NCBI RefSeq assembly: GCF_000236685.1
Contig: NC_016633.1
Span: 3,415,815-3,479,814 of the forward strand
Source: Sphaerochaeta pleomorpha str. Grapes
GTDB taxonomy: Bacteria; Spirochaetota; Spirochaetia; Sphaerochaetales; Sphaerochaetaceae
Direction of reading: 5' to 3'
Length of the DNA: 64,000 nt
Position 1 is the first letter of the stretch. Each line of letters starts with the position of its first letter. Made by a program: the position numbers and the translations under genes. The notes under the pieces were generated by a model. That model made no database searches. It saw only the letters and a list, made by a program, of their open reading frames with translations, and was not told where the DNA came from. Shown here one piece after another: positions 1-64,000 of this stretch.

Positions 1-255
1 ATGAGATACCTGAAAGACAGGGGGTACCAGGTGCCTGGGGATATCTCGGTAGTCGGTTGCGATGATATCGAAATATCTTCCTATACCATTCCCCGGTTGA
101 CAACCATTCGGCAACCGGTTTCCGAAATGGGCAAAATGTCTGTTGCCATGCTCCATTCCCTGATCACCAGCGAAAGTAAAATGAATGTAAATATTGCCCT
201 TCCCTTTACTTTGATTGAAAGGGAGTCTGTAACCGAATATACAAAGAACATCTAA
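1..255 (+). CDS. LacI/PurR-family regulator, C-terminal end (cut by left edge)
   Basis: The 84 visible residues match the C-terminal part of a LacI-family sugar-binding domain: G-Y-x-V-P-x-D-I-S-V-V-G-C-D-D near residues 9-23, then T-x-P-x-L-T-T-I-R-Q-P and a closing L-I-E-R-E-S-V strand. The family is normally about 330-350 aa, so the HTH and most of the sensor lie left of the window and the ATG at position 1 is internal. LacI-type operator half-sites sit in both promoters just downstream, so it probably controls the sugar importer that follows. The ligand is unknown. Confidence 0.85.
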   Translation: MRYLKDRGYQVPGDISVVGCDDIEISSYTIPRLTTIRQPVSEMGKMSVAMLHSLITSESKMNVNIALPFTLIERESVTEYTKNI

Positions 256-480
256 AACCGATCGTGCCAAATGGGTGAAGATAGCAAGGATATGCATAAA
301 ACGCTCAAGGCTGTTGTCCTTTGGTTGTATCCCTGTTTGGTAAACGCTCCGATGCTACAGGATTCACAAAAAGAGCTTTGTCCCGGTCCTTTTCGGACAG
401 CTAGTATTTGATTCTGGTTTTTTCCCTTTCCTGGATGAAGACGGTTATGTTGCCTGCACCCTCCCTTGAAATTTTTTTTC

Positions 481-534
481 TTGACGATTTTGTTGGGGGA
501 GAAATATAATGAATACTATTGAAAACGTTTGCAT
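481..534 (+). promoter_or_regulatory. Promoter 1 with LacI-type operator
   Basis: TTGACG (481-486), an 18-nt spacer, and TATAAT (505-510). Eight nt further lies TTGAAAACGTTTGCAT (519-534), centred on CG, with 6 of 8 positions symmetrical. The left half TTGAAAAC is an ideal LacI-family half-site. The operator covers the expected transcription start, so binding should repress. No protein gene starts within 400 nt downstream. Confidence 0.65.
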
Positions 535-567
535 ATGGAATTTCCCAGCTATAAGGGGTTATTGTCG

Positions 568-621
568 CCAGTCAGGTTATGGAAAACCAAAAGAGAATGG
601 CCCCTGGCTGGAAAGGTTTTT
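568..621 (+). terminator. Possible hairpin terminator between the two promoters
   Basis: CCAGTCAGG (568-576) pairs with CCTGGCTGG (603-611), one G-T pair, followed by AAAGG and five T (617-621). It would stop a transcript from promoter 1 after roughly 100 nt. The loop is long (26 nt), so it could also be chance. The rest of 256-933 shows no gene. Confidence 0.3.
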
Positions 622-715
622 GTTGAGGGGAATGTATACATGCACACAATTAATACGATTAAGGAACAATTTTAGCTTCCTCTGCTGATGGGAAATGAAA
701 AAAATACCTTTTTGC

Positions 716-768
716 TTGACGGTTTTTGAAAGCTAGAAATATAATGACGTTATTGGTAACGTTTTCAA
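716..768 (+). promoter_or_regulatory. Promoter 2 with LacI-type operator, likely driving the sugar ABC operon
   Basis: TTGACG (716-721), 18-nt spacer, TATAAT (740-745), then TTGGTAACGTTTTCAA (753-768), a LacI-type operator centred on CG with 6 of 8 positions symmetrical. The right half GTTTTCAA is the exact complement of the good half-site of promoter 1. The importer genes begin about 180 nt downstream. The module closely resembles the one at 481-534. Confidence 0.7.
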
Positions 769-948
769 AGAATAGTGAATTGTACCAGATATTCGAACGA
801 AAGCTTTGAAAGATGGCTTGAAAACCAAGATACCGTTACTAGCTGAGAAGAATTATTTTCAAGTATCGTCTGGTGCTTTCCCCCTGACCAAACGAACCGA
901 TCGGCTCTCAGGGAATGAACCTAAATATCTAAGATGATGGAGTATCTA

Positions 949-1857
949 ATGAAAGTATCCAAGAAAATACAAATTTCATCTCCCAGAAAAAGAAGTCTGT
1001 CTCACGTGTATGAGCCTTACCTGTTTTTACTCCCTTCCCTCACCATTTTTTCCTTGTTCCTTTACTATCCTTTTATCCGTACCATGTATCTCAGCGCCTT
1101 TTTGACTAACAAGGTAGGTAAGCCTAAGATTCTTGCTGCATTTACGGAAAATGACAATTACCTTGCCTTATTCAAAGACCCCTCGTTCTGGGCAAGTGTT
1201 GTTGTAACGTTCCAATTTGTTGCCATAGTGGCACTGGGAGGGTTGCTTATAGGGTTGACCTCCAGCCTTCTCACCGAAAAGAAGTATTTTGGGTCCAGTA
1301 TAACGGCGGCTGTCTATGCCATGCCTATCGCAATAGCCTCTGCGGCTGCTTCCATGTCTTTCAAAATGATATTGCATCCGACCATTGGCCTGCTCAATTC
1401 ACTTATGGGTACCCAGATCAATTTCACCGGTGATTCTCGGTATGCCTTGGCCTCGGTCGCGGGGATGACCATCTGGCTTACCAGCGGCATCAACTTCATT
1501 TTCATCAGTGCAGGGCTTCGTAATGTTCCTGCAGAACTCTATGACAGTGCTTCCGTTGATGGGGCAGGGTATTGGAGAAAAGTGTTCAATGTTACTCTGC
1601 CGTGCATTTCGCCTACACTTTTCTTCCAGATTATTATCAATATAATCGGGGCCTTCCAGGCTTTCAGTCAGATTAAATTGCTGACAGAAGGTGGCCCTGG
1701 GGATGCTACAAACGTAATGGTGTGGTCTATTTACAAGGATGCATTCCGAAACTTCAGGTTCGGAGCGGCGGCCTCCAGGTCAATCGTTCTTTTCCTTATA
1801 GTGCTTACGATTACGATAATACAGTTTAGATTTGAGAAAAGGGGTGTGAACTACTAA
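949..1857 (+). CDS. Sugar ABC transporter permease, MalF/UgpA type
   Basis: Inner-membrane half of a carbohydrate importer. A hydrophobic segment near residues 20-45 (Y-L-F-L-L-P-S-L) is followed by about five more membrane spans. The cytoplasmic EAA loop reads L-Y-D-S-A-S-V-D-G-A-G-Y-W-R-K-V-F-N-V-T, with the typical VDGA...F..I.LP layout. I start at 949 because GGAG at 939-942 is well spaced for it; an in-frame ATG at 934 would add five residues. The stop overlaps the next start by one base (TAATG), so the two permeases are translationally coupled. The substrate cannot be read from the sequence. Confidence 0.9.
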   Translation: MKVSKKIQISSPRKRSLSHVYEPYLFLLPSLTIFSLFLYYPFIRTMYLSAFLTNKVGKPKILAAFTENDNYLALFKDPSFWASVVVTFQFVAIVALGGLLIGLTSSLLTEKKYFGSSITAAVYAMPIAIASAAASMSFKMILHPTIGLLNSLMGTQINFTGDSRYALASVAGMTIWLTSGINFIFISAGLRNVPAELYDSASVDGAGYWRKVFNVTLPCISPTLFFQIIINIIGAFQAFSQIKLLTEGGPGDATNVMVWSIYKDAFRNFRFGAAASRSIVLFLIVLTITIIQFRFEKRGVNY

Positions 1858-2696
1858 TGCGCATAACAACCATTCAAAGAAATAGATTGCAGAATTTTGG
1901 GCGTTTTGTAATGAATATTCCCCTCATGCTGGTAATCTTGGTTCCCCTGCTCTATACCGTATCGATATCGGTGATGCCGGCAGACGAAATATACAGTAAC
2001 CATATTTTCCCGACTTCAGTCAATTTTGTAAATTACATCCAGGCGTTCGTAAACCCGTATTATAACTTTTTGAGGATGATTTTAAACTCCTTTATCGTAT
2101 CGACTGTAGTAATGCTCGGACAGATGGTTACTTGTTCCCTGGCAGCCTTTGCTTTTTCGTTCCTTGAATTCAGGGGAAAGAAACTATTATTCATAAGTGT
2201 CCTGGCTACGATGATGGTTCCTGGCGAAGTCACCATAATTGCAAATTACCTGACTATGGCCCAATGGGGTTGGCTGGATTCGTACCGTGCCTTGATCTTC
2301 CCCTACCTAACCAGTGCAATGGGAATATTCCTGTTGAGACAATACTATCTGACGTTTGCAAAAGAATTGTACGAAGCGGCAAAACTTGATGGTTGTTCCA
2401 ATCTCCGTTTTCTGTTGAGTATTGTTCTTCCGCTTTCGAGGCCGGCTCTTGGGGCTTTGGGTGCCTATGTATTCCTTAATACCTGGAACCAGTATATGTG
2501 GCCGCTGTTGGTCACCAATTCGAGTTCTTACCGGACTGTCCAGATTGGGATATCGATGCTGTATGACGTCGATGCACAATCACTGGGGTTGATGATGGCT
2601 GGAGTTGTGATAGTAATTGTTCCATCGTTAAGCATTTTCGTATTTATGAACAAGCAATTGATCAACGGTTTGATGGCAGGGGCAGTGAAAGGATAA
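1857..2696 (+). CDS. Sugar ABC transporter permease, MalG/UgpE type
   Basis: Second membrane subunit, 279 aa with six predicted spans. The EAA loop is L-Y-E-A-A-K-L-D-G-C-S-N-L-R-F-L followed by S-I-V-L-P-L-S-R-P-A, the usual contact to the ATPase. It begins inside the stop codon of the first permease. No ATPase gene is nearby; sugar importers of this family often share an MsiK/MalK-type ATPase encoded elsewhere. The binding protein follows after 127 nt, an unusual order since it is often first. Confidence 0.9.
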   Translation: MRITTIQRNRLQNFGRFVMNIPLMLVILVPLLYTVSISVMPADEIYSNHIFPTSVNFVNYIQAFVNPYYNFLRMILNSFIVSTVVMLGQMVTCSLAAFAFSFLEFRGKKLLFISVLATMMVPGEVTIIANYLTMAQWGWLDSYRALIFPYLTSAMGIFLLRQYYLTFAKELYEAAKLDGCSNLRFLLSIVLPLSRPALGALGAYVFLNTWNQYMWPLLVTNSSSYRTVQIGISMLYDVDAQSLGLMMAGVVIVIVPSLSIFVFMNKQLINGLMAGAVKG

Positions 2697-2823
2697 CCTT
2701 TGGAGGAGAGGTTATTGTGTGCTGCTATAGTGACTCTGTTATATTCTCGGTACTTGATCTATGCATTGGTAAAAATGGGCGTATTTTGCGTTCCATCGGA
2801 ATTATCGAACGAGGAGAAAAAAA

Positions 2824-4188
2824 ATGAGGAATGGAAAAATGAAGAAAGTATTGTGCTTGCTTCTGGTCGGGGTCTTTTTGGTAGGGACCTGTTTCGCCAA
2901 TGGCGCGGCAGAGAAAGGGCCGAGTGCTCCTGTTAAGAGTGCTGGACCTGTTGAGATAACATTCTGGCATGCTATGGGCGGAGTCAATGGCGAAGCTATG
3001 GTTGCCATGGTAGATGAATTCAACAAGAACTATGAAGGCAAGATACACGTAAACTACGAGTTTCAGGGCACCTATGATGATGAATTCTCCAAAATCCAGG
3101 CTTCCGGCGGAAATTATCCTTGTGATATCGTCCAGGTCTATGATATTGGATCCCGCTACATGATCGATTCTGGCTGGATTGTTCCTGTCCAGAAATTCAT
3201 CACAAGCGATAAATATGATATCAGCCAGCTTGAACCCAATATTGCAGCTTACTATACAGTTGACGGGACTTTGTACTCCATGCCGTTCAACAGCTCCACT
3301 CCTGTTCTCTACTACAATAAGACTGCTTTCAAAGAAGCAGGTATCGATAAGGTCCCGACTTGTTTCGAGGACGTTTACGAAATTGCAAGCAAACTGAAGA
3401 TTGTCAATCCCGACGGCAGCGTCAAACGCTATGGATTCGGAATGGGCAACTATGGTTGGTTCTTCGAGCAGTGGATGGGCAAGATGGGCAAAAACTACGT
3501 AAACAACAACAACGGACGTGGCAAGAATTATGCTACAGCAGTTGATTTTGATGTGAACGGTGGTGGCTTGGCTATTATCAATGTCTGGGACAAAGTACTC
3601 AAAGAAGGGATTGCCCCTTATCTCAACCAAGGCAACAATGATGCCAAGGCCGCTTTCATTGCAGGAAATACTTGCATGGTACTTGAGTCTACGGCAGCTT
3701 TGAAATCCTTGCTTTTGAACGTAGGTGACAATTTTGAGATCGGCGTTGCTTACTTCCCGTCGATCAATCGCAATGACGTCGGTGGCGTATCGGTTGGTGG
3801 CGGTTCCATGTGGATGATGAATACCGGTAACGAAGCCAGAATGAATGCTACCTGGGAATTCCTGAAATTCATGGTTTCCCCTGAGATGCAGGCTACCTGG
3901 AATGCAAAGACCGGTTATTTCCCTGTAACTGTTGCTGCAGCCAATACTGCAACCTTCAAAGAGAATATTGCAAAGTATCCTCAGTTCCAGGTTGCCCTCG
4001 ACCAGCTGCATAGTTCTTCCCCGAAGTATGCAGGGGCTTTGCTCAGCGTCTTCTCCGAGTCCCGCCAGATTGTACAGGATTATATTGCCCGGCTTGCCAA
4101 CAGTGAGTTGACCCCACAGGCTACTCTTGACGGAATGGCCAAAGACATCAACAAGGCAATCACTAGTTATAACCTGGTCAACTATTAA
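2824..4188 (+). CDS. Sugar ABC transporter substrate-binding protein
   Basis: A 454-aa extracellular solute-binding protein of the MalE/UgpB class (SBP family 1). Residues 1-25 form a signal peptide ending F-A-N-G-A-A-E. The mature part starts V-E-I-T-F-W-H-A-M-G-G and carries the Y-N-K-x-x-F-K-E-A-G-I hinge motif and a W-x-F-L-K-F-M-V-S-P-E-M-Q motif near residue 340. GAGGAG at 2811-2816 sets the start. C23 precedes FANG but there is no canonical lipobox. It is the last gene of the operon, ended by a strong terminator. Confidence 0.92.
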   Translation: MRNGKMKKVLCLLLVGVFLVGTCFANGAAEKGPSAPVKSAGPVEITFWHAMGGVNGEAMVAMVDEFNKNYEGKIHVNYEFQGTYDDEFSKIQASGGNYPCDIVQVYDIGSRYMIDSGWIVPVQKFITSDKYDISQLEPNIAAYYTVDGTLYSMPFNSSTPVLYYNKTAFKEAGIDKVPTCFEDVYEIASKLKIVNPDGSVKRYGFGMGNYGWFFEQWMGKMGKNYVNNNNGRGKNYATAVDFDVNGGGLAIINVWDKVLKEGIAPYLNQGNNDAKAAFIAGNTCMVLESTAALKSLLLNVGDNFEIGVAYFPSINRNDVGGVSVGGGSMWMMNTGNEARMNATWEFLKFMVSPEMQATWNAKTGYFPVTVAAANTATFKENIAKYPQFQVALDQLHSSSPKYAGALLSVFSESRQIVQDYIARLANSELTPQATLDGMAKDINKAITSYNLVNY

Positions 4189-4250
4189 GTTAAAATAGGG
4201 TTTTGATTCACCGTCAGCTTTCGTAAGACTGGCATGATGCTTAACCATGA

Positions 4251-4290
4251 GGGGCTGTTTCATGAAAGAAAATGGAACAGCCCCCTTTTT
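4251..4290 (+). terminator. Rho-independent terminator of the sugar ABC operon
   Basis: A 13-bp stem, GGGGCTGTTTCAT (4251-4263) with ATGGAACAGCCCC (4272-4284), one G-T pair, and then five T. Between here and 4555 I see no convincing gene. Confidence 0.9.
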
Positions 4291-4552
4291 ATATGCGTAT
4301 TGTTTCGCAGCAGGACCTGAATCCCTCAGGACGGGGAGACCTTTGTTTACCGAGTTGGTAGGTGCCTGCAGTTTTTGATAATGTACTGTTCCTTCTCAGC
4401 ATATTCCTGTTCGGCAATACATGCATGCACCCTATTGAATAAAGCATTGATAGTGCAACGCATGTTCGTTCCAGACCCAAAGTATTAGGTCTCAGGCAAA
4501 TCGAGAAGTGAAGATTGATCGATGCTATCATGCACAACGAGTGTAGAATACA

Positions 4553-4585
4553 TAAAAAGAAACAGGCAGATTTGGCCTGCCTGTT
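4553..4585 (-). terminator. Terminator of the PLP-enzyme operon
   Basis: AACAGGCAG (4561-4569) pairs with CTGCCTGTT (4577-4585). On the minus strand the stem is followed by TTTCTTTTTATG. It lies 35 nt past the stop of the threonine-synthase-like gene. Confidence 0.85.
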
Positions 4586-4620
4586 CCCCTTCTTATTTGC
4601 TATCTTTTGTTTCTTGTGAG

Positions 4621-5847
4621 TTACTTCTCAAACCGTTTGATCACTGCTTCCTTGCTGTTCTCAATTGCCTCGGGAATGGAAACCCTTCCGGTGAAGACTG
4701 CCATATCCTTGAAACCGGTACCGGTGAGAAGCGTACAGACGCTGACATCCTTTCCGAATTTCTCGATGAGCATCTTGCTATCCTTGACAACCCCGGCCCA
4801 GGCACAGGCTGCTGCAGGCTCGACAAAAATGCCGGCTTCCCTGGTCAGTTCAAGCTGGGCGTCAAGGATTTCACTGTCGTCAACCTCAGTAGCCCAACCC
4901 TCGCATTCGTTGATATAGCGCACGGCCATACGCCCGTTTGCAGGACTTTCGACGCTGATGCTGTCAGCACGGGTGGTAGCTGCCTCGATGCAACTGAAAT
5001 CCCCGGTCTTCCACGCTTTGCTGATTGCATTGCTCTGCTTGCTCTGTACACAGATGATATGGGGCATTTTCTCGATAAGCCCTGCTTCCTTGAGGTCGTA
5101 GAAACCCTTGAAGACCCCGGCATAGATACAGCCGTCCCCAACTGGCACATAGACCACATCGGGAACCTTGCGTCCCATCTGCTCGAACAGCTCGATGGAA
5201 ATGCTCTTTTTGCCTTCGATGGTCATGGGGTTGTAGGCGGTATTGCGGTTGATTCCCCCGAAACGCTCGGTATAGGCAATGGAAAGGGCAAAGGCATCAT
5301 CATAGGTGCCCTTTACCGGTACTACCGTTGCCCCATAGAGAACGCTCTGCATCAATTTGTTAATCGGGGCTGAGGCAGGGACAAAGAGAATGATTTCCAG
5401 ACCATAGGCAGCTCCTGCACAGCTCATTGCAGCCCCGGCATTCCCGGTAGAGGCCAAGGCAATACGGTTTTCCCCATGGGCGAGGGCTTGGCCTACGATC
5501 AACTGGCTGGCACGGTCCTTGAAAGAGCCAGAGGGCAGGGTGCTGTCCAGTTTGCAGCTAAGATTCTTGATACCGTATTTTTTAGCAAGGCGAACTGGTT
5601 CTGCCAAGGGAGTCCCCCCTACTGGGTAGGCTGAGGGAGTAGGAACTTCGTAGGGAAAGAAATCATACATAGTGACATGTTCTTTTTGGGCAAGGGTTTT
5701 CAAGTCTTCCTTGTTAAGTTTGACTATCAAGTTGCCTTTGGGGAACGAGGTCCCGTCATTGAGCTTGGCACAGGTTGGACACTGGTAGATTACCTCGCCC
5801 GTTTCAAATACATTGCCGCAATCGCAGCATTCATAGGTAAAACGCAT
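4621..5847 (-). CDS. Threonine-synthase-like PLP enzyme with N-terminal zinc ribbon
   Basis: A fold-type-II PLP enzyme of 408 aa. An N-terminal zinc ribbon uses C7-x2-C10 and C23-x2-C26. The PLP lysine is K110 in P-S-G-S-F-K-D-R-A-S, and the cofactor ring-binding loop S-T-G-N-A-G is at 133-138. A late P-V-G-D-G-C-I-Y-A-G loop corresponds to the phosphate-binding turn. SFKDR is typical of threonine synthase, so ordinary ThrC (phosphohomoserine to threonine) is possible. No hom or thrB is nearby. It shares an operon with another PLP enzyme next to the purine island, so a ureido- or diamino-acid lyase role is an alternative. GGAGG precedes the ATG. Confidence 0.8.
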   Translation of the reverse strand: MRFTYECCDCGNVFETGEVIYQCPTCAKLNDGTSFPKGNLIVKLNKEDLKTLAQKEHVTMYDFFPYEVPTPSAYPVGGTPLAEPVRLAKKYGIKNLSCKLDSTLPSGSFKDRASQLIVGQALAHGENRIALASTGNAGAAMSCAGAAYGLEIILFVPASAPINKLMQSVLYGATVVPVKGTYDDAFALSIAYTERFGGINRNTAYNPMTIEGKKSISIELFEQMGRKVPDVVYVPVGDGCIYAGVFKGFYDLKEAGLIEKMPHIICVQSKQSNAISKAWKTGDFSCIEAATTRADSISVESPANGRMAVRYINECEGWATEVDDSEILDAQLELTREAGIFVEPAAACAWAGVVKDSKMLIEKFGKDVSVCTLLTGTGFKDMAVFTGRVSIPEAIENSKEAVIKRFEK

Positions 5848-5860
5848 TTTTCCTCCAGGA

Positions 5861-5890
5861 TAAAAAATGCCGGACAGTTAAGCCCGGCAT
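5861..5890 (-). terminator. Terminator-like hairpin between the two PLP genes
   Basis: ATGCCGG (5867-5873) pairs with CCGGCAT (5884-5890). On the minus strand the stem is followed by six T and then, after only a few bases, by the GGAGG site of the downstream gene. It could limit read-through into the threonine-synthase-like gene. Confidence 0.7.
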
Positions 5891-5906
5891 CTGGTAGTAG
5901 CAATCG

Positions 5907-7373
5907 TTATTTTGCCAAGACTTCCTTGTTGAACGCCTCGATCAATTCATCGATCTTGTCTGCCATGGCAGGAAGTTGCTTCCAGTAGTTCTTGTCGTAC
6001 CACTGGGCATTGATCTCTGCATAGGTTTTGCCCTGCTGTTCAACCCAAGTATAGTACTTGAGGTTGTGGACGCGAAGCCTATCGTAATAGGAAAGCTCGA
6101 GAGCATTGTCGATTCCCTGGTGCATGAGGGAAGCGGCGAGCACGCGGACAGCTTCGAGTTCGTCGAACTTGCCTTGTTTCTCATCCAGTTCCTTCAAACG
6201 GGAAGTGTACATGACGGAGCTGTCGGTCAGGACAGTGAAGATTACATCGTCCTCGTCCATCTCATAGTACTTGGCCATCTTGATTGCGCCGAGCATGTTG
6301 CCGATACCGCTGATCCCGAACAAAGCCAGGTTTGCAATGTCTGCATCACAGACGCCCATTTTCTTGAGGTACTCGATACCTGCACTTTCATTGAACAAGC
6401 GATAGATATCCATGCAGTCCTGGTCGTCGATGGCAAGGACCATATCGGTGTTCTTGACATTGTGGATCCATGGAACATGCTTGTCGCCGATACCTTCGAT
6501 TCTGTGTCCGCCGAAGCCGTTGCGAAGCAATGTAGGGCACTGGAGGGCTTCAGCCGCGCCGATCTTGAGGCCAGGATAGACATCTTTAAGGTGATCTCCG
6601 GCTGCCAGGGTTCCGCCGGAACCGGTAGCAGAAACATAACCACGGACGTTCTCGTCCTTGATTCCCTGTTTCTTGGCGATCTCGATCATAGCACCACCGG
6701 TTACGGTATAGTGCCAAAGGTAGTTCTCGAACTGCTCGAACTGATTGAAAATGACAATGTGCTGGCCGCGTTCTGCATCAAGCTCATGGCATTTGTCAAA
6801 GATTTCCTTGACGTTTGATTCACAACCCGGGGTTGCAATGATCTCGCCGGCAACTGTCTTGAGCCAATTGAACCGTTCCTGGCTCATTTCCTCGGGGAGG
6901 ATGGCGATGGATTTGCATCCGAGCAAAGCACTGTTGTAGGCACCACCGCGGCAATAGTTGCCGGTGGACGGCCATACGGCCTGCTGGTCGACAGAGTCAA
7001 AGTTACCGGTGACAAGAGCGGGAGCCAGACAAGCATAGGTTGCACCGACTTTGTGAACCCCGGTGGGGAACCACTTTCCGGCCATGGCAATGATACGGGC
7101 TTTGCAGCCTGTGATCGCGCGTGGGATTTCAATGTAGTTGACATCACCAAACTTTCCGCCTTTCTCGACGGGTTCGTTATGCCAGGTTACTCTGAAAAGG
7201 TTGACAGGATCGACGTCCCACAAACCAGTTACAGCGAGTTTGGCCTTGATATCCTCAGGTACAGTGGAAGGGTCCACCATCTGCTTGAAAGTAGGAAGTA
7301 CAATACTTTTTTCCCTACAGCGTTTAATGTTCTTTTCCCTTACTTCAGGGTTAACATTCAAATTAATCAACAT
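5907..7373 (-). CDS. PLP-dependent fold-type-II lyase of unknown substrate
   Basis: 488 aa, distantly like cysteine synthase, threonine dehydratase and diaminopropionate ammonia-lyase. The PLP lysine is probably K108 in F-P-T-G-V-H-K-V-G-A-T-Y. S-T-G-N at 136-139 would contact the cofactor ring and G-S-G-G-T at 251-255 the phosphate. The chain is about 100-150 aa longer than O-acetylserine sulfhydrylase, with an extended N-terminus and a helical C-terminal tail. It leads the two-gene leftward operon; a copy of the 49-nt element found near ygfK lies just upstream of its promoter. A ureido- or diaminopropionate lyase role in purine breakdown is my inference; the product is not established. Confidence 0.75.
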   Translation of the reverse strand: MLINLNVNPEVREKNIKRCREKSIVLPTFKQMVDPSTVPEDIKAKLAVTGLWDVDPVNLFRVTWHNEPVEKGGKFGDVNYIEIPRAITGCKARIIAMAGKWFPTGVHKVGATYACLAPALVTGNFDSVDQQAVWPSTGNYCRGGAYNSALLGCKSIAILPEEMSQERFNWLKTVAGEIIATPGCESNVKEIFDKCHELDAERGQHIVIFNQFEQFENYLWHYTVTGGAMIEIAKKQGIKDENVRGYVSATGSGGTLAAGDHLKDVYPGLKIGAAEALQCPTLLRNGFGGHRIEGIGDKHVPWIHNVKNTDMVLAIDDQDCMDIYRLFNESAGIEYLKKMGVCDADIANLALFGISGIGNMLGAIKMAKYYEMDEDDVIFTVLTDSSVMYTSRLKELDEKQGKFDELEAVRVLAASLMHQGIDNALELSYYDRLRVHNLKYYTWVEQQGKTYAEINAQWYDKNYWKQLPAMADKIDELIEAFNKEVLAK

Positions 7374-7419
7374 ATCATTTCCTCCATGCGGTCACTAGGT
7401 TGCAATTTTCAATGAGTCA

Positions 7420-7447
7420 AGTATACAGGAATGCAATGAAATGTAAA
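7420..7447 (-). promoter_or_regulatory. Promoter of the PLP-enzyme operon
   Basis: Read on the minus strand: TTTACA (7447-7442), 16-nt spacer, TATACT (7425-7420). The expected start is 40 nt upstream of the 488-aa lyase ATG. A single TTGCAA lies downstream of the -10 box. Confidence 0.6.
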
Positions 7448-7481
7448 GAGAAATATTCGTGAAAGTTAGATTTTACCATCA

Positions 7482-7530
7482 TATATTGCGTTAAGTATCA
7501 GTAAATTGTTATTAATTTATGGTAAAGTGC
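7482..7530. promoter_or_regulatory. Shared 49-nt element, copy A
   Basis: Two conserved blocks: 22 nt starting TATATTGCGTTAAGT (7482-7503) and the 15-mer TTTATGGTAAAGTGC (7516-7530), separated by 12 variable nt. Copy B at 12157-12205 has 20/22 and 15/15 identity with the same 12-nt gap. Here it lies about 35-83 nt upstream of the PLP-operon -35 box. A TTGAC follows after 29 nt in both copies. Likely a binding site for one regulator; a leader RNA element is less likely. Confidence 0.6.
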
Positions 7531-7640
7531 GATTTATTTGATAATTATAATTATTTCTCTTGACTTTTTCAAAACCTTTTAGGCTTTTGAGGGGTTTTCT
7601 GGTGGACCTCGGCCTTCGTTTTGAAGGGAAGAAGAGGAAA

Positions 7641-7670
7641 CGATAAAAAAGGGGCAAGCGCTGCCTTTTG
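7641..7670 (-). terminator. Probable terminator after the potC-like gene
   Basis: On the minus strand, AAAAGGCA-GCGC-TTGCCCCTTTTTT forms a short GC stem followed by six T. It sits about 75 nt downstream of the last transporter gene and separates it from the PLP operon. Confidence 0.5.
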
Positions 7671-7745
7671 GAGGAAACAAGGCAAAACGAACCCCAAGGC
7701 CGCGGGGCAACCAAGGGATTCGTTGTCTGTTGTTTCGTTAGGTAA

Positions 7746-8603
7746 TCAGTAAGCTTTTTTGTTTCCTGAGACCAAGTTGGCCCCGGCAATTATGGCCGTG
7801 ATGAAAATGAGTAAAAACGAAATTGCGTTGATCACCGGGGTTGAACCGTCGCGTACCTGCATATACATGTTGATAGGCAGGGTAGCCTGGGAACCGACAA
7901 GGAAGATGGTGGTATTGAAATTTTCAAACGACATGAGAAAGGCCATCGCTGCCCCCCCTATTATGGAAGGCCGGAGATATTTGAGCGTAATGAACCATAA
8001 GACACTGAATCGGTTCGCGCCTAGGTTGTAGGCAGCCTCTTCCAGTGTACGGTCGAATTTTTTCAGCCGGGCAATCACTACCAGGGCAACAATAGTGGAT
8101 ATGAATGATGACTGGCCGACTACCACAAGCCAGAAACCAGGTCCCAGTATTTTTGCATACCCCCCGAAGAGACTCTCCAAGGCTGATCCAAGTGTATTTG
8201 CGAACATGAGGATTGAGATACCGAGAATGACCCCAGGGATTACCAATGGGGCAAGCATCAAAAAATAGAGAAGGCCTTTGAATCTGAAGTCCTCTTGTTC
8301 GAACAGAAAGGCTGCACAGGTCCCTAATATAGTGGAGACTACAGTAACAGAGAGAGCAACCCGCACAGACATGCCAAGGCTTCTCAAATTGGACTGGTCA
8401 TGGAAAATGCCGTATTTCTGTGGTCCGTTGCCAAAGAACCAATCGAGGGTAAAGCCTTCCCAGGGAAGGGAAGGGTACATCGAATTGTTGAAGGCAAACA
8501 CCATGGTTACCACCAGAGGGGCAAAGAGAAACAGGAAATATAGGATTATAAAAATGCGGAAACCCCAAGAATAGGCTTTTGAACTGGGAAGTGATCGGAT
8601 CAT
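7746..8603 (-). CDS. potC: Polyamine-type ABC transporter permease, PotC family
   Basis: 285 aa with six membrane spans, starting M-I-R-S-L-P and a first span near residues 16-40. The EAA loop reads L-E-E-A-A-Y-N-L-G-A-N-R-F-S-V-L-W-F-I-T-L. The F-A-F-N-N-S-M-Y-P-S-L-P-W-E-G-F-T segment after span 1 is characteristic of PotC/YdcV proteins. GGAGG precedes the ATG, which overlaps the potB-like stop by 4 nt (ATGA). It closes a potD-A-B-C operon. The real cargo could be a polyamine or a purine-derived amine or ureide; the sequence does not decide. Confidence 0.85.
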   Translation of the reverse strand: MIRSLPSSKAYSWGFRIFIILYFLFLFAPLVVTMVFAFNNSMYPSLPWEGFTLDWFFGNGPQKYGIFHDQSNLRSLGMSVRVALSVTVVSTILGTCAAFLFEQEDFRFKGLLYFLMLAPLVIPGVILGISILMFANTLGSALESLFGGYAKILGPGFWLVVVGQSSFISTIVALVVIARLKKFDRTLEEAAYNLGANRFSVLWFITLKYLRPSIIGGAAMAFLMSFENFNTTIFLVGSQATLPINMYMQVRDGSTPVINAISFLLIFITAIIAGANLVSGNKKAY

Positions 8604-9475
8604 TTTACTACCTCCTTGAGACTTTGCCGTGTCAGTTTGAGGATAACCCAGATGATGAGCGAGGAAAGGGAAAGCAGGAGGAAGCCAAAGGCTGCCCCTT
8701 GGTTCCAGTTGAAATAGATGATTATCTGGTTATAGATCTGCTCGGTAAACCACAGGGAGTTCTTCCCGCCCATGAGGTTCGGGGTGAGATAACTTCCCAG
8801 TACCAGCATAAACACGATGATGCCTCCTGATACTATGCCTGGCATACAGTGGGGAATGATGATGGTACGCCATATGGCGGGTTTCTTGGCACCCAGGTCA
8901 TAGGCAGCCTCAATAAGTGCATCGTCCAAGTCGTCCATGACCCCGATGATCGGGACAACCATGAAGAGCATGCTGGTGTACACCAGTCCCATGACCATGG
9001 TTATGTCGTTATAGAGCATCTCCACCGGTTGCTTGAACAACCCAATGGAGGTGAGCAGTTTATTCAGTACGCCGCTTTCCCTCAATAGAATGATCCAGCC
9101 ATACACCCTGATCAATTCACTCACCCAGAAGGGAACCAGAACAAGGATCATTAAAAAACCTGAGGCTTTGACCTTGGCGATTTTGGTGATATAGAAGGAT
9201 ACCGGCAGGGCAATTACCATCACGATGAACGTGACCAGTATGGAATAAAGGGCGGTACGGACGAAGGTGAGCCAATAGATTGGTTCCTTGAAAAAGGCCA
9301 GGTAGTTGTTCAAGGTGAACCCGCTGGTACCAGAATAGCCTGTCCCCAGAAACGAAAGCCTCAACAGTTCCAGATGGGGCAATACGATCAAAAGAAACAG
9401 CCAGAGGAATACCGGAATGAAAAAAACGAAGAAACCCCAGTTCCTTTGCTTAGTATCTTGTTTATTCTTCATCAT
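8600..9475 (-). CDS. potB: Polyamine-type ABC transporter permease, PotB family
   Basis: About 292 aa with six spans. The EAA loop is L-I-E-A-A-Y-D-L-G-A-K-K-P-A-I-W-R-T-I-I-I-P. The first span W-G-F-F-V-F-F-I-P-V-F-L-W-L-F and the following L-R-L-S-F-L-G-T-G are PotB-like. The start is M-M-K-N-K at 9475 (or 9472), inside the 3' end of the ATPase gene; a longer reading frame from 9586 only overlaps that gene. It is coupled to both neighbours by overlaps. Confidence 0.85.
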   Translation of the reverse strand: MMKNKQDTKQRNWGFFVFFIPVFLWLFLLIVLPHLELLRLSFLGTGYSGTSGFTLNNYLAFFKEPIYWLTFVRTALYSILVTFIVMVIALPVSFYITKIAKVKASGFLMILVLVPFWVSELIRVYGWIILLRESGVLNKLLTSIGLFKQPVEMLYNDITMVMGLVYTSMLFMVVPIIGVMDDLDDALIEAAYDLGAKKPAIWRTIIIPHCMPGIVSGGIIVFMLVLGSYLTPNLMGGKNSLWFTEQIYNQIIIYFNWNQGAAFGFLLLSLSSLIIWVILKLTRQSLKEVVK

Positions 9476-10571
9476 ATAGTTTCCAATTTTCCCTTTTGTA
9501 GCAAATCGAGGTAGCTGCGTCCCAGCCCACCTGAATTTTGTCTTTTGCCTTGATATTGTCGAACTGCCTGTTCTGCGGCAAGGCAACTACCAGTTCGTTG
9601 TCAGTCCCCTGGGGGGTTACCAGCAAGCGGCTGTTTCCCCCGTCAAACAGAATCGCCTTGACCTCTACATCCAAGGTGTTGAACGAAGCTGTCTTCTCCT
9701 TCGGGTTGATAATCATAGCCTCGGGACGGATGAAAAGGTCATAGGCTTCCTTTTCCTGGAGTTCCTGTTTTCCGAGTAAAAGGAACTCCTTGCCATTCTC
9801 GTATCGGGCAAAATATTGCCCATCACCGTCTTTTCTCAAGGAGACAGGGAGTTTGTTGTTGTTGCCAACAAACTGGGCTACAAAAGAAGAAGAGGGGTTG
9901 TGGTACAGTTCCTGCGGAGTTCCGATCTGTTCGAAGTGACCCGCATTCATGACCGCTACCGTATCGCTCATCATCATTGCTTCCGACTGGTCATGGGTGA
10001 TATAGACAAATGTGGTGCCAACCTGTACCTGCAGTTTTTTCAGTTCGACTTTCATATGTTCCCGTAGCTTTGCGTCGAGGGCTCCCAGCGGTTCGTCAAG
10101 CAAGAGGACCGAGGGGTCGAGAACCAGGCATCTGGCTATCGCAATACGTTGGCGCTGGCCGCCTGAAAGCTGGTTGATTTGTTTTTTCCCTGATCCGGGA
10201 AGCCCGACCCGTTCCAGAAGTTCATTGACTTTTTTATCAATTACCGCGGATTTCTCCCCCCGTCTTCTCAGGCCAAAGGCAATGTTCTCGTGTACGTTCA
10301 TCATGGGGAATAGTGCAAGGTTCTGGAATACCAGGTTCACCGGCCGTTTATTCGGGGCTGTGTTTGTCATGTCAACGCCACTGAATGCAATGTTTCCCTC
10401 GGTTTGCCTGTAGAACCCTGCGATCATGCGCAAGAGGGTTGTTTTCCCACAACCCGAAGGGCCGAGTATCGAGAAGAATTTTCCTTCCTCTACATCAAAC
10501 GAGACATGATCGACTGCGGTGAATTCACCGAATTTTTTAGTCAGTCCCTTCACCGACAATGCAATTTCCAT
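9462..10571 (-). CDS. potA: Polyamine-type ABC transporter ATPase, PotA family
   Basis: 369 aa. Walker A G-P-S-G-C-G-K-T-T near residue 38, signature L-S-G-G-Q-R-Q-R-I-A, Walker B V-L-L-L-D-E-P, switch histidine in Y-I-T-H-D-Q-S-E-A, then a C-terminal TOBE region with F-I-R-P-E-A. The start at 10571 follows AGGAGG with 8-nt spacing; upstream in-frame codons lack a site. It energises the permease pair that follows. A terminator-like hairpin separates it from the binding-protein gene, so it is probably made at lower level. Confidence 0.9.
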   Translation of the reverse strand: MEIALSVKGLTKKFGEFTAVDHVSFDVEEGKFFSILGPSGCGKTTLLRMIAGFYRQTEGNIAFSGVDMTNTAPNKRPVNLVFQNLALFPMMNVHENIAFGLRRRGEKSAVIDKKVNELLERVGLPGSGKKQINQLSGGQRQRIAIARCLVLDPSVLLLDEPLGALDAKLREHMKVELKKLQVQVGTTFVYITHDQSEAMMMSDTVAVMNAGHFEQIGTPQELYHNPSSSFVAQFVGNNNKLPVSLRKDGDGQYFARYENGKEFLLLGKQELQEKEAYDLFIRPEAMIINPKEKTASFNTLDVEVKAILFDGGNSRLLVTPQGTDNELVVALPQNRQFDNIKAKDKIQVGWDAATSICYKRENWKLYDEE

Positions 10572-10652
10572 GTAGTAGTCCTCCTGTCCAACGGTTATGG
10601 TTCGCTTGTTTTGCCTCATTGCTTTCAAGCTGGAAAAGAAATATCTGGTTTT

Positions 10653-10685
10653 CCAAAAAAGGAACGGCAGCCTTGTAGACTGCCG
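10653..10685 (-). terminator. Hairpin with T-run between potD- and potA-like genes
   Basis: On the minus strand CGGCAG (10685-10680) and CTGCCG (10670-10665) form a stem followed by TTCCTTTTTTGG. It probably stops most transcripts after the binding-protein gene and gives it an excess over the membrane parts. Confidence 0.75.
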
Positions 10686-10710
10686 CTCAGGTCTACCAAA
10701 GGAAGGCCAT

Positions 10711-11796
10711 TTAACGGGCAGCCTTGACCTTGTCGAGCGTTTTCCCTTCCATCTCCTCAATCCCGGCAGGAACGGTAGGGTACCAGTTCACCTTAGCCAG
10801 AACTTCAGGTGGAAGGCATCTGGTAAAGTTTGCGGCGATTGCCGGATCCAAGAATTTCACAGCATCCTTGCTAGCTGTTCCATAGGTTTCCTTGTTGGTG
10901 AAGAAGGCGGCATTTTCAGGTCTCAACATAAAGTTAATCCATTTATATGCGCCGCTGACATTTTCCGACTTTGCAGGAAGGGCAAAGGTGTCGACCCATC
11001 CAAGGGCTCCGCTTGTCGGTGCGATATAATCGATATTAGGATTCTCGGCATTGAGTTTCCACCCGGCCTGTTCCCAGGCTGAAGCAGCCCAGACTTCCTC
11101 GCTGCGGAGCAGCTGGAGCAGTTGGTCACCGTTGTCCCAGTAGGTCTTTACAACCGGTTTTCCCTTGATCAGGAGTTTTTCCATGTCATCGAGGAAAGCC
11201 TGGTATTTGACAGGGTCGGAATAGAGTGAGAAGGGGTCGTAACCGTTTGAGAATCCCTGGCCTATCAAGGTAGGTCTCTTTAGGCGATAGGAAACACGGC
11301 CTGCATATTTGGGATCAAGCAGGTCTTTGAAGTCTTTGATACCAGGGGCCTTTGCCTTGTTGACTACCAGGCCTTCTGTTCCATAGACATGGGGAACGGC
11401 ATAGGAGCTGCCATTGACCAGGGTGTTTTTCTTTACAGACTGCAAAAGGGAAGGGTCTATCTGATCTGTATCGATCTGTGTGAAATCGATCGGCTGATAA
11501 ATGCCATATTGCTCGACAACCGAGGATATTCTGTCCTGGGAGGGCTGGGCCAAGTCAAACCCACCACCACGGGTAGCCCGTAACTTGGAAATCATCTCTT
11601 CGTTATTGCTGAGAGTGACTTCCACTTTAATACCGGTTTCGGCAGTGAATTTGTCAATCAATTCCTGGGGGGCGTATCCTGCCCAGGTGATGATCCTGAG
11701 AACCTTGTTCTGGGTTGCTTCTTCTTTCGTTCCTTGGGAGAAGAGCATCGGGCAGAGCAGCATAATGATTACGAGAAAGAGAACAGTTTTCTTCAT
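10711..11796 (-). CDS. potD: Polyamine-type ABC transporter substrate-binding protein, PotD family
   Basis: 361 aa; residues 1-20 are a signal peptide ending L-F-S-Q-G-T-K-E. The mature start L-R-I-I-T-W-A-G-Y-A-P-Q-E-L-I-D-K-F and the later P-H-V-Y-G-T-E-G-L and L-G-W-V-D-T-F-A-L-P segments are PotD/PotF-like. AAGGAG 7 nt before 11796 fixes the start. Its gene diverges from ygfK, and the ~680-nt space between them holds promoters for both and one copy of the shared 49-nt element. This suggests, but does not prove, a purine-related cargo. Confidence 0.88.
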   Translation of the reverse strand: MKKTVLFLVIIMLLCPMLFSQGTKEEATQNKVLRIITWAGYAPQELIDKFTAETGIKVEVTLSNNEEMISKLRATRGGGFDLAQPSQDRISSVVEQYGIYQPIDFTQIDTDQIDPSLLQSVKKNTLVNGSSYAVPHVYGTEGLVVNKAKAPGIKDFKDLLDPKYAGRVSYRLKRPTLIGQGFSNGYDPFSLYSDPVKYQAFLDDMEKLLIKGKPVVKTYWDNGDQLLQLLRSEEVWAASAWEQAGWKLNAENPNIDYIAPTSGALGWVDTFALPAKSENVSGAYKWINFMLRPENAAFFTNKETYGTASKDAVKFLDPAIAANFTRCLPPEVLAKVNWYPTVPAGIEEMEGKTLDKVKAAR

Positions 11797-11973
11797 GCTT
11801 GAACTCCTTATTACAAAAAGCGGTAAATCCGCTGAATGTCTCCGGAAAAACAAAAAGACATCACAAACAACGTATTGCCTGATCTGTTTTTTGTTCCATT
11901 CAATGAATATAAAACTTCGGAAAAAAAACCCTAGGAATATATGCATGGAAAATCTAATTCACTATATGGCAAC

Positions 11974-12003
11974 AGTGTAAATCCTCGCCAAGTTATCTGT
12001 CAA
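11974..12003 (-). promoter_or_regulatory. Promoter of the potDABC-like operon
   Basis: Minus strand: TTGACA (12003-11998), 18-nt spacer, TACACT (11979-11974). It leaves a leader of roughly 170 nt before the potD-like ATG. Confidence 0.55.
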
Positions 12004-12156
12004 TGAAATGTTCCCGGTGTTCTGCTTATGTTTGGGTTTTATCCTGTTTCTTTACTGTGCGAGTAGTAATTTTCTCTGGAGGTAGCGCCTTCTTATGGCT
12101 TATTAAAGCGAAAAGCAATATACAGAGTTGTACGTGAAATAGAGATTTTTACGTAA

Positions 12157-12205
12157 TATATTGCGCTAAGTGTCAGTATAGATATATAATTTTATGGTAA
12201 AGTGC
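12157..12205. promoter_or_regulatory. Shared 49-nt element, copy B
   Basis: Second copy of the element at 7482-7530: 22-nt block (12157-12178), 12-nt variable gap, then the 15-mer TTTATGGTAAAGTGC (12191-12205). TTGACA begins 29 nt after it (12235), exactly as TTGACT does after copy A. It lies between the divergent potD-like and ygfK operons. The variable gap here also spells TATAAT 18 nt after TTGCGC, so a promoter within the element is possible for this copy. Confidence 0.6.
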
Positions 12206-12372
12206 TAAAATTTTGATTCTCTGATGAAATTCGCTTGACATTTTGGGCACAACTGACCACAAAGTAGAGACAGGGAGGGCAGGCGTCTGCATTGTTGCTA
12301 GGATCCTTACCTGGATATATTCGCTCTGCTATGATTCCCAAGGGTACTGAATAGTCAAAGAAGTGTAAAAGT

Positions 12373-12392
12373 TGTTGCAAAATGTTGCAAAA
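12373..12392 (+). repeat. Tandem 10-nt repeat ahead of the ygfK promoter
   Basis: TGTTGCAAAA occurs twice, back to back, one helical turn apart, ending 4 nt before the -35 box. That position suits an activator contacting RNA polymerase. Related decamer pairs precede ygeW (27084-27103) and adenine deaminase (52383-52402). Confidence 0.65.
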
Positions 12393-12396
12393 ACAA

Positions 12397-12424
12397 TTGA
12401 CTTCTCTTGAATCTGCATTAGAAT
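12397..12424 (+). promoter_or_regulatory. Promoter of the ygfK operon
   Basis: TTGACT (12397-12402), 16-nt spacer, TAGAAT (12419-12424). The leader to the ygfK ATG is about 45 nt. The decamer pair sits directly upstream. Confidence 0.6.
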
Positions 12425-12476
12425 AGAGAGGCGTCAGGCCTTTGTGCCTATCGACACCTTTTTAGAAGGAGTAAGT

Positions 12477-15400
12477 ATGGCAGACATCATGCGTCCTGTT
12501 CCATTTTCGGAACTACTTAGCCGTATTGTTGGAGAATATCGTAACCACCATTCAATTTTTGGACTTGCCGAGGAGCAGTTCTATACAGACAAAGGCAAAC
12601 ATGACCTGAAGGTATTTGGCCAGCATTGCAGCACCGCATGTGGTCCCGCTGCAGGCCCCCATACCCAGCTTGCCCAGAATATTGTCACCAGTTACCTTGC
12701 CGGTGGCCGGTTCATGGAACTGAAGACCGTACAGGTCATGGATACCCTTGAGATCGACAAACCCTGTATTGATGCCCGCGACGAAGGCTATAATGTGGAA
12801 TGGTCCACAGAATATTCCCTTCCCAAGGCTTGGGACGAATATGCAAAGGCTTGGATCATCCTGCATGTCATTGAAGCTTTGCAGGGCAAAGGCAAATTCG
12901 AGAAGCCTTCCTTTATTTTCAATATGTCCGTCGGATATAACCTTGAAGGAATCAAGACGGCAAAGATGCAACAATTCATCGACTCGATGATTGATGCGAA
13001 CAAGGATCCCCGCTTTGCAGAATATCTGGCTGAACTGGATGCAATGGTCGAAGAAGGCCTGCTCGATGGTTCCCCCTGGGATGGTATGGAAAAGAAGCTC
13101 AAGGGCATTTCTTCCAAAATCAGCGCCAATATCAGCCCCTCGACCACCATCAGCACCATGCATGGCTGTCCTCCCAAGGAAATTGAAGCCATCTGCACCT
13201 ATATGCTCACCGAAAAGAAAATCGACACCTTTGTAAAGCTCAACCCAACGTTGCTCGGCTATGACAAAGTCCGTGAGATCCTGGACAACCTCGGATTCGA
13301 TTATATCGGTCTGACAAGAGAAAACTTCGAGCATGACCTGCAGTACAATGATGCAATTGCCATGCTTCATCGTTTGGTAGACCTGGCAAAGAAAGAAGGG
13401 AAGGGTTTCGGCGTAAAACTGACCAATACCCTTGGTTCTGTCAACGACCAGGGCGTTCTTCCCGGCAAAGAGATGTATATGTCCGGCCGTGTCCTTCTTC
13501 CTATTTCTACCACCGTTGCAAGCTGGCTGAGTAAGGAATTCGGTGGAAAACTCCCTGTTTCCTATAGTGGCGGCGCCAATGCGCTTACCGTCCAGGCTCT
13601 TTTTGAGACCGGCATCCGCCCCATTACCCTTGCTACCGATATGCTCAAGCCGGGCGGGTATTCCCGTCTGAACCAGATGGTATCCATCCTGGAAAAGAGT
13701 AAAGCCTGGGATATGGATTCCATCGATGTTGAGAAAATCGAAAAGCTTTCCAATGACGCCTGCACTGGCAAATTTGCCGTGACCGAGAAGGAATTCCGTG
13801 GTACAGACAGCATTAAGATAGGCCAAGACCTTCCTTTATTCGACTGCTATGTTGCTCCCTGCCAGGTTGCCTGCCCCATCCATCAGGATGTTCCAGAGTA
13901 TGTCCAGCTTGTCGGAGAAGGCCGCTATGCCGATGCCCTTACCCTTATTTATGACAAGAACGCACTTCCTGCAATTACTGCAAACATCTGTGACCACCAG
14001 TGCCAGTTGCATTGTACCCGTATGGATTACGAAGGTGCTGTGCAGATTCGCGAGATGAAAAAACTTGCAGTGGAGAATGGATTCGAGGAGTTTAAGAAAT
14101 CCTGGGAAGGTCCTACTGACAAGAGCGAAATCAAAGCCGCTGTCGTTGGTGCCGGTCCTGCAGGTCTCTCTGCTGCCTATTTCCTTTCCCGCAGTGGCTT
14201 TGACACCACGGTCTTTGAACGGGAGGAGAATGCAGGCGGCGTAGTACGCCATGTCATTCCTGGTTTCCGTATCCCTGTCGAGGCCATAGAGAGTGATATT
14301 GAGTTCATCAAAGCACATGGTGTGGATTTCCGCTTCTCTGCAAAGAGCGAGGATATTACCGTCAAGGCTTTGAAAGAATCAGGCTATTCCTATGTCTTCT
14401 ATGCTGTCGGTAGCGAAAAGGACAATGAAATCCCGCTTAAGGGAGAAACCAAGAATGTATTGCAGTCCCTTTCTTTCCTGGGTGCCTACAGAAAGGATCC
14501 GTCCTCTGTAACCTTGGGCAAAAACGTGGTGGTAGTCGGTGGCGGAAATACCGCTATGGACAGTGCCCGTGCAGCCCTCAGGGTCCCTGGAGTAGAGAAA
14601 GTCTCTGTGGTCTACCGCAGGACCGAGAAGGAAATGCCAGCCGACCTGGAAGAGTACGGCCTTGCCAAGGAAGAAAACGTAGAGTTCTTGTTCCTTGCAA
14701 ACCCTGAATCCTATGAAGGAAACAAGCTGGTTGTCCGCAAAATGGAACTCGGTGAAAAAGATGCTTCCGGCCGTTGTCGCCCGGTAGCTACCCAAGAGAC
14801 TTTCACCATGGTTGCAGACTCTATGATCACCGCCATCGGTGAACATGCCGACTCTGAAAAACTTACCTGGTACGGCGTACCGGTAAACGAGAAGGGTTGG
14901 CCGAAAACTGACAAGGAGACCTTGGAATCGGAAGTCGAGGGCGTCTATGCTATCGGTGATGTGCAAAGTGGTCCTTCGACCGTTGTCCGCTGTATCGCAA
15001 GTGCAAGGACTGCCGTAGAAGCCTGTATCGACAAGGTACTCGGTCCTCTTGAGGACGACGAAGAAGATGACTGTTGTTGTGGCCATGACCATAGCGAAGA
15101 CCATGAATGTTCCTGTGGCCACGACCACAGTGAAGATCATGAGTGTTGCTGCGGTGATGACGAGGACGATGACGATTGTTGCAGCGATGATGACGACGAT
15201 GACGAAATGAGCCCTGAGGAAATGGAAAACCTTGCAGCTGACGAGAATTCCTATTTTGCACTCATCAATGAAAAGAAGAGTCAGATTCTGGTTTCCAAGA
15301 GTGTCAGTGACAAGAAATTTGCAGAGACTGAGGCGAAGCGTTGCCTTGAATGTTCCTATATGTGTAACAAGTGCGTAGAGGTTTGCCCCAACAGGGCCAA

Positions 15401-15761
15401 CGTCGCAATCGATGTACGCAATACCGGGGTATTCGACAACCCGTTCCAGATTCTCCATCTCGATGCTTACTGCAACGAATGTGGGAACTGTGACACCTTC
15501 TGTCCTTGGACCGGTGGCCCGTATAAAAAGAAATTTACGCTCTTCAGCAGAATGGATGACTTTGAGAATTCTACCAACGAGGGTTTCTATTCTGACAATG
15601 GGGAAATCGTTATCAGGTTTGCTGGTAAGATTTACAATTGTTCAATGGACGAGGACGGGATCCTTGTAGGCGACCAAGAGGGAATCACCGATGAAGTCGC
15701 TGCCTTGATCGAGGAAGTGTTTACATCGTACAGCTATCTGCTGGGTGTCGTAGAAGACTAA
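12477..15761 (+). CDS. ygfK: YgfK, multidomain Fe-S flavoprotein of urate/selenium-linked purine metabolism
   Basis: 1094 aa. In order: a dihydroorotate-dehydrogenase-like TIM barrel (about 1-430; S-T-M-H-G-C-P-P-K-E-I-E-A); a glutamate-synthase-small-subunit-type Fe-S region starting C457-x4-C462-x3-C466; FAD motif G-A-G-P-A-G near 558; NAD(P) motif V-G-G-G-N-T-A-M-D near 687; a Cys/His/Asp-rich insert at 859-910; and two C-terminal 4Fe-4S motifs from C956 and about 999. Named a putative selenate reductase subunit, the family is genetically tied to anaerobic urate breakdown in E. coli and gut Firmicutes. It likely moves electrons between NAD(P)H and a purine substrate or the molybdenum hydroxylases. 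AAGGAG precedes the ATG. E. coli YgfK, from memory, is about 60 aa shorter, roughly the insert size. Confidence 0.92.
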   Translation: MADIMRPVPFSELLSRIVGEYRNHHSIFGLAEEQFYTDKGKHDLKVFGQHCSTACGPAAGPHTQLAQNIVTSYLAGGRFMELKTVQVMDTLEIDKPCIDARDEGYNVEWSTEYSLPKAWDEYAKAWIILHVIEALQGKGKFEKPSFIFNMSVGYNLEGIKTAKMQQFIDSMIDANKDPRFAEYLAELDAMVEEGLLDGSPWDGMEKKLKGISSKISANISPSTTISTMHGCPPKEIEAICTYMLTEKKIDTFVKLNPTLLGYDKVREILDNLGFDYIGLTRENFEHDLQYNDAIAMLHRLVDLAKKEGKGFGVKLTNTLGSVNDQGVLPGKEMYMSGRVLLPISTTVASWLSKEFGGKLPVSYSGGANALTVQALFETGIRPITLATDMLKPGGYSRLNQMVSILEKSKAWDMDSIDVEKIEKLSNDACTGKFAVTEKEFRGTDSIKIGQDLPLFDCYVAPCQVACPIHQDVPEYVQLVGEGRYADALTLIYDKNALPAITANICDHQCQLHCTRMDYEGAVQIREMKKLAVENGFEEFKKSWEGPTDKSEIKAAVVGAGPAGLSAAYFLSRSGFDTTVFEREENAGGVVRHVIPGFRIPVEAIESDIEFIKAHGVDFRFSAKSEDITVKALKESGYSYVFYAVGSEKDNEIPLKGETKNVLQSLSFLGAYRKDPSSVTLGKNVVVVGGGNTAMDSARAALRVPGVEKVSVVYRRTEKEMPADLEEYGLAKEENVEFLFLANPESYEGNKLVVRKMELGEKDASGRCRPVATQETFTMVADSMITAIGEHADSEKLTWYGVPVNEKGWPKTDKETLESEVEGVYAIGDVQSGPSTVVRCIASARTAVEACIDKVLGPLEDDEEDDCCCGHDHSEDHECSCGHDHSEDHECCCGDDEDDDDCCSDDDDDDEMSPEEMENLAADENSYFALINEKKSQILVSKSVSDKKFAETEAKRCLECSYMCNKCVEVCPNRANVAIDVRNTGVFDNPFQILHLDAYCNECGNCDTFCPWTGGPYKKKFTLFSRMDDFENSTNEGFYSDNGEIVIRFAGKIYNCSMDEDGILVGDQEGITDEVAALIEEVFTSYSYLLGVVED

Positions 15762-15771
15762 GGAGCGTGCC

Positions 15772-17094
15772 ATGTCAACAATAGTAATCAAGAACACCCG
15801 CGTTATGCAGACAATGCCTCCGTTTACCGTTACCACTGATGTGGATGTCGTCATCACCGATGACGTCATCCGCGCCGTGGGAAAGGGAGCAGGCTCGTCT
15901 GTGCAGGCGGACAAAGTAATCGACGGAAAAGGCAAGACGGTCATTCCTGGAAATGTCTGTGGTCACCACCACTATTATTCAGGGCTTTCCAGGGGCATGA
16001 TGATCTCAGCCGGTCCCCAGAACGATTTTATCCAAGTGTTGAAGGAATGGTGGTGGCGCCTTGACCGCGGACTCGATGAGGAAGCTTGTTATTACAGTTC
16101 ACTCATTTGCTCTCTCGACGCTATCAAGGCAGGTACAACTACCTGTATCGACCATCATGCGAGCCCAAACTATATTGCCGGTTCGCTCGATACCATTGCC
16201 AATGGAATGGAAAAAGTCGGTGTACGGGGAACTACCTGTTATGAAGTAACTGACCGGAACTTTGGTATGAAAGAAGTCGAAGACGGGGTTAGTGAAAATA
16301 TTTCCTTTGCCAAGTCCAGTAAGAAGCGCACCTTGGTTCGCGGAATGATCGGAGGCCATGCCCCCTTTACCATTCCCGATGAGGGTTTGCGCCTGATGGG
16401 TGAGGCGATGAGGGAAACGGGTGCCGGTTTGCACTTGCACGTGGCTGAGGATAAGTACGATGTCGTACATTCCCACCATCACTACAACAAGGACATCGTT
16501 GACCGGCTTGACTCGTTCGGTCTGCTTACCCCGAATTCATTGTTGGTTCACGGCCTTTGGCTGAATGGCAAGGAAATCGAGAAGATCAACGAACATGATT
16601 GTTTCTTTGCCCACAACGCCCGTAGCAACATGAACAACAATGTCGGTTACTGCCAGCACATCCAGGATGTAAAGAACTTGATCATCGGGACCGATGGTTG
16701 CGGTGGAAATATGTTCGAGGAACTCAAACTTGCCTTCTTCAAGCATAAGGACGAAACAGGATCCTGGTGGCCCGGTGATTATCTTACCGCCCTCTCCAGG
16801 GGAAACAAACTGGTCGAGAAGTATTTTGATGGGAATTTCGGAAGGGTTGAGGCAGGCTACAAAGCTGACTTGGCTATTCTCGACTACCAAAACCCGACTC
16901 CTCTGTTGGAAGGCAATGCCGCTGGGCATTTTGTTTGGGGCATGAGCAGCAATTGTGTCGAAAGTGTAATTGTAAACGGGAAACTGGTTATGGAAAATCA
17001 TTCCTTCCCAGGACTCGATGTAGCAGAAATCTATGCCCAGGCGGCGAAAGTTGCCGAACGCGTATGGAAAAAAGTTGACAAAATCGCTCCCTAA
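15772..17094 (+). CDS. ssnA: SsnA, amidohydrolase-family aminohydrolase
   Basis: 440 aa, metal-dependent amidohydrolase close to E. coli SsnA over its length. N-terminal metal motif H65-H66-H67 in C-G-H-H-H-Y-Y-S-G-L-S-R-G-M; further metal or catalytic residues in L-H-L-H-V-A-E-D (about 222), L-V-H-G-L-W-L and I-G-T-D-G-C-G-G. The stretch A-H-N-A-R-S-N-M-N-N is an SsnA hallmark. The family resembles guanine and cytosine deaminases; in urate clusters it is thought to act on a ring-opened or deaminated purine. AAGGAG lies before the ATG, 10 nt after ygfK, in the same operon. Confidence 0.93.
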   Translation: MSTIVIKNTRVMQTMPPFTVTTDVDVVITDDVIRAVGKGAGSSVQADKVIDGKGKTVIPGNVCGHHHYYSGLSRGMMISAGPQNDFIQVLKEWWWRLDRGLDEEACYYSSLICSLDAIKAGTTTCIDHHASPNYIAGSLDTIANGMEKVGVRGTTCYEVTDRNFGMKEVEDGVSENISFAKSSKKRTLVRGMIGGHAPFTIPDEGLRLMGEAMRETGAGLHLHVAEDKYDVVHSHHHYNKDIVDRLDSFGLLTPNSLLVHGLWLNGKEIEKINEHDCFFAHNARSNMNNNVGYCQHIQDVKNLIIGTDGCGGNMFEELKLAFFKHKDETGSWWPGDYLTALSRGNKLVEKYFDGNFGRVEAGYKADLAILDYQNPTPLLEGNAAGHFVWGMSSNCVESVIVNGKLVMENHSFPGLDVAEIYAQAAKVAERVWKKVDKIAP

Positions 17095-17143
17095 GTAGAG
17101 CGATAGGAAGATAAGACTAGACAATGTCGAAGGGGAATTTACT

Positions 17144-18358
17144 ATGAGTATTCAGGAACAGATTAGAGCCAAGGCTGCCGAATATCGCGACTATACGGCG
17201 CTGAATCTCTCCAAAATGGTGCAAACCAAGAGCTATAGCTCCCAGGAAGAGGATGTTTGCCGCCTCATCGTTACTCTTTGCGAGGAAGCAGGGTTCGATG
17301 AAGTATATATCGATGGACTCGGTTCGGTTATCGGCCGTGTCGGCAACGGGCCTAAGAAACTGGCCTTTGATGCCCATATCGATACCGTTGAAGTCGGAAA
17401 CCTCAAAAACTGGGATTTCGACCCGTTCTCCGGTGAGATCAAAGACGGAAAGGTCTGGGGTCGTGGTACTTCCGACCAGAAAGGTGGCGCAGCTTCCATG
17501 ATCACTGCTGGTCGTATCCTCAAGGAGCTTGGCTACGGTGGCGAGTATACTTGTTACTTTACCTTTACCGTAATGGAAGAGGACTGTGACGGCATGTGCT
17601 GGAAATACCTCATCGAAGAAGAGAATTTCCGCCCTGACTTGGTTGTTTCCACTGAACCTACCTCCTGCCGCCTCTACCGCGGACATCGGGGAAGAATGGA
17701 AATCAGGATCATTCTCAAGGGCATTTCCTGTCATGGAAGCGCTCCCGAGCGTGGTGTCAGTGCAGCCTACAAGGCCGCTAAGGCAGCCCTTGCCATTGAG
17801 CAGCTCAATAAAGACCTCCAGCCCGACGAAGAGAAGTTCCTTGGAAAGGGAACCATCACGGTCAGCCAGATGGACGTCAAGGGACCCAGCCAGTGTGCAG
17901 TTGCCGACTATGCAATGCTGTATTGTGACCGCCGCCTGACTTGGGGTGAAGACGCCGACCTTGCTATCAGCCAGGTTCGTGAATATGTCTCCAAGGCTAC
18001 CGGGGACGATCCCGATTCAATCGTTGTCGAGATGCCCAACTATGAGAAAATCGGCTGGACCAAGAAGCCTTACTCTCAGGAACTGTATTTCCCAACCTGG
18101 AAGATCGATGCAAATCACAAGCTGGTCGAAGCCGGTGTCGCAGGACATGAGGCCCTTTTCGGAAAGGCTCCTGTCGTAGACAAATGGACTTTCTCCACAA
18201 ACTTGGTTGCTACCACCGGTCGTCACAAGATTCCAGCTATCGGTTTCGGACCTGGCGATGAGTCACAGGCTCATGCCCCTAACGAGATCAACCGCATAGA
18301 GGACCTTGAGATTTGCAGTGCGTTCTACGCAATGCTTCCGTATTCCTTGGAAAAATAG
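17144..18358 (+). CDS. ygeY: YgeY, M20-family hydrolase linked to selenium/purine metabolism
   Basis: 404 aa M20 metallohydrolase. Metal-site motifs: D-A-H-I-D-T with H78, G-R-G-T-S-D-Q-K-G-G with D111, catalytic pair E145-E146 in V-M-E-E-D-C-D-G, S-T-E-P-T, and a late H-A-P-N-E. A dimerisation lid (about 195-305) contains G-I-S-C-H-G-S-A-P-E-R-G. It matches the YgeY family, which is needed for anaerobic urate use and probably cleaves an N-carbamoyl or ureido amide bond in an intermediate such as a diureidopropionate. Third gene of the operon, with AAGGGG ahead of its start. Confidence 0.93.
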   Translation: MSIQEQIRAKAAEYRDYTALNLSKMVQTKSYSSQEEDVCRLIVTLCEEAGFDEVYIDGLGSVIGRVGNGPKKLAFDAHIDTVEVGNLKNWDFDPFSGEIKDGKVWGRGTSDQKGGAASMITAGRILKELGYGGEYTCYFTFTVMEEDCDGMCWKYLIEEENFRPDLVVSTEPTSCRLYRGHRGRMEIRIILKGISCHGSAPERGVSAAYKAAKAALAIEQLNKDLQPDEEKFLGKGTITVSQMDVKGPSQCAVADYAMLYCDRRLTWGEDADLAISQVREYVSKATGDDPDSIVVEMPNYEKIGWTKKPYSQELYFPTWKIDANHKLVEAGVAGHEALFGKAPVVDKWTFSTNLVATTGRHKIPAIGFGPGDESQAHAPNEINRIEDLEICSAFYAMLPYSLEK

Positions 18359-18397
18359 TTCTTTTTCTTTCCCTGGAGAATTTGTATTGTGTATATA

Positions 18398-18427
18398 CAG
18401 CCACAAGGCCTTTCTGGCTTGTGGCTG
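18398..18427 (+). terminator. Hairpin between ygeY and the hydroxylase genes
   Basis: CAGCCACAAG (18398-18407) and CTTGTGGCTG (18418-18427) form a perfect 10-bp stem. The following TTTGGTT is only weakly T-rich, so it is a partial terminator or an RNA processing site. A second inverted repeat (ATCCATTA...TAATGGAT) follows. Both lie in the 145-nt gap before the molybdenum subunit gene, so the downstream genes may be expressed separately. Confidence 0.55.
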
Positions 18428-18503
18428 TTTGGTTCTCTGGTTATCCATTATGTATTTTTACATTTAATGGATTGTACTGTATTGATTGCAAGGAGCAGAG
18501 TAG

Positions 18504-20651
18504 ATGGCACAGAAGCCTATTGCCGACCCTGTACGAAGGGTAGATGCTATAGCCAAAGGGAGCGGGACGCAAAAATATCTTACCGACTTCCAATTTGAGG
18601 ATATGCTGTACAGTCGAATGGTCCGCTCGAGTATTCCCCGTGGGATTATTAAGAATATTGAGGTCCCCCAGCTACCCGAAGGGTACTATTTCATTACTTA
18701 TAAAGACATTCCGAGTGACGGACGAAATGAACTTGCAATGATTGCAAAGGACTGGAAGTGTTTCGCCGAGAACGAAGTAAGGTATGTCGGTGAGACCATA
18801 GGCCTTTTGGTCGGGGAAGACAGGAATATCCTTGCCGATCTCCATGACCAGGTCAAAGTTACCTATGAGGAATTGGAACCTGCCATTTCCATTGAAGATG
18901 GCCTTGCCCTAAAAGGTGGTGCTTTTGTCAACGATGACAACATCTTCTGTGAGTTGCATACCGAGACCGGGGAAAACCTCGATGAGGTCTTTTTCCAGGC
19001 AGACCGTGTGTTCGAGGAAACCTACCGTACTGGATTCCAGGAACACGTTCATCTTGAAACCAATGGTGCGCTGTGCTGCAAGGAAGACGACAAGTTTGTC
19101 ATTTATGCCTCTGCCCAGTGTCCTTTCTATATTCGGAAATCCATTGCAGGGCTTCTTAACCTGCAACCCCAGGACATTATCGTGCGTCAGACGACTACCG
19201 GTGGTGCGTTCGGGGGAAAAGAGCATTTTCCCGATGTGCTCAGCGGTCCCCTGCTGGTAGCAGTCAATAAGATTGGCAAGCCGATCCAGCTTTCCTTCGA
19301 CCGGAGCGAGGACATGGAATACTCGGTCAAACGTCATCCGAGCAGGACGAAGATCAAGACAGCCCTGGACAAGGATGGGAATATCCTTGGCATGGATATA
19401 GATGTTGTCTACAATGTCGGGGGATATCTCTCCTGTTCGTTTGTTGTCCTGCAGCGTGGGGTTTTCCATGCAACGGGTTGTTATGCAATCCCCTCAACCA
19501 GGATACATGGACGCGGTGTGGCTACCAACACCTTCCCAAGCGATGCCTTCCGTGGTTTCGGAGCCCCCCAGACTATTTTCGCCATTGAACGGCATATGGA
19601 TCATCTCGCTGTGTTCCTCAAGAAAGACCCTCTGGAACTGAGGAATCAATATCTTCTAAAGAAAGGTTCGCTTACCTCTACCAATGGCCATGTCGTCGAA
19701 GACGTCAAGCTTCCCGAGATGATCAAACAGATTACCGATGCTTCCGATTACTGGCGCAAATCCAAGGAATATGACCGAGGCTCAGGAAAGGGTATCGGAA
19801 TTTCTTTGTATAACCATGGCGGTGCTTTTACCGGAAACGGTGAACAGATGATTATTAAAGCCCATGCAAGGTTGCATAAGAGCGCCGATGGCATGGTCGA
19901 AATCCTTGTCGGAAGTACCGAGATGGGGCAAGGTTTCCAGACCGCGGCACGTAAAATCGCCGCCCAGGTTCTGGATATTGATATCGACATGGTTACGTAC
20001 GAGAATCCCGATACGTCACGTGTTCCCGATAGCGGTCCGACGGCAGCAAGCCGTTCTACCATGATTGTCGGAAAACTGGTTGAACGGGCGGCCTTGCAGA
20101 TGAAGGACCGTTATGCCTCGGAAGAAGATTTCTCTGTCGAAGTTGAGTATGAACATCCCGAAGGTTTCCCCTGGGACCAGAAAACCTTCCAGGGTGATGC
20201 CTACCTCGGCTATGGCTGGGGGGCGGCAATCGTCGAGGTTGAGCTCGATCCCCTTACTTCTGAAGTAGAGACAAAGGGAATCTGGGTCAGCCATGATGTA
20301 GGTCATCCAATTGATGAGCTCATCATCCGTGGACAGGTCCATGGAGGGGTGATGCAGAGCCTTGGCTATGCCTCAATGGAACTGCTGGAGAACAAGAAGG
20401 GTTATTTCAAGCAAAATTCCATGAGCGATTATATTATCCCGACTTCCATGGATTTCCCGAAAATGGAATCGTTTTTGGTTGATAACCCCTATCCCTATGG
20501 GCCTTTCGGGGCTAAGGGTATGGGTGAATTGGTGTTCAATGGAGCTGATGCCGCGTTCTGTGATGCGGTAAGCCGTGCCATTGATCGGAAAGTCTGCGAG
20601 ATTCCCATCCCGAGCGAAACTATTATGGAGCTACAGCTACATGGAAACTAA
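18504..20651 (+). CDS. Molybdenum hydroxylase large subunit (XdhA-like, xanthine dehydrogenase family)
   Basis: 715 aa. Molybdopterin-binding motifs in order: T-T-G-G-A-F-G-G-K-E-H (about 232), D-A-F-R-G-F-G-A-P-Q (about 350), G-S-T-E-M-G-Q-G (about 470), D-S-G-P-T-A-A-S-R-S-T, and the C-terminal F-G-A-K-G-M-G-E, whose Glu is the expected base. The chain begins directly with the aldehyde-oxidase/xanthine-dehydrogenase N domain, so Fe-S and FAD parts come from the next two genes. The substrate is probably a purine or another N-heterocycle; its genomic partners (ygfK, ssnA, ygeY) are those of the selenium-dependent molybdenum hydroxylases. No accessory selenium gene (yqeB, yqeC, selD) is in the window. 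Confidence 0.9.
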   Translation: MAQKPIADPVRRVDAIAKGSGTQKYLTDFQFEDMLYSRMVRSSIPRGIIKNIEVPQLPEGYYFITYKDIPSDGRNELAMIAKDWKCFAENEVRYVGETIGLLVGEDRNILADLHDQVKVTYEELEPAISIEDGLALKGGAFVNDDNIFCELHTETGENLDEVFFQADRVFEETYRTGFQEHVHLETNGALCCKEDDKFVIYASAQCPFYIRKSIAGLLNLQPQDIIVRQTTTGGAFGGKEHFPDVLSGPLLVAVNKIGKPIQLSFDRSEDMEYSVKRHPSRTKIKTALDKDGNILGMDIDVVYNVGGYLSCSFVVLQRGVFHATGCYAIPSTRIHGRGVATNTFPSDAFRGFGAPQTIFAIERHMDHLAVFLKKDPLELRNQYLLKKGSLTSTNGHVVEDVKLPEMIKQITDASDYWRKSKEYDRGSGKGIGISLYNHGGAFTGNGEQMIIKAHARLHKSADGMVEILVGSTEMGQGFQTAARKIAAQVLDIDIDMVTYENPDTSRVPDSGPTAASRSTMIVGKLVERAALQMKDRYASEEDFSVEVEYEHPEGFPWDQKTFQGDAYLGYGWGAAIVEVELDPLTSEVETKGIWVSHDVGHPIDELIIRGQVHGGVMQSLGYASMELLENKKGYFKQNSMSDYIIPTSMDFPKMESFLVDNPYPYGPFGAKGMGELVFNGADAAFCDAVSRAIDRKVCEIPIPSETIMELQLHGN

Positions 20652-21117
20652 CATAGAATTTACCTTGAATGGGGAACTTGTCTCCATTACTACCGATCCG
20701 CTTCGTCGTCTGCTTGACGTAATCCGGGAGGATTTCGGCCTTGTCGGAACCAAGGAAGGTTGCGGTGAGGGTGAGTGTGGGGCTTGTTCCGTCATTAAAG
20801 ACGGAAGGATCATCACTACCTGCATGGTTCCGATAGGGGCTGTCGGGGGAAGTTCCATCATGACAATCGACGGGCTGAAGGAAACCGCTCAGGGCAAGTG
20901 CATCATCGAAGCCTTTGCCGACGGAGGGGCTGTCCAGTGTGGGTTCTGCATCCCGGGTATGGTTATAGCCGCCGAGGATATGCTTACGCGCAACCCGCAT
21001 CCAAGCGAGCAAGAAATTCGTGCAGGTATCAGCGGGAATATCTGCCGCTGTACCGGCTATGATTTGATCGTGGAAAGTATCAAACTCGCCAGCGAGAGGG
21101 GGAATGGACTATGGTAA
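20641..21117 (+). CDS. [2Fe-2S] subunit of molybdenum hydroxylase (XdhC-like, CoxS family)
   Basis: 158 aa small electron-transfer subunit. The plant-ferredoxin cluster has C-G-E-G-E-C-G-A-C and a fourth Cys in I-T-T-C; the second cluster has Q-C-G-F-C and C-R-C in G-N-I-C-R-C-T-G-Y. All eight ligands are present. The start at 20641 overlaps the large subunit by 11 nt. Since the XdhD-like protein downstream has lost its own cluster ligands, this subunit might serve both hydroxylases. Confidence 0.93.
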   Translation: METNIEFTLNGELVSITTDPLRRLLDVIREDFGLVGTKEGCGEGECGACSVIKDGRIITTCMVPIGAVGGSSIMTIDGLKETAQGKCIIEAFADGGAVQCGFCIPGMVIAAEDMLTRNPHPSEQEIRAGISGNICRCTGYDLIVESIKLASERGNGLW

Positions 21118-21977
21118 CCTATATTCCGGAAACACTCGAAGAAGCTCTTGCTATCAGAAAAGAGAGTGGTGCTCGCCCCCTTGCAGGCGGTACCGATCTG
21201 ATGGTCCAGTATCGTCGGGGAGTAGGGGTAACGCCCAAGTTTCCCTGGCCGATCATGATAGTCAGCCAGCTTGCAGAGCTCAAAGGTATTTCTCAGGACC
21301 TCGATGGCAGCTGTGTAATCGGTGCCGGTGTTACCTCTACTGAGATTGCAGAATCGGAGATGGTACCCTTTCATGTACGTGAGGCAGCAAGCAGGATGGG
21401 CGCCATTTCGCTTCGCAACCTAGCCACGATAGGCGGAAACATCGGCAATGCTTCCCCTAAGGGCGACCTTCCTGCCGTTTTGATCCTTCTCGATGCTTCC
21501 CTTGTGCTGTCCAGTGTCAGCGGGGAGCGGATTGTCTTGCTTGACGATTTTATCGTGGGGGCAAAGAAGACACTCCTAAGAGAGGATGAGCTTATCACCA
21601 AAATTATCATTCCAAGGCCTGAAAAGCCATTTACCTATGTATGGTACCGTAAAATCGGAACCAGAAAGGCAAATGCAATAAGCAAACTATCCTTCTCAGC
21701 CGCCATGACTGTGGATGATGAGGGAATAGTCACTGATTTTCGAGCTTCCAGCGGTGCTGCAGGTCCGAAAATCGCAAGGAACAAAGAATTGGAATCCACT
21801 TTGATCGGGAAAAACATCGAGGATCTTCCCTCCATGATACCCGCCTTCCTTCTAGAATATGACAAGATCATATCGCCTCATGCCATGCCTGAGTACAGAA
21901 GGGAGTCGACAAAAAGAATGCTTGCTTATTTTTTGGAACAGGTCGCTAAAAGACCTGCATCGGAGATAATCAAATAG
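21111..21977 (+). CDS. FAD-binding subunit of molybdenum hydroxylase (XdhB-like, CoxM family)
   Basis: 288 aa. FAD motifs L-A-G-G-T-D-L-M (about 25-32) and R-N-L-A-T-I-G-G-N-I-G-N-A-S-P-K-G-D (about 102-119), followed by a CO-dehydrogenase flavoprotein C-terminal domain. It starts 7 nt before the end of the Fe-S subunit gene, completing a three-subunit enzyme encoded as Mo, Fe-S, FAD. It passes electrons from the Fe-S clusters to NAD or another carrier. Confidence 0.92.
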   Translation: MVTYIPETLEEALAIRKESGARPLAGGTDLMVQYRRGVGVTPKFPWPIMIVSQLAELKGISQDLDGSCVIGAGVTSTEIAESEMVPFHVREAASRMGAISLRNLATIGGNIGNASPKGDLPAVLILLDASLVLSSVSGERIVLLDDFIVGAKKTLLREDELITKIIIPRPEKPFTYVWYRKIGTRKANAISKLSFSAAMTVDDEGIVTDFRASSGAAGPKIARNKELESTLIGKNIEDLPSMIPAFLLEYDKIISPHAMPEYRRESTKRMLAYFLEQVAKRPASEIIK

Positions 21978-21985
21978 GAGTATCC

Positions 21986-23374
21986 ATGAAATCTTCCATT
22001 TTACTGAAGAACATTTTCTGCCTGCAACTGAGTTTTGACGGTCCTCAGTACAGGGGTGCCGATTTGCTGATAGTCGGGAATAAAGTTGCCAAGATGCAAC
22101 CTGAGGGTGGTTTGATCGCACCTGAGGGGGCCCGGGTCATCGATTGCTCGAGGCATGTGGTAATTCCCGGTCTGGTAAACACTCACCATCATTTCTACCA
22201 GACACTGACCAGAAACCATCCGGCTGTACAGAATGCAAAGCTCTTTGATTGGCTGAAGTTTCTCTATGATGTATGGAAATATGTCGATGATGAAGCTGTC
22301 TACTATTCCTCTATGCTCGCCATGGCCGAGCTGATGAAGACCGGTTGTACCTGTACCACTGACCACCATTACCTCTATCCGAGGAATTTCAAAGGCGATT
22401 TGATGGGGCTTCAGTTTGAGGCTGCCGACAAACTGGGAATGCGTTTTAGTCCCACAAGGGGCTCGATGAGCCTGAGCAAGAAAGACGGGGGACTTCCTCC
22501 TGACAGTGTCGTACAGACGACCGATGAAATTCTCGCCGATAGTGAACGTTGCATCCTGAAATATCATGATGATGCTCCTGATGCCATGCACAAGATTGCC
22601 TTGGCTCCCTGTAGCCCGTTCAGTGTTACCAAGGACTTGATGAGTGAGACAGCTATCCTGGCGAGGAAATACGGTGTAAGATTACATACGCACCTGTGTG
22701 AAACGGCTGATGAAGCTGATTTTTGCCAGAGTATGTACGGTATGCGCCCTGTAGCGTTGATGGAGGAATGTGGCTTGATCGGAAATGATGTGTTCTATGC
22801 ACATGGGATTCATTTCAATGACGAAGAACTCAAAGTTCTCCAAAATACCGGTACACATATTGCGCATTGTCCCTCTTCGAACATGAGACTGGGAAGCGGA
22901 ATCTGCCGCGTGCAGGATATGCTTAAAATGGGTATCAATGTAGGAGTGGCAGTTGACGGCAGTGCGAGCAATGACAGCTCGGATATGCTCAATGAGGTTC
23001 GCATGGCCATGTTGTTGCAGCGGGTCAAATATGGCTCCGATGCCCTTACTGCGTCAGAAGCTTTTACCATGGGAACCATAAACGGTGCGAAGATGTTGAA
23101 TTTCGGTAATGTCGGATGCCTGTTTGAGGGTTGGGCTGCCGATATGGCGATTTTTGATGTTTCTACCTTGCCTTATGCAGGCAGTCAGAGCGACCCAGTG
23201 GCAAGTCTGCTCTTCTGTGGAACAGACCATAACACAGATTATACGATTATTAATGGAAAAGTTGTAGTTGACCAAAGGCGGCTGGTTGGCTTCGACGAAC
23301 AGGCTCTTGCTGATAAGGCGAACGCTATCAGCAAAAAGCTTATGGATAAAGCTGCCAGAGGGGAGGCCGTATGA
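21986..23374 (+). CDS. 8-oxoguanine deaminase-like amidohydrolase (TrzN/AtzA-related)
   Basis: 462 aa amidohydrolase. Metal motif in L-V-N-T-H-H-H-F-Y-Q-T-L-T-R-N (H-x-H within 66-71), H-T-H-L-C-E-T (about 232), Y-A-H-G-I-H-F (about 270) and V-D-G-S-A-S-N-D (about 318). The combination H-H-H-F-Y-Q-T-L-T-R and V-D-G-S-A-S-N-D-S is the pattern of the 8-oxoguanine / isoxanthopterin / hydroxyatrazine group. 8-Oxoguanine deaminase makes urate, which fits the surrounding urate genes well. A clear AGGAG precedes the ATG. The precise substrate is inferred. Confidence 0.82.
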   Translation: MKSSILLKNIFCLQLSFDGPQYRGADLLIVGNKVAKMQPEGGLIAPEGARVIDCSRHVVIPGLVNTHHHFYQTLTRNHPAVQNAKLFDWLKFLYDVWKYVDDEAVYYSSMLAMAELMKTGCTCTTDHHYLYPRNFKGDLMGLQFEAADKLGMRFSPTRGSMSLSKKDGGLPPDSVVQTTDEILADSERCILKYHDDAPDAMHKIALAPCSPFSVTKDLMSETAILARKYGVRLHTHLCETADEADFCQSMYGMRPVALMEECGLIGNDVFYAHGIHFNDEELKVLQNTGTHIAHCPSSNMRLGSGICRVQDMLKMGINVGVAVDGSASNDSSDMLNEVRMAMLLQRVKYGSDALTASEAFTMGTINGAKMLNFGNVGCLFEGWAADMAIFDVSTLPYAGSQSDPVASLLFCGTDHNTDYTIINGKVVVDQRRLVGFDEQALADKANAISKKLMDKAARGEAV

Positions 23375-24204
23375 TACAGGAATTTCTCATTGCAACCAAT
23401 ACCGAGGATGCCCTCGAATTGAAACGTACACATGAGGGAAGCGTCTTTTATGCAGGTGGAACAGAAATCAACCGCTTAGGTTCGACAATCCAGGCCACGA
23501 CTGCAATCAGTCTTTCCAAATTGCGTCTGGATACGATAACAGAGGATGAATCGACGATTCGAATCGGCAGCATGGTCACGTTCCAGCAGTTACTCGAATC
23601 TCCCTTGGTTCCTCAGTGGCTCAAGGATGCGGCTTTGTTCTGCGGGTCGTTCCCGAAGAGAAACATGGCAACGATAGGTGGAAACCTTGCGCTCTGTCGC
23701 GATGATTCCTACCTTGGACCAGCGTTGCTGGCTTCCCGTTGTCGTCTTTGCACAGCAAGTCTTACCGAAAAAGGGGCATACTGCGAGGATAATATTCCTA
23801 TTCGTGAATATCATGCCTACCATGCCCAGTTCAAGGGAACCTTGTTGCTTGTCATTATTATTCCCAAGGCCTCGCGCTTCGTTGGTACCTTGCGGTTTGC
23901 CAATACGGTGGAAAGCCACGCAGCGGTAACCGTTGGTTTTGGGGCATCAGTGGATGGGGAAGGGGTTATTGACCATGTTCGTCTGTATGCTGCTGTAAAA
24001 GGTAGTCCTTTGCAGCGTTTGTCTGCGGTTGAAAATTCGATTGAAAACGGCGAATTGACAACCCAATCTGATGTTCAGCATGCCATTGCCCATGATATCG
24101 AGGCGAAGGATGATTTTAGTGGAAGTTCTGCCTATAAGCGGTACATTGCCAGTGATTCCCTTGCCCAATTGTTTGCCAAATTCCTGGCAGGAGGCGTGAA
24201 ATGA
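23371..24204 (+). CDS. ygfM: FAD-binding hydroxylase subunit, YgfM-like
   Basis: 277 aa. FAD motifs Y-A-G-G-T-E-I-N-R-L-G (about 27-37) and R-N-M-A-T-I-G-G-N-L (about 95-104). It overlaps the deaminase by 4 nt (ATGA) and the XdhD-like gene by 4 nt, so the three are translated together. E. coli places ygfM beside xdhD in the same way. It likely serves as the flavin subunit of the XdhD-like enzyme. Confidence 0.85.
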   Translation: MIQEFLIATNTEDALELKRTHEGSVFYAGGTEINRLGSTIQATTAISLSKLRLDTITEDESTIRIGSMVTFQQLLESPLVPQWLKDAALFCGSFPKRNMATIGGNLALCRDDSYLGPALLASRCRLCTASLTEKGAYCEDNIPIREYHAYHAQFKGTLLLVIIIPKASRFVGTLRFANTVESHAAVTVGFGASVDGEGVIDHVRLYAAVKGSPLQRLSAVENSIENGELTTQSDVQHAIAHDIEAKDDFSGSSAYKRYIASDSLAQLFAKFLAGGVK

Positions 24205-27080
24205 GTATTATTTCTTGTAATATAAACAATAGGAATGTCAAAATAGAAAGTAACGGTTCAGAATCGTTGCGAGAAATGTTGGTTCGAGCCGGACATTTTG
24301 CCGTTCGAGACAGTGATGACCGCGAAGGGTTTGCCGGAAGCGATACCATCATTTTCAATGATATGCCGGTGTATGCAAACCTGATGGTAGCAGGCCAGGC
24401 AGAGGGTGCGGTTATCCGAACCCCTGATAGCCTCGGGGATAGCCGTCACTTGAGTGCTGTCCAACAGGCAATGATAGATGCTGGTATTGTCCAGAGTGCT
24501 TACAATATTCCTGCTGCAGCCTTGCTGTTGACTTGGCTTCTGGAACATGAAAAAAATCCTACCAAAGAGCAGATCGATAATGTGCTTTCCGGTATCTTTA
24601 TCCGTGACACAGGGTATGAGCATTTCTACCTTGCAGTCAAATTGGCTTTGGAGAAAATGAAAGACGGGAAGTATTCATCTGAGATTTCCCCTTCTTTCCG
24701 GGAGAACCTCACCTATGTCGGCAAACCGAAGGCGAAGGTCGATGGTCCGCAGCTGGTAGCCGGAGAAAAGAGCTTTGTCGAGGATAGGGTGCTTCCAGGC
24801 TATAACAGCATGGTAGTTTTGCGCAGTCCTTATGCACATGCCTATATAAAGAAGATCGACACAAAAGAAGCTGAGGCGATGGAAGGTGTTATCGCCATCA
24901 TTACCGCAGATAACTGCCCAGACGTATTCTACATGCAGGCTGGTCAGGGGAACCCTGAGCCGAGTCCCCATGACAGGCGTTTGTTCAACCATAAGGTCAG
25001 GCACGTAGGTGACCGGGTCGCTGCCATTGTTGCCGAAACCGAGGAACAGGCCTTGGCTGCCCGCTCTGCTATCAAGGTAGAGTATGAAGTACTGAAACCG
25101 GTATTTACTGTAGAGGAAGCCATGGCTGAGGGTGCTCCCCTTGTGCATAACGGGGTTGTTGAATACCGCGTAGGCGCCCCTGCAGATTTGGATGAGTATA
25201 ATAAGAGTGCTGAGAAAAGAGACGGGAAAGTTGTCTACCAGTTCCCCCTCCATGGTGATATCCGCCACAACATTGCATCCGCAGCCCATGGCCAGATCGG
25301 CGATGTGGAAAAAGGATTTGCCGAAGCCGATGCCGTAGTTGAGAGAACCTACCAGACTTCCCAGATTCAATGTACCCCACTTGAACCCCATGTATGCTAT
25401 GCCAAGATTGACAATGGCCGACTGGTGCTCCATGCCTCTACGCAGGTACCTTGGCATGTGCGCCGCATTGTAGCCTGGGTCTGTCAGATTCCCGAGAACA
25501 AAATCCATGTCATCAAGGAAAAAGTTGGCGGCGGCTATGGTTCGAAACAAGATATCCTGGTAGAGGACCTGGTTGGATATGCAACCTGGTTGACTGGCAA
25601 GGCTGTCTATTACAGAAATACCCGCGAAGAGGAATTCATTGCAAACTCCACCCGTCATCCGATGAGGGTGACTGTAAAGATGGGGGCAAAGAAAGATGGA
25701 TCCCTTACTGCCGTGTATATGGACGTCAGGGCAAATACCGGTCCATACGGAAACCATTGTCTTACCGTTCCCATGAATGCCTGTTCGAAGACACTTCCTT
25801 TGCTCAAGTGTGACAACATGCGTTTCGATGTAATCACCTACTACACCAATATCCCTCCCACGGGAGCCTACCAGGGCTATGGGGCGCCGAAAGGGACCTA
25901 CGGGCTCATGGTGTGTATGGCAGAGCTTGCCGACAAGCTTGGCCTTGACTACTACCAGATGGCTATGAAGAACAAGGTTGAACCCGGGTATATGCTTGAG
26001 ATTCTCAAGGGCCTTGGCGAAGGACGTGAAGGTAACGTGGTTCCCGTTGGTTCGTGTGGTCTTGACCAGGCTCTCAAGCAGGGCGCGGAAATGATCCATT
26101 GGGGCAAGAAGGAGAAATCCAAAGATCCCGATTGGAAAATCGGAAAAGGTTTTGCGATGATCCAGCAAGGTTCAGGCCTTCCTGGGCTCGACCATGCAAA
26201 TGCTTGGGCAAAGCTTCTCACAGACGGCACCTTCCAGATTTTCAGTGGCGGTGCAGACTTGGGAACCGGACTCGATACGATCAGCGTCAAGATGATGAGC
26301 GAAGCATTCTGCATCGATATGGATAGTGTAACCGTTGTCAGTGGTGATACAGACAGTTGCACGTTCGATACCGGGGCCTATGCCTCGAGTGGAACGTTCT
26401 TCAGCGGGAATGCCTCCTATTATGCGGCAGAGGATCTGAAGAAGAACCTGCTTACAGAAGCTGCGTTGCAGATGGGTGAGGATTTCGACGACCTGATCTG
26501 TCGGGCTCCTGGCGAGGTCTACAGTACAAAGACAGGCAAGACCCTCAGCTATGCCAAGCTTTCCCATGATGCACTGACGGGAACCGGTCGGGGCCAAGTC
26601 ATGGGTCGTGCATCGTTTACTACGAATGCCAGCTCCATTCCCTATGGCGCCCATTTTGCCCAGGTTGCGGTCAATGTGAGGACCGGCCAGGTCAAGGTGC
26701 AGAAATTCTATGCGCTGCAGGATGCAGGGACTCCGATCAACCCGGAACTTGCTTTGTGCCAGATGTATGGGGCTGCGTTGAAGTCCATCGGGCATACCCT
26801 GACTGAGCAAATGGTACTTGATGGGGAAGGCCGTTGTGTTTCCGCCAATTTCACAGATTACGGGGTTCCGATGATCTGGGAAAAACCGGATGATTTCAAG
26901 GCTGTCTTGATTGATATCAATGATAACGATGGGCCTTATGGAGCAAAGTCAATCAGTGAGATTGCGACAAACGGGGCTGCCCCGGCTATCGCTACCGCTA
27001 TTCATGATGCATGTGGAATCTGGATGCGTTCCTGGCCTTTCTCGCCTGAGAAAATCCTGAAGGAACTCGGAAAGATTTAA
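24201..27080 (+). CDS. xdhD: XdhD-like molybdenum hydroxylase with degenerate ferredoxin domain
   Basis: 959 aa. Residues 1-160 keep the fold of a [2Fe-2S] subunit, but every ligand position is changed when aligned to the intact subunit at 20641: D40, A45, D48, N60, S99, N102, I134 and D136. Residues from about 170 form the molybdopterin part: V-G-G-G-Y-G-S-K-Q-D-I (about 443), G-A-Y-Q-G-Y-G-A-P-K-G, F-S-G-G-A-D-L-G-T-G-L-D, Y-A-S-S-G-T-F-F-S-G-N and Y-G-A-K-S-I-S-E with the catalytic Glu. E. coli XdhD is about the same length and, from memory, has the same substitutions, so the loss looks ancestral rather than a local decay. Probably a selenium-linked purine hydroxylase or reductase. Confidence 0.92.
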   Translation: MSIISCNINNRNVKIESNGSESLREMLVRAGHFAVRDSDDREGFAGSDTIIFNDMPVYANLMVAGQAEGAVIRTPDSLGDSRHLSAVQQAMIDAGIVQSAYNIPAAALLLTWLLEHEKNPTKEQIDNVLSGIFIRDTGYEHFYLAVKLALEKMKDGKYSSEISPSFRENLTYVGKPKAKVDGPQLVAGEKSFVEDRVLPGYNSMVVLRSPYAHAYIKKIDTKEAEAMEGVIAIITADNCPDVFYMQAGQGNPEPSPHDRRLFNHKVRHVGDRVAAIVAETEEQALAARSAIKVEYEVLKPVFTVEEAMAEGAPLVHNGVVEYRVGAPADLDEYNKSAEKRDGKVVYQFPLHGDIRHNIASAAHGQIGDVEKGFAEADAVVERTYQTSQIQCTPLEPHVCYAKIDNGRLVLHASTQVPWHVRRIVAWVCQIPENKIHVIKEKVGGGYGSKQDILVEDLVGYATWLTGKAVYYRNTREEEFIANSTRHPMRVTVKMGAKKDGSLTAVYMDVRANTGPYGNHCLTVPMNACSKTLPLLKCDNMRFDVITYYTNIPPTGAYQGYGAPKGTYGLMVCMAELADKLGLDYYQMAMKNKVEPGYMLEILKGLGEGREGNVVPVGSCGLDQALKQGAEMIHWGKKEKSKDPDWKIGKGFAMIQQGSGLPGLDHANAWAKLLTDGTFQIFSGGADLGTGLDTISVKMMSEAFCIDMDSVTVVSGDTDSCTFDTGAYASSGTFFSGNASYYAAEDLKKNLLTEAALQMGEDFDDLICRAPGEVYSTKTGKTLSYAKLSHDALTGTGRGQVMGRASFTTNASSIPYGAHFAQVAVNVRTGQVKVQKFYALQDAGTPINPELALCQMYGAALKSIGHTLTEQMVLDGEGRCVSANFTDYGVPMIWEKPDDFKAVLIDINDNDGPYGAKSISEIATNGAAPAIATAIHDACGIWMRSWPFSPEKILKELGKI

Positions 27081-27083
27081 CAA

Positions 27084-27139
27084 AGTTGCAACAAACTGCA
27101 ACACATTCCCTAGACAGGGGAACCTAGTCATGCTATAGT
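27084..27139 (+). promoter_or_regulatory. ygeW promoter with upstream decamer pair
   Basis: AGTTGCAACA (27084-27093) is followed directly by AACTGCAACA (27094-27103), like the pair ahead of ygfK. TAGACA (27111-27116), a 17-nt spacer and TATAGT (27134-27139) then form a good promoter. The decamers end 7 nt before the -35 box. Confidence 0.6.
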
Positions 27140-27183
27140 TCCGCTGTCAGGGTTTTTATGAAAATTACTAGGGAGGTTCCTAA

Positions 27184-28383
27184 ATGAAGGACAAAGCCGC
27201 TATTAAAAAAATGATCGAAGAGCTGAAAACGCTCAAGACCGACGACATGTACCTGAATGACTTTTTCCACACCTGGAAGGAGTCTGATGACGAGATTGAG
27301 GCTGTATTCGAAGTAGCAGAAATTCTTCGCGCCATGCGTGAGAACAATATTTCGACCAAGGTATTTGACAGCGGTCTTGGAATCTCCGTATTCCGCGATA
27401 ACTCAACCCGTACCCGTTTCAGCTTCACCAGCGCTTGTAACTTGCTCGGCCTTGCAGTCCAGGATCTGGATGAGAACAAGAGCCAGATTGCCCATGGTGA
27501 AACCGTCCGCGAGACTGCCAACATGATCAGCTTCATGGCTGATGTAATCGGTATCCGCGACGATATGTATATCGGAAAGGGTCACACCTACCAGAAAACA
27601 GTTGCAACTGCAGTTCAGGAAGGCTATGACGACGGGATTCTCGAACAGAGACCTACCATTGTCAACCTCCAGTGCGATATCGACCACCCGACCCAGTGTA
27701 TGGCTGACATGATGCACATCATCAACCATTTCGGTGGTGTTGAAAACCTCAAGGGTAAGAAAGTTGCAATGACCTGGGCTTATAGCCCCTCCTATGGCAA
27801 ACCCCTTTCTGTTCCCCAGGGAGTTATCGGTCTGTTTACCCGCTTTGGCATGGACGTAGTACTTGCCCATCCCGAAGGGTACAATGTAATGCCTGAGATC
27901 GAAGAAGTAGCCAAGGAAAATGCAGCAAAGTGCGGTGGATCCTACCAGAGGGTCAACAGCATGGAAGAAGCTTTCCAGGATGCCGATATCGTATATCCCA
28001 AGAGCTGGGCTCCGTTTGCCGTCATGGAAGAAAGGACCAAGATTGTTGAGAATGGCGATCAGGCTGCACTCAAGGACCTTGAGAAAAAATGCCTTGCAAC
28101 CAATGCTCAGTTCAAGAATTGGACTTGTACCGAAGATTTGATGAAGACAACCAAAGAAGGAAAAGCTTTGTATCTGCACTGCTTGCCAGCAGACATCACC
28201 GGTGTCTCCTGTAAAGAAGGCGAAGTTGAAGCTTCCGTATTCGATCGTTACCTGGTTCCTTTGTACAAGCAGGCTAGCTACAAACCCTATGTAATTGCTG
28301 CAATGATCTTCCTTGCAAAGTTCCAGAGCCCTTCAGCTAAGCTTGAAGAACTGCTTGAACAGGCAACCAAGAGAGTTCTCTAG
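27184..28383 (+). CDS. ygeW: YgeW, knotted carbamoyltransferase
   Basis: 399 aa aspartate/ornithine-carbamoyltransferase-fold enzyme. Carbamoyl-phosphate loop S-T-R-T-R at 74-78; D-I-D-H-P-T-Q near 160; the signature W-A-Y-S-P-S-Y-G-K-P-L-S-V-P-Q-G; Y-P-K-S-W-A-P; and H-C-L-P-A-D near 333. It is close to E. coli YgeW throughout. In urate clusters the reverse reaction is assumed: phosphorolysis of a ureido compound to carbamoyl phosphate and an amine, allowing ATP gain through carbamate kinase (not found here). It has its own promoter and terminator. GGGAGG precedes the ATG. Confidence 0.95.
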   Translation: MKDKAAIKKMIEELKTLKTDDMYLNDFFHTWKESDDEIEAVFEVAEILRAMRENNISTKVFDSGLGISVFRDNSTRTRFSFTSACNLLGLAVQDLDENKSQIAHGETVRETANMISFMADVIGIRDDMYIGKGHTYQKTVATAVQEGYDDGILEQRPTIVNLQCDIDHPTQCMADMMHIINHFGGVENLKGKKVAMTWAYSPSYGKPLSVPQGVIGLFTRFGMDVVLAHPEGYNVMPEIEEVAKENAAKCGGSYQRVNSMEEAFQDADIVYPKSWAPFAVMEERTKIVENGDQAALKDLEKKCLATNAQFKNWTCTEDLMKTTKEGKALYLHCLPADITGVSCKEGEVEASVFDRYLVPLYKQASYKPYVIAAMIFLAKFQSPSAKLEELLEQATKRVL

Positions 28384-28413
28384 TCCATCGTCCCCATAAA
28401 ACAATATTTGCTG

Positions 28414-28440
28414 AGGCCAGGAGTAATCCTGGCCTTTGAT
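28414..28440 (+). terminator. Terminator after ygeW
   Basis: AGGCCAGGA (28414-28422) and TCCTGGCCT (28427-28435) form a 9-bp stem with a 4-nt loop, followed by a short T stretch. Confidence 0.8.
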
Positions 28441-28569
28441 ATTTCTCGGGGTAAAGATATTTTTTTCTGGGTACAATATTCTTATCAATAGTTCTAAATG
28501 TAATCCCTGATAGAAAATAATACGATGTGGAAGTAAAACCGTGCTATACTGGAAACGAGAGGTGATAGC

Positions 28570-29427
28570 ATGATACCACGTATGGAATTTGGCCAGACAG
28601 GACATCTTAGCACCCGGATAATCTTTGGGGCAGCATCCTTGATGGATGTTACGCAGGATGATGCAGACAAAACGTTTGAGTTGCTTGCCCGGTATGGTGT
28701 GAACCATATTGATACCGCGCAGAGCTACGGTGAATCAGAGCGGCGCATCGGACCATGGATGAAACATCACCGCAAGGAGTATTTCCTTGCTACAAAGACT
28801 GAAAAACGTACGAAAAATGAAGCAAAAGTTGATTTGTCGGAATCGTTGGATAAACTTCAGACCGACCATGTAGATCTCTGGCAATTCCATTGCCTTGTAG
28901 ATTCTGACGAATGGGAAAGGGCTATGGGTGAAGGTGGTGTCCTGGAAGCTGCCGTAGAGGCCAAGGAAAAGGGGCTTGTTAACCATATCGGCGTGACAGG
29001 CCATGGAATAAATGCCCCTGAAATGCATTTGAAAAGCCTCGAGCGATATCCCTTTGATTCTGTTTTATTCCCTTACAATTATCTGATGATGAAACAACCT
29101 GCCTACAGGAAACAAGTCAATAAACTTCTGGAGGTTTGTGCCAAACGAGGGGTAGCGGTTCAGACTATCAAGGCGCTGGCGAAGAGGAATATTGAGGAAA
29201 GGGTTAATCCCTATGCAACTTGGTACGAACCGCTGGATACCCCGGAAGCCATCTATCCTTCCGTTCACTGGGTCTTGGGCAATAAGCAGGTTTTCCTCAA
29301 TAGTGTAGGCGATATCAATCTGCTGCCTATGGTTCTTGAAGCCGCCTCATCCCAGATAGATTTAGTCCCTAGTGAAACAATGGACAACATGGTCTCCAAA
29401 TATAAAATGGAAGCATTATTCAGTTAA
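28570..29427 (+). CDS. Aldo/keto reductase
   Basis: 285 aa TIM-barrel NADPH-dependent oxidoreductase. The catalytic tetrad is visible: D and Y in H-I-D-T-A-Q-S-Y-G-E-S-E, K in L-A-T-K-T-E-K-R, and H in L-W-Q-F-H-C-L. The N-terminal F-G-A-A-S-L strand and a late V-G-D-I-N segment fit the family. It is followed 12 nt later by a VOC-like gene, probably in one transcript, with TATACT at 28545-28550 as a likely -10. Substrate unknown; no link to the purine genes is evident. Confidence 0.85.
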   Translation: MIPRMEFGQTGHLSTRIIFGAASLMDVTQDDADKTFELLARYGVNHIDTAQSYGESERRIGPWMKHHRKEYFLATKTEKRTKNEAKVDLSESLDKLQTDHVDLWQFHCLVDSDEWERAMGEGGVLEAAVEAKEKGLVNHIGVTGHGINAPEMHLKSLERYPFDSVLFPYNYLMMKQPAYRKQVNKLLEVCAKRGVAVQTIKALAKRNIEERVNPYATWYEPLDTPEAIYPSVHWVLGNKQVFLNSVGDINLLPMVLEAASSQIDLVPSETMDNMVSKYKMEALFS

Positions 29428-29439
29428 AGGAAGGGGTTC

Positions 29440-30177
29440 ATGAAAATTGATCATCTTGTTCTCAATATAAGTAGAAAATATCAGCAGGATAGCAAAGAAA
29501 TCAAAGCTATACAGAATGCCGGATTTCCTTATAAACCCGATATGGGAATACGTACAAAAGGCTTCAAGGTTTCCAATATCTGGATAGGAAATGAATATCT
29601 GGAATTAGTGAGGCTTCTGTTGCCTTCCGGTGGGACCTGGAAAAAGGAATGGGTCGATGCCTACAACCTGGGTCATCGCGGGTTGATGTGCCTGATGTTG
29701 GATACTGACAACCTTGATGCGGAATATAAGCGTCTGTCTTCCCTCTATGTTCCAATGACAAAACCGGAGACGGTACGTTACAAATGGTTTCTCAACCTGT
29801 TATCCAAGACAATGCCTTGGAGGAACTCGTATATTCCTGTGTTTTTCGGAGTCCCTATGCAAATTGGATTCCAGGAAACGAAGGACGCTTCCCAAAAAGG
29901 GTCAATGACGCCGAACAGCCGTGATAATTCGATCAGGGGCATCAAGAAAGTTGTTGTCGAGGGAGGATTTACGGAAGGTGATCTCAAAATGCTTGCCCAG
30001 CTTTTCCCTGAGGGAAAGCAAGAGACCGAAGGCTTTACGGTGAAATTGGAAAATAACCAGACACTGGTGTTCAGGTATAACAAGGAATATCATGTTACGA
30101 TTGTTACTGATTGTAAGAATGCGGAGTTTGAGAAGAAGTATGTTAGTTTCGAAAATGTTACACTGAGAAATTCCTAA
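29440..30177 (+). CDS. Glyoxalase/VOC-like domain protein, function unknown
   Basis: 245 aa. The start M-K-I-D-H-L-V-L-N-I and the later G-N-E-Y-L-E-L-V-R-L-L-L-P and G-L-M-C-L-M-L-D-T-D strands look like a VOC (glyoxalase/extradiol) beta-alpha-beta unit, with a second unit towards the C-terminus (I-K-K-V-V-V-E-G-G). H5 could be a metal ligand, but a full set is not evident. It shares a transcript with the aldo/keto reductase and may bind or isomerise its product. Confidence 0.6.
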   Translation: MKIDHLVLNISRKYQQDSKEIKAIQNAGFPYKPDMGIRTKGFKVSNIWIGNEYLELVRLLLPSGGTWKKEWVDAYNLGHRGLMCLMLDTDNLDAEYKRLSSLYVPMTKPETVRYKWFLNLLSKTMPWRNSYIPVFFGVPMQIGFQETKDASQKGSMTPNSRDNSIRGIKKVVVEGGFTEGDLKMLAQLFPEGKQETEGFTVKLENNQTLVFRYNKEYHVTIVTDCKNAEFEKKYVSFENVTLRNS

Positions 30178-30197
30178 CCAAAAGAAAGGGAAATAGA

Positions 30198-30232
30198 ACA
30201 GGCAGGTCTGGCAATTGACCTGCCTGTATTTA
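30198..30232. terminator. Bidirectional terminator
   Basis: ACAGGCAGGTC (30198-30208) and GACCTGCCTGT (30217-30227) form a perfect 11-bp stem between two convergent genes. It is moderately T-rich to the right (ATTTAT) and has TTCTATTTCCC to the left. Confidence 0.8.
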
Positions 30233-30233
30233 T

Positions 30234-31577
30234 CTAAAGCCTGTTTGTATCTTTTTTCAATATTCCCTTGAGAATTGCGAAGGCTATTATAAGCATGATC
30301 GCATCGGTCAACGGCTGTGCGTAGATGAATCCGTTGAAGCCGAATAGTCTATTAAGACCCAATAGCAAGGGTATAAACAGGAGGCCCTGGCGTGAAATGG
30401 AAAGGATGAGGGAAGGGAGGGCTTTGCCCATAGCCTGCACAGAGGTGGTGCAGAGCATCTGACCCCCGACGATCGGAAGCGAGAATACCAAAGCCCTCAA
30501 GACAATCGTGCCTGCATCGATTACCTCGACTACATTGGTAAAGGCTCCGATAAAGGATCTTGCAAATACCCACATCACGATTCCAAGCAGCAACCCAATA
30601 ATGGAGGTTATGGAAATTCCATGAAGGATTATGCTATCTACCCGTTTGATGTTCCTTGCACCATAGCTGTATCCGACAAGCGGTTGGCAACCGGCGGCGA
30701 TTCCCATGAAAATGAAGGTGCCAATCGTAACAATGCGTGACGCCACCCCGAGACCTGCAATCACAGTGTCTCCATAACTGGCAGCGATATTGTTCATGAT
30801 TATAAGGGCAACGCTCATGAGACCCTGGCTGATGGATGATGGCAGACCGATTGTGAAGATTTCTTTGGAAATTTTCTTGTCAAAGGAAAATAGGGAAAGT
30901 CGGAAATGAATCAGGGTTTTTCCTTTTTTGTATCTGACAAGGTAGAATAGCAGGGAAATGGAATTTGCAACTACCGTGGCAATAGCCGCGCCACTGACCC
31001 CAAGGGAAAAAGTGAAGATCAACAATGGGTCGAGAATAATATTGGTCACCGTACCGATGAGCATTCCGAACATCGATCCCATGGCATCACCTTCGGCTCT
31101 GAGCAACTGGCCCAGTGCAAAATTGCACATGACTGGAATCATACCCCAGACTAATACCGAAACATAGGAAAAGGTATAGGGGAAGGTTTCTGCACTGGCT
31201 CCCAATACTGCAACCAGGTTCTTGAGGAAAATGAGCGTGAAGACGGTAACGATGAACCCAATTATAAGCAGGTAGACCATTCCGATGGTGAGTGTCTTGT
31301 CAGCTTCTACAGCTTTTTTCTCACCCAAGGCCCGGGAAATGTAAGAAGCCGCACCTGTCCCTATTACCCCTGCCAAAGCCATGGAAAGAATAAACACCGG
31401 CAATGCTATATTGGCAGCGGCAAGCTGGTTTGCATCGTTGAGTTTACCAATAAAAAAGGTGTCTGCAAGGTTATAGAGAACTTGGACCATCATCCCTGTC
31501 ACAACGGGCAAGGACATTACCAGTATTGCCTTCGGAACCGATTCTTCTGAGAGTAATTTGATTCTGTCTTGTTTCAT
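30234..31577 (-). CDS. MATE-family multidrug efflux pump
   Basis: 447 aa with twelve predicted membrane spans in two similar halves. The opening L-P-V-V-T-G-M-M-V-Q-V-L-Y-N-L-A-D-T-F-F-I-G and the central G-A-R-N-I-K-R-V are typical of the DinF/MepA-like MATE branch, which exports cationic compounds in exchange for Na+ or H+. It overlaps the MarR-type regulator upstream by 4 nt, so both are made from one repressed promoter. Confidence 0.9.
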   Translation of the reverse strand: MKQDRIKLLSEESVPKAILVMSLPVVTGMMVQVLYNLADTFFIGKLNDANQLAAANIALPVFILSMALAGVIGTGAASYISRALGEKKAVEADKTLTIGMVYLLIIGFIVTVFTLIFLKNLVAVLGASAETFPYTFSYVSVLVWGMIPVMCNFALGQLLRAEGDAMGSMFGMLIGTVTNIILDPLLIFTFSLGVSGAAIATVVANSISLLFYLVRYKKGKTLIHFRLSLFSFDKKISKEIFTIGLPSSISQGLMSVALIIMNNIAASYGDTVIAGLGVASRIVTIGTFIFMGIAAGCQPLVGYSYGARNIKRVDSIILHGISITSIIGLLLGIVMWVFARSFIGAFTNVVEVIDAGTIVLRALVFSLPIVGGQMLCTTSVQAMGKALPSLILSISRQGLLFIPLLLGLNRLFGFNGFIYAQPLTDAIMLIIAFAILKGILKKDTNRL

Positions 31578-32011
31578 ATTTTGGTTTCCTTTTCAAGGAC
31601 AGAAAGGCTTTTAGCTCTTTCTGTCATGCTGGTGAGTACATCGAGAAATATTGTTTGATCGGTTTCGCTTATTCCTTCCAGGAGTTCTGTCTCCCATAGG
31701 TTCACGATAGCGTATACGCTCTTCACTTCTTCTTCCCCTTTTTCTGTCAGGGATACAATTTTTTCCCGTTTGTTTTGTTCATTTACAACTCTTGAGACCA
31801 AGCCTTTCTGTTCCAGCTTGACCAGAATCTTTGCTATAGTTCCCTTGTCCAGTACCAACTGTGTGGAAAGGGTGTCCTGGCTTATGTTGTTTTGGATGGA
31901 GAGATACATGATTACCGAGTGTTCGGAGCCTACGATTTCAAGACTCTGTAAGTTCTTGTGAGCATAGATACACCAATATTTAGCTATCGCTGACAATTGT
32001 TTCATGAACAT
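31574..32011 (-). CDS. MarR-family transcriptional repressor
   Basis: 145 aa winged-helix regulator. The recognition region reads I-S-Q-D-T-L-S-T-Q-L-V-L-D-K-G-T-I-A-K-I-L, followed by the wing L-E-Q-K-G-L-V-S-R-V-V-N-E-Q-N-K-R-E-K-I-V. AAGGAG precedes the ATG at 32011. Its promoter is buried in three tandem palindromes (32039-32082), so autorepression of itself and the MATE pump is likely, with release by a toxic ligand. Confidence 0.88.
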   Translation of the reverse strand: MFMKQLSAIAKYWCIYAHKNLQSLEIVGSEHSVIMYLSIQNNISQDTLSTQLVLDKGTIAKILVKLEQKGLVSRVVNEQNKREKIVSLTEKGEEEVKSVYAIVNLWETELLEGISETDQTIFLDVLTSMTERAKSLSVLEKETKI

Positions 32012-32031
32012 GAGCCAACTCCTTGTATTAT

Positions 32032-32082
32032 TTTATAGGTTGCAAATGCAACTGTTGCAAATGCAACTGTTGCAAATGCAAC
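32032..32082 (-). promoter_or_regulatory. marR-MATE promoter with triple palindromic operator
   Basis: GTTGCAAATGCAAC occurs three times at 32039-32052, 32054-32067 and 32069-32082, period 15 nt. Each is an inverted repeat of GTTGCA around a 2-bp centre. On the minus strand TTGCAA (32060-32055) and TATAAA (32037-32032) make a promoter with a 17-nt spacer, so copies 1 and 2 overlap the -35 and the spacer. Confidence 0.85.
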
Positions 32083-32250
32083 TGAAATGAATATATTGAT
32101 ATAGGCTTAGAGGGTCAAGATAGAATATGAATAATTTGAAATTTGAGAGAAATAAACAGGTACTGACTGATAGAATTCTGATTTATGCAAATGCAATAGG
32201 CTGTCCGGAGTGTTTTTTTTAGGTTTTATTGTTTTGAGCGATAGCATGAG

Positions 32251-32282
32251 CAAAAGGAAACCCTTTAAAGAGTTTCCTTTTG
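32251..32282 (-). terminator. Hairpin after the VOC gene
   Basis: CAAAAGGAAAC (32251-32261) and GTTTCCTTTTG (32272-32282) pair perfectly over 11 bp, starting 15 nt past the VOC-protein stop. The stem itself ends in T residues on the minus strand. Confidence 0.7.
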
Positions 32283-32296
32283 CCGTAGTGTCAGAC

Positions 32297-32686
32297 TTAT
32301 AGGATTTCCTGGAATTCCAACCGTTCTTGTTCCGGACCACGGAACATGAAGAAACGGCATCCGTTTGCACCGAAGTCTTCAAACTTCACGATACCCCGTT
32401 CTTCAACCTCAACACCTTTCTCAACCAAAAAGGCATAGACCTTCTCGATATCTTTACAACTGAGGGCTATGTGCCTAATTTCATCTTTGTTTTCTTTTCT
32501 GTGATCTTTCCCATCACAGATGATTTCTAAGACAAGGTTGCCTTTTTGCACAAATATAACGTTGTCATGAAACATATATTCCTTGGAGAATCCAAGGATT
32601 CCACAGTAAAAATCCTCAGCCTTTTGCAAATCCTGTACAAAGATCCCACAATGGGCAAGATTGCCCATGATCAACTTTTCTTTCAT
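32297..32686 (-). CDS. VOC-family protein (glyoxalase-like)
   Basis: 129 aa single VOC domain: M-G-N-L-A-H-C-G-I-F-V-Q-D-L-Q-K-A-E-D-F-Y at the start and G-C-R-F-F-M-F-R-G-P-E-Q-E-R-L-E-F at the end. H13, H68 and the final E are in the positions where lactoylglutathione lyase-type proteins hold metal. It could be a lyase, epimerase or binding protein. It stands alone between the marR region and a gene-poor stretch. Confidence 0.8.
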   Translation of the reverse strand: MKEKLIMGNLAHCGIFVQDLQKAEDFYCGILGFSKEYMFHDNVIFVQKGNLVLEIICDGKDHRKENKDEIRHIALSCKDIEKVYAFLVEKGVEVEERGIVKFEDFGANGCRFFMFRGPEQERLEFQEIL

Positions 32687-32883
32687 TGTTGTCCCTCTTG
32701 GTTAGTACTAGTTAAAAGTAGTTTTCAAACAAGTTAGCATACTGCTGATGATACTTAGGTTCAACCCGTGATTTCAATCTTTCAATAGCTTTTACTATTT
32801 TGAAACTAGATAGTATGCATTTTCAACAAAATAGCAGTACCAAAGATCAGGTACGGCTGTTCTGTACCTCTTGGTTTATCCTA

Positions 32884-33510
32884 TCAGTTGTAAGGAGCCT
32901 TGCATTTTTCCACGATAGATTCGCTGTCGATCTTGTATTCATCAATGACATCACCATAATGACCGCTTTCTGCAAACGTATCTGCAAGGCCAAGATGATA
33001 GAATGCCGATGAAATACTTGCAAGAATCAGTGTATGGCAAAGTTCATACGCCAGGCCGTTACGCTGTTGATGGTTCTCCACTACCAACAGGCGCCCTGTT
33101 TTTCTCCCTGAATCAAGCAGGAGTATCGCATCAAATGGCTTAATCGAATTAATATCGATAAACTCCTATGAAATCCCGGAATAAACGGTTATAGCAAGGT
33201 CTCTGTGAGATCATTACCATAGTGCAAAGCCAACGGACCGATTAACTGCATGCTTGGAAACGTATGCATGAAGGCAATATCTTCAGTGGTCTATGGGGTC
33301 TCCGGTCAATTGTATCATTCAACCCACCCTGTGACCGAAATGTCTTTAAATCCAAATTTGAATAGCAGCTTATCGTTCTGACTGCCTAGAATGTTTGGAA
33401 GGTAAGTAAGATACCATAGAAATTCGTAACGATTTGCCTGTATGTAGCTGATACCGGCAACTACAGCTACCATGCCTGGCTTTGTGAGACCCTCATTGAA
33501 TTCTCCTTCT
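32884..33510 (-). pseudogene. Decayed transketolase, C-terminal part
   Basis: On the minus strand three frames hold pieces of a transketolase C-terminal subunit. First G-M-V-A-V-V-A-G-I-S (about 33475-33310), then E-D-I-A-F-M-H-T-F-P-S-M-Q-L-I-G-P (about 33285-33190, compare E-D-I-A-x-M-R-x-x-P in intact enzymes), then V-V-E-N-H-Q-Q-R-N-G-L-A plus L-A-D-T-F-A-E-S-G (about 33155-32884). Stops and frame changes separate the pieces and no start is left. The rest of 32690-33600 shows no intact gene. The family assignment rests on motif reading only. Confidence 0.6.
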
Positions 33511-33620
33511 TGGGAAAAAATTTTTCATGGGCTTTCGGTGCAGGCAAACCAATATAGCCAAACTAACTGTCCTGTTTGGATAACCCTAATAGATATATTG
33601 GTTACCACCAATCAGCAATA

Positions 33621-35756
33621 CTATTGCTGATTGGTGATAGAAGAGAAATCAAGATGTTGGAAGTGGCAATGGCTTCCATTGAGTACAGTAAAACCTACCT
33701 GTCCATACGAATATGGTGAATCTATATCGTTATACTCAAAAACGGTTTTTCCATCGATACTTGCGAGAATCCGGTTTTCACGCATAGTAATTGATAAAAT
33801 ATACTTCTGCTCCATATTGAACTGAAACGGTATTTGTTCCAACACCTTGTAGGTGTTATGTTTTTTAACCAAGGCGATGGTGTTTTTGCCATAGAATCCA
33901 AAGGCATAACTTCTAGCTGCTCCCTGGACTCTGAAATTTACCAGATGATAGTACCCGAGTTTGGGTTGTATTGTGCAGGAAACTTTCACATCTCTAGTCT
34001 CGTAGAAACCGGTATAGGCTTCTCCCTCAACTGCACAACTTCCGCTCAATGACGTTCCCTCAAGTTCCCATAATCCACCGTTTTGGGAAAATTGGCTTAT
34101 TTCCTGGTGCAGGCCAGAATGTCCAAATCCATAGTTTTGGATCATTTCCCTGTCGAAATCGATAGTATATTCTGGATTCCCCTTAAATAAGACGGAATCA
34201 AGGAGAACCGTAAGATCTTCTAAATTTCTCGAAGCTGAGAAGACCGTCAGATCAAAACGATTTATCAATCCATGTTCAATCCTTGGTATTTTCAAAGTTA
34301 TTGTACCTGTTGCCTGGGGTTCAAGGGATATCATATGTGAATAAGTGGTTTTATTGCGTAGGTCGTAGACGGCTAAACTTACTTCAATTTTACTGGAACC
34401 AATATTCATCAAAACCGCAGTGACGCTTTGTCCCGGAAAGAGGATTGGTGTGAAACTAGGATCATACCGTGAATCGCTTAAATCTTCGGGGGTATAGAAT
34501 GTTTTTACAAAAACATTCATTGAGGAAGCCTGATTTACCGAAATAGCAAGGGATCGATGATTGGGGATTACCGCTCGTTCACAATTTTCAATCGACACAT
34601 TATCGGTTGAGGTCCTGAAAGCTTGGGTTGATTTTTGGAAATCAAAATGAAATAACCTTCCTGAAATGGTAGAACGTTCTGCCCATTCTTCAGGCAAACT
34701 GACACCAGCCATCCTGCAACCCAAAGTACAAAAATACTGAGCAGTATTGGAAACCGTGTCGATATTCAAATTTCCAATGACGCTGGACGAAATGAGGAGG
34801 TCGCGGATAGGATCGAGCCACTTCTGTTCAATTCCCTCTATACCTTTGAATACTCCGAGTATTGAACCAACATTGCCTGCATTGCAGTCGGTATCCCAAC
34901 CACAGGAATTGCAAATCATCTGTGACTTTCCAAAATCTTCTTCCCCATATAAGAGGGATAGGATAATAATAGCGGCATTTGGAATGATATGGCAATTTCC
35001 TGGATATTTGTCATATCCAAAGGTAGCTTGGACGAAAAAAAGACATCGTTTCCAATTTTTTTTAGTATCTTTTTTATAGAAATCGATTATTTCCCTAACT
35101 ACATAAGCATAATGGCTGGTTTCTGGAATGGTGAGAAGACCTTTTTGGATTACCTCTGCAATGGAAGATGCACAATATGCTGCACTAATACATGCGGCAA
35201 TAAAGCGTCCTCCCACTATGCCTTCTCCATCATGAGAAACTGAGACCATTTTCTGTGCATAATCTGCAGCTATGCTTGGATTAGCAGGAAACACAAAGCC
35301 CCAACTGTCAACAAAAATCTGTCCACCGATTTGTTCTGATACAGAAAGTCCATTTTGGAGAACCGAGCCGCTGCGAGGGGCTGTTATTCCAGCTTTTAAA
35401 TTTTCATAGACAGTATGTTCCGTTGAAATACCATATCCGCCCCACCAAAAAAAACCTCGATGGGAAGAAACATAGTTGAGCCAAGTTTCTCCCATCTGTT
35501 CTACTGTAATGGGTTTCTTGTCAGCTGAGAAGTCTGAAAGGCATCGGATAAAAAAAGCAGGTCCATTGCTGTCATCATCTGCAGCATAATCATTGTATTC
35601 GCTTTTGTAATAATTGATTTCTCCGTAGGTTTCCATAATTTTTTCATGAGTCCATCCTTCAATAGGTGATCCCATCCTTATTCCGATGATCTTTCCCATC
35701 CAACCCGCATAGGTTTTCTGAAAATACGTATTGTCTAATAAAAAAAGCTGGTTCAT
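33621..35756 (-). CDS. ADP-ribosylglycohydrolase-family protein fused to a lectin-like domain
   Basis: 711 aa. Residues 1-330 match the DraG/ADP-ribosylglycohydrolase fold: G-K-I-I-G-I-R-M-G-S-P-I-E-G (21-34), the metal-site D-D-D at 60-62, S-H-D-G-E-G-I-V-G-G-R-F-I-A-A (174-188) and W-D-T-D-C-N-A-G-N-V-G (287-297). About 400-545 is a beta-rich linker and 560-705 looks like a concanavalin-A/LamG-type sandwich (Y-H-L-V-N-F-R-V ... V-G-F-T-V-L-N-G). There is no signal peptide, so it should be cytosolic. As last gene of a sugar-importer operon it probably cleaves an N- or O-glycoside brought in by the transporter; a protein-deribosylation role is less likely. Confidence 0.8.
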   Translation of the reverse strand: MNQLFLLDNTYFQKTYAGWMGKIIGIRMGSPIEGWTHEKIMETYGEINYYKSEYNDYAADDDSNGPAFFIRCLSDFSADKKPITVEQMGETWLNYVSSHRGFFWWGGYGISTEHTVYENLKAGITAPRSGSVLQNGLSVSEQIGGQIFVDSWGFVFPANPSIAADYAQKMVSVSHDGEGIVGGRFIAACISAAYCASSIAEVIQKGLLTIPETSHYAYVVREIIDFYKKDTKKNWKRCLFFVQATFGYDKYPGNCHIIPNAAIIILSLLYGEEDFGKSQMICNSCGWDTDCNAGNVGSILGVFKGIEGIEQKWLDPIRDLLISSSVIGNLNIDTVSNTAQYFCTLGCRMAGVSLPEEWAERSTISGRLFHFDFQKSTQAFRTSTDNVSIENCERAVIPNHRSLAISVNQASSMNVFVKTFYTPEDLSDSRYDPSFTPILFPGQSVTAVLMNIGSSKIEVSLAVYDLRNKTTYSHMISLEPQATGTITLKIPRIEHGLINRFDLTVFSASRNLEDLTVLLDSVLFKGNPEYTIDFDREMIQNYGFGHSGLHQEISQFSQNGGLWELEGTSLSGSCAVEGEAYTGFYETRDVKVSCTIQPKLGYYHLVNFRVQGAARSYAFGFYGKNTIALVKKHNTYKVLEQIPFQFNMEQKYILSITMRENRILASIDGKTVFEYNDIDSPYSYGQVGFTVLNGSHCHFQHLDFSSITNQQ

Positions 35757-36580
35757 TTCACACTCCCTGAAGTCATTCCGTCTATGAAATATTTCTGAAG
35801 AAAGAAAAACAAGAGCACAATCGGAAGCATGGTAATAATTCCCGCAGTGTAAATCATGGAAAGATCTGATCCACGTTCACCTACAAACAGCACATATTTT
35901 GTTGCTGCAGTTTTCAATTCCGGTTTCTGTAAAAAGGTGTTGGCAAGCGTAAACTCATTCCATGTATTTACGAATGAAATCAGGAGAATTGTCGTAATGA
36001 CTGGTTTGGCCAAGGGGAAAATTATTTTTGCAATTACTTGATAAGTCGAACATCCATCAATAATAGCAGCTTCATCGAGAGCATTTGGAATTCCACTTAC
36101 AAAGGTGCTCGCTAGCAGTATATTGAAAGGGAGGTTCATTGCTATATAAATCAGAATGAGACCCACGTGGGTATTGACGAGGTTTAGGTTGGCAAACGAA
36201 TAATATAAAGGAACTAGGAAGGAAAAGGTTGGTATTGAGAGCGATACTCCAAAGTAAACCAACAAATAGTTGCTGAACTTATTATTTGATCGAGAGAGAA
36301 AATATCCACCGATTATAGAAAATACAAGTACCACCACCGAGGAGGAAATACTTACTAACATGCTATTGGCAAAAGCATTGAAATAGCCACCAATGTTCCA
36401 TGCCTTTCCGAAATTTGAAAACTGAGGGTGAAAAGGAAATGCAACAGCTACCTTTTTGATATCAGCATTAGTTCTCAGCGAGTTCATCAGTGCCGCTAGC
36501 AGGGGAGTGATTTGGATGATTGCTAGCGTTATTAGGACTATATATAAAATTATTTTGCCTATTTTTTTATTCTTTCTCAT
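35753..36580 (-). CDS. Sugar ABC transporter permease, MalG type
   Basis: 275 aa, six spans, EAA loop L-D-E-A-A-I-I-D-G-C-S-T-Y-Q-V-I-A-K-I-I-F-P-L-A-K-P. Its end overlaps the glycohydrolase start by 4 nt and its start shares one base with the stop of the other permease. Same operon and unknown cargo as its partner. Confidence 0.9.
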   Translation of the reverse strand: MRKNKKIGKIILYIVLITLAIIQITPLLAALMNSLRTNADIKKVAVAFPFHPQFSNFGKAWNIGGYFNAFANSMLVSISSSVVVLVFSIIGGYFLSRSNNKFSNYLLVYFGVSLSIPTFSFLVPLYYSFANLNLVNTHVGLILIYIAMNLPFNILLASTFVSGIPNALDEAAIIDGCSTYQVIAKIIFPLAKPVITTILLISFVNTWNEFTLANTFLQKPELKTAATKYVLFVGERGSDLSMIYTAGIITMLPIVLLFFFLQKYFIDGMTSGSVK

Positions 36581-37467
36581 TATTCATCCCCAAATTTTTT
36601 TTGAAATAATGCAAACCCACCGAAAATTACTATTGCTATGAAGGTTTGGACAACAGAGATAGCACAGGCATATCCTGCACGGTATTTGAAGAATGCATTT
36701 TTATAGAGCATTGTTGATAATAGCGAAGATCCCGAAGATCCTTTTGTCATTACCCACACGTAATCGAATGTACTTATTGACCAAACCATGCTTGCAAGGA
36801 TAACAAACAGCAGGGTCTTTTTAATGCCAGGGATGGTAATGTACCAGAGTTTTTGCATTTCGCTGGCTCCTTCCACTTCTGCACTTTCGTATAACATTGG
36901 GTCAATTTGTTGCATAGCGCTGAGAAACACAACAAGCAGGAATCCCCACCAGTGCCACATATCGACGCTGGCTACTGAAAATAATGCATGCGAAGGTGCA
37001 AGCCAGTCTTTTGCTAGAAAACCGAGACCCATTTGTTCAAACAAAGAATTAATCCCAAAGTAAGGATTGTAGAATGCTGCAAATATTTTACCAGCGATTG
37101 CAGCAGAAATAACATAGGGGAGAAAATAACAAGCACGCAAGGCAACTTGCCCTTTCTGGGTTTTTGCCAGGAAAAATCCAATTAATATGCTAAGGATAAT
37201 GGGAATTGTTAGAAATATCGACAACCACCTGATATTGTTTGCGAATGCCTCATAGAAATTGGGATCTTTGAATAGTTCCAGGTAATTTTTTATGCCAATG
37301 AATTTTTTTGAAATCAATCCATTCCAATCAGTGAATGAATTGAAAAATGAATTGAAGGAAGGTAAAACAACCAGAATGAAATGATAGAGGAATATAGGCA
37401 GTAAGGAAAAAATGGCTATCCGGCTTTCTTTTTTTTTGTATCCTAAGATTTCTTTGTCAAAATGCAT
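36580..37467 (-). CDS. Sugar ABC transporter permease, MalF type
   Basis: 295 aa from M-H-F-D-K-E-I-L-G-Y at 37467; AGGA 6-7 nt upstream supports that start over a longer reading frame from 37542. First span F-S-L-L-P-I-F-L-Y-H-F-I-L. EAA loop L-Y-E-S-A-E-V-E-G-A-S-E-M-Q-K-L-W-Y-I-T-I-P. Together with the MalG-type subunit it forms the membrane channel. Confidence 0.9.
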   Translation of the reverse strand: MHFDKEILGYKKKESRIAIFSLLPIFLYHFILVVLPSFNSFFNSFTDWNGLISKKFIGIKNYLELFKDPNFYEAFANNIRWLSIFLTIPIILSILIGFFLAKTQKGQVALRACYFLPYVISAAIAGKIFAAFYNPYFGINSLFEQMGLGFLAKDWLAPSHALFSVASVDMWHWWGFLLVVFLSAMQQIDPMLYESAEVEGASEMQKLWYITIPGIKKTLLFVILASMVWSISTFDYVWVMTKGSSGSSLLSTMLYKNAFFKYRAGYACAISVVQTFIAIVIFGGFALFQKKFGDE

Positions 37468-37517
37468 AGCTAATCCTGATTTTTGGTTTTGAATGAGATC
37501 ATGATTGGTGAAATACA

Positions 37518-37540
37518 GGGGTGGAAGTAATATCCACCCC
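37518..37540 (-). other. Intercistronic hairpin after the binding-protein gene
   Basis: GGGGTGGA (37518-37525) and TCCACCCC (37533-37540), a perfect 8-bp GC-rich stem with a 7-nt loop and no T-run, between the binding protein and the first permease. It probably stabilises the upstream mRNA end so that binding protein outnumbers permease. Confidence 0.7.
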
Positions 37541-37560
37541 ATCTTTATTAGGTAACAAGA

Positions 37561-38895
37561 TTATTTCGCAGAAGGAATTACAGGGACAAAGCCTTCGTTG
37601 AGCTCCTTGGTGTTCAAACGTTGCATCTCTGCAAGGTAATCATCAATACTGAGCTTCCCATCATAGACATCAACAATGCCTTCGTATGCGTACAGTCTTG
37701 TTTCTGGAGGATAGAATGCCCAAGTTGTATACCCGAAGGAACCTTCATCCAAGGCCGTGTTCACCATTGCCCACATATCTTGTACGATAGGTGATAGATT
37801 TGCAAATTGCTTTTTGTCGATTACTTTAGGTGCAATATCAAGACCGGATTCCAAAAACATGCCTTGGAATTCATCACGCATCATATTGGATAGAATATAT
37901 CCGGAAATATCTGCATTCTTTGTAGAGGCTGAGGCACACCACATTCCTCCGACTGCCAATGGCATATGCGGTTTTTCAACATTGTTTATTGCAGGATGGA
38001 GCATTACACCAATTTTTTCATAATCTTCTTTTTCAAGGGGAATGATCCAGTAGGGAGCCCATGTTCCTTCAATTTTAAATAAGGCTTTTCCACTGGTGAA
38101 TGCATTGATTGCATCATCAGAAGTGAGGATGTAAGACTTTCCATCAGCAAGGTATCCTTTGTCATTCCACGACTTGGCCAACTCGACAGTCTTCTTGAAA
38201 GCTTCGTTGTTCCAACCTTGGGCGTCTTTCCCTTCAATCGTGTTTTTCAGTAAATCACGACCGGTGTAGCTGAAAAGGATTGAAAGATACCATTCCTGGG
38301 CCCATGGCCAATCCTGTGAACCAAGCATCATGGGGATGTACCCGGCATCCTTGGCTTTTTCGAGAGCCATCTCAAAACTGGTAAGGTTAGTCAAAGATTC
38401 AGGGGTAAGCCCTAATTCTTTCATGATGTCTTTGTTGTACCACATCACCATTCCCTCATATCCGAACGGGAGCGTATATACCTTGCCATTGATTACTGCC
38501 AGTTTATAGGCCCAATCAAAAAGGGTGCCCTGCCAATCGTACTGTTTTGCATAGGGAGTAAGGTCCAGAAGAAGACCGTCTTTCTGGTAGCGGTTTACAT
38601 CGGCAGGAGAGTCAATAGTAAAAATATCTGGTTTGTCATTGGAACTCATCCGGGTATTTGTTATATCCATACCTTGTCCAGTGACTAGCCTTAGTTCATA
38701 GGAAGTGCCGTTTTTCTGATTGTATTCACTAACAAGCTGAGAAAAAATCTTTTGCTGTGTGGCAATCTGTCCTTCTTCCGTAACATTGGAAGAAATCTCA
38801 ATTACTTTCTTTGCTGTTTTTTCGCTTTGTCCGTTCGCAAATAGTATGCCAAAGGAACAGAGCATAATCAGCAACAGAATACCCTTTTTCTTCAT
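37561..38895 (-). CDS. Sugar ABC transporter substrate-binding protein
   Basis: 444 aa SBP family 1 protein. Signal peptide residues 1-20 (M-K-K-K-G-I-L-L-L-I ... L-F-A) then N-G-Q-S-E. Hinge motif W-Y-N-K-D-I-M-K-E-L-G-L near 160 and a late F-Y-P-P-E-T-R-L-Y segment. GGAGG sits before the ATG, and a promoter (38932-38960) separates it from the AraC regulator. Cargo probably an oligosaccharide or glycoside, given the glycohydrolase in the operon. Confidence 0.92.
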   Translation of the reverse strand: MKKKGILLLIMLCSFGILFANGQSEKTAKKVIEISSNVTEEGQIATQQKIFSQLVSEYNQKNGTSYELRLVTGQGMDITNTRMSSNDKPDIFTIDSPADVNRYQKDGLLLDLTPYAKQYDWQGTLFDWAYKLAVINGKVYTLPFGYEGMVMWYNKDIMKELGLTPESLTNLTSFEMALEKAKDAGYIPMMLGSQDWPWAQEWYLSILFSYTGRDLLKNTIEGKDAQGWNNEAFKKTVELAKSWNDKGYLADGKSYILTSDDAINAFTSGKALFKIEGTWAPYWIIPLEKEDYEKIGVMLHPAINNVEKPHMPLAVGGMWCASASTKNADISGYILSNMMRDEFQGMFLESGLDIAPKVIDKKQFANLSPIVQDMWAMVNTALDEGSFGYTTWAFYPPETRLYAYEGIVDVYDGKLSIDDYLAEMQRLNTKELNEGFVPVIPSAK

Positions 38896-38931
38896 AATAA
38901 AACCTCCAACTGTTTTCTATATGTCTAGAGT

Positions 38932-38960
38932 ATTCTAGTTATTTGCGCACAGCACTGCAA
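38932..38960 (-). promoter_or_regulatory. Promoter of the AraC-controlled sugar operon
   Basis: Minus strand: TTGCAG (38960-38955), 17-nt spacer, TAGAAT (38937-38932). Two TTTGCA motifs about 24 nt apart lie at and above the -35 and may be AraC-type half-sites. Confidence 0.6.
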
Positions 38961-38987
38961 ATTTAACACAAAACTATGCAAAAACGA

Positions 38988-39875
38988 CTATTTTGAGATT
39001 TCTACTATAGGATTTTTTCTCCATACAGAGGGCGGCTGGCCTGTTTTATTTTTGAATTGGCGGTTGAAATTACATAAGCTGTCAAAACCACATTCAAGAG
39101 AGATGTCCAGAATTGATTTTTTCTTGTCCCTAAGCATTGCCATTGCAACCTTCAATTTTACCTCAGTCTGGAATTCCTTGGGAGAAATGCCAATTTGGTC
39201 ACGAAAAAGTTGCCTGAAATGAGATTCAGAGAGGTAACATCGTTCAGCGACTTCGGAAATGGGACAATCCAGATTTTTGAATTCTGTGAGCAGGTCCAGG
39301 GCTCTGAGGATGCGGCTATCAATAGTTTCTCGTTTATCAAAAGCTGCCGATTCAATGATTCCTTCTTGATTACTCAATTGTCGAACAATATAGGAGGAGA
39401 TTGAAATAATCAGTCCTTTTGCTATTTCCCTGTACCCCTGTTGTTTTTCTTCCAGCTCATGGTAGAGAATGCCGAGCAAATTGGAAAAGTCCCGATGTTT
39501 GTTCCTGTCAGCAAAAAACATTGAATTTGGAGGAATTTCTTGGGCATTCCAGTCTTTCGGATTGAAATAGAAAAATATCCAATGGTTCTTTTTGTCCGGA
39601 TTGCTATTGTTGGCTCTATGATAGACCAATGGCCCCATAACAATTACATCCCCAGGTTTATAGGATTGAATTTTCTTTCCCTGTATAAACAGGCCATACC
39701 CTTCGAGGCAGAGTCCTATCTCAATTACATCGTGATTATGTAACTGGTTGATCTCATCGTTTGAGGCATCATGATGAAACCAGTATAGGGGGAAATCTTG
39801 ATCCAAAGCGATGTTGACCAAGGAATAGGAGAATTTCAAATTATGTACTTTTGCTTTTGAAACTGGTTTGTCCAT
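38988..39875 (-). CDS. AraC-family transcriptional activator
   Basis: 295 aa. N-terminal cupin sensor (H-N-H-D-V-I-E-I-G-L-C-L-E-G-Y-G and K-P-G-D-V-I-V-M-G-P) and C-terminal double HTH: C-P-I-S-E-V-A-E-R-C-Y-L-S-E-S-H-F-R-Q-L-F-R and I-L-D-I-S-L-E-C-G-F-D-S-L-C-N-F-N-R-Q-F. Located directly upstream of the sugar importer on the same strand, so it is the likely activator, responding to the imported sugar. The 270-nt space before the mutarotase gene shows only a small inverted repeat. Confidence 0.9.
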   Translation of the reverse strand: MDKPVSKAKVHNLKFSYSLVNIALDQDFPLYWFHHDASNDEINQLHNHDVIEIGLCLEGYGLFIQGKKIQSYKPGDVIVMGPLVYHRANNSNPDKKNHWIFFYFNPKDWNAQEIPPNSMFFADRNKHRDFSNLLGILYHELEEKQQGYREIAKGLIISISSYIVRQLSNQEGIIESAAFDKRETIDSRILRALDLLTEFKNLDCPISEVAERCYLSESHFRQLFRDQIGISPKEFQTEVKLKVAMAMLRDKKKSILDISLECGFDSLCNFNRQFKNKTGQPPSVWRKNPIVEISK

Positions 39876-40144
39876 GAATTGGATGGTAACAGAAAATGAC
39901 TAGCATCGCAAATACGAAATATTTTTGCACGAACGGACTGGAAAATGGTTAGCTTTACATCATCACACTTTTCTTTCTTATTTGCTGCAAGACTGTAGGA
40001 GGAAAGAGTGAAAAAAATATGGTAATAAATGAAATATATCTAAAGTATCGCCAGAAAGATAAAATTGAATTCGTCCTAATAACAAAGCATAAAAGATTAC
40101 TCAGGACTAGGTACCCTGTATTAGATAGGTGTAACCTATTGCAA

Positions 40145-41002
40145 TCAAGCAAACACAATGCTAATAGCATGTTCCCTGGAGGTATTCGAGGCAAGGAAAA
40201 CCAAATCTTTCTGTTCGGTCAGTTCTGTTGTTTTCCCGTCGAAGGCAGGTAGACTGGTGCAAGGTTCCAGACAAATCGTATTTCCTTTCATCTTTGGCCG
40301 TTGCCAGATTACCAGTTGGGGAAACGTATCATAGCAAATGGTCAATCTATGGGGGGAATGTCTCTGTGAGAACGTAACCTCACCGCCGGTACCGTACAAA
40401 ATACGTGCATCGTTGTCAAAGAGTTCATGGGTAAGGTCGAGCCTGCTTTCTTTGAGGGGGAAGGGTAAGCGCTTTTCCAATGCCAACTTGGAAAGGGCAA
40501 TGGGTTGTTCTTCCAGAACGGTTGCCTTTGGAAATTCCAGAAAGCAGTGTGAGAATTCGCCTCCTTCTATAGGTGCGTTGAAGGCAGGGTGGAACCCAAA
40601 ACCATAGTACATGGCTTCCTTCCCTGTATTGGTGACTTTTGGGATAATTTCCAGACAGTTTTCCCTCAACCGATAGGTCAAATCGAAGCGGAATGGAAAC
40701 GGATATTGAGATAGGGTGTCAGCATCGGAACAACAAAAAAGGGTCAGGGAATTATTATCCTGGTATTCTACAGAAAATTCTTTGTTTCGGATAAACCCAT
40801 GGATGGGAATTTCATATCCGGTTCCCCTGTACGTATATCGATTGTTACATTGTCTCCCAACGAAAGGAAAAAGGAATGGGGAACTTTGGATAGCTGGATC
40901 AGTAAGATAAGACAAACCCTGCGGTGTGGAAATCGAGCAGGGTCTTGCTCCCAAGGAATCGATTGTAAGATGCAGAAACTCATTTGACAGCGTAAAAAAC
41001 AT
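40145..41002 (-). CDS. Aldose 1-epimerase-like protein (LacX type)
   Basis: 285 aa galactose-mutarotase fold. Recognisable parts: L-T-I-D-S-L-G-A-R-P-C-S-I near the start, G-R-Q-C-N-N-R-Y-T-Y-R-G, I-P-I-H-G-F (catalytic-type His) and G-F-H-P-A-F-N. It would interconvert alpha and beta anomers of a sugar. GGGGGAT precedes the ATG, and a perfect 16-bp palindrome lies 14 nt upstream of the start. Specificity cannot be read. Confidence 0.85.
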   Translation of the reverse strand: MFFTLSNEFLHLTIDSLGARPCSISTPQGLSYLTDPAIQSSPFLFPFVGRQCNNRYTYRGTGYEIPIHGFIRNKEFSVEYQDNNSLTLFCCSDADTLSQYPFPFRFDLTYRLRENCLEIIPKVTNTGKEAMYYGFGFHPAFNAPIEGGEFSHCFLEFPKATVLEEQPIALSKLALEKRLPFPLKESRLDLTHELFDNDARILYGTGGEVTFSQRHSPHRLTICYDTFPQLVIWQRPKMKGNTICLEPCTSLPAFDGKTTELTEQKDLVFLASNTSREHAISIVFA

Positions 41003-41015
41003 ATATCCCCCAAAA

Positions 41016-41031
41016 TCACAGGTACCTGTGA
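41016..41031. promoter_or_regulatory. Perfect 16-bp palindrome ahead of the mutarotase gene
   Basis: TCACAGGT followed by its exact reverse complement ACCTGTGA, 14 nt upstream of the start codon on the minus strand. Placed in the leader, it could be an operator or overlap a ribosome-binding region; no dedicated regulator is adjacent. Confidence 0.5.
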
Positions 41032-41128
41032 TAGTACCTATATTGAAGGAATCAGGGAAGGGCTAGCAAAAGAAAAGAAGATTTCCGCGACCCTGTATCA
41101 TCAGACACAACGCTGGTCTTTCTTTTTT

Positions 41129-42355
41129 CTACATCCTATCTTTGAGCGCAGTACATACCAGCATTGCTGTCGAAAACGCGGCTTGTAAATTATAGCCTCC
41201 GGTATCGCCATCAAGGTCTAAAACCTCCCCAGAGGCAAAGAAGCCGGAGACTTTTTTTGACTCCAAGGTTTTGCGGTCGAATTCAATGAGGGAAAGACCC
41301 CCTGCGGTGACCATTGCCGAGGAAAAGGATTTTTTGGCAGAAACTACCAGGGGAAAATCAAGGATATTGGTAACCAGACTTTTTCTTTTTTCTTTTGGCA
41401 GGTTGGCACAGGTTTCTTCCTTTCCGATTGACGAGTAAGCAAGGAGCTTCTCTGCCAGGCTGGAGAAAATGCCAAGGCTTTTGAGCAGCGTAAAGACTTG
41501 TTTTTTCGGGCTGTCCTGTAACAAAGCCAACAACTCTTGTTTTTTTGTCTCTTTGTTCTCGGTTTGGACCAAGGAAGCACAGAGAAGGTCGCCTTTTATC
41601 AGTGACCTCGCATTGTTCATGATAACAGGGCCGGAGACTCCGTCATGGGTAAAAAGCATATCCCCTTGTGAGCGCAAGTAACGCTTTGCTTCCCCTTCAT
41701 GGAAAAAATCAATGAGCGAGCTCCTGATCGCATTGCCTGCAAGCTCTACAAATGGATATTCCTTTACTGCAACCCCGACCAAAGAAGGGGTAGGGGGCAC
41801 AATGCTATGTCCCAAGGCCTTGGCAAGCGCGTAGCCATCGCCCGTCGACCCGGTGGTAGGATAGCTCATGCCTCCCGTTGCAAGGACGACTGTTTTTGCC
41901 TGATAGCATTCTTTGTTCGTCTGTACCGAGAAACCCGATTCTGTTTTTTCGATGGATGCAACTCGTTCCCCAAAATTGAACTGCACCCTGTTTTTCAGGG
42001 AAGCGGTGTAGAGAACGTCCACTACGGACTGTGCTTTCAGGGACTGGGGGAAAACCTTCCCGTCTTCCCTGACAACCAGTTCCAAGAGCTGGTGTTCAAA
42101 CCAGGCTTTTGTATCCTTGGTTGAAAACTGCATCAACGCAGGTCTGAGGAAATTGCTTTGCTGCTTGTCTTTGAAATGGGACAGGAATGTATTGGTGTCG
42201 TCGCAATTGGTGAGATTGCACATGCCTCCGCCGGTAATCAGAATCTTTTTACCCGGCCTGTCATTTTTCTCCAGTACCAATGCCTTCAGACCTGACAGAT
42301 TTGCTGCCAAAAAAAGCCCGCTCGCCCCGCTTCCAATGATAATAACGTCATACAT
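41129..42355 (-). CDS. BaiN/HI0933-family FAD-dependent oxidoreductase
   Basis: About 408 aa. FAD-binding start M-Y-D-V-I-I-I-G-S-G-A-S-G-L-F-L-A, then the HI0933 hallmarks K-K-I-L-I-T-G-G-G-M-C-N-L-T-N and A-T-G-G-M-S-Y-P-T-T-G-S-T-G-D-G-Y, and near the end V-T-A-G-G-L-S and D-G-D-T-G-G-Y-N-L-Q-A-A-F-S-T. I take 42355 because family proteins begin right before the YDVIIIG strand; 42367 and 42376 are alternatives, and none has a strong ribosome site. Function in vivo is uncertain; some members reduce steroids or heteroaromatics. Confidence 0.85.
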   Translation of the reverse strand: MYDVIIIGSGASGLFLAANLSGLKALVLEKNDRPGKKILITGGGMCNLTNCDDTNTFLSHFKDKQQSNFLRPALMQFSTKDTKAWFEHQLLELVVREDGKVFPQSLKAQSVVDVLYTASLKNRVQFNFGERVASIEKTESGFSVQTNKECYQAKTVVLATGGMSYPTTGSTGDGYALAKALGHSIVPPTPSLVGVAVKEYPFVELAGNAIRSSLIDFFHEGEAKRYLRSQGDMLFTHDGVSGPVIMNNARSLIKGDLLCASLVQTENKETKKQELLALLQDSPKKQVFTLLKSLGIFSSLAEKLLAYSSIGKEETCANLPKEKRKSLVTNILDFPLVVSAKKSFSSAMVTAGGLSLIEFDRKTLESKKVSGFFASGEVLDLDGDTGGYNLQAAFSTAMLVCTALKDRM

Positions 42356-42396
42356 GGGATAAAGCATACAATACAATTGCTTTTGTGTCTTTTCCC

Positions 42397-43644
42397 TTAC
42401 CTTGCAATTCTCTCACACCTGATTCTTTTTGCCGTGTACAGGCCCAATAGGATATAGATGCTGGTGAGGAGAAACACCACTGGATAGCCCAGTTTCGTTA
42501 CCAGGATGCCTGCAAGGATAGGGTAGAGGATGTTCATGAAAGAACCAGCTCCTGCAAGGCCTGCATAGATACCCCTGTTCTCGTCATTGGAAATCTCAAG
42601 CAAAACCCCAGCTGTCACAATTTGGAAGACTGCACCGGTTGCCCCGCTGAGTAAAAAGACCAGCGAATAGAGCAGGGGGCTAGAGGTGAGCAACAGGGCC
42701 AGAACCAAGGTTGCTGATCCAAGACCGATGAACAGGTACAGCAAGGGACGATACTGTTCACTCTTGGAAAATAGTTTCAATAGGATGTTGAAAACCAAGC
42801 TTCCAATCATTCTGGCAAGCAGGAAGGTTCCCACCAAGCTTCCGTTTATCTCGAACTTGGTCCTTGCAAACAGAATCAAAAAAGGGATGGTGGATAGAAA
42901 AACTCCCGAGGTATTCAACAGCCAGAGGTAAAGCCTGAGGTTTCTGTCTTCTTTCAAGGCCTTTGTGAACATTCCAAATCGTTTTGTAAGCGTTATTTTC
43001 TCTGTAAGGGGGGCATCGGTTTCCTTGAGCATCCAAAAGCCCAAGGTAGCAAGTGACAACAGAATTCCCGAAAGCAGAAAGAGCATGCTGTAGTTCAAAG
43101 GATAAGGAAGGGCTGTAAGGATGAGCTTAACCAAGAGGGCCGAGACGATAACCCCGACACTGGATATCAGTTGTTTTGAGACCAAGAGTCTTTTGCGCCT
43201 CACAGGCTCGATTACTCGCCCCATGATATCAGTATAGGAGATATTGGCGAAGGCTCCGCTAAACGAGAACAGGGCCATCAGAGAAAGAATAGCCCATACC
43301 TTCCAGTTAGCCTGTTCTGTGAGGGTTTTCAAGAATAAACCCATTGCAACAAGGGCAACTACCCTGAGATAGATGCCAGCTAGCAAAGCAGGTTTTTTCC
43401 TTTTGAGCGGGATGATAAGACCTGCAAAAACCAGTTGCATGAATCCTGCTCCCCCGATCATGATGGCAGACAAGATTCCCAGATGGAAAGACGTCGCGCC
43501 AGCCTCGGCAAGCATGTTTGGAATCACTGTGTTTATATCTATGAAATTCAGCGTCAGGGCCAAAAAAAGGGCATGCACAAGAAAGCCGTTCATGTTACGG
43601 TTCTGATTTACTTCTTGTAGGTTTTTAGCAGGTGTTTTTTTCAT
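42397..43644 (-). CDS. MFS transporter
   Basis: 415 aa, twelve predicted spans, with a loop R-V-I-E-P-V-R-R-K-R-L-L-V-S-K between spans 4 and 5 and a hydrophilic centre near residue 215. Only general major-facilitator features are visible. It lies 41 nt upstream of the BaiN-type gene on the same strand and may share its transcript. Confidence 0.8.
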   Translation of the reverse strand: MKKTPAKNLQEVNQNRNMNGFLVHALFLALTLNFIDINTVIPNMLAEAGATSFHLGILSAIMIGGAGFMQLVFAGLIIPLKRKKPALLAGIYLRVVALVAMGLFLKTLTEQANWKVWAILSLMALFSFSGAFANISYTDIMGRVIEPVRRKRLLVSKQLISSVGVIVSALLVKLILTALPYPLNYSMLFLLSGILLSLATLGFWMLKETDAPLTEKITLTKRFGMFTKALKEDRNLRLYLWLLNTSGVFLSTIPFLILFARTKFEINGSLVGTFLLARMIGSLVFNILLKLFSKSEQYRPLLYLFIGLGSATLVLALLLTSSPLLYSLVFLLSGATGAVFQIVTAGVLLEISNDENRGIYAGLAGAGSFMNILYPILAGILVTKLGYPVVFLLTSIYILLGLYTAKRIRCERIAR

Positions 43645-43726
43645 TACTGCTTTGAATATAATGAAAAATCAGCAAGAATTCCACCGATTCCCGTTATTGG
43701 AAGCCAATTGGTCACTCGCTATGTAA

Positions 43727-44386
43727 TCATAAGTCTTGTTTGACCCAACCCTTGTTGGAAACCAGCATATTGAAGGCTTTTTCTTCAGCTGTTTTCAAAT
43801 GATATTCCATTGCCTGGGCAGCTTTCTCATAGTTCTGGGCAAGCAACTGGTCGATGATCACTTTATGCTCCATCTGCGAATCGTTGATTCTGCCTTGGGT
43901 GAAACCTGTCAGGATTCGTATCCGTTGGTTCTGCATGGTTGTCTCATTAAGACAGGAGAGCAGGTACGTGTTTGCACAGGCCCGGTACAGGGCATTGTGG
44001 AAACTATCGTCTGCAATCAGTTCTTTCTCGAGGCTTTCCTCTGGGTTGTTATCAGAGAACAACTCAGAAAACTCCAAAAGCAAATCACGGGGGATTGCAG
44101 CCCCGTAGTTTCGCAGGATATAGGGTTCGATAAGGATTCTGGTCTCGTACAACATGGCGATTTCATTGATGGAAAGGTCGCTTATCAAAATGCCTTTCTT
44201 GGGAATTATTTTCAATAGGTGTTCTTGCTCCAGCCTGCTCAAGGCTTCGCGGATAGGGGTCCTTGAGCAATTGAGTTCTTCCTGGATCATCTTTTCATTT
44301 ATAAAGGAATTGGGCATATATTCGCATTTCAGGATTTTGTCCTTGATCAGTTCATATGCTTGTTGTTTGAAGTAAGTATCTGCCAT
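43727..44386 (-). CDS. GntR-family regulator, FCD (FadR/UxuR-like) type
   Basis: 219 aa. N-terminal winged helix: Q-Q-A-Y-E-L-I-K-D-K-I-L ... I-N-E-K-M-I-Q-E-E-L-N-C-S-R-T-P-I-R-E-A-L-S-R-L. The C-terminal FCD sensor has D-D-S-F-H-N-A-L-Y and H-K-V-I-I-D-Q-L-L-A-Q-N. It is divergent from the TRAP/uronate genes, and TGTATACA palindromes occur at both their promoters, so it is the probable repressor, released by a uronate or aldonate. Confidence 0.9.
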   Translation of the reverse strand: MADTYFKQQAYELIKDKILKCEYMPNSFINEKMIQEELNCSRTPIREALSRLEQEHLLKIIPKKGILISDLSINEIAMLYETRILIEPYILRNYGAAIPRDLLLEFSELFSDNNPEESLEKELIADDSFHNALYRACANTYLLSCLNETTMQNQRIRILTGFTQGRINDSQMEHKVIIDQLLAQNYEKAAQAMEYHLKTAEEKAFNMLVSNKGWVKQDL

Positions 44387-44657
44387 AATTCACCTTGCTT
44401 ATGTTGTTTCTGGGCCCATACGCTATAGAATGGGGGAATTTCCGCTCTATTGTCAACAAATATGGGAAAATCCTCAGGTTTTTCTACCTAATTTTCCTGA
44501 ATTTGTAATTATGTGACATAAATCCATTAAACGTCGATAGTCACTCTTTATCCTGCATTTTGTACAATGTATCGCGCATTTTTTCATTTCATTGTCTCTT
44601 GGGGGTATTTTTACCCAAAATGAAAGTAGTAGATAAAAAATACGCACATTTATTTTC

Positions 44658-44696
44658 TTGACAAGGGGAAAATCATAGGTTACTGTGATGTATACA
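44658..44696 (+). promoter_or_regulatory. TRAP operon promoter with GntR-type operator
   Basis: TTGACA (44658-44663), 17-nt spacer, TACTGT (44681-44686), then the palindrome TGTATACA (44689-44696) over the expected start point. The leader also has a TATGAACC/GGTTCATA hairpin (44791-44811) shortly before the dctP-like start. Confidence 0.7.
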
Positions 44697-44841
44697 ACAA
44701 GAATACAACACAGTAATTAAAACATATTTGCTGTAGCTTGAAAATATTGGATATGCAAAAAGTATTGTAAATCCAAGTATTATATGTAAATATGAACCAA
44801 ATGGGTTCATAGCAATATTTTCTCAAAGGGAGAGATACCAA

Positions 44842-45873
44842 ATGAAAAAGACTTTTATTGTAATGTTGGCCCTTGCAGTACTTGCCAGTGGCTCAGTGTT
44901 TGCAAACGGTTCAAGTGAAACCAAGGCTGCTGCAAAGCCCGCCCAGGTTGTCAAAGTGCAGATTGGTTTTGAGAATTCGCTTACAGAACCTGTCGGACAG
45001 GGCCTGCTCAAGTGGCAGCAGCTCGTCAATGAAAAGGGTGACGGTAGCATGGAAATCGTACTGTATCCCGATAGCCAACTCGGAAGCAAGAATGAGCTTA
45101 TCGACTCAATGCTTCTTGGCGAACCAGTCGTTACCCTTGCAGACGGCGCTTTCTATGCTGACTATGGTGTAAAAGACTTTGGTATCCTTTTTGGACCCTT
45201 CCTCTTTGACACTTGGGAACAGGCTTGGACCCTTACCGAAAGCGATTGGTACAAAAAACAGAGTAGTCTGCTCGAAGCAAAAGGACTGAAGATTCTTTCC
45301 TCCAACTGGAAATACGGTGACCGCCATACCATGACTACTAAACTGGTCAAGACTCCTGAAGATCTCAAGGGTGTCAAGGTCAGGGTCCCCAGCAACCAGA
45401 TCCAGACTGAAGGTTTCAACGCGCTTGGTGCCGTAGCAGTCGGTCTTCCACTTGGTGATGCTTACGAGGCACTTACCACCGGAACCATCAGTGGTGTCGA
45501 GAATCCGTTTGCAACCCTTTATGGAAGGAAATTCCAGGAAGTTGCAAAGTACTTGTTGCTTGACGGTCACGTAAAGAACTTCACCACTTGGGTAACCGGT
45601 ACCATGTTCTTCAATTCCTTGACCCCAGCACAGCAGGAACTTCTGGTCTCCACAGGCAAGGAAGCAGGCTTCTACAACAACGAAGTACTTGACCAAGCTG
45701 AGCAAGGTTACAAGGACAAGATGATAGCAGAAGGTGTAACCATCACTGAGATGACTGCAGAATCCCGTAAGGCTTTCAAGGAAGCTGCACAGTCCTTCTA
45801 CGCAAACGGTGCAAAGTTCGGTTGGTCTGATGGCCTGTACGAGACTGTACAGAAGGCCATGATTGCAAAATAA
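44842..45873 (+). CDS. TRAP transporter solute-binding protein, DctP family
   Basis: 343 aa. Signal peptide 1-20 (M-K-K-T-F-I-V-M-L-A ... V-F) then A-N-G-S-S-E. DctP features: a hydrophilic run with L-Y-P-D-S-Q-L-G-S-K-N-E, the D-L-K-G-V-K-V-R-V-P-S-N motif with the substrate-carboxylate-binding Arg near 180, and V-E-N-P-F-A-T. It captures an organic acid, here most likely a hexuronate or aldonate judging by the downstream enzymes. GGGAGAGA precedes the ATG. Confidence 0.92.
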   Translation: MKKTFIVMLALAVLASGSVFANGSSETKAAAKPAQVVKVQIGFENSLTEPVGQGLLKWQQLVNEKGDGSMEIVLYPDSQLGSKNELIDSMLLGEPVVTLADGAFYADYGVKDFGILFGPFLFDTWEQAWTLTESDWYKKQSSLLEAKGLKILSSNWKYGDRHTMTTKLVKTPEDLKGVKVRVPSNQIQTEGFNALGAVAVGLPLGDAYEALTTGTISGVENPFATLYGRKFQEVAKYLLLDGHVKNFTTWVTGTMFFNSLTPAQQELLVSTGKEAGFYNNEVLDQAEQGYKDKMIAEGVTITEMTAESRKAFKEAAQSFYANGAKFGWSDGLYETVQKAMIAK

Positions 45874-45897
45874 GCTCATTAAGGGGTGAGGAATAAA

Positions 45898-46404
45898 GTG
45901 GAAAAGAAAAATGAACGGCTTGGCTGGTTGCGTCACCTAGACATAATTGCAGCAGGAATCGTTCTTGTTTCCCTGGTAGTTCTAACCTTGGTAGGGGCCT
46001 TGTCCAGGTATATCCTGGACAAGCCTTTTACCTGGATGGAAGAAGTGCAACTTATGCTGGAAGTATGGGTTGTGTTTTTGGGTGCAGGATATGGTTTCAG
46101 GGTAGGGTCGCATGTGGCAATCGAGATTATCATTGAGTCCTTGCCTGAAAAGGTACAGAAGGTGTTCGATTTCATTATCACTTTGATTGTAGTCGGAACC
46201 CTGTTATACCTGTTTGTGCAGAGTATTGGGTATTTTAACTTGTTTGTAAGGAGCGGGCGTGTAACGAGCATCCTGCAGATACCCTACAAATATATCTATG
46301 GGATCGTTCCTGTATGCTGTGTGCTGATGTTGTCAAATTATCTCTATGTCTTTGTAAGAAAGTTGCATGGAGTCGATATCGTTAAAGAGGTAAGTGAATT
46401 TTGA
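45898..46404 (+). CDS. TRAP transporter small membrane subunit, DctQ family
   Basis: 168 aa with four spans; the F-T-W-M-E-E-V-Q-L-M-L-E-V-W-V-V-F-L-G-A-G-Y-G centre is diagnostic of DctQ. The start is GTG: I prefer 45898, 6 nt after GAGG, over the GTG at 45886. The stop overlaps the large subunit start. Confidence 0.9.
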   Translation: MEKKNERLGWLRHLDIIAAGIVLVSLVVLTLVGALSRYILDKPFTWMEEVQLMLEVWVVFLGAGYGFRVGSHVAIEIIIESLPEKVQKVFDFIITLIVVGTLLYLFVQSIGYFNLFVRSGRVTSILQIPYKYIYGIVPVCCVLMLSNYLYVFVRKLHGVDIVKEVSEF

Positions 46405-47687
46405 ACGGAATAATAACCCTGACATTTATTACCCTGTTACTCCTATTGTTCATGAAGGTCCCTGTATATATAGCGATACTCGGATCGTCACTCCTCTATT
46501 TCTTTCTTACTCCGGGAGTAAACTCAATCGTATTCGCCCAGCAGGTCGTAGGTGGCACGGAAAGCATTTCCCTGCTTGCCATTCCCTTCTTCGTGTTCAT
46601 GGGCGCTTTGATGAATTATAGTGGGATCTCGAGCAGAATCTATGATTTTGCCAGCATCCTGACCGGTCGCATGCGTGGTGGGCTTGCCCAGGTAAACGTA
46701 TTGGTCTCGACCCTTATGGGTGGCCTTAGTGGTTCCAATCTCGCAGATGCGGCTATGGAAAGCAAGATGCTTGTTCCACAGATGGAGCGAAAAGGTTTTT
46801 CCAAGCCATTCTCAACAGTAGTAACGGCCACCTCGTCGGTTATTACCCCGCTTATTCCCCCTGGAATAGCCATGATTCTGTATGGAAGCATTGCCAACGT
46901 ATCTATCGGAAAGTTATTTGTCTCTGGCCTTGGGGTTGGGACTCTGCTTTGTGTAACCTTGATGGTGCTTGTCGCGGTGATTTCAAAGAAACGTGATTAC
47001 AAGCCGATTAGGACCGAGAAACTGACAAGAAAAGAGATTACCACCGCAACGAAACCTGCCATTCTACCTTTATGTATCCCCTTGGTTATAATTGGGTCGA
47101 TTCGTCTTGGGATTGTGACCCCGACTGAGGCAGGCTCGGCAGCAGTTGTCCTAGCCATTGTCTTGGGGGTTTTCTATAAGGAACTTGATTTTAAGAGCTT
47201 CAAAAAAGCAGTCACGGAGTCGGTTACTTCAACCTCCTCGATTCTATTGATTGTTGCTGCAGCCACTGTTTTTTCCTGGGTACTTACCAAGGAACGAATT
47301 CCTCAGCAACTTGCTGACTGGTTGATCGGGACCATCAATAACAAATATGTCTTCCTCTTGATCGTCAATGTGTTTCTTTTGGTGGTTGGAATGTTTGTTG
47401 AAGGGAATGCCTCGATGATTATCCTGGTTCCGCTTCTTGCCCCCATAGCAAAGGCTTTTGGAGTCAACGAAATACATTTTGCCATGATTTACATTTTCAA
47501 TAATGCAATCGGGGCACTTTCTCCTCCAATGGGAACGTTGATGTTTGTGACCTGTGGTATCACCGGTTGTAAGACTAAAGATTTTATCAAAGAAGCGGTT
47601 CCTTTTTATCTGGTGATGGTGCTGGAATTGTTTTTGCTCACTTATGTGCCGTTTTTCTCGACAGGTTTGGTAGACCTTCTCTATTGA
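46401..47687 (+). CDS. TRAP transporter large membrane subunit, DctM family
   Basis: 428 aa, twelve or so spans. Motifs: F-V-F-M-G-A-L-M-N-Y-S-G-I-S, G-G-L-S-G-S-N-L-A-D-A-A, V-I-T-P-L-I-P-P-G-I and a late G-A-L-S-P-P-M-G-T-L-M-F. It starts with TTG, overlapping the DctQ stop by 4 nt. It couples solute uptake to Na+ or H+. Confidence 0.92.
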   Translation: MNGIITLTFITLLLLLFMKVPVYIAILGSSLLYFFLTPGVNSIVFAQQVVGGTESISLLAIPFFVFMGALMNYSGISSRIYDFASILTGRMRGGLAQVNVLVSTLMGGLSGSNLADAAMESKMLVPQMERKGFSKPFSTVVTATSSVITPLIPPGIAMILYGSIANVSIGKLFVSGLGVGTLLCVTLMVLVAVISKKRDYKPIRTEKLTRKEITTATKPAILPLCIPLVIIGSIRLGIVTPTEAGSAAVVLAIVLGVFYKELDFKSFKKAVTESVTSTSSILLIVAAATVFSWVLTKERIPQQLADWLIGTINNKYVFLLIVNVFLLVVGMFVEGNASMIILVPLLAPIAKAFGVNEIHFAMIYIFNNAIGALSPPMGTLMFVTCGITGCKTKDFIKEAVPFYLVMVLELFLLTYVPFFSTGLVDLLY

Positions 47688-47699
47688 CCTTACCGTATT

Positions 47700-47748
47700 C
47701 TCACTCAATGATGACGATCAAAAACATCATGGAGTGAGTAGCATTTTT
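47700..47748 (+). terminator. Terminator after the TRAP genes
   Basis: A stem of CTCACTCAATGATG (47700-47713) with CATCATGGAGTGAG (47725-47738), 13 of 14 paired, followed by GCATTTTTAAT. Confidence 0.8.
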
Positions 47749-47757
47749 AATATTGAT

Positions 47758-47771
47758 TAATGTATACATTA
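47758..47771 (+). promoter_or_regulatory. GntR-type operator ahead of the uronate enzymes
   Basis: TAATGTATACATTA is a perfect 14-bp palindrome with the same TGTATACA core as at the TRAP promoter. It lies 30 nt before the dehydrogenase start, which makes the enzymes part of the same regulon. Confidence 0.7.
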
Positions 47772-47801
47772 GATATACAACAATAAATTAGGAGTATTGT
47801 C

Positions 47802-48818
47802 TTGAAAGCCATATATATCAACAGAGCAAAGGATGTTTCCATACGGGAAATTGAAAAACCCGTTCCCAAAGAAGGCGAAGCCCTTTTGAAGGTTCTCTAT
47901 GGTGGCATCTGCGGTAGTGACCTTGGGTCTTACCGCGGAACCTTTGCTTATTTTTCCTACCCCCGGGTCCCCGGCCACGAACTTGCAGCCCAGATTGAAG
48001 AAATCGGGCCAAACGAATATGGACTTGAAAAGGGGATGGTAGTTACCTGTAACCCCTATTTCAATTGTGGTACCTGCTATTCCTGTCAGCGTGGCTTGGT
48101 AAATGCCTGCACAGACAACCAGACCATGGGGGTCCAGCGTGAAGGTGGCTTTAGCGAGTATATAACCATGCCAATTGAGCGGATTATCGATGGCAAGGGT
48201 CTCGATGCGAAGACCTTGGTTCTTATCGAACCGTTCTGCATCGGTTATCATGGGGTCAAGCGGGCACAGGTCGGTCCCAAGGACAAAGTCCTTATCGTAG
48301 GATCGGGCACCATCGGGGTGCTTACTGCCGTTGCTGCCAAAGCCGTTGGGGCAGAGGTCTATATCAGTGACATTGCCCCCAAAAAGCTCGAGTATGCCAT
48401 GCAGTTCGGTATCGACGGTACGCTTCTCAATGATTCTGCTGAGCATCTTGAACAGCAGGTACATGCGATTACCGGCGGTAATGGATTTGATGTTGCCATA
48501 GAGTGCGTAGGTCTTCCCTCAACATTCCAGAACTGCATAGACTCTGTCGCGTTTGGCGGAAGGGTAGTGCTTGTAGGAGTGGGTAAGCAGAACCTTGACT
48601 TTAATTTTACCGCTATTCAGAAAAAAGAATTGAATATCTTTGGTTCACGCAATGCTTTAACCAGTGATTTCAAAGAATTGATCGCTATCGTAAAGGCTGG
48701 AAAGGCCGATATTGCAAAGGTTGTAACCAACGTTTATGCTTTTAATGATGCTCCACAGGCTTTTGCCGACTTTGACAAAAATTCTGCAGAGATGCTTAAG
48801 GTTTTGATTGCATTCTAA
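47802..48818 (+). CDS. Zinc-dependent dehydrogenase, L-galactonate-5-dehydrogenase-like
   Basis: 338 aa medium-chain dehydrogenase. Catalytic zinc region C-G-S-D (about 39) and G-H-E-L; structural-zinc loop C-G-T-C-Y-S-C and a Cys in N-A-C-T-D; NAD loop G-S-G-T-I-G-V near 168. F-F/Y-S-Y-P-R-V-P-G-H-E and K-K-E-L-N-I-F-G-S-R-N-A resemble E. coli LgoD, which oxidises L-galactonate to D-tagaturonate. The next gene reduces tagaturonate, which supports this reading; other aldonates are possible. The start is TTG with AGGAG before it. Confidence 0.8.
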   Translation: MKAIYINRAKDVSIREIEKPVPKEGEALLKVLYGGICGSDLGSYRGTFAYFSYPRVPGHELAAQIEEIGPNEYGLEKGMVVTCNPYFNCGTCYSCQRGLVNACTDNQTMGVQREGGFSEYITMPIERIIDGKGLDAKTLVLIEPFCIGYHGVKRAQVGPKDKVLIVGSGTIGVLTAVAAKAVGAEVYISDIAPKKLEYAMQFGIDGTLLNDSAEHLEQQVHAITGGNGFDVAIECVGLPSTFQNCIDSVAFGGRVVLVGVGKQNLDFNFTAIQKKELNIFGSRNALTSDFKELIAIVKAGKADIAKVVTNVYAFNDAPQAFADFDKNSAEMLKVLIAF

Positions 48819-48833
48819 GGAAGGAAATCGTAT

Positions 48834-50297
48834 ATGAAAAAAATCAATGAAGTCGTAGAAAAGAAAAACGGACACTATCCTGAAAAGGTACTTCAGTTTG
48901 GGGAAGGGAATTTCCTCCGGGCCTTTGTGGACTGGATGATCGATGAAGCCAATGACGAAGGTCTGTTCGGTGGGAGTATCGTACTCTGCCAGCCCATTAG
49001 CCAGGGAATGGTTGCCAGACTCAATGCCCAGGACAATGTCTATACCTTGGTTATGAGAGGATTGGAGAACGGCAAGAAGACCGAGAACATTAAAGTCATC
49101 ACCTCGGTTTCCAGAGGCCTCAATCCCTATGAGGATTATGATTCCTATATCGATCTTGCAAAGAGCAAGGACTTACAGGTTATCGTGTCCAATACCACCG
49201 AAGCCGGTATTTCCTACAGTGAAGGGGACAAGCTTACCGATACCCCTCCCAACTCATATCCTGCCAAAATTTGTTCCTTTCTCTATACACGATACAAACA
49301 TTTCAACGGGGACAAAGCCATGGGGATCCTGTTGCTTCCTGTCGAACTCATTGAAGACAATGGCCCTGTATTGAAGAGAATCGTGTACCAGTATGCACAG
49401 GAATGGAACCTTGAGAAAGGTTTTATCGAATGGATGGATGCTTCCTGCACGTTTGCCAATACCCTTGTCGACCGTATTGTTACCGGGTATCCGAGAAACG
49501 AAGCCGCTTCATATGAAGAAAGGTTTGGCTACAAGGATGATATGATCGATACTTCTGAGGTTTTCAACCTTTGGGTTATCGAGGCTGATAAAAAGTACAG
49601 TGAGATGTTCCCCATTGCCAAGACCAAGGCCAATGTCATCTGGACCGACAATGTCAAACCCTATAAGATGCGCAAAGTGAGGATTCTCAACGGTGCACAT
49701 ACCTCGACGGTTCTAGCCGCCTATCTCAGCGGGTATGAATTCGTAGGGGAGTTTGTCAAGGACGAAGAATTTTCTGCTTTCCTCAAGGATCTTATCTTTG
49801 GTGAGGTCATCCCTACCATCCAATTGCCCAAGGATGAACTTGCACAGTTTGCCGATGCCGTGTTTGAACGTTTTGGCAATCCCTTTATAAACCACAGGTT
49901 GCTTGATATCTCTCTCAATTCTGTTTCGAAGTATGTGGCACGGTGTCTGCCCAGCCTGGAAGACTATCTTGCAATGGAGAAAAAACTTCCTTCCCACCTG
50001 ACATTCTCACTTGCTGCACTCATTAAGTTCTATGATGTGAAGAATAGCGAGCAAGGGTATTTCGGGATCAGGGAAAACGGGGATATGTATCCGGTAAAGG
50101 ACACAGCAGAGAACCTTGCTTTCTTTGAGAAAGCCTGGCAGGAACAGGATCTTTCTGTTTTGGTTAAGAATGTACTCTCCTGCAAAACCCTCTGGCAGCG
50201 TGACCTTACCGAGATTGAGGGCTTGTATGACGGTGTCCTTGCTCACCTGAAAGGTATTGTTGCAGATGGCGTAAAGGCTACGATCAAGAATTTGTAA
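48834..50297 (+). CDS. uxaB: Tagaturonate reductase (altronate oxidoreductase)
   Basis: 487 aa mannitol-dehydrogenase-family enzyme. N-terminal V-L-Q-F-G-E-G-N-F-L-R-A-F-V-D-W-M is the NAD-binding start typical of UxaB; S-N-T-T-E-A-G-I, L-P-V-E-L-I-E-D-N-G and the catalytic-region K-M-R-K-V-R-I-L-N-G-A-H-T follow. It reduces D-tagaturonate to D-altronate with NADH. UxaA (altronate dehydratase) and UxaC (isomerase) are not in the window. Confidence 0.92.
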   Translation: MKKINEVVEKKNGHYPEKVLQFGEGNFLRAFVDWMIDEANDEGLFGGSIVLCQPISQGMVARLNAQDNVYTLVMRGLENGKKTENIKVITSVSRGLNPYEDYDSYIDLAKSKDLQVIVSNTTEAGISYSEGDKLTDTPPNSYPAKICSFLYTRYKHFNGDKAMGILLLPVELIEDNGPVLKRIVYQYAQEWNLEKGFIEWMDASCTFANTLVDRIVTGYPRNEAASYEERFGYKDDMIDTSEVFNLWVIEADKKYSEMFPIAKTKANVIWTDNVKPYKMRKVRILNGAHTSTVLAAYLSGYEFVGEFVKDEEFSAFLKDLIFGEVIPTIQLPKDELAQFADAVFERFGNPFINHRLLDISLNSVSKYVARCLPSLEDYLAMEKKLPSHLTFSLAALIKFYDVKNSEQGYFGIRENGDMYPVKDTAENLAFFEKAWQEQDLSVLVKNVLSCKTLWQRDLTEIEGLYDGVLAHLKGIVADGVKATIKNL

Positions 50298-50316
50298 GGT
50301 TTGGTGATAAAAAAAT

Positions 50317-50356
50317 GGGGCCCTGCTGCAATTGAGTCTTGCAGGGGCCCTTTTTT
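50317..50356. terminator. Bidirectional terminator between uxaB and the small membrane protein
   Basis: GGGGCCCTGC (50317-50326) and GCAGGGGCCC (50341-50350), 9 of 10 paired, flanked by AAAAA on the left and TTTTTT on the right. Confidence 0.88.
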
Positions 50357-50360
50357 GTAG

Positions 50361-50693
50361 TTAACAGTACATTCCAAATGGCCAATAGGTTGCACGGAAC
50401 ATGGTTGTGAAGATGCCAAAAAAGGCAATGAAGAAAATAAATACTAAAGAGCTGAGTATCAAACCGATGATGCTCATGATATAACCTGCCTTGGCTTCTG
50501 CATCATACTTCCTGTTCTTGTTGCCCTGTACGATTCCTATGATACCCATAATGGAACCGGCAAGGGAAGCGACCCCTGTTATCCCGCATACCAAAGATAG
50601 AATGCCAAGAATCAGGGCTGTCAGGCTGCTGCTGTCTCTTTTGGGGTAGGAAGGTTGTTGTTCTTGCCCACTATACGGTTGTCTGTCATCCAT
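50361..50693 (-). CDS. DUF4190-type small membrane protein
   Basis: 110 aa. A polar N-terminus (D-D-R-Q-P-Y-S-G-Q-E-Q-Q-P-S-Y-P) precedes two hydrophobic segments, S-L-T-A-L-I-L-G-I-L-S-L near 30 and A-G-Y-I-M-S-I-I-G-L-I-L near 75, the DUF4190 layout. GGAGG 8 nt upstream fixes the start at 50693. Function unknown. Confidence 0.75.
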   Translation of the reverse strand: MDDRQPYSGQEQQPSYPKRDSSSLTALILGILSLVCGITGVASLAGSIMGIIGIVQGNKNRKYDAEAKAGYIMSIIGLILSSLVFIFFIAFFGIFTTMFRATYWPFGMYC

Positions 50694-50751
50694 AGTGTTT
50701 CCTCCACGGTTTAAATATACAGGCAAACAGGACATAAAGCAAATAGGTCGA

Positions 50752-50782
50752 TAAAAAACGGACCCCTTACGGAGTCCGTTTT
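50752..50782 (-). terminator. Terminator of the NCS2 permease gene
   Basis: AAAACGGAC (50755-50763) and GTCCGTTTT (50774-50782) pair with extra CC/GG inside; on the minus strand the stem ends in TTTTTT. Confidence 0.88.
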
Positions 50783-50802
50783 GAACAGAATCGTGAAAAT
50801 TC

Positions 50803-52089
50803 TTACAGGGCGCCAAAGATAATCTTGGCGACAAAGAGACCGAAGACTACCCAAGTCATGCCAGAGATATCTTTACGCTTGTTGGTAAAGAATTTGAGGA
50901 GGACATAGGACAGGATTCCGAACATGATGCCATCGGCGATGCTGTAAGCAACAACCATGAACATGATGCAGAGGAATGAAGGGATTGCCTCGGTCATATC
51001 GGTCCATTCGATTTCCGTTACAGGAGTCATCATCATGACACCTACGATGATCAAAGCAGGAGCTGTTGCAGCTGAAGGGATCGATTCGAACAACGGAGCG
51101 AAGAACAATGAGAGCAAAAAGAGGATTGCAACGGTAAGGGAAGTCAAACCGGTACGTCCACCTTCTACTACACCAGCAGAGGATTCGACAAATGTGGTGA
51201 CAGTGGAAGTTCCGAGAACTGCACCGAGCGTGGTTCCAACTGCATCAGCAAACAAAGCTTCTTTACAGTTGGGGATTGATCCGTCGCTCTGGATCATGTC
51301 AGCCTTGGTAGCACAACCGATGAGGGTTCCTACTGTGTCGAACATGTCGACGAACAGGAAGGTGAACACTACAACGATAAAGTCAAGGGACATAACCTGG
51401 GAGAAGTCAAACGGGAAGAAGTAGGGGGCAGGAGGAACGAAGGAACCGCCAGCATATTTGGTGATCCCGAGAGGAATTCCAATAATGGTGGTGAGTGCGA
51501 TGCCAATCAGGAGTGCACCGTTTACCTTGAAAACAAGGAGGATACCGGTGATGAGCAGGCCGAGCATTGCCAAGCCAGCAGGTCCCATATACCAATCGGG
51601 ATTGAGACCGACCAAGGTGGCTCCTCCGATTACGATACCTGCGTTCTGCATACCGATGAACGCAATGAAGAGCCCTATCCCAACCCCAATCGCTTTCTTA
51701 AGGTTTGCCGGGATGCTGTTTACGATTGCTTCGCGAATATTAACAGCGGTGAGGATGAGGAAGATGATACCTTCAACAAAAACGGCTGTCAAAGCGAACT
51801 GCCAGCTATACCCCATTCCCATAACTACCGTGTAGGTAAGGAAGGCGTTCAAGCCCATTCCCGGTGCGAGGGCAAACGGAAGGTTTGCCAAAAGGGACAT
51901 AACCAAGGTAGCCACAGCAGAAGCTATTGCGGTTGCTGCGAAGACTTTTGAGAAGTCCATTCCTGCCTGTGACAGGATTCCGGGGTTGACAGCGAGAATG
52001 TAAGCCATCGTCAGGAAGGTTGTTACACCAGCCATGATCTCGGTCTTTACATTTGTCTTTCTTTCTTTAAGTTTAAAAAACTTTTCCAT
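50803..52089 (-). CDS. NCS2-family purine permease (AzgA/PbuG branch)
   Basis: 428 aa, about 12-14 spans. E-I-M-A-G-V-T-T-F-L-T-M-A-Y-I-L-A-V-N-P, F-A-L-A-P-G-M-G-L-N-A-F-L-T-Y and D-M-F-D-T-V-G-T-L-I-G are hallmarks of the adenine/guanine/hypoxanthine-proton symporters. It is divergent from adenine deaminase and is the obvious purine entry route for the degradation genes at 12-28 kb. AAGGAG precedes the ATG. Confidence 0.92.
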   Translation of the reverse strand: MEKFFKLKERKTNVKTEIMAGVTTFLTMAYILAVNPGILSQAGMDFSKVFAATAIASAVATLVMSLLANLPFALAPGMGLNAFLTYTVVMGMGYSWQFALTAVFVEGIIFLILTAVNIREAIVNSIPANLKKAIGVGIGLFIAFIGMQNAGIVIGGATLVGLNPDWYMGPAGLAMLGLLITGILLVFKVNGALLIGIALTTIIGIPLGITKYAGGSFVPPAPYFFPFDFSQVMSLDFIVVVFTFLFVDMFDTVGTLIGCATKADMIQSDGSIPNCKEALFADAVGTTLGAVLGTSTVTTFVESSAGVVEGGRTGLTSLTVAILFLLSLFFAPLFESIPSAATAPALIIVGVMMMTPVTEIEWTDMTEAIPSFLCIMFMVVAYSIADGIMFGILSYVLLKFFTNKRKDISGMTWVVFGLFVAKIIFGAL

Positions 52090-52241
52090 CTATGCACTCC
52101 TTGCAGATGATGATTTATAATGCCTATTCTAATACATCAAACCAATCAAGTACAGAAAAATCTTTACATTTATCATATACCAAATTATCATTGATGAAAT
52201 GTTATTTCAGGGAAAAAAAATAGCTTGATTCTGCACTATAT

Positions 52242-52272
52242 GTAAAAAAGGATTTATAAATCTTTTTTATAC
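52242..52272. other. AT-rich inverted repeat between the permease and adenine deaminase
   Basis: GTAAAAAAGGATTT and AAATCTTTTTTATAC form a near-perfect inverted repeat with one extra G. It is T-rich in both directions and could act as a weak terminator or operator. No purine-riboswitch core is recognisable in 52090-52410. Confidence 0.4.
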
Positions 52273-52342
52273 ACTAGTGAAATAATGTAGTACAACAATA
52301 GTATTTTATTTGAATTGCTTGGATTTTTTCCTTTTTTTCCCC

Positions 52343-52402
52343 TTGAACTATTTGTGCAAGGTGTTACACTGGAAAAAAAATGTGTTGCAATTTGTTGCTG
52401 GT
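52343..52402 (+). promoter_or_regulatory. Adenine deaminase promoter and decamer pair
   Basis: TTGAAC (52343-52348), 17-nt spacer, TACACT (52366-52371). TGTTGCAATT (52383-52392) and TGTTGCTGGT (52393-52402) follow just after the start point, an operator-like position, and resemble the pair ahead of ygfK. Confidence 0.5.
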
Positions 52403-52413
52403 TTGGAGGAATT

Positions 52414-54153
52414 ATGCAAGATAAGGAAAGTAGGGCAATGAGTATCGAAGTCGCGACAGGGCGAAAAACCGCCGATTTGTGCGTAACCGGTTCCCATGTC
52501 CTTGACGTATATAATAAAGAATGGTTCGAAGCCGATGTCTTGGTGAGCGGAGGCCTCATATGTGGTTTTCTTGAGCCTGGGAAAGGTGAGGCCAAGAAGA
52601 TAATCGATGCCGAAGGCCGTTACCTCATCCCTGGGTTTATCGACAGCCATGTTCACATTGAGTCATCGCACTGCACCCCTTCGGAGTTTTCAAACCTTGT
52701 CGTGCCCTGCGGAACAACAACTGTGGTTGCCGACCCTCATGAAATTTGTAACGTCTGTGGTCTTGCAGGGCTCGATTATATGCTTGAGGATTCCAAAAAC
52801 ACTCCTTTGCAGGCTTTCTTTATGGTTCCTTCCTGTGTTCCTGCAACCCCGTTCGAGCATAGCGGGGCAGTTCTGCTCGCTTCCGACCTTGCAAAGCGAC
52901 TGGGCCATGAACGGGTTTTGGGACTCGGTGAGATGATGGACTATCCAGGGGTCATTGCCGGTTCGTCTATGGTCTTGGATAAACTCTGGGAAGCAAGTCT
53001 TAGCGGTAAGGTCGTTGACGGACATAGCCCTGCTATCGAAGGATCTGATCTGGACGCTTATTGTGCGGCCTCTATCCATACGGACCATGAATGTGAGACC
53101 CCTGAGGAATTGAAACAACGAGTCAGGCGGGGAATGTATGTCATGCTTAGGCAAGGCTCTGCCTGTTGCAATGTTTTGGGCTTGCTTGGAGGGGTGACCC
53201 CTGCAAACAGCCGGCGTTGTCTCTTCTGTACCGATGACCGGCAACCCAAAAGCATTCTCAAGGAAGGCCATATCAATAATAATGTGCGCCTCAGTGTCGG
53301 CGCAGGGCTCGACCCCATCGAAGCAATCTGTATGGCTACGGTAAACAGCTCCGAATGTTACCGTCTGTTTGACCGTGGGGCTATTGCCCCGGGCCTCCGG
53401 GCTGATTTCCTATTATGTGATAATCTTGAAGCTTTTTCCATGCACCAGGTATTTGTGGGGGGCGAGCTGGTAGCCGAGGACGGCAAGATTGTGCAAAAGG
53501 CAGTTTCGGGTCCAGCTTCCAATGTCTCAGGGAAGATGCTGGTAAAAGGTTTTTCGAAACAAAGGCTACATCTTCAGCTGAAATCGGACCATGTCAGGGT
53601 TATCGATATCATTAGCGGTGGCGTGGTCACCGGCGCAGGCGAAGCGTATGTGACGGTAAAGGATGGGCAATGGGTTCACGATAACAAGCAGGATGTTATC
53701 AAACTGGCTGTTATCGAACGGCACCATGGAACAGGAAATGTAGCGGTTGCCTTGCTCAGGGGGTACGGACTCAAAGGTGGAGCTGTAGCAACCTCTGTTG
53801 CCCATGACTCCCATAATATTATCGTCTGTGGCGATAATGACGAGGATATGGTTTTGGCTGTAAACCATCTGGTAGAACTCGGAGGAGGCATGGTCATTGT
53901 CAAGAAAGGGAAAATCCTGACCGATCTGCCTCTCCCCATTGCAGGCCTCATGACCAGTATAGAGGGGGTAGATGTTGCACGCAAACTTGATGAATTGCAT
54001 TCCGTTACCCAGCGTGAGCTTTCGGTAAGCGAGACAGTGGATCCTTTCATGACACTTTGCTTTATGTCGCTCCCTGTCATTCCCGCCTATAAATTGACAG
54101 ATATGGGCCTGTTCGATGTGCGCAAATTTGAATTTGTTCCCTTGGAGTTATAA
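52414..54153 (+). CDS. ade: Adenine deaminase
   Basis: 579 aa Ade-type amidohydrolase converting adenine to hypoxanthine and ammonia. P-G-F-I-D-S-H-V-H-I-E-S-S gives the first metal motif (about 83-95), then V-A-D-P-H-E-I-C-N-V-C-G, L-G-L-G-E-M-M-D-Y-P-G-V, V-D-G-H-S-P and C-T-D-D-R; the C-terminal adenine-deaminase domain has V-A-H-D-S-H-N. GGAGG before 52414 sets the start. It ends one base from the convergent ABC ATPase gene, with no terminator between. Confidence 0.95.
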   Translation: MQDKESRAMSIEVATGRKTADLCVTGSHVLDVYNKEWFEADVLVSGGLICGFLEPGKGEAKKIIDAEGRYLIPGFIDSHVHIESSHCTPSEFSNLVVPCGTTTVVADPHEICNVCGLAGLDYMLEDSKNTPLQAFFMVPSCVPATPFEHSGAVLLASDLAKRLGHERVLGLGEMMDYPGVIAGSSMVLDKLWEASLSGKVVDGHSPAIEGSDLDAYCAASIHTDHECETPEELKQRVRRGMYVMLRQGSACCNVLGLLGGVTPANSRRCLFCTDDRQPKSILKEGHINNNVRLSVGAGLDPIEAICMATVNSSECYRLFDRGAIAPGLRADFLLCDNLEAFSMHQVFVGGELVAEDGKIVQKAVSGPASNVSGKMLVKGFSKQRLHLQLKSDHVRVIDIISGGVVTGAGEAYVTVKDGQWVHDNKQDVIKLAVIERHHGTGNVAVALLRGYGLKGGAVATSVAHDSHNIIVCGDNDEDMVLAVNHLVELGGGMVIVKKGKILTDLPLPIAGLMTSIEGVDVARKLDELHSVTQRELSVSETVDPFMTLCFMSLPVIPAYKLTDMGLFDVRKFEFVPLEL

Positions 54154-54154
54154 A

Positions 54155-54910
54155 TCAAAAGATAAGGGTTTTATCCCCGACTTTGCAAACAGTCATGGGG
54201 GTATCATAGAGGGTGGTCAACGCTTGTGAGGTGACCACCTCTTCTTTTTTTCCGAAGCAGAGCATCTTTCCTTTGCGGAGCATAGCCACATGGGTGGCCA
54301 CTTCGAAGGCAAGGTTTGCATCGTGGGTTGTAAAAAGCAGGGTTTTGCCTTTTGCATGCAGGTTATGCAGAATCGAAATCACCTTTTGCCGGTTCGCGGG
54401 GTCAAGGGCGCTGGTAGGTTCGTCCAATAGCAGGATTTCACTTTCCTGGGCAATGGAACGGGCAAGCAACAACAATTGGTGTTCTCCCCCTGAAAGTGTA
54501 GTAATGGAGCGTTTTGCAAACGATTCAAGCCCAACGGTTTCCAGTGCCTGGTAGGCAATCTCGACATCTGAATCTTTCGGGGATTCCATCTCCGAGAGAT
54601 AGGGTGCACGTCCGAAGAGGGTATAGTCAAGGACGGAAAAGGAAAAATTGTAATTCTCGCTCTGGGGAACCAAGGCGATGGTCCTGCCCAGTTCTTTTCT
54701 TCCATACGATGCGAGGTCGCGACCGAAAAGTCGAATACCATTTGCCTTTTTCCACGATAAGACCATATCCATAAGGGTACTCTTGCCTGCACCGTTCGAA
54801 CCTAGCAGGGCAACGGTACTCCCGGTTTCGATTTCCAGGGAAAGTTCCTGGATGGCCTTTGTTCCGGAAGGATAGGTATAGAAAACCTTGTCTAGTGTGA
54901 GAGCATTCAT
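54155..54910 (-). CDS. ABC transporter ATPase, FecE/BtuD type
   Basis: 251 aa. Walker A G-S-N-G-A-G-K-S-T, signature L-S-G-G-E-H-Q, Walker B I-L-L-L-D-E-P-T-S, switch His in T-T-H-D. The start at 54910 follows GGAGGG and overlaps the permease stop by 4 nt. Last gene of a three-gene importer for an iron chelate, corrinoid or oxyanion. Confidence 0.88.
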   Translation of the reverse strand: MNALTLDKVFYTYPSGTKAIQELSLEIETGSTVALLGSNGAGKSTLMDMVLSWKKANGIRLFGRDLASYGRKELGRTIALVPQSENYNFSFSVLDYTLFGRAPYLSEMESPKDSDVEIAYQALETVGLESFAKRSITTLSGGEHQLLLLARSIAQESEILLLDEPTSALDPANRQKVISILHNLHAKGKTLLFTTHDANLAFEVATHVAMLRKGKMLCFGKKEEVVTSQALTTLYDTPMTVCKVGDKTLIF

Positions 54911-55926
54911 GCTTTTCCCTCCTGGTTTCTCAAGGAAAGTATAACCATAAAGGTAATAGCGCCGATAAAACTGGTTAACAGCCCAATGGGGATTTCTGTT
55001 GCAAGGATTGTACGTCCCACTGTATCGCAGAGAAGCAAAAAAATGGCACCCATGACAGTAGATCCTGGCAGGGCTGCTTTGCTGTCGGAACCGAAGATTT
55101 TCCGTGCAAGGTGTGGCATGATCAGGCCAACCCACCCGATGAGGCCAGTGATGGATATAGTCAGGGTTGTTCCTACGGTAGCGACCAGTAGAAGGATTAC
55201 CCGGTCACGGTTCGGGTTCAATCCTACTGAGAATGCAGTCTTCTCCTGCAGCGAGAGCAGGTTGAGTCTCCATCGGTATCGCAAAATTACCAAAAGACAC
55301 AGCAGGACTATGGGCATGATGGAGAAAATTTGACCCCAGTTGCAATTCCAGAGTCCTCCCATCATCCAGAAGGTAATATCCTGAAGGTCCTTTGTCGGCT
55401 CCGCGACCAGTTTGATTACCCCGAGTGCTGACGTGAAAATAGCGGAGACGGCAATTCCAGACAAGACCAGCCTGAGTAACCAGCCTCCGAAACGAAATCT
55501 CTTGGCCAGAAAATAGGACATGATGAGTGCCAGCAACCCGAAGACAGTTGCACTTACCTGCACGAGGTAGGAGCTGTAATTACCCAGGACAATGACCAAG
55601 GCTGCCCCAAAGGCAGCTCCTTGGCTTACTCCCAGAAACCCTGGTTCCACCAAAGGATTTGAAAAGAGCATCTGGAAAGTAAAACCGGAAGCACTGAGAA
55701 TTGCTCCTGCCATGATTGCCAATAGGATTCTCGGAAGCCTTACGTTGAAAATGATAGTAGACATCAGCTTGTCGTCTGCAAGGTTGCGGGGAAACGTAAT
55801 GCCTCCCTTTGGATACCTGCCGGCAAAAAGGAACAGGCAAGAAAGAAGCACAAGCAACAGACAAAGCAACAACAGGACGAGCCTGTTGTGCTTTTGGTCA
55901 TTCCTATAGGTAGTTGTGGCGTTCAT
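54907..55926 (-). CDS. FecCD/BtuC-family permease
   Basis: 339 aa, about ten spans. R-L-P-R-I-L-L-A-I-M-A-G-A-I-L-S-A-S-G-F-T-F-Q-M-L-F-S-N-P-L-V-E-P-G-F-L-G-V and G-L-I-G-W-V-G-L-I-M-P-H-L-A-R are the standard FecCD motifs. Only one permease gene is present, so it acts as a homodimer. Confidence 0.9.
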   Translation of the reverse strand: MNATTTYRNDQKHNRLVLLLLCLLLVLLSCLFLFAGRYPKGGITFPRNLADDKLMSTIIFNVRLPRILLAIMAGAILSASGFTFQMLFSNPLVEPGFLGVSQGAAFGAALVIVLGNYSSYLVQVSATVFGLLALIMSYFLAKRFRFGGWLLRLVLSGIAVSAIFTSALGVIKLVAEPTKDLQDITFWMMGGLWNCNWGQIFSIMPIVLLCLLVILRYRWRLNLLSLQEKTAFSVGLNPNRDRVILLLVATVGTTLTISITGLIGWVGLIMPHLARKIFGSDSKAALPGSTVMGAIFLLLCDTVGRTILATEIPIGLLTSFIGAITFMVILSLRNQEGKA

Positions 55927-55933
55927 ACAGTAT

Positions 55934-57031
55934 CTAGTTAAGGGAAATCGAGGTCTTGTAGGCGCTTAGGAGCGTATCGAGTACCTTTTGGTCTGTAAGG
56001 CCATAGAATTCCCTGTAAAAGGAGGTAATCTCTTCTTCCATGTCGACTGAAGCAAAGAGCTCGGGATAAAGGTCCTGGGCCATCCACTGCATTCCCAGAA
56101 TCCAGGTTGCCACCGGCTGGATGTAGTTCATCATATCCGAAGGGGTTTCCTCCACATTATGGTTTTTCACTGCCTTGAGATTTGCCCATATGGGGGAACT
56201 GTAAATTTCATTGACATATGTTTCTGTCGGAGTCTTATAACTGACAATATAGATTTTGTCAGGATTCCATGCAGCTATCTGTTCAAAAGAAACGGTACTC
56301 CAACCATTGGAAGCTGTATTTGCACCTTTCCATACAGGAACTCCCCCTACATTCTCTGCCATCCAGGTCTGCATCCAGGAATCAGGGGCGATTTTGAAGG
56401 AAGAGGCATTGTCCGTGGTTACTCCCTGCAAAATCAGTACTTTCAGCTTGTTCTCGGGTGCCAGAGAAGAAACCGTATTGGTAATGGAATCCAGGCGTTC
56501 CTGGAATAAGGAAAGGATCTGTTGTGCGCGGGTAGTATTCTTCAATAGCTTCCCCAGTTGCGTGATTTCAGTTTTCCAGTCCTCATACGATTCAAGGTTC
56601 ATGGTAAAATTGGGAATTCTGAGCTGGTCGAGTTTTTTCCCGATTTTTTCATAGTTTGCAGTCTTGGTGAGTACGATTTGCGGGTTCTGGGCCGCAATTT
56701 CCTCTGCACTCGCATTCTGGCTGATGCGGGGTTTTTCATCGAGAGAGGGCCTGATCAGGGAGAAAAAGTCCCCAAGCCCTTGGTCAGTAATGGGAAGCGT
56801 CAAATCCATTGCTTCAACCTCGGGGAACAAGAAAAGCGCATTTGCACTCATATTCCCGGCTTTTCCCGCGATAATGACCCGATAGGGTTTTTCTTCTAAG
56901 GTTACTGTGCGTCCATTGGCATCGGTAGCGGTATAAAACCCGCTATCCTGCATTTCTTTCTCTGCATTTCCCTGGGAAAAAAGCAGAACCGGCAAAAGGA
57001 CAAGCAAAATAAACAATATTTTTTTCTTCAT
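55934..57031 (-). CDS. Metal-chelate/oxyanion ABC transporter binding protein (class III)
   Basis: 365 aa. Signal peptide 1-19 then Q-G-N-A-E. The N-terminal lobe has D-A-N-G-R-T-V-T-L-E-E-K-P-Y-R-V-I-I, followed by S-A-E-E-I-A-A-Q-N-P-Q-I-V-L and a long linking helix, as in siderophore and cobalamin binding proteins. H. influenzae MolA of this class carries molybdate, and the neighbourhood encodes two molybdoenzymes, so molybdate is an option next to iron or B12. A promoter (57071-57099) lies upstream. Confidence 0.82.
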   Translation of the reverse strand: MKKKILFILLVLLPVLLFSQGNAEKEMQDSGFYTATDANGRTVTLEEKPYRVIIAGKAGNMSANALFLFPEVEAMDLTLPITDQGLGDFFSLIRPSLDEKPRISQNASAEEIAAQNPQIVLTKTANYEKIGKKLDQLRIPNFTMNLESYEDWKTEITQLGKLLKNTTRAQQILSLFQERLDSITNTVSSLAPENKLKVLILQGVTTDNASSFKIAPDSWMQTWMAENVGGVPVWKGANTASNGWSTVSFEQIAAWNPDKIYIVSYKTPTETYVNEIYSSPIWANLKAVKNHNVEETPSDMMNYIQPVATWILGMQWMAQDLYPELFASVDMEEEITSFYREFYGLTDQKVLDTLLSAYKTSISLN

Positions 57032-57070
57032 GGTAGATGGAGACTCCTATTAAATGTTGCGAACGGTTGC

Positions 57071-57099
57071 AGTTTACCATTGTATATATAAAAATGCAA
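57071..57099 (-). promoter_or_regulatory. Promoter of the metal/oxyanion ABC operon
   Basis: Minus strand: TTGCAT (57099-57094), 17-nt spacer, TAAACT (57076-57071), 40 nt before the binding-protein ATG. Confidence 0.55.
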
Positions 57100-57189
57100 T
57101 CGAATATACTCACACCAGGCAATCCTTTTCTCCTTGATACCTTCCCTTATTCGGGGTACTGTATAGACAAAACTTCAAGGGGTTGCATT

Positions 57190-58500
57190 ATGGCAGATCA
57201 CACCATACAGGAATCTATATATATACTGAAAAAGAGTTCTACACGACTTTCAGTGAGTACTGATAAGCAGAGAAACGATCTGCTTTTAGCCATTGGGCAG
57301 GGTCTCGTAGACGATTGGGCAGAAATCGAAAGGGCCAATGCCCTTGACCTTTCGGCAGCGGAAGCAAACGGCGAAAAAGAAGCACTGGTCAAACGACTGG
57401 TATTCGACATTGAGAAACGGGACAGTGTCATTGCCGGACTCAAGCAAGTCGCTGCCTTGCAGGACCCTATCGGGAGAGTCTTGGAACGGCGTTTGCTGGA
57501 CACCTCTTTGTTGCTTGAACGTGTCAGTTTTCCTATCGGGGTTATCGGGATGATTTTTGAATCCCGGCCGGATGCCCTTGTCCAGATTGTTTCACTTTGC
57601 CTGAAAAGCGGAAATGGCATCATACTCAAGGGTGGGAAAGAGGCTGCACATACCAATGCTGCTTTGGTTGCCTCCATATATAAAAGTGCCGCTTCTTCTC
57701 CTCTAGGTTCTGAGTGGCTTCTGTTGCTGACCAGCCATAGTGACGTCGATGTGATGCTCAAGATGGATGGACTGATAGACCTGCTCATACCCCGTGGTTC
57801 CAATGCTTTTGTGAAATACGTCATGGACAATACTTCCATACCCGTCCTTGGTCACGCGGCGGGTATCTGCCACATGTATGTCGACAAGGAAGCCGACCTT
57901 GCAATGGCAAGCGAATGTGCCTTCGACTCCAAGACCCAATACCCTGCAGCCTGCAATGCAATAGAGACAATTTTGGTGCATAAAGACATTGCCCCTGTAT
58001 TTCTTTTGATGCTTGCCTCGCGTATGGCTGACAAGCAGGTGATTCTGCATGGAGATTCCCAGACGCGATCTTATATAGACTGTCTTCCCTGTACACAGGG
58101 TGATTACGACACGGAATACCTTGCCCTTGAGCTAAATATTAGGGTAGTCGATACCTATCAGCAGGCTTTGGACCATATAGCAGAGCATGGGTCCCATCAC
58201 ACCGATGCGATTATTACGAAGAACAAGGAGCTCGCCAACCTGTTTATGAGGGAAGTCGATTCTGCTGATGTCATGGTGAACTGCTCTACCCGGTTTGCCG
58301 ATGGGTTTAGATTCGGCCTTGGGGCTGAGGTCGGTATCAGTACGGCAAAAATCCATGCCCGGGGACCTGTAGGGATTTCAGGCTTGATGAGCAGCAAATG
58401 GCTGCTGCAAGGCGATGGTCAGGTTGTTGCATCCTACACTGGCTCAAATGCGAAGCCTTTCTTACACAAGGAACTGGCTATTGGGGAGGAATCGAAATGA
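57190..58500 (+). CDS. proA: Gamma-glutamyl phosphate reductase
   Basis: 436 aa aldehyde-dehydrogenase-fold enzyme of proline synthesis, reducing gamma-glutamyl phosphate to the semialdehyde. V-G-I-M/I-G-M-I-F-E-S-R-P, G-K-E-A-A-H-T-N, L-I-P-R-G-S-N-A-F and the catalytic Cys in Y-P-A-A-C-N-A-I-E-T are present. AAGGGG precedes the ATG. It lies before proB and overlaps it by 4 nt; many bacteria have the opposite order. Confidence 0.95.
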   Translation: MADHTIQESIYILKKSSTRLSVSTDKQRNDLLLAIGQGLVDDWAEIERANALDLSAAEANGEKEALVKRLVFDIEKRDSVIAGLKQVAALQDPIGRVLERRLLDTSLLLERVSFPIGVIGMIFESRPDALVQIVSLCLKSGNGIILKGGKEAAHTNAALVASIYKSAASSPLGSEWLLLLTSHSDVDVMLKMDGLIDLLIPRGSNAFVKYVMDNTSIPVLGHAAGICHMYVDKEADLAMASECAFDSKTQYPAACNAIETILVHKDIAPVFLLMLASRMADKQVILHGDSQTRSYIDCLPCTQGDYDTEYLALELNIRVVDTYQQALDHIAEHGSHHTDAIITKNKELANLFMREVDSADVMVNCSTRFADGFRFGLGAEVGISTAKIHARGPVGISGLMSSKWLLQGDGQVVASYTGSNAKPFLHKELAIGEESK

Positions 58501-59621
58501 ATCGCGATTTTTCCCAGGTGCAACGGGTGGTGGTAAAAGTCGGAACGAACCTGCTCTCTACAGCTGAAGGCATCGATGAACATTGCATCGAGGATATCGT
58601 CTCCCAGATTGCTATACTTATGGGAAAAGGGATCCAGGTCCTTTTAGTCTCCTCCGGGGCTATCGGGATGGGAGCCAAAGAACTCCATCTCAAGGACGCT
58701 GTCAAACAGGTGGCTATGCGACAAGCCTGTGCTTCCATCGGGCAACCGATTCTGATGAGCAGTTACCGTAAGGCTTTCAAACACCATGGCATAGTCTGTT
58801 CCCAGATTCTTCTTACCCGCAAAGATATGAACAACCGTCATACCTATGTGAATTTACGGAACAGTGTAATGACCTTGCTCGACCTTGGGGTAGTGCCAGT
58901 CTTCAACGAGAACGACGTGGTAAGCACGGCTGAAATTGGTTCTGCCTTTGGTGATAACGACAGGATGAGTGCCATGGTGGCCAGCAAAATTGACGCAGAC
59001 CTTCTGATTATCCTTACCGATATCCCCGGGGTTTATACTGCCGACCCGAAAAAAGACCCAAAGGCGACTCTGCTCGGAGAAATAGAGATGCTCGACGAAC
59101 AGATTTTCTCCTACGCGGGGGGGGCTGGGAGCACCTTCTCGACAGGGGGAATGAAAACAAAACTGCTTGCGGCAAAGATTGCCGCAGTAGGTGGATGCGG
59201 ATCCATTATTGCCAGTGGATATGAGAAGAATTCACTGGTACGACTTTTGGAAGGGGAACCTTTGGGTAGCTATATCCATCCTTTACAAAGGATCAGCCAG
59301 AGGGCACGTTGGATTTTGAATAATTCCCACCTAGGCTCGGTGACGGTGGATGATGGGGCAAAAAAAGCTTTGTATGACCACAAAAGCCTGTTGCCCAAAG
59401 GTATTGTCAAGGTGAGCGGGGTCTTTGGACAGGGAGATGTCATTCAGGTCTGTTCTGAGGACGGTAAACCTTTCGCCAAAGCGGTACCTTATTATAACAG
59501 CACCGATATTGCTCTGCTTGCAGGCCATAAGAGCAAAGATATCGAAGAAATCCTTGGTTCGGGGAAAAAGGACGTAATCTTTCGTCCGGAGGATTTGGTG
59601 TTTTTGGACAATGTTGAATAA
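58497..59621 (+). CDS. proB: Glutamate 5-kinase
   Basis: 374 aa. Amino-acid-kinase domain: V-V-K-V-G-T-N-L-L, S-S-G-A-I-G-M-G, N-E-N-D-V-V-S, F-G-D-N-D and L-T-D-I-P-G-V-Y-T-A-D-P; then a C-terminal PUA domain from about 280 (V-D-D-G-A-K-K-A-L). It phosphorylates glutamate for ProA. The start is the ATGA overlapping proA. Confidence 0.96.
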   Translation: MNRDFSQVQRVVVKVGTNLLSTAEGIDEHCIEDIVSQIAILMGKGIQVLLVSSGAIGMGAKELHLKDAVKQVAMRQACASIGQPILMSSYRKAFKHHGIVCSQILLTRKDMNNRHTYVNLRNSVMTLLDLGVVPVFNENDVVSTAEIGSAFGDNDRMSAMVASKIDADLLIILTDIPGVYTADPKKDPKATLLGEIEMLDEQIFSYAGGAGSTFSTGGMKTKLLAAKIAAVGGCGSIIASGYEKNSLVRLLEGEPLGSYIHPLQRISQRARWILNNSHLGSVTVDDGAKKALYDHKSLLPKGIVKVSGVFGQGDVIQVCSEDGKPFAKAVPYYNSTDIALLAGHKSKDIEEILGSGKKDVIFRPEDLVFLDNVE

Positions 59622-60540
59622 TTATAGGATTTACCGCAGGAGACAGGACCTTGGGACACGGATCAATCAGTTGCATTGTACTGAGCAACTTGCTGTAGGT
59701 ATTCTCGATACGGGAAATCTCCAGCAATTGAAGGAAACCTTGGATTGGTTTCTCGCAGAGATCAACTGTAGCCTGCACGTGGTTACCCAAGAGGATCGCA
59801 TCGATGTCGTTGCAATGCAGGAAGCCTACCGAGAGGTTACCTTTTTGGTTTTCTCAACGATGACCTTTGCAGGTGAACGCATTAATGCCGTGGCAAATGA
59901 ATGTCACACCAATTATTTTTTGATTGTCAGGAGCGACCAGATTCTCATCCGGTTTGATGGTAACAAATTGCTATCCCTCATGGGGAAAAGTGACCATCCG
60001 GCAGCCCTTGCTGCGGTAATTGCCAATGGGAAATGTGAAGTCGTGCCTTGTGTCAGGGCCCCCTTTATGGAGGGGAAGAAAATTGAACCGCGTTCCTATT
60101 TTCCCAATATGGAGGATGATTCTACCCTCGACACCTTGTTTCCTGTCATGTGTATCGGCTTCTATGACCGCGCATTGTTTCAGCGGATGCGTGGTTTCGA
60201 TGAGCAGATCCATAGTGAATACTGGCAAGCCTTGGACTGGGGAATCCGGTGTTACCTCTATGGGTATACCATTCAGGTAACCCAGGCCCTCATGGTTCAG
60301 TTTCCCCAGAGGGATTCGGTAATCGAGGATAGGACCGAAGCGGATGGTTACCTGCGCTGTTACACCAAAGCTTTATCCGTCAGCCAGATCAATGGGAAAA
60401 ACATGGCTCGAAAATACAAAGGTTTCGTAGATAAGGAAGTATTCAGGGAAGATGTGAAGAAACGGATGATCTGGTTGCAGAAAACAGATTTCCCGACGCT
60501 TTGTGAAAAATGGGAATACCCTTTGAAGGAGAAACCGTGA
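59611..60540 (+). CDS. Unknown protein with glycosyltransferase-2-like features
   Basis: 309 aa. The segment G-F-D-E-Q-I-H-S-E-Y-W-Q-A-L-D-W-G-I-R-C-Y-L-Y-G-Y near 215-240 resembles the acceptor/ED region of family-2 glycosyltransferases, and F-L-I-V-R-S-D-Q could be a nucleotide-sugar strand, but a clear D-x-D is absent. No signal or membrane segment. It overlaps proB by 11 nt and the amidase by 4 nt, so a cell-surface task linked to the amidase is plausible. Function unknown. Confidence 0.6.
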   Translation: MLNNYRIYRRRQDLGTRINQLHCTEQLAVGILDTGNLQQLKETLDWFLAEINCSLHVVTQEDRIDVVAMQEAYREVTFLVFSTMTFAGERINAVANECHTNYFLIVRSDQILIRFDGNKLLSLMGKSDHPAALAAVIANGKCEVVPCVRAPFMEGKKIEPRSYFPNMEDDSTLDTLFPVMCIGFYDRALFQRMRGFDEQIHSEYWQALDWGIRCYLYGYTIQVTQALMVQFPQRDSVIEDRTEADGYLRCYTKALSVSQINGKNMARKYKGFVDKEVFREDVKKRMIWLQKTDFPTLCEKWEYPLKEKP

Positions 60541-61289
60541 GAAAAGGGCTGATCGTTCTGCTTCTCCTCGGTTTTCTCTTTCCCCAAGGATTGCTCTTTG
60601 CCGTGGAAAACCCTTATGACTATCCTGTTTCAACCGTAATCATTGATGCAGGCCATGGCGGGTATGATCCCGGGACCTCCTCGGCCTGGGTTTTTGCTGG
60701 GGGAACGATATTCGAACGGGATATCAGTCTCGATATAGCCAAGCGGGTGTATGCCCTTCTTTCGGTAATCCGTCCGGATTTACAGCTTGTCATGACTCGT
60801 TCTGACGATACCTTTGTCAGTCTGGAGGACCGGAGTCGCATTGCTTACACCACTGAATTGCCATTGAAAACCAGTGCGTTATTCGTATCCATCCATGTTA
60901 ACAGTGCAGAGAACAATGAGGCCAGGGGATTTGAGGTATTGACCAAAAAACAAGGGAAGTCAGTGACTTTACTCAATAGTGAGACACCCACTGGCAATAT
61001 AGTACTCTATTCCCCTTTTACTTCAGTGCAACTCAATCGCTTTTTGAATAACAGGAACCTTGTCATCGCCAAGACGTTTGAACAAGTATTGGCACAGAAA
61101 CTGGAAAGTTCCAAGGACCGGGGAGTCAAGGAGCAAGACCTATATGTTCTCAATGCCTCCCGGATGCCTGGGGTTTTGGTCGAAGTAGGGTTTCTGTCCA
61201 ATGAACAGGAAGCGCAAAACCTTGTTTCCCCGCAGTGGAGACATTCTGTGGCAGAAGCAATTGTCCAAGCTATTATACAATGTCTCTGA
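60537..61289 (+). CDS. Exported N-acetylmuramoyl-L-alanine amidase (Amidase_3)
   Basis: 250 aa. A signal peptide (about 1-22, K-G-L-I-V-L-L-L-L-G-F-L-F) precedes a zinc amidase domain: I-I-D-A-G-H-G-G-Y-D-P-G, E-R-D-I-S-L-D-I-A, V-S-I-H-V-N-S-A and the late V-L-V-E-V-G-F-L-S-N. It cleaves peptide side chains from peptidoglycan during division or turnover. The start is GTG at 60537 with AAGGAG 5 nt before it, overlapping the upstream stop. Confidence 0.9.
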   Translation: MRKGLIVLLLLGFLFPQGLLFAVENPYDYPVSTVIIDAGHGGYDPGTSSAWVFAGGTIFERDISLDIAKRVYALLSVIRPDLQLVMTRSDDTFVSLEDRSRIAYTTELPLKTSALFVSIHVNSAENNEARGFEVLTKKQGKSVTLLNSETPTGNIVLYSPFTSVQLNRFLNNRNLVIAKTFEQVLAQKLESSKDRGVKEQDLYVLNASRMPGVLVEVGFLSNEQEAQNLVSPQWRHSVAEAIVQAIIQCL

Positions 61290-61302
61290 GAGGATGGCTG
61301 GT

Positions 61303-61899
61303 ATGGATAATTTTGATGTCAAGAAAACCTATGCCTCGGTGTACGGGGCAAAAGAGCAACCTTCTTTGGTGACAGTGCCCCCGCTTCCTTATTTTATTGT
61401 CGATGGACAAGGTGAGCCCGCAGGAAAAGAGTACGCCCAATCTGTAGAAATCCTCTATGGTTTGAGTTTTACGCTCAAGATGGCATACAAGAGTGAATCC
61501 TGGTACAAACCCTTTGTCGTAGCACCCCTTGAAGGGGTATGGTATGCCTGTCAGGAGGAAGCCCGTTCGCTCTGGAGATGGTCGAGCATGATATGCCAAC
61601 CTGATTTCGTGACCAGTGATATTTTCTCGCAGGTACAGGTGTTATGCCGGTCCAGGAAAAAGATTCCCACGGAGCTTTCCAGATTCTCCATTGTTGAGGA
61701 TGGTTTATGCGTGACGATGCTGCATAGAGGTCCCTATAGCGAGGAGAAGCGTTCTTTTGATGCAATGGAATCTTTCTGCCTGGAGAACCATGTCGTGAGA
61801 AACGGTGATATGCACCGCGAAATCTACCTTTCTGATCCAAGAAAAACAGCCCCGGAAAAACTAAAGACTATCCTTCGGTACTCCGTTTCAAGGATATAA
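61303..61899 (+). CDS. GyrI-like small-molecule-binding protein
   Basis: 198 aa. F-D-V-K-K-T-Y-A-S-V-Y-G-A and P-P-L-P-Y-F-I-V-D-G-Q-G-E-P match the COG4832/GyrI-like group; the C-terminal L-H-R-G-P-Y-S-E-E is the usual ligand-pocket strand. The start at 61303 suits GAGAGG at 61288-61293; an ATG at 61294 directly abuts that site. Last gene of the proA operon. Ligand unknown. The 61900-62100 stretch after it shows no clear gene. Confidence 0.78.
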   Translation: MDNFDVKKTYASVYGAKEQPSLVTVPPLPYFIVDGQGEPAGKEYAQSVEILYGLSFTLKMAYKSESWYKPFVVAPLEGVWYACQEEARSLWRWSSMICQPDFVTSDIFSQVQVLCRSRKKIPTELSRFSIVEDGLCVTMLHRGPYSEEKRSFDAMESFCLENHVVRNGDMHREIYLSDPRKTAPEKLKTILRYSVSRI

Positions 61900-62108
61900 A
61901 GGAAACATTCCACAATTACCTCCTGGTTTCTGTATAAAAATAGAAGGTCTTTCCCCTGGCTTTGTAGGTCGTTTTCCTGTCATTACGGATGACGAACAAT
62001 AGTAATAATTTTCCAGTAAAACAGTAGGAATATTTTAAAGCCATTACCTATAAGTAGATGGAAGTGTTTTCATGTTTTTTTGTTTTTAGTAATTACCAAA
62101 AGTATTTC

Positions 62109-62154
62109 TTGACAGGCAGAGATTGGTAGTTTATATTTGTTGCATGCAACAAAT
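62109..62154 (+). promoter_or_regulatory. TTT-transporter promoter with 20-bp perfect palindrome
   Basis: TTGACA (62109-62114), 17-nt spacer, TATATT (62132-62137). ATTTGTTGCA followed by its exact reverse complement TGCAACAAAT covers 62135-62154, overlapping the -10 end and the start point, as expected for a repressor site of the GntR/FadR or LacI kind. Confidence 0.85.
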
Positions 62155-62193
62155 TTGCAGAATCCTTTCGCTATGCTCCTAAAGGAGGAGAAA

Positions 62194-63168
62194 ATGAAGA
62201 AAATCGTTCTATTGGCTCTTGTTTCCCTGCTTGTTCTCCCAATGTTCGCAGCCGGCACACAGGAAACCTCCAAGGCTTACCCTGCTCGGAATGTGAAAGT
62301 CATTATTCCCTGGTCTGTAGGCGGTATGACTGATGTGTTGACAAGACCTATTGCAAGCTACCTTGAGAAGAGCTTTGGCGTTCCCTTCGTAGTTGAGAAT
62401 AAGCCAGGCGGTGGCGGAGTCGTTGGTTCCTTGGAAATTGAAAATTCAAAGAACGATGGCTACACCATTGGAACAACCTCAATGTCAACCGTATCGGCAA
62501 AGTATGTTTCACCCATGTACCCCGATATCCACAATGTGGAATTGATCAGCCAGGTTATTACCATTCCTGCAACGGTAACGGTCAATGCAGACAGTCCCTT
62601 CAAGACCCTTGCAGACTTGCTCGCCTATGCAAAGGCAAACCCCGGGAAACTGAAGAATTCGAATTCAGGAACCGGCGCCAGTGCACATATCTATGCTGCT
62701 TATTTCGAGGCTGCCGCAGGTATCAAGATGAACCACATCCCGTATCCTGCCTACGCTGAAGCAATTACCGCTTTGCTTGGCAATCATGTTGACTTGACGA
62801 ACATTCCCCTTCCTGATGTTGCTGCCCATGTTGATGCAGGCGAGTTGAGATTGCTTGCAATCGCATCGGCTGAACGTCACCCTTCCTATCCTGATGTACC
62901 AACCCTCAGGGAACTGGGACTTGATGTAGTTATGGGGAACTATTCTGGTTTTGTTGCCCCGAAGGGAACTGACCCTGCCATCATCAAAACCCTTGACGAG
63001 GCTATCGCAAAGAGTATGCAGGATCCTACCATCCGCAAATTCCTGGTCGATGCAGGATACCAGCCCGTATATCTCAATTCAGAACAATTCGCACAGGTCA
63101 TCAAGGATGCTGAGCACCAGCTTGACTATCTGGTAAATGAACTCGGGGTAGAGTTTATCGACGACTGA
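62194..63168 (+). CDS. tctC: Tripartite tricarboxylate transporter binding protein, TctC (Bug) family
   Basis: 324 aa. Signal peptide about 1-19, then A-G-T-Q-E. Bug-family marks: Y-P-A-R-N-V-K-V-I-I-P-W-S-V-G-G-M-T-D, V-V-E-N-K-P-G-G-G-G-V-V-G, and A-H-I-Y-A-A-Y-F near 180. It binds a carboxylic acid outside the membrane. AGGAGG before the ATG. A hairpin follows the gene. Confidence 0.92.
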   Translation: MKKIVLLALVSLLVLPMFAAGTQETSKAYPARNVKVIIPWSVGGMTDVLTRPIASYLEKSFGVPFVVENKPGGGGVVGSLEIENSKNDGYTIGTTSMSTVSAKYVSPMYPDIHNVELISQVITIPATVTVNADSPFKTLADLLAYAKANPGKLKNSNSGTGASAHIYAAYFEAAAGIKMNHIPYPAYAEAITALLGNHVDLTNIPLPDVAAHVDAGELRLLAIASAERHPSYPDVPTLRELGLDVVMGNYSGFVAPKGTDPAIIKTLDEAIAKSMQDPTIRKFLVDAGYQPVYLNSEQFAQVIKDAEHQLDYLVNELGVEFIDD

Positions 63169-63189
63169 TACACTGTTTTGATTACGAGT

Positions 63190-63222
63190 GATGTCCCTCT
63201 CCTTTTTGGAGGGGAGGGCATC
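63190..63222 (+). other. Intercistronic hairpin after tctC
   Basis: GATGTCCCTCTCC (63190-63202) pairs with GGAGGGGAGGGCATC (63208-63222) with small bulges and a TTTTT loop. Same placement as the hairpins after the potD-like gene and the binding protein at 37.5 kb. Confidence 0.7.
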
Positions 63223-63262
63223 CTTCCTTACTTGCTTGGATGCTCACAATCTGGAGATTGAA

Positions 63263-63748
63263 ATGACAAAAAGAAAATCCGATATTATTGCAGGAGCCAC
63301 TCTCTTCGCCTTCTCTGGTCTCCTCTATATTGGCGCTGGTTTTATGCCTACACGCAGTGAAGGCTCAAGAATACTCAACACCGGCTTTTACCCACGAATG
63401 CTCGCAATCATTCTTGCATTCCTATCAATAATCATGGTCATTGAAACCATGCAGAAATTCAAAAAAGAAGGCGATACGGAGGCCGAAGTCTATTGGAAGA
63501 ATTCCACATCCTTTTTTTTCTTCGCAACGACCCTCATCCTCTTGACCCTGTTTCCCTTTGTTATGAAAATTCTGGGATTTGCCCTAACGAGTTTCCTTTT
63601 CATTGCTTCAATGGTTTGGCTGCTCTCTGAGAAGAAAAACCGGCATCCACTGAAAATTGTCTTGGTATCAGTGGTTATTGCCTGTATCGTGTATGTAGTT
63701 TTCAAAATCATATTAGCAATCCCGTTTCCTACGGGAATCCTGCTTTGA
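63263..63748 (+). CDS. tctB: TTT transporter small membrane subunit, TctB family
   Basis: 161 aa, four spans: I-I-A-G-A-T-L-F-A-F-S-G-L-L-Y-I-G near the start and M-L-A-I-I-L-A-F-L-S next. GGAG ahead of 63263 sets the start; a reading frame from 63188 merely extends into the hairpin. Confidence 0.85.
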   Translation: MTKRKSDIIAGATLFAFSGLLYIGAGFMPTRSEGSRILNTGFYPRMLAIILAFLSIIMVIETMQKFKKEGDTEAEVYWKNSTSFFFFATTLILLTLFPFVMKILGFALTSFLFIASMVWLLSEKKNRHPLKIVLVSVVIACIVYVVFKIILAIPFPTGILL

Positions 63749-63769
63749 TAAAAATGAAGGGTTAGAATC

Positions 63770-64000
63770 ATGGATATATTCTCTTTAGACCTGTATCTCT
63801 CAGGACTCCACTTCTTTGCAAATCCGATGATGTTTGTTTCATCGTTTCTGGGAGTCCTTGTCGGCATCATTTTCGGAGCCCTCCCGGGTTTGACCGCCAC
63901 GATGACGATTGCGGTTTTCATACCCTTTACCTTTGGTCTTGCCCCGACCATTTCGTTCGCTTTCCTTTTGGGACTCTATACCGGTGCGGTATACGGAGGG
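63770..64000 (+). CDS. tctA: TTT transporter large membrane subunit, TctA family (cut by right edge)
   Basis: 77 residues visible of a family of about 500. M-D-I-F-S-L-D-L-Y-L-S-G, then F-L-G-V-L-V-G-I-I-F-G-A-L-P-G-L-T-A-T-M and L-L-G-L-Y-T-G-A-V-Y-G-G are the TctA N-terminal motifs. The frame stays open to the end of the window. Confidence 0.9.
   Translation, partial: MDIFSLDLYLSGLHFFANPMMFVSSFLGVLVGIIFGALPGLTATMTIAVFIPFTFGLAPTISFAFLLGLYTGAVYGG

Follow-up and report, generated by a model that had tools for sequence, protein, structure and literature searches.

The unstructured tail of Escherichia coli SlyD, made up of His, Cys, Asp, and Glu, can take up as many as 7 Ni(II) ions (PMC7055735). 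A 2025 study of reductive urate degradation assigned the reduction of urate to yanthine to XdhD and the reduction and opening of yanthine to YgfK acting with SsnA; in that work, YgfK is a flavin-dependent yanthine reductase rather than a hydroxylase subunit, NAD(P)H-dependent yanthine reduction was demonstrated for the E. coli enzyme, and its clusters were reconstituted anaerobically before assay (PMC12507026). The window analyzed here, a stretch of 64,000 nucleotides from Sphaerochaeta pleomorpha str. Grapes, encodes a YgfK with an acidic insert rich in cysteine and histidine. Our analysis suggests, with a probability of roughly 0.6, that a disordered acidic linker has turned into a multi-site metal-binding segment in the Sphaerochaeta family (Sphaerochaeta and relatives), where it could act as a metal buffer or loading arm. 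Literature searches of partial coverage yielded no account of such a YgfK insert.

The identity of YgfK was supported by NCBIfam TIGR03315, whose profile scored 1406.7 bits against a curated cut-off of 835.3, and the start at ATG 12477 gives an N terminus (MADIMRP) that agrees with relatives. Yanthine reductase activity, as in E. coli YgfK, is expected of this protein. The ssnA gene starts 10 bp downstream of ygfK, and the order ygfK-ssnA-ygeY-xdh genes-ygfM-xdhD-ygeW constitutes the reductive uric-acid neighborhood expected for YgfK (Table 1). In the family synteny comparison, this order was conserved around both insert-rich and insert-poor ygfK. The cluster also contains a second amidohydrolase, of the 8-oxoguanine deaminase type (NF006055, 589 bits; window 21986-23374), whose presence at this site is conserved across the family; after the cluster come an aldo/keto reductase, an open reading frame without a Pfam match, and a transporter of the MatE type (window 28570-31577).

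Table 1. Features of the ygfK locus and of the second protein carrying the same Cys/His units (window coordinates, except for the last row).
Feature	Coordinates	Strand	Basis
ygfK, yanthine (2,8-dioxopurine) reductase / 'putative selenate reductase subunit YgfK', 1094 aa	12477..15761	+	TIGR03315, PMC12507026
FAD/NAD(P)H-binding domain, residues 553-853, upstream of insert	14133..15035	+	PF07992 match 554-842, model
Acidic Cys/His-rich disordered insert, YgfK residues 859-910	15051..15206	+	composition, pLDDT
Repeat unit 1, CGHDHSEDHEC	15078..15110	+	
Repeat unit 2, CGHDHSEDHEC	15114..15146	+	12-residue period from unit 1
C-terminal domain, residues 953-1094, downstream of insert	15333..15758	+	invariant Cys columns
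ssnA, amidohydrolase acting with YgfK	15772..17094	+	TIGR03314/NF005540 above cut-off, synteny, PMC12507026
Remaining reductive uric-acid degradation genes: ygeY, xdh-type Mo/Fe-S/FAD subunits, 8-oxoguanine-deaminase-type aminohydrolase, ygfM, xdhD, ygeW	17144..28383	+	
TPR protein ending in CxCGHxH units	G000:C1:3351238-3352572 (L268, 1309-2646)	-	

Translation of the insert in the YgfK frame gave the 52 residues EDDEEDDCCCGHDHSEDHECSCGHDHSEDHECCCGDDEDDDDCCSDDDDDDE, comprising 10 Cys (19%), 6 His, 29 Asp or Glu, and no Lys or Arg, in agreement with the acidic, Cys- and His-rich composition described in the sequence-only reading, made from the DNA letters and their open reading frames. Its second observation, that the unit CGHDHSEDHEC occurs twice while the DNA copies differ synonymously, was likewise confirmed. 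The two 33-nt copies show five differences (cat/cac twice, agc/agt, gac/gat, gaa/gag), all at third positions and all synonymous, an outcome with a chance probability between 4e-5 and 1.5e-3 according to transition bias, assuming that all substitutions are equally acceptable. The DNA repeat at a lag of 36 nt spans 60 nt, over which first, second, and third codon positions differ 1, 2, and 9 times, respectively. Across the family, the unit making up the insert is CxCGHxHx(4-6)EC.

An AlphaFold model of YgfK built with 22 sequences (mean pLDDT, 81.5; pTM, 0.75) showed pLDDT values of 26-34 over residues 858-910, with the drop below 50 coinciding exactly with these residues. This segment is flanked by helix 836-855, with which the FAD/NAD(P)H domain ends, and by helix 913-934, the lead-in to a C-terminal domain bearing two clusters of Cys residues (C956, C959, C963, C966, and C970; C999, C1002, C1005, and C1009), all in invariant alignment columns. 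The insert is thereby predicted to be a disordered interdomain linker that tethers the FAD/NAD(P)H domain to the C-terminal 4Fe-4S domain. In Foldseek, the middle part of the modeled protein resembled NfnA, the glutamate synthase small subunit, and dihydropyrimidine dehydrogenase; sequence searches returned neither a solved structure of YgfK itself nor a match of the insert to solved structures. The insert lies outside the catalytic core and is dispensable for yanthine reduction, because E. coli-type enzymes without it perform the reaction. Its location immediately before the two Cys clusters, together with the anaerobic reconstitution used in assaying E. coli YgfK (PMC12507026), would suit a local iron/thiol store or redox element whose Cys and His help in the assembly, repair, or protection of the 4Fe-4S clusters in the C-terminal domain; however, inspection of the insert found no CxxCxxC...C motif of 4Fe-4S ferredoxins, and the same clusters are present in species without the insert, which makes such a function improbable.

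Internal repeats above threshold were detected in frame in 43 of 101 distinct family linkers and in none at out-of-frame lags; the repeat in the insert is therefore more than chance, and the segment has expanded through such repeats. The most common period was 12 residues, and the differences between repeat copies numbered 75, 51, and 272 at codon positions 1, 2, and 3. Among 24 close pairs, pN/pS was 0.12 in the insert versus 0.10 in the adjoining folded domain, and the fraction of residues substituted in the insert was 1.0% for Cys, 5.8% for His, 16.7% for Asp, and 11.5% for Glu. Since alignment can favor Cys-Cys matches, the comparison was rerun on gap-free disjoint pairs, where 0 of 62 Cys, 3 of 73 His, and 85 of 615 other residues were substituted (Cys and His versus the rest, Fisher p = 2e-5, a guide only, as residues from eight pairs were counted). 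Across both close-pair sets, substitution thus affected 0-1% of Cys, 4-6% of His, and 10-17% of other residues. One-step neighbors of the prevailing codons were all but missing from the segments (AAR, 8 versus GAR, 1355; CGY, 0 versus TGY, 497; TAY, 27 versus CAY, 563), although these counts are supporting evidence only, given that the segment definition itself favors Asp, Glu, Cys, and His. The codon-position bias between repeat copies and the low pN/pS with near-invariant Cys and His lend strong support to selection at the level of the peptide, as the sequence-only reading had proposed, and the substitution pattern shows purifying selection acting on the Cys and His of the insert.

YgfK was matched at E < 1e-180 in 131 of the 139 genomes of the Sphaerochaeta family, from which 126 linkers were extracted and scored as rich when Cys and His together numbered at least 5. 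Which YgfK proteins carry the insert, a question raised by the sequence-only reading, was answered by alignment: 101 of the 126 family linkers are rich, about one fifth have few or no Cys and His, and the insert is absent from all 47 YgfK-type proteins outside the family (other families of the phylum, Enterobacteria, Cloacimonadota, Ignavibacteria-type, and others), the enterobacterial proteins (L054, L055) having an ordinary linker. In a tree of the conserved YgfK parts, rich linkers occur in both branches of the deepest split within the family, and at least 10 changes of state are required; the Cys/His-rich insert was therefore probably present in the family's ancestor, with repeated losses thereafter. 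Poor linkers retain a purely acidic stretch, or none in the fast-evolving G136-G138, whose long branches make their placement in the tree unsure. The sequence-only reading had set its claim against an insert random in length and composition among close relatives: the length does vary widely, with common indels, but the composition is much less variable and non-random. The family thus keeps the kind and number of putative ligands more than their positions. The insert offers a clean example of residue-type selection in a disordered segment, with Cys and His kept while length and order drift. The same variability might be expected of an acidic flexible spacer in which length and charge matter and Cys and His are tolerated by-products of repeat expansion, the codons for Cys, His, Asp, and Gly being one or two bases apart; several clades (G131, G135, G130, G128, G004, and G112) indeed have a purely acidic linker without Cys or His. 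This explanation is doubtful, as substitution within the segment is lowest at Cys and His, and the scarcity of one-step codon neighbors lends supporting evidence in the same direction.

Within real genes of the window's genome, a DNA pattern search located two copies of CxCxHxH in YgfK, another two in a TPR protein, where they lie in the C-terminal tail, and none elsewhere, the other matches in the genome being short non-coding frames; a protein search with the insert returned only YgfK and missed this tail. The tail reads CSCGHQHGEEGCSCNHDH, with units also given as EGHACSCGHQHGEEGCSCNHDHEEE, and TPR was the sole type of Pfam match in the protein. TPR tails with at least two Cys and at least two His were present in 34 of 94 family members, reaching a maximum of 14 Cys and 34 His (G138). 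The CxCGHxH module is thus portable and not YgfK-specific, making a role tied to the particular chemistry of YgfK less likely, and the TPR carrier lets its function be tested apart from YgfK. The occurrence of these units at a free terminus in an unrelated protein, a position that calls for no spacer, further disfavors the spacer explanation, and their occurrence in a protein with TPR-only Pfam matches speaks against an iron/thiol store. One unit type on two unrelated proteins, whose Cys and His contents correlate across genomes (rho = 0.51), could also reflect a partner-recognition module read by a common partner with or without metal. We regard this as very unlikely, since the covariation lost significance after tree correction (of the independent pairs, 2-3 agreed in direction and 0-1 were opposed) and was dropped, and since the variable arrangement of units speaks against a shape-specific interface.

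The sequence-only reading had further proposed that the insert may hold or hand over a metal or selenium for the molybdenum hydroxylases. In its favor, ygfK is clustered with XdhD-type hydroxylases, and the raw median of Cys and His in the insert was 11 in genomes with selD versus 4 in those without (p = 3e-5, uncorrected for kinship). Of the 139 family genomes, 121 have selD (117 above the cut-off) and 128 have yqeB, the latter regardless of insert state. When placed on the tree, however, the selD association yielded 2 of 14 independent pairs with, 0-1 against, and 11-12 without a difference, and the raw link was rejected; co-occurrence of the insert with selD or yqeB beyond shared ancestry was not seen. 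The genomes without selD are concentrated in clades in which sister genomes with selD have linkers just as poor, and many of the selD absences may be assembly gaps. Because the association vanishes on the tree, a hand-over of selenium or molybdenum is unsupported; YgfK is, moreover, a separate enzyme, the yanthine reductase (PMC12507026), its counterparts in other lineages, Enterobacteria included, are without the insert, and an unrelated TPR protein bears the same module. Delivery to selenium-dependent molybdenum hydroxylases is therefore given hardly any weight here, although a weak selenium link may be compatible with so few informative pairs. Separately, yqeB (TIGR03309, 345-349 bits) was observed without a selD match in G109, G110, G114, and G115, all of one genus (G110 in one contig; G114 and G115 in two). 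In 2008, TIGR03309 was reported from selD-positive genomes only (PMC2276186).

If the linker is a metal-binding arm, as we favor, its paired CxC and HxH groups would bind several borderline or soft ions, with Zn2+ most likely and Ni2+, Co2+, or Cu+ as other candidates, and the acidic residues would contribute outer ligands, in the manner of the SlyD tail. The segment could then buffer metal locally or act as a loading arm, and the recipients might conceivably be SsnA and YgeY, metallohydrolases of the same pathway, or cofactor assembly in YgfK itself. Against a metal arm, the Cys/His-poor fifth of the family shows a visibly unchanged gene cluster, so any benefit of the insert is minor or conditional; against a supply to SsnA or YgeY, the ygfK-ssnA order is identical in species without the insert. 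A wider and distinctly speculative proposal is that the portable, rapidly rearranging CxCGHxH module carried by YgfK and by the TPR protein provides the whole family with a metal buffer or loading arm distributed through the cytoplasm, coupling metal supply to anaerobic urate degradation; if true, the metal store would be embedded in a catabolic enzyme and not in a dedicated chaperone. The insert is a candidate for metal handling within urate-degrading enzymes, which are now of interest in gout.

Compared with described systems, E. coli YgfK (TIGR03315, PMC12507026) belongs to the same family, with the same gene neighborhood and expected activity, whereas the enterobacterial linker is without the Cys/His-rich insert. 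The His-rich loops or tails of UreE and COG0523 GTPases resemble the insert in carrying HDH or HHH clusters in flexible segments; they are, however, mainly His, while CxC pairs are equally frequent in the insert, and YgfK is not a metal-trafficking protein. As an independent observation, a predicted lipoprotein-like binding protein (L101; G004, C19 near 5736-5879) contains several HDHEHNHECCGHDHNHD-type units and is probably a zinc-uptake solute-binding protein. Metallothioneins share with the insert the CxC motifs and the selection on Cys in a loose sequence, but they are small, stand-alone, and richer in Cys, in contrast to an acidic segment with 10 Cys among 52 residues inside a 1094-residue enzyme. 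The closest analogue is the tail of SlyD, an FKBP-type PPIase and nickel metallochaperone (PMC7055735), both segments being unstructured, species-variable, and rich in His, Cys, Asp, and Glu. Unlike SlyD, YgfK has no FKBP/PPIase domain in the Pfam scan and is a redox enzyme of purine catabolism, for whose insert metal binding is proposed by analogy, and the insert (residues 859-910 of 1094) forms an interdomain linker instead of a C-terminal tail. The insert most likely works like a SlyD tail, without YgfK being a SlyD.

Follow-up and report, generated by a model that had tools for sequence, protein, structure and literature searches.

Gene organization and family membership of XdhD

A gene cluster of the urate pathway was analysed in a 64,000-nucleotide stretch of the Sphaerochaeta pleomorpha genome, the whole of which is called the window here. 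The cluster also encloses the three genes of a second molybdenum hydroxylase.

12477 to 15761, + strand: ygfK, yanthine reductase homologue with FAD and 4Fe-4S domains (TIGR03315, 1406.7 bits; function from PMC12507026)
15772 to 17094, + strand: ssnA, urate-pathway amidohydrolase (PRK07203 and TIGR03314, above cut-off)
18504 to 20651, + strand: molybdenum subunit of the second molybdenum hydroxylase, 715 aa (MoCoBD_1, 235 bits; MoCoBD_2 in two stretches)
20641 to 21117, + strand: Fe-S subunit of the second hydroxylase, intact, with 8/8 Cys (Fer2_2, 93.5 bits)
21111 to 21977, + strand: FAD subunit of the second hydroxylase (FAD_binding_5, 131.6 bits)
23371 to 24204, + strand: ygfM, predicted FAD-binding partner subunit, overlapping the xdhD start (FAD_binding_5, 72.1 bits)
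24201 to 27080, + strand: xdhD, molybdenum hydroxylase of 959 aa whose N-terminal [2Fe-2S]-type domain is cluster-less
24201 to 24665, + strand: pseudo-ferredoxin domain of XdhD (residues 1-155; beta-grasp 1-75, four-helix part 76-155), without cluster ligands
27184 to 28383, + strand: ygeW, urate-pathway carbamoyltransferase (open reading frame)

The gene ygfM adjoins xdhD in 106 of the 107 loci with enough flank, and the window copy scores 117.5 bits against TIGR03312, below the cut-off of 241.5. XdhD belongs by score to TIGR03313 (XdhD / Se_sel_red_Mo; 1240.7 bits, cut-off 1101.9), and matches to MoCoBD_1 (248.6 bits) and MoCoBD_2 (211.2 bits) place it in the xanthine oxidase family. Outside TIGR03313, the families nearest to its two halves are XdhC (NF043084, 63.9 bits) and XdhA (NF043082, 542 bits). 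The TIGR03313 name, 'Mo/Fe-S-binding subunit', implies Fe-S binding, but the window XdhD carries 0/8 ligand Cys, and the two [2Fe-2S] clusters typical of the xanthine oxidase family thus have no ligand Cys in this protein. The ligand loss corrects this label: judged from the sequences, the name misdescribes most of TIGR03313, whereas membership by score stands. The xanthine oxidase family fold is kept in XdhD, and presumably the chemistry too.

Two active-site residues were located in the molybdenum part.

26019 to 26021, + strand: E607, equivalent of E. coli XdhD Glu606
26958 to 26960, + strand: E920, conserved Glu

Both are Glu in all XdhD sequences compared (106/106 cluster-less, 10/10 intact), and E920 occupies what we take to be the catalytic-base position in the xanthine oxidase family. 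Neither the Glu606 equivalent nor E920 varies in either XdhD group, so the chemistry should be the same. The available text of PMC12507026 proposes, from a model, that E. coli Glu606 orients urate, and reports that purified E. coli XdhD-YgfM converts urate and NADH to yanthine. From this E. coli enzyme, the same gene cluster and the invariant Glu606 equivalent, the window XdhD is probably the molybdenum subunit of an NADH-dependent urate-to-yanthine (2,8-dioxopurine) reductase in anaerobic urate breakdown. According to the same text, anaerobic urate breakdown in gut bacteria begins with XdhD, and an engineered strain directed against high uric acid overexpresses the gene cluster.

Ligand positions and predicted structure of the pseudo-ferredoxin domain

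Residues 76-147 of XdhD still match Pfam Fer2_2 (PF01799) with 50.8 bits (gathering score 30.3), compared with 93.5 bits for the intact subunit at 20641, but the ligand motifs CxxC and CxC of Fer2_2 are replaced by SxxN and IxD. The ungapped BLAST alignment with the subunit at 20641 spans residues 42-152 at 27% identity. The XdhD residues D40, A45, D48, N60, S99, N102, I134 and D136 face C41, C46, C49, C61, C100, C103, C135 and C137 of that subunit, respectively. The initial annotation had read all eight ligands as lost from these pairs; its residues do lie opposite Cys and no ligand position holds a Cys, but its first position requires a shift from D40 to D39. In an intact-ligand sister group of XdhD the motif is VRDGCDGEGSCGLC, which exceeds the canonical C-x4-C-x2-C by one residue, and D39 is therefore the true first-ligand position. 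D40 is its neighbour and is mostly Asp in the cluster-less and intact groups alike. The eight positions are listed below with their residues in 106 cluster-less sequences; each is Cys in 10/10 intact sequences.

24315 to 24317, + strand: D39, equivalent of the first ligand of cluster II; Asp in 106/106
24333 to 24335, + strand: A45, second ligand position of cluster II; Ala 67, Cys 21, Thr 14, Val 3, Ser 1
24342 to 24344, + strand: D48, third ligand position of cluster II; Asp in 106/106
24378 to 24380, + strand: N60, fourth ligand position of cluster II; Asn in 99/106
24495 to 24497, + strand: S99, first ligand position of cluster I; Ser in 104/106
24504 to 24506, + strand: N102, second ligand position of cluster I; Asn in 106/106
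24600 to 24602, + strand: I134, third ligand position of cluster I; Ile in 91/106
24606 to 24608, + strand: D136, fourth ligand position of cluster I; Asp in 103/106

The surrounding Gly, Thr and Pro positions are kept as annotated (e.g., G43, G46, T74, G95 and G138, with P104 in most sequences). The cluster-less XdhD were also searched for conserved new Cys able to bind a substitute cluster, and no candidate motif emerged. Conservation of C619 extends to both groups, as does the frequent occurrence of C239 and C520. Five others (C399, C428, C528, C853 and C879) are frequent in cluster-less XdhD, and E. coli has only C399 among them.

Structure prediction, which had been suggested as a check, returned a retained Fe-S domain fold. 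The AlphaFold2 model of full XdhD (pLDDT 87.3, pTM 0.88) best matches, among solved structures, the D. gigas aldehyde oxidoreductase 1sij over residues 1-958 (Z 40.4, rmsd 2.6, 866 aligned). The model of the domain (residues 1-157; pLDDT 90.0) best matches 3hrd_D (Z 21.9, rmsd 2.0, 156 aligned), with several rows tied; 11 of the 40 rows of its alignment are Fe-S subunits with Cys, which biases the model toward the Fe-S fold. The ligand loops are among the least confident parts of the XdhD models (blocks of pLDDT 72 to 80).

The vacated cluster sites would be filled by a fixed network of Asp, Ser and Asn. Another cofactor could instead occupy them, with D39, D48 and N60 (plus S99, N102 and D136) as oxygen ligands for Ca, Mg, Mn or mononuclear Fe, and oxygen-donor residues do stand, nearly invariant, at three of the four ligand positions of each site. 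This is improbable, however, given the low loop confidence and the Ala that mostly occupies position 45, and plain hydrogen bonding gives the same pattern.

Conservation and origin of the ligand loss

Among 116 distinct XdhD, the number of Cys at the eight ligand positions takes extreme values only, with 0 in 85, 1 in 21 and 8 in 10. The single Cys of the 21 sequences occurs only at position 45, and they are counted with the cluster-less set (n = 106), which includes E. coli. All 66 control Fe-S domains at the same loci (stand-alone and 13 fused) have 8 of 8 Cys, as do eight of the nine Fer2_2 domains of the source genome, in which XdhD alone stands at 0. Conservation of the substitutions across XdhD proteins, the second suggested check, is borne out: they are fixed or nearly so in the 106 sequences. 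The ligand loss is a conserved family trait and is not peculiar to the Sphaerochaeta pleomorpha genome. No prior mention of it was found in the openly licensed PMC literature. The term '2Fe-2S' has 0 occurrences in the main text of PMC12507026, whose available text does not mention the missing clusters, and the available text of PMC12542679 and PMC2997495 holds nothing on the XdhD N-terminal domain.

The median dN/dS of the domain is 0.059 (107 pairs) versus 0.034 for the molybdenum part, which indicates that the pseudo-ferredoxin domain is under strong purifying selection. The identity of only 27% to the paralogue might suggest a misalignment, or a domain that is no longer used and decays neutrally. 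Orthologues at 50-54% identity carry Cys at the ligand columns, the substitutes are invariant and dN/dS is low, and this explanation was rejected as barely credible.

The sister group with all eight Cys consists of ten spirochaete XdhD. Their gene cluster is the same as that of cluster-less XdhD (ygfK-ssnA-ygeY-..-ssnA-like-ygfM-xdhD-ygeW), and the gene adjoining xdhD best matches the window ygeW or E. coli YgeW at 63-68% identity. Open frames of 1230 aa in two of these loci had raised the suspicion of a fused YgfM-XdhD; YgfM lies in a separate overlapping frame. A scan of relatives' contigs took in 80 of 363, and within that scope intact-ligand XdhD is known from spirochaetes; it may also occur in other lineages. 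Surveys with TIGR03313 of 243 genomes (the class of G063) and 201 genomes (the phylum of G061) returned the centre genome only each time and no new XdhD.

In a tree of the domain with the ligand columns removed, the cluster-less and the intact sequences are each monophyletic (98 and 98), and the two groups together are joined at 96. The monophyly of cluster-less XdhD in this tree points to a single ancient loss. The tree of the molybdenum domains alone nests the intact clade among cluster-less XdhD, inside a 30-sequence clade at 100%; cluster-less monophyly, set as a constraint on the tree, was not rejected (AU p 0.27). The nesting, taken at face value, would mean several losses or a regain. 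It was not adopted, as every cluster-less branch carries the same substitutes, the domain tree contradicts it and the constraint was not rejected. The cluster loss was apparently one ancient event, as far as the sequences indicate.

Electron route and comparison with known systems

The canonical order of centres in xanthine dehydrogenase is Mo, Fe/S I, Fe/S II and FAD (PMC3509653), and E. coli XdhD-YgfM has been modelled on xanthine dehydrogenase in the available text of PMC12507026. XdhD has been annotated and modelled with an ordinary xanthine dehydrogenase relay, a reading that is incompatible with the sequences of most family members. Without the relay, flavin and Mo should be separated by too great a distance for fast transfer. 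The earlier argument that the domain must be structural or regulatory, with electrons needing another route, is partly supported: [2Fe-2S] clusters cannot be held in the canonical way, the models retain the fold, the dN/dS of 0.059 shows constraint on the domain, and electrons must take another route.

The best explanation as a whole is probable. Both [2Fe-2S] clusters, with all eight ligands together, would have been lost once, anciently, from an ancestor resembling the spirochaete sister group, and residues 1-155 would have been kept by selection as a structural bridge that holds the FAD subunit YgfM against the molybdenum domain. NADH would reduce the flavin of YgfM, and electrons would reach Mo without the domain's own clusters. 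We infer the structural role of the domain, the entry of electrons at YgfM and the final route. YgfM keeps the FAD motifs AGGT and TIGGN, and the next segment is RDDSYL in cluster-less versus KSC[A/S]SL in intact loci. E. coli YgfM has GGE where the flavin motif has GGN, and its flavin is therefore not certain.

The most likely route, chosen tentatively, is an Fe-S-free transfer from flavin to Mo across a rearranged XdhD-YgfM interface, followed by a docked XdhC-type subunit, which is possible but doubtful. In the latter case, the Fe-S subunit of a neighbouring xanthine dehydrogenase would dock transiently on XdhD-YgfM, replacing or lying beside the pseudo-domain. A stand-alone Fe-S subunit is present in all surveyed genomes with cluster-less XdhD (39/39, one with an in-frame stop, 11/11 and 21/21), and it lies within the locus in 52 of 65 judgeable loci and in 0/10 of the stretches (13.7 to 19 kb) that carry intact XdhD. 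In G780, a genome with intact XdhD, no stand-alone Fe-S subunit scores over the cut-off. E. coli deleted for xdhA still makes yanthine, so that XdhA is not needed, but the deletion covered XdhA and not XdhC (available text of PMC12507026). The neighbouring subunit had been put forward as a route in the initial annotation. Its presence in every surveyed genome is in line with that proposal but does not establish it: in the window it is part of a complete second Mo/Fe-S/FAD enzyme (18504-21977) and thus has Mo and FAD partners of its own, 13 of the 65 clusters have no local Fe-S subunit, and the pseudo-domain should fill the docking site. Two enzymes of purine breakdown would be expected to occur together anyway, and a single clade may account for the local difference. 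For the purified E. coli complex, the available text of PMC12507026 describes only a partner of approximately 30 kDa, whereas XdhC has 159 aa. In 5426 E. coli genomes, xdhD occurs in 5131 and xdhC in 5232, separate totals that do not bear on whether any strain carries only one of the two genes.

YgfK had also been named as a possible route. It is encoded in the same cluster and has cluster-binding and flavin domains (FAD, 4Fe-4S) of its own, but direct donation from YgfK to XdhD is very unlikely: in the available text of PMC12507026, E. coli XdhD-YgfM made yanthine in an assay that does not list YgfK, and YgfK catalyses the step after yanthine formation. The assay contained 10 uM enzyme, and that text states no rate or no-NADH control for XdhD.

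Mo might also be recharged by a second purine at the same site, e.g., by oxidation of xanthine to urate while urate is reduced to yanthine, which would make the enzyme in effect a xanthine/yanthine transhydroxylase. With both clusters gone the Mo centre is isolated, while the catalytic residues are invariant, and pyrogallol-phloroglucinol transhydroxylase is a precedent for redox-neutral transhydroxylation by a molybdenum enzyme. This exchange is quite improbable, since YgfM and its FAD motifs persist in nearly all loci and NADH was added in the published assay, with no second purine reported in the available text (PMC12507026). XdhD-YgfM may, with less than even confidence, work without any Fe-S relay, with electrons either crossing a remodelled interface between flavin and Mo or passing between purines via the same Mo. 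If true, this would break the rule that the xanthine oxidase family moves electrons to and from Mo via two [2Fe-2S] clusters.

Several known systems resemble the window XdhD. E. coli XdhD-YgfM (b2881, b2880) has the same family and gene order and is likewise cluster-less, at D38, A44, D47, S59, S98, N101, S133 and D135 in E. coli numbering; E. coli XdhD has 956 aa and the spirochaete protein 959 aa. E. coli XdhABC consists of three chains, of which XdhC has 8/8 Cys. C. difficile XdhD and C. sporogenes XdhAC are reported to start the same urate pathway (available text of PMC12507026 and PMC12990295); the C. difficile protein shows 25.63% identity to E. coli XdhD and is without YgfM (available text of PMC12507026). 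The D. gigas aldehyde oxidoreductase (1sij) is likewise one chain with an Fe-S domain followed by molybdenum domains, but has two [2Fe-2S] clusters and no FAD domain (available text of PMC10223205), whereas the window XdhD is without cluster ligands. The small Fe-S subunit of nicotinate dehydrogenase (3hrd_D) is the closest solved fold to the domain and the best-scoring small subunit by sequence; it is a separate subunit, Fe-S by name, whereas the XdhD domain is fused. The intact spirochaete XdhD share the active-site Glu residues, the gene cluster and the adjoining ygfM with cluster-less XdhD and differ in the eight Cys and the YgfM flavin-loop motif. The two forms thus lend themselves to a comparison that asks what purpose the Fe-S relay serves in molybdenum hydroxylases.

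Urate gene cluster and ligand positions of XdhD

The window lies in a complete genome of 3.59 Mb, and the named records closely related to it come from Sphaerochaeta and other spirochaetes. A urate-breakdown gene cluster is present, in which xdhD follows its partner gene ygfM.

Genes of the cluster and its neighbourhood (window coordinates)
12477: ygfK, urate cluster
15772: ssnA, urate cluster
17144: ygeY, urate cluster
18504-20651: second Mo hydroxylase, Mo subunit (715 aa; MoCoBD_2 matched in two stretches)
20641: second Mo hydroxylase, Fe-S subunit, intact ligands
21111: second Mo hydroxylase, FAD subunit
21986-23374: second SsnA-like amidohydrolase, directly before ygfM
23371: ygfM, upstream partner gene of xdhD
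24201: xdhD, TIGR03313 (1240.7 bits)
27184: ygeW, urate cluster

The name of family TIGR03313 is Mo/Fe-S-binding subunit. In the window XdhD, the eight ligand cysteines of the intact subunit at 20641 are replaced by D, A, D, N, S, N, I and D, and the Pfam Fer2_2 match is retained (50.8 bits vs 93.5 for the intact subunit). The Fe-S domains of the same loci, stand-alone and 13 fused, served as controls and carry all eight cysteines in 66/66 cases; eight of the nine Fer2_2 domains of the own genome do so, the ninth being XdhD. The loss of all eight ligands reported in the initial annotation is borne out. Its positions also stand, except that the first ligand corresponds to D39 and not D40, as indicated by the C-x5-C-x2-C spacing of the first three ligands in intact XdhD proteins.

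Loss of ligands is the rule for the XdhD family and not, as first thought, a local oddity. Among 112 XdhD sequences (the window, E. coli K-12 and 110 loci, near-duplicates kept), cysteine was found in none at seven of the eight positions first named, and in 19 at position 45. Removal of 28 near-duplicates from 144 sequences left 116 distinct proteins, 106 cluster-less (zero or one cysteine) and 10 intact; 85 have no ligand cysteine, 21 have one and 10 have eight, with no intermediates. D39, D48 and N102 are invariant among the 106 cluster-less proteins, and S99 and D136 are conserved in 104 and 103, respectively. The lone cysteine at position 45 (GFCGSD) occurs in 21 of the 106 (e.g., loci L060, L101 and L113), the other seven positions being non-cysteine. 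The annotation of E. coli XdhD (locus L119, 21317-24187; RefSeq) names a fused Mo- and Fe-S-binding subunit, yet the protein lacks every one of these ligands.

Several neighbouring genes show features of their own. The 715-aa Mo subunit is shorter than the XdhA profiles (about 760 positions). The SsnA-like gene before ygfM is also found in intact-XdhD clusters (59-65% identity), and its product could serve this pathway specifically, as an enzyme separate from SsnA. The window YgfK contains a Cys/His/Asp/Glu-rich repeat stretch (15048-15204, residues ~858-909), with these residues at 43/50 positions in the densest segment, that is possibly metal-binding. It is much weaker or absent in the YgfK of E. 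coli and L060 (16/50); the density is 24 to 39 per 50 in seven Sphaerochaeta or other spirochaete relatives and locus L059.

Intact sister group and history of the loss

A phylum-wide search covered 294 genomes, of which 39 gave a match at E 1e-200 and 36 scored above the cut-off. It yielded XdhD proteins with N-domains far closer to E. coli XdhC (101 to 122 bits) than those of cluster-less proteins (about 47 to 64 bits, or no match). All eight cysteines are present in this sister group, which comprises 10 distinct proteins, including three added from fetched stretches. Intact xdhD is flanked in 10/10 stretches by the SsnA-like gene, ygfM (identified through its best match, which in one stretch is E. 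coli XdhB) and ygeW; ygfK, ssnA and ygeY are also there in nine, and the tenth (L152) stops at a contig edge.

In the Mo-domain tree (45 sequences, 781 columns), the base is poorly resolved. The intact clade (100% support) lies beside E. coli, nested among cluster-less proteins inside a 30-sequence clade (100%); a constrained tree in which the cluster-less proteins form one clade, sister to the intact group, scores 5.4 log units worse, but the AU test does not reject it (p 0.27). When the ligand columns are left out, the N-domain tree (45 sequences, 144 columns; 23 cluster-less with duplicates dropped, 10 intact and 12 outgroup) recovers the cluster-less group (98), the intact group (98) and both together (96). 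A single loss of both clusters is the simplest account, given this N-domain topology and the identical substitutes in every cluster-less branch.

Electron transfer, partner subunits and activity

In xanthine oxidoreductase, electrons pass in the order Mo, Fe/S I, Fe/S II and FAD (PMC3509653). The initial annotation held that the XdhD domain must be structural or regulatory and that another electron route is needed, which is right in outline. An XdhC-type subunit supplying electrons to cluster-less XdhD would fit the data: a stand-alone intact-type Fe-S subunit occurs in every surveyed cluster-less genome (39/39, 11/11 and 21/21, counted by eye; the sets of 39 and 11 may share one genome), with XdhD group assigned by fetched sequence or otherwise by Fer2_2 score. 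Plain co-occurrence of purine enzymes would fit this distribution too. At the locus itself, such a subunit is encoded in 52 of the 65 cluster-less loci that could be judged and missing from 13 (42 others were not judgeable), vs 0/10 intact-group stretches, although fused Fe-S/FAD-sized subunits are found ~16 kb away; this local contrast depends on a single clade. Of the 11 intact-XdhD genomes, G780 has no listed stand-alone subunit that passes the cut-off, and in G746 the only one is weaker.

In genome G014, one of the set of 39, the sole listed stand-alone subunit (C479:29471-29671) reads through an in-frame TGA, for which a pseudogene, selenocysteine or an assembly error are candidates. Genomes G704, G709, G767, G761, G678 and G780 encode small proteins (163-188 aa) that match Fer2_2 only very weakly (20-28 bits); these may form a further family of degenerate or divergent Fe-S subunits.

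The gene ygfM adjoins xdhD in 106/107 loci, the exception being L111, where the open frames overlap; three further loci had too little flank to judge. YgfM retains the FAD motifs AGGT and TIGGN. The segment that follows reads N..SP.GD in canonical subunits (53 sequences), KSC[A/S]SL in intact-group YgfM (10) and RDDSYL in cluster-less-group YgfM (80), and E. coli YgfM has GGE where GGN is expected; the flavin side thus changed together with the clusters.

When Li et al. (2025) purified E. coli XdhD by way of a tag, a ~30 kDa protein, putatively YgfM, came down with it; the preparation formed yanthine when given urate and NADH, and the pair was modelled on R. capsulatus xanthine dehydrogenase (PMC12507026). 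The XdhD-YgfM heterodimer is predicted with confidence in a commentary (PMC12990295). The term "2Fe-2S" is absent from the main text of PMC12507026, and no mention of the missing ligands was found in the available text. Glu606, proposed there to orient urate, is invariant (106/106 cluster-less, 10/10 intact), and Glu920 is conserved likewise. The two groups probably carry out one reaction with and without an Fe-S relay, as intact XdhD sits in the same gene cluster. For an enzyme already described in the literature, a ligand loss that is general in the family, beside a sister group that kept the clusters, poses a genuine question of mechanism.

Selection and fold of the cluster-less domain

The cluster-less domain is not decaying. 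Across 107 moderately diverged pairs, residues 1-155 have a median dN/dS of 0.059, vs 0.034 for the Mo part. In rat xanthine oxidoreductase, single ligand-cysteine changes are reported to give insoluble or monomeric protein (PMC3509653), so a folded cluster-less domain would need compensating changes; the fixed substitutes at the ligand positions may be such changes. For the whole-protein model (pLDDT 87.3, pTM 0.88), D. gigas aldehyde oxidoreductase is a structural match that spans residues 1-958 (Z 40.4, rmsd 2.6, 866 aligned). The domain-alone model (pLDDT 90.0) resembles the Fe-S subunit of nicotinate dehydrogenase (Z 21.9, rmsd 2.0, 156 aligned); it was built from an alignment in which 11/40 rows are intact Fe-S subunits, which favours an Fe-S domain fold.
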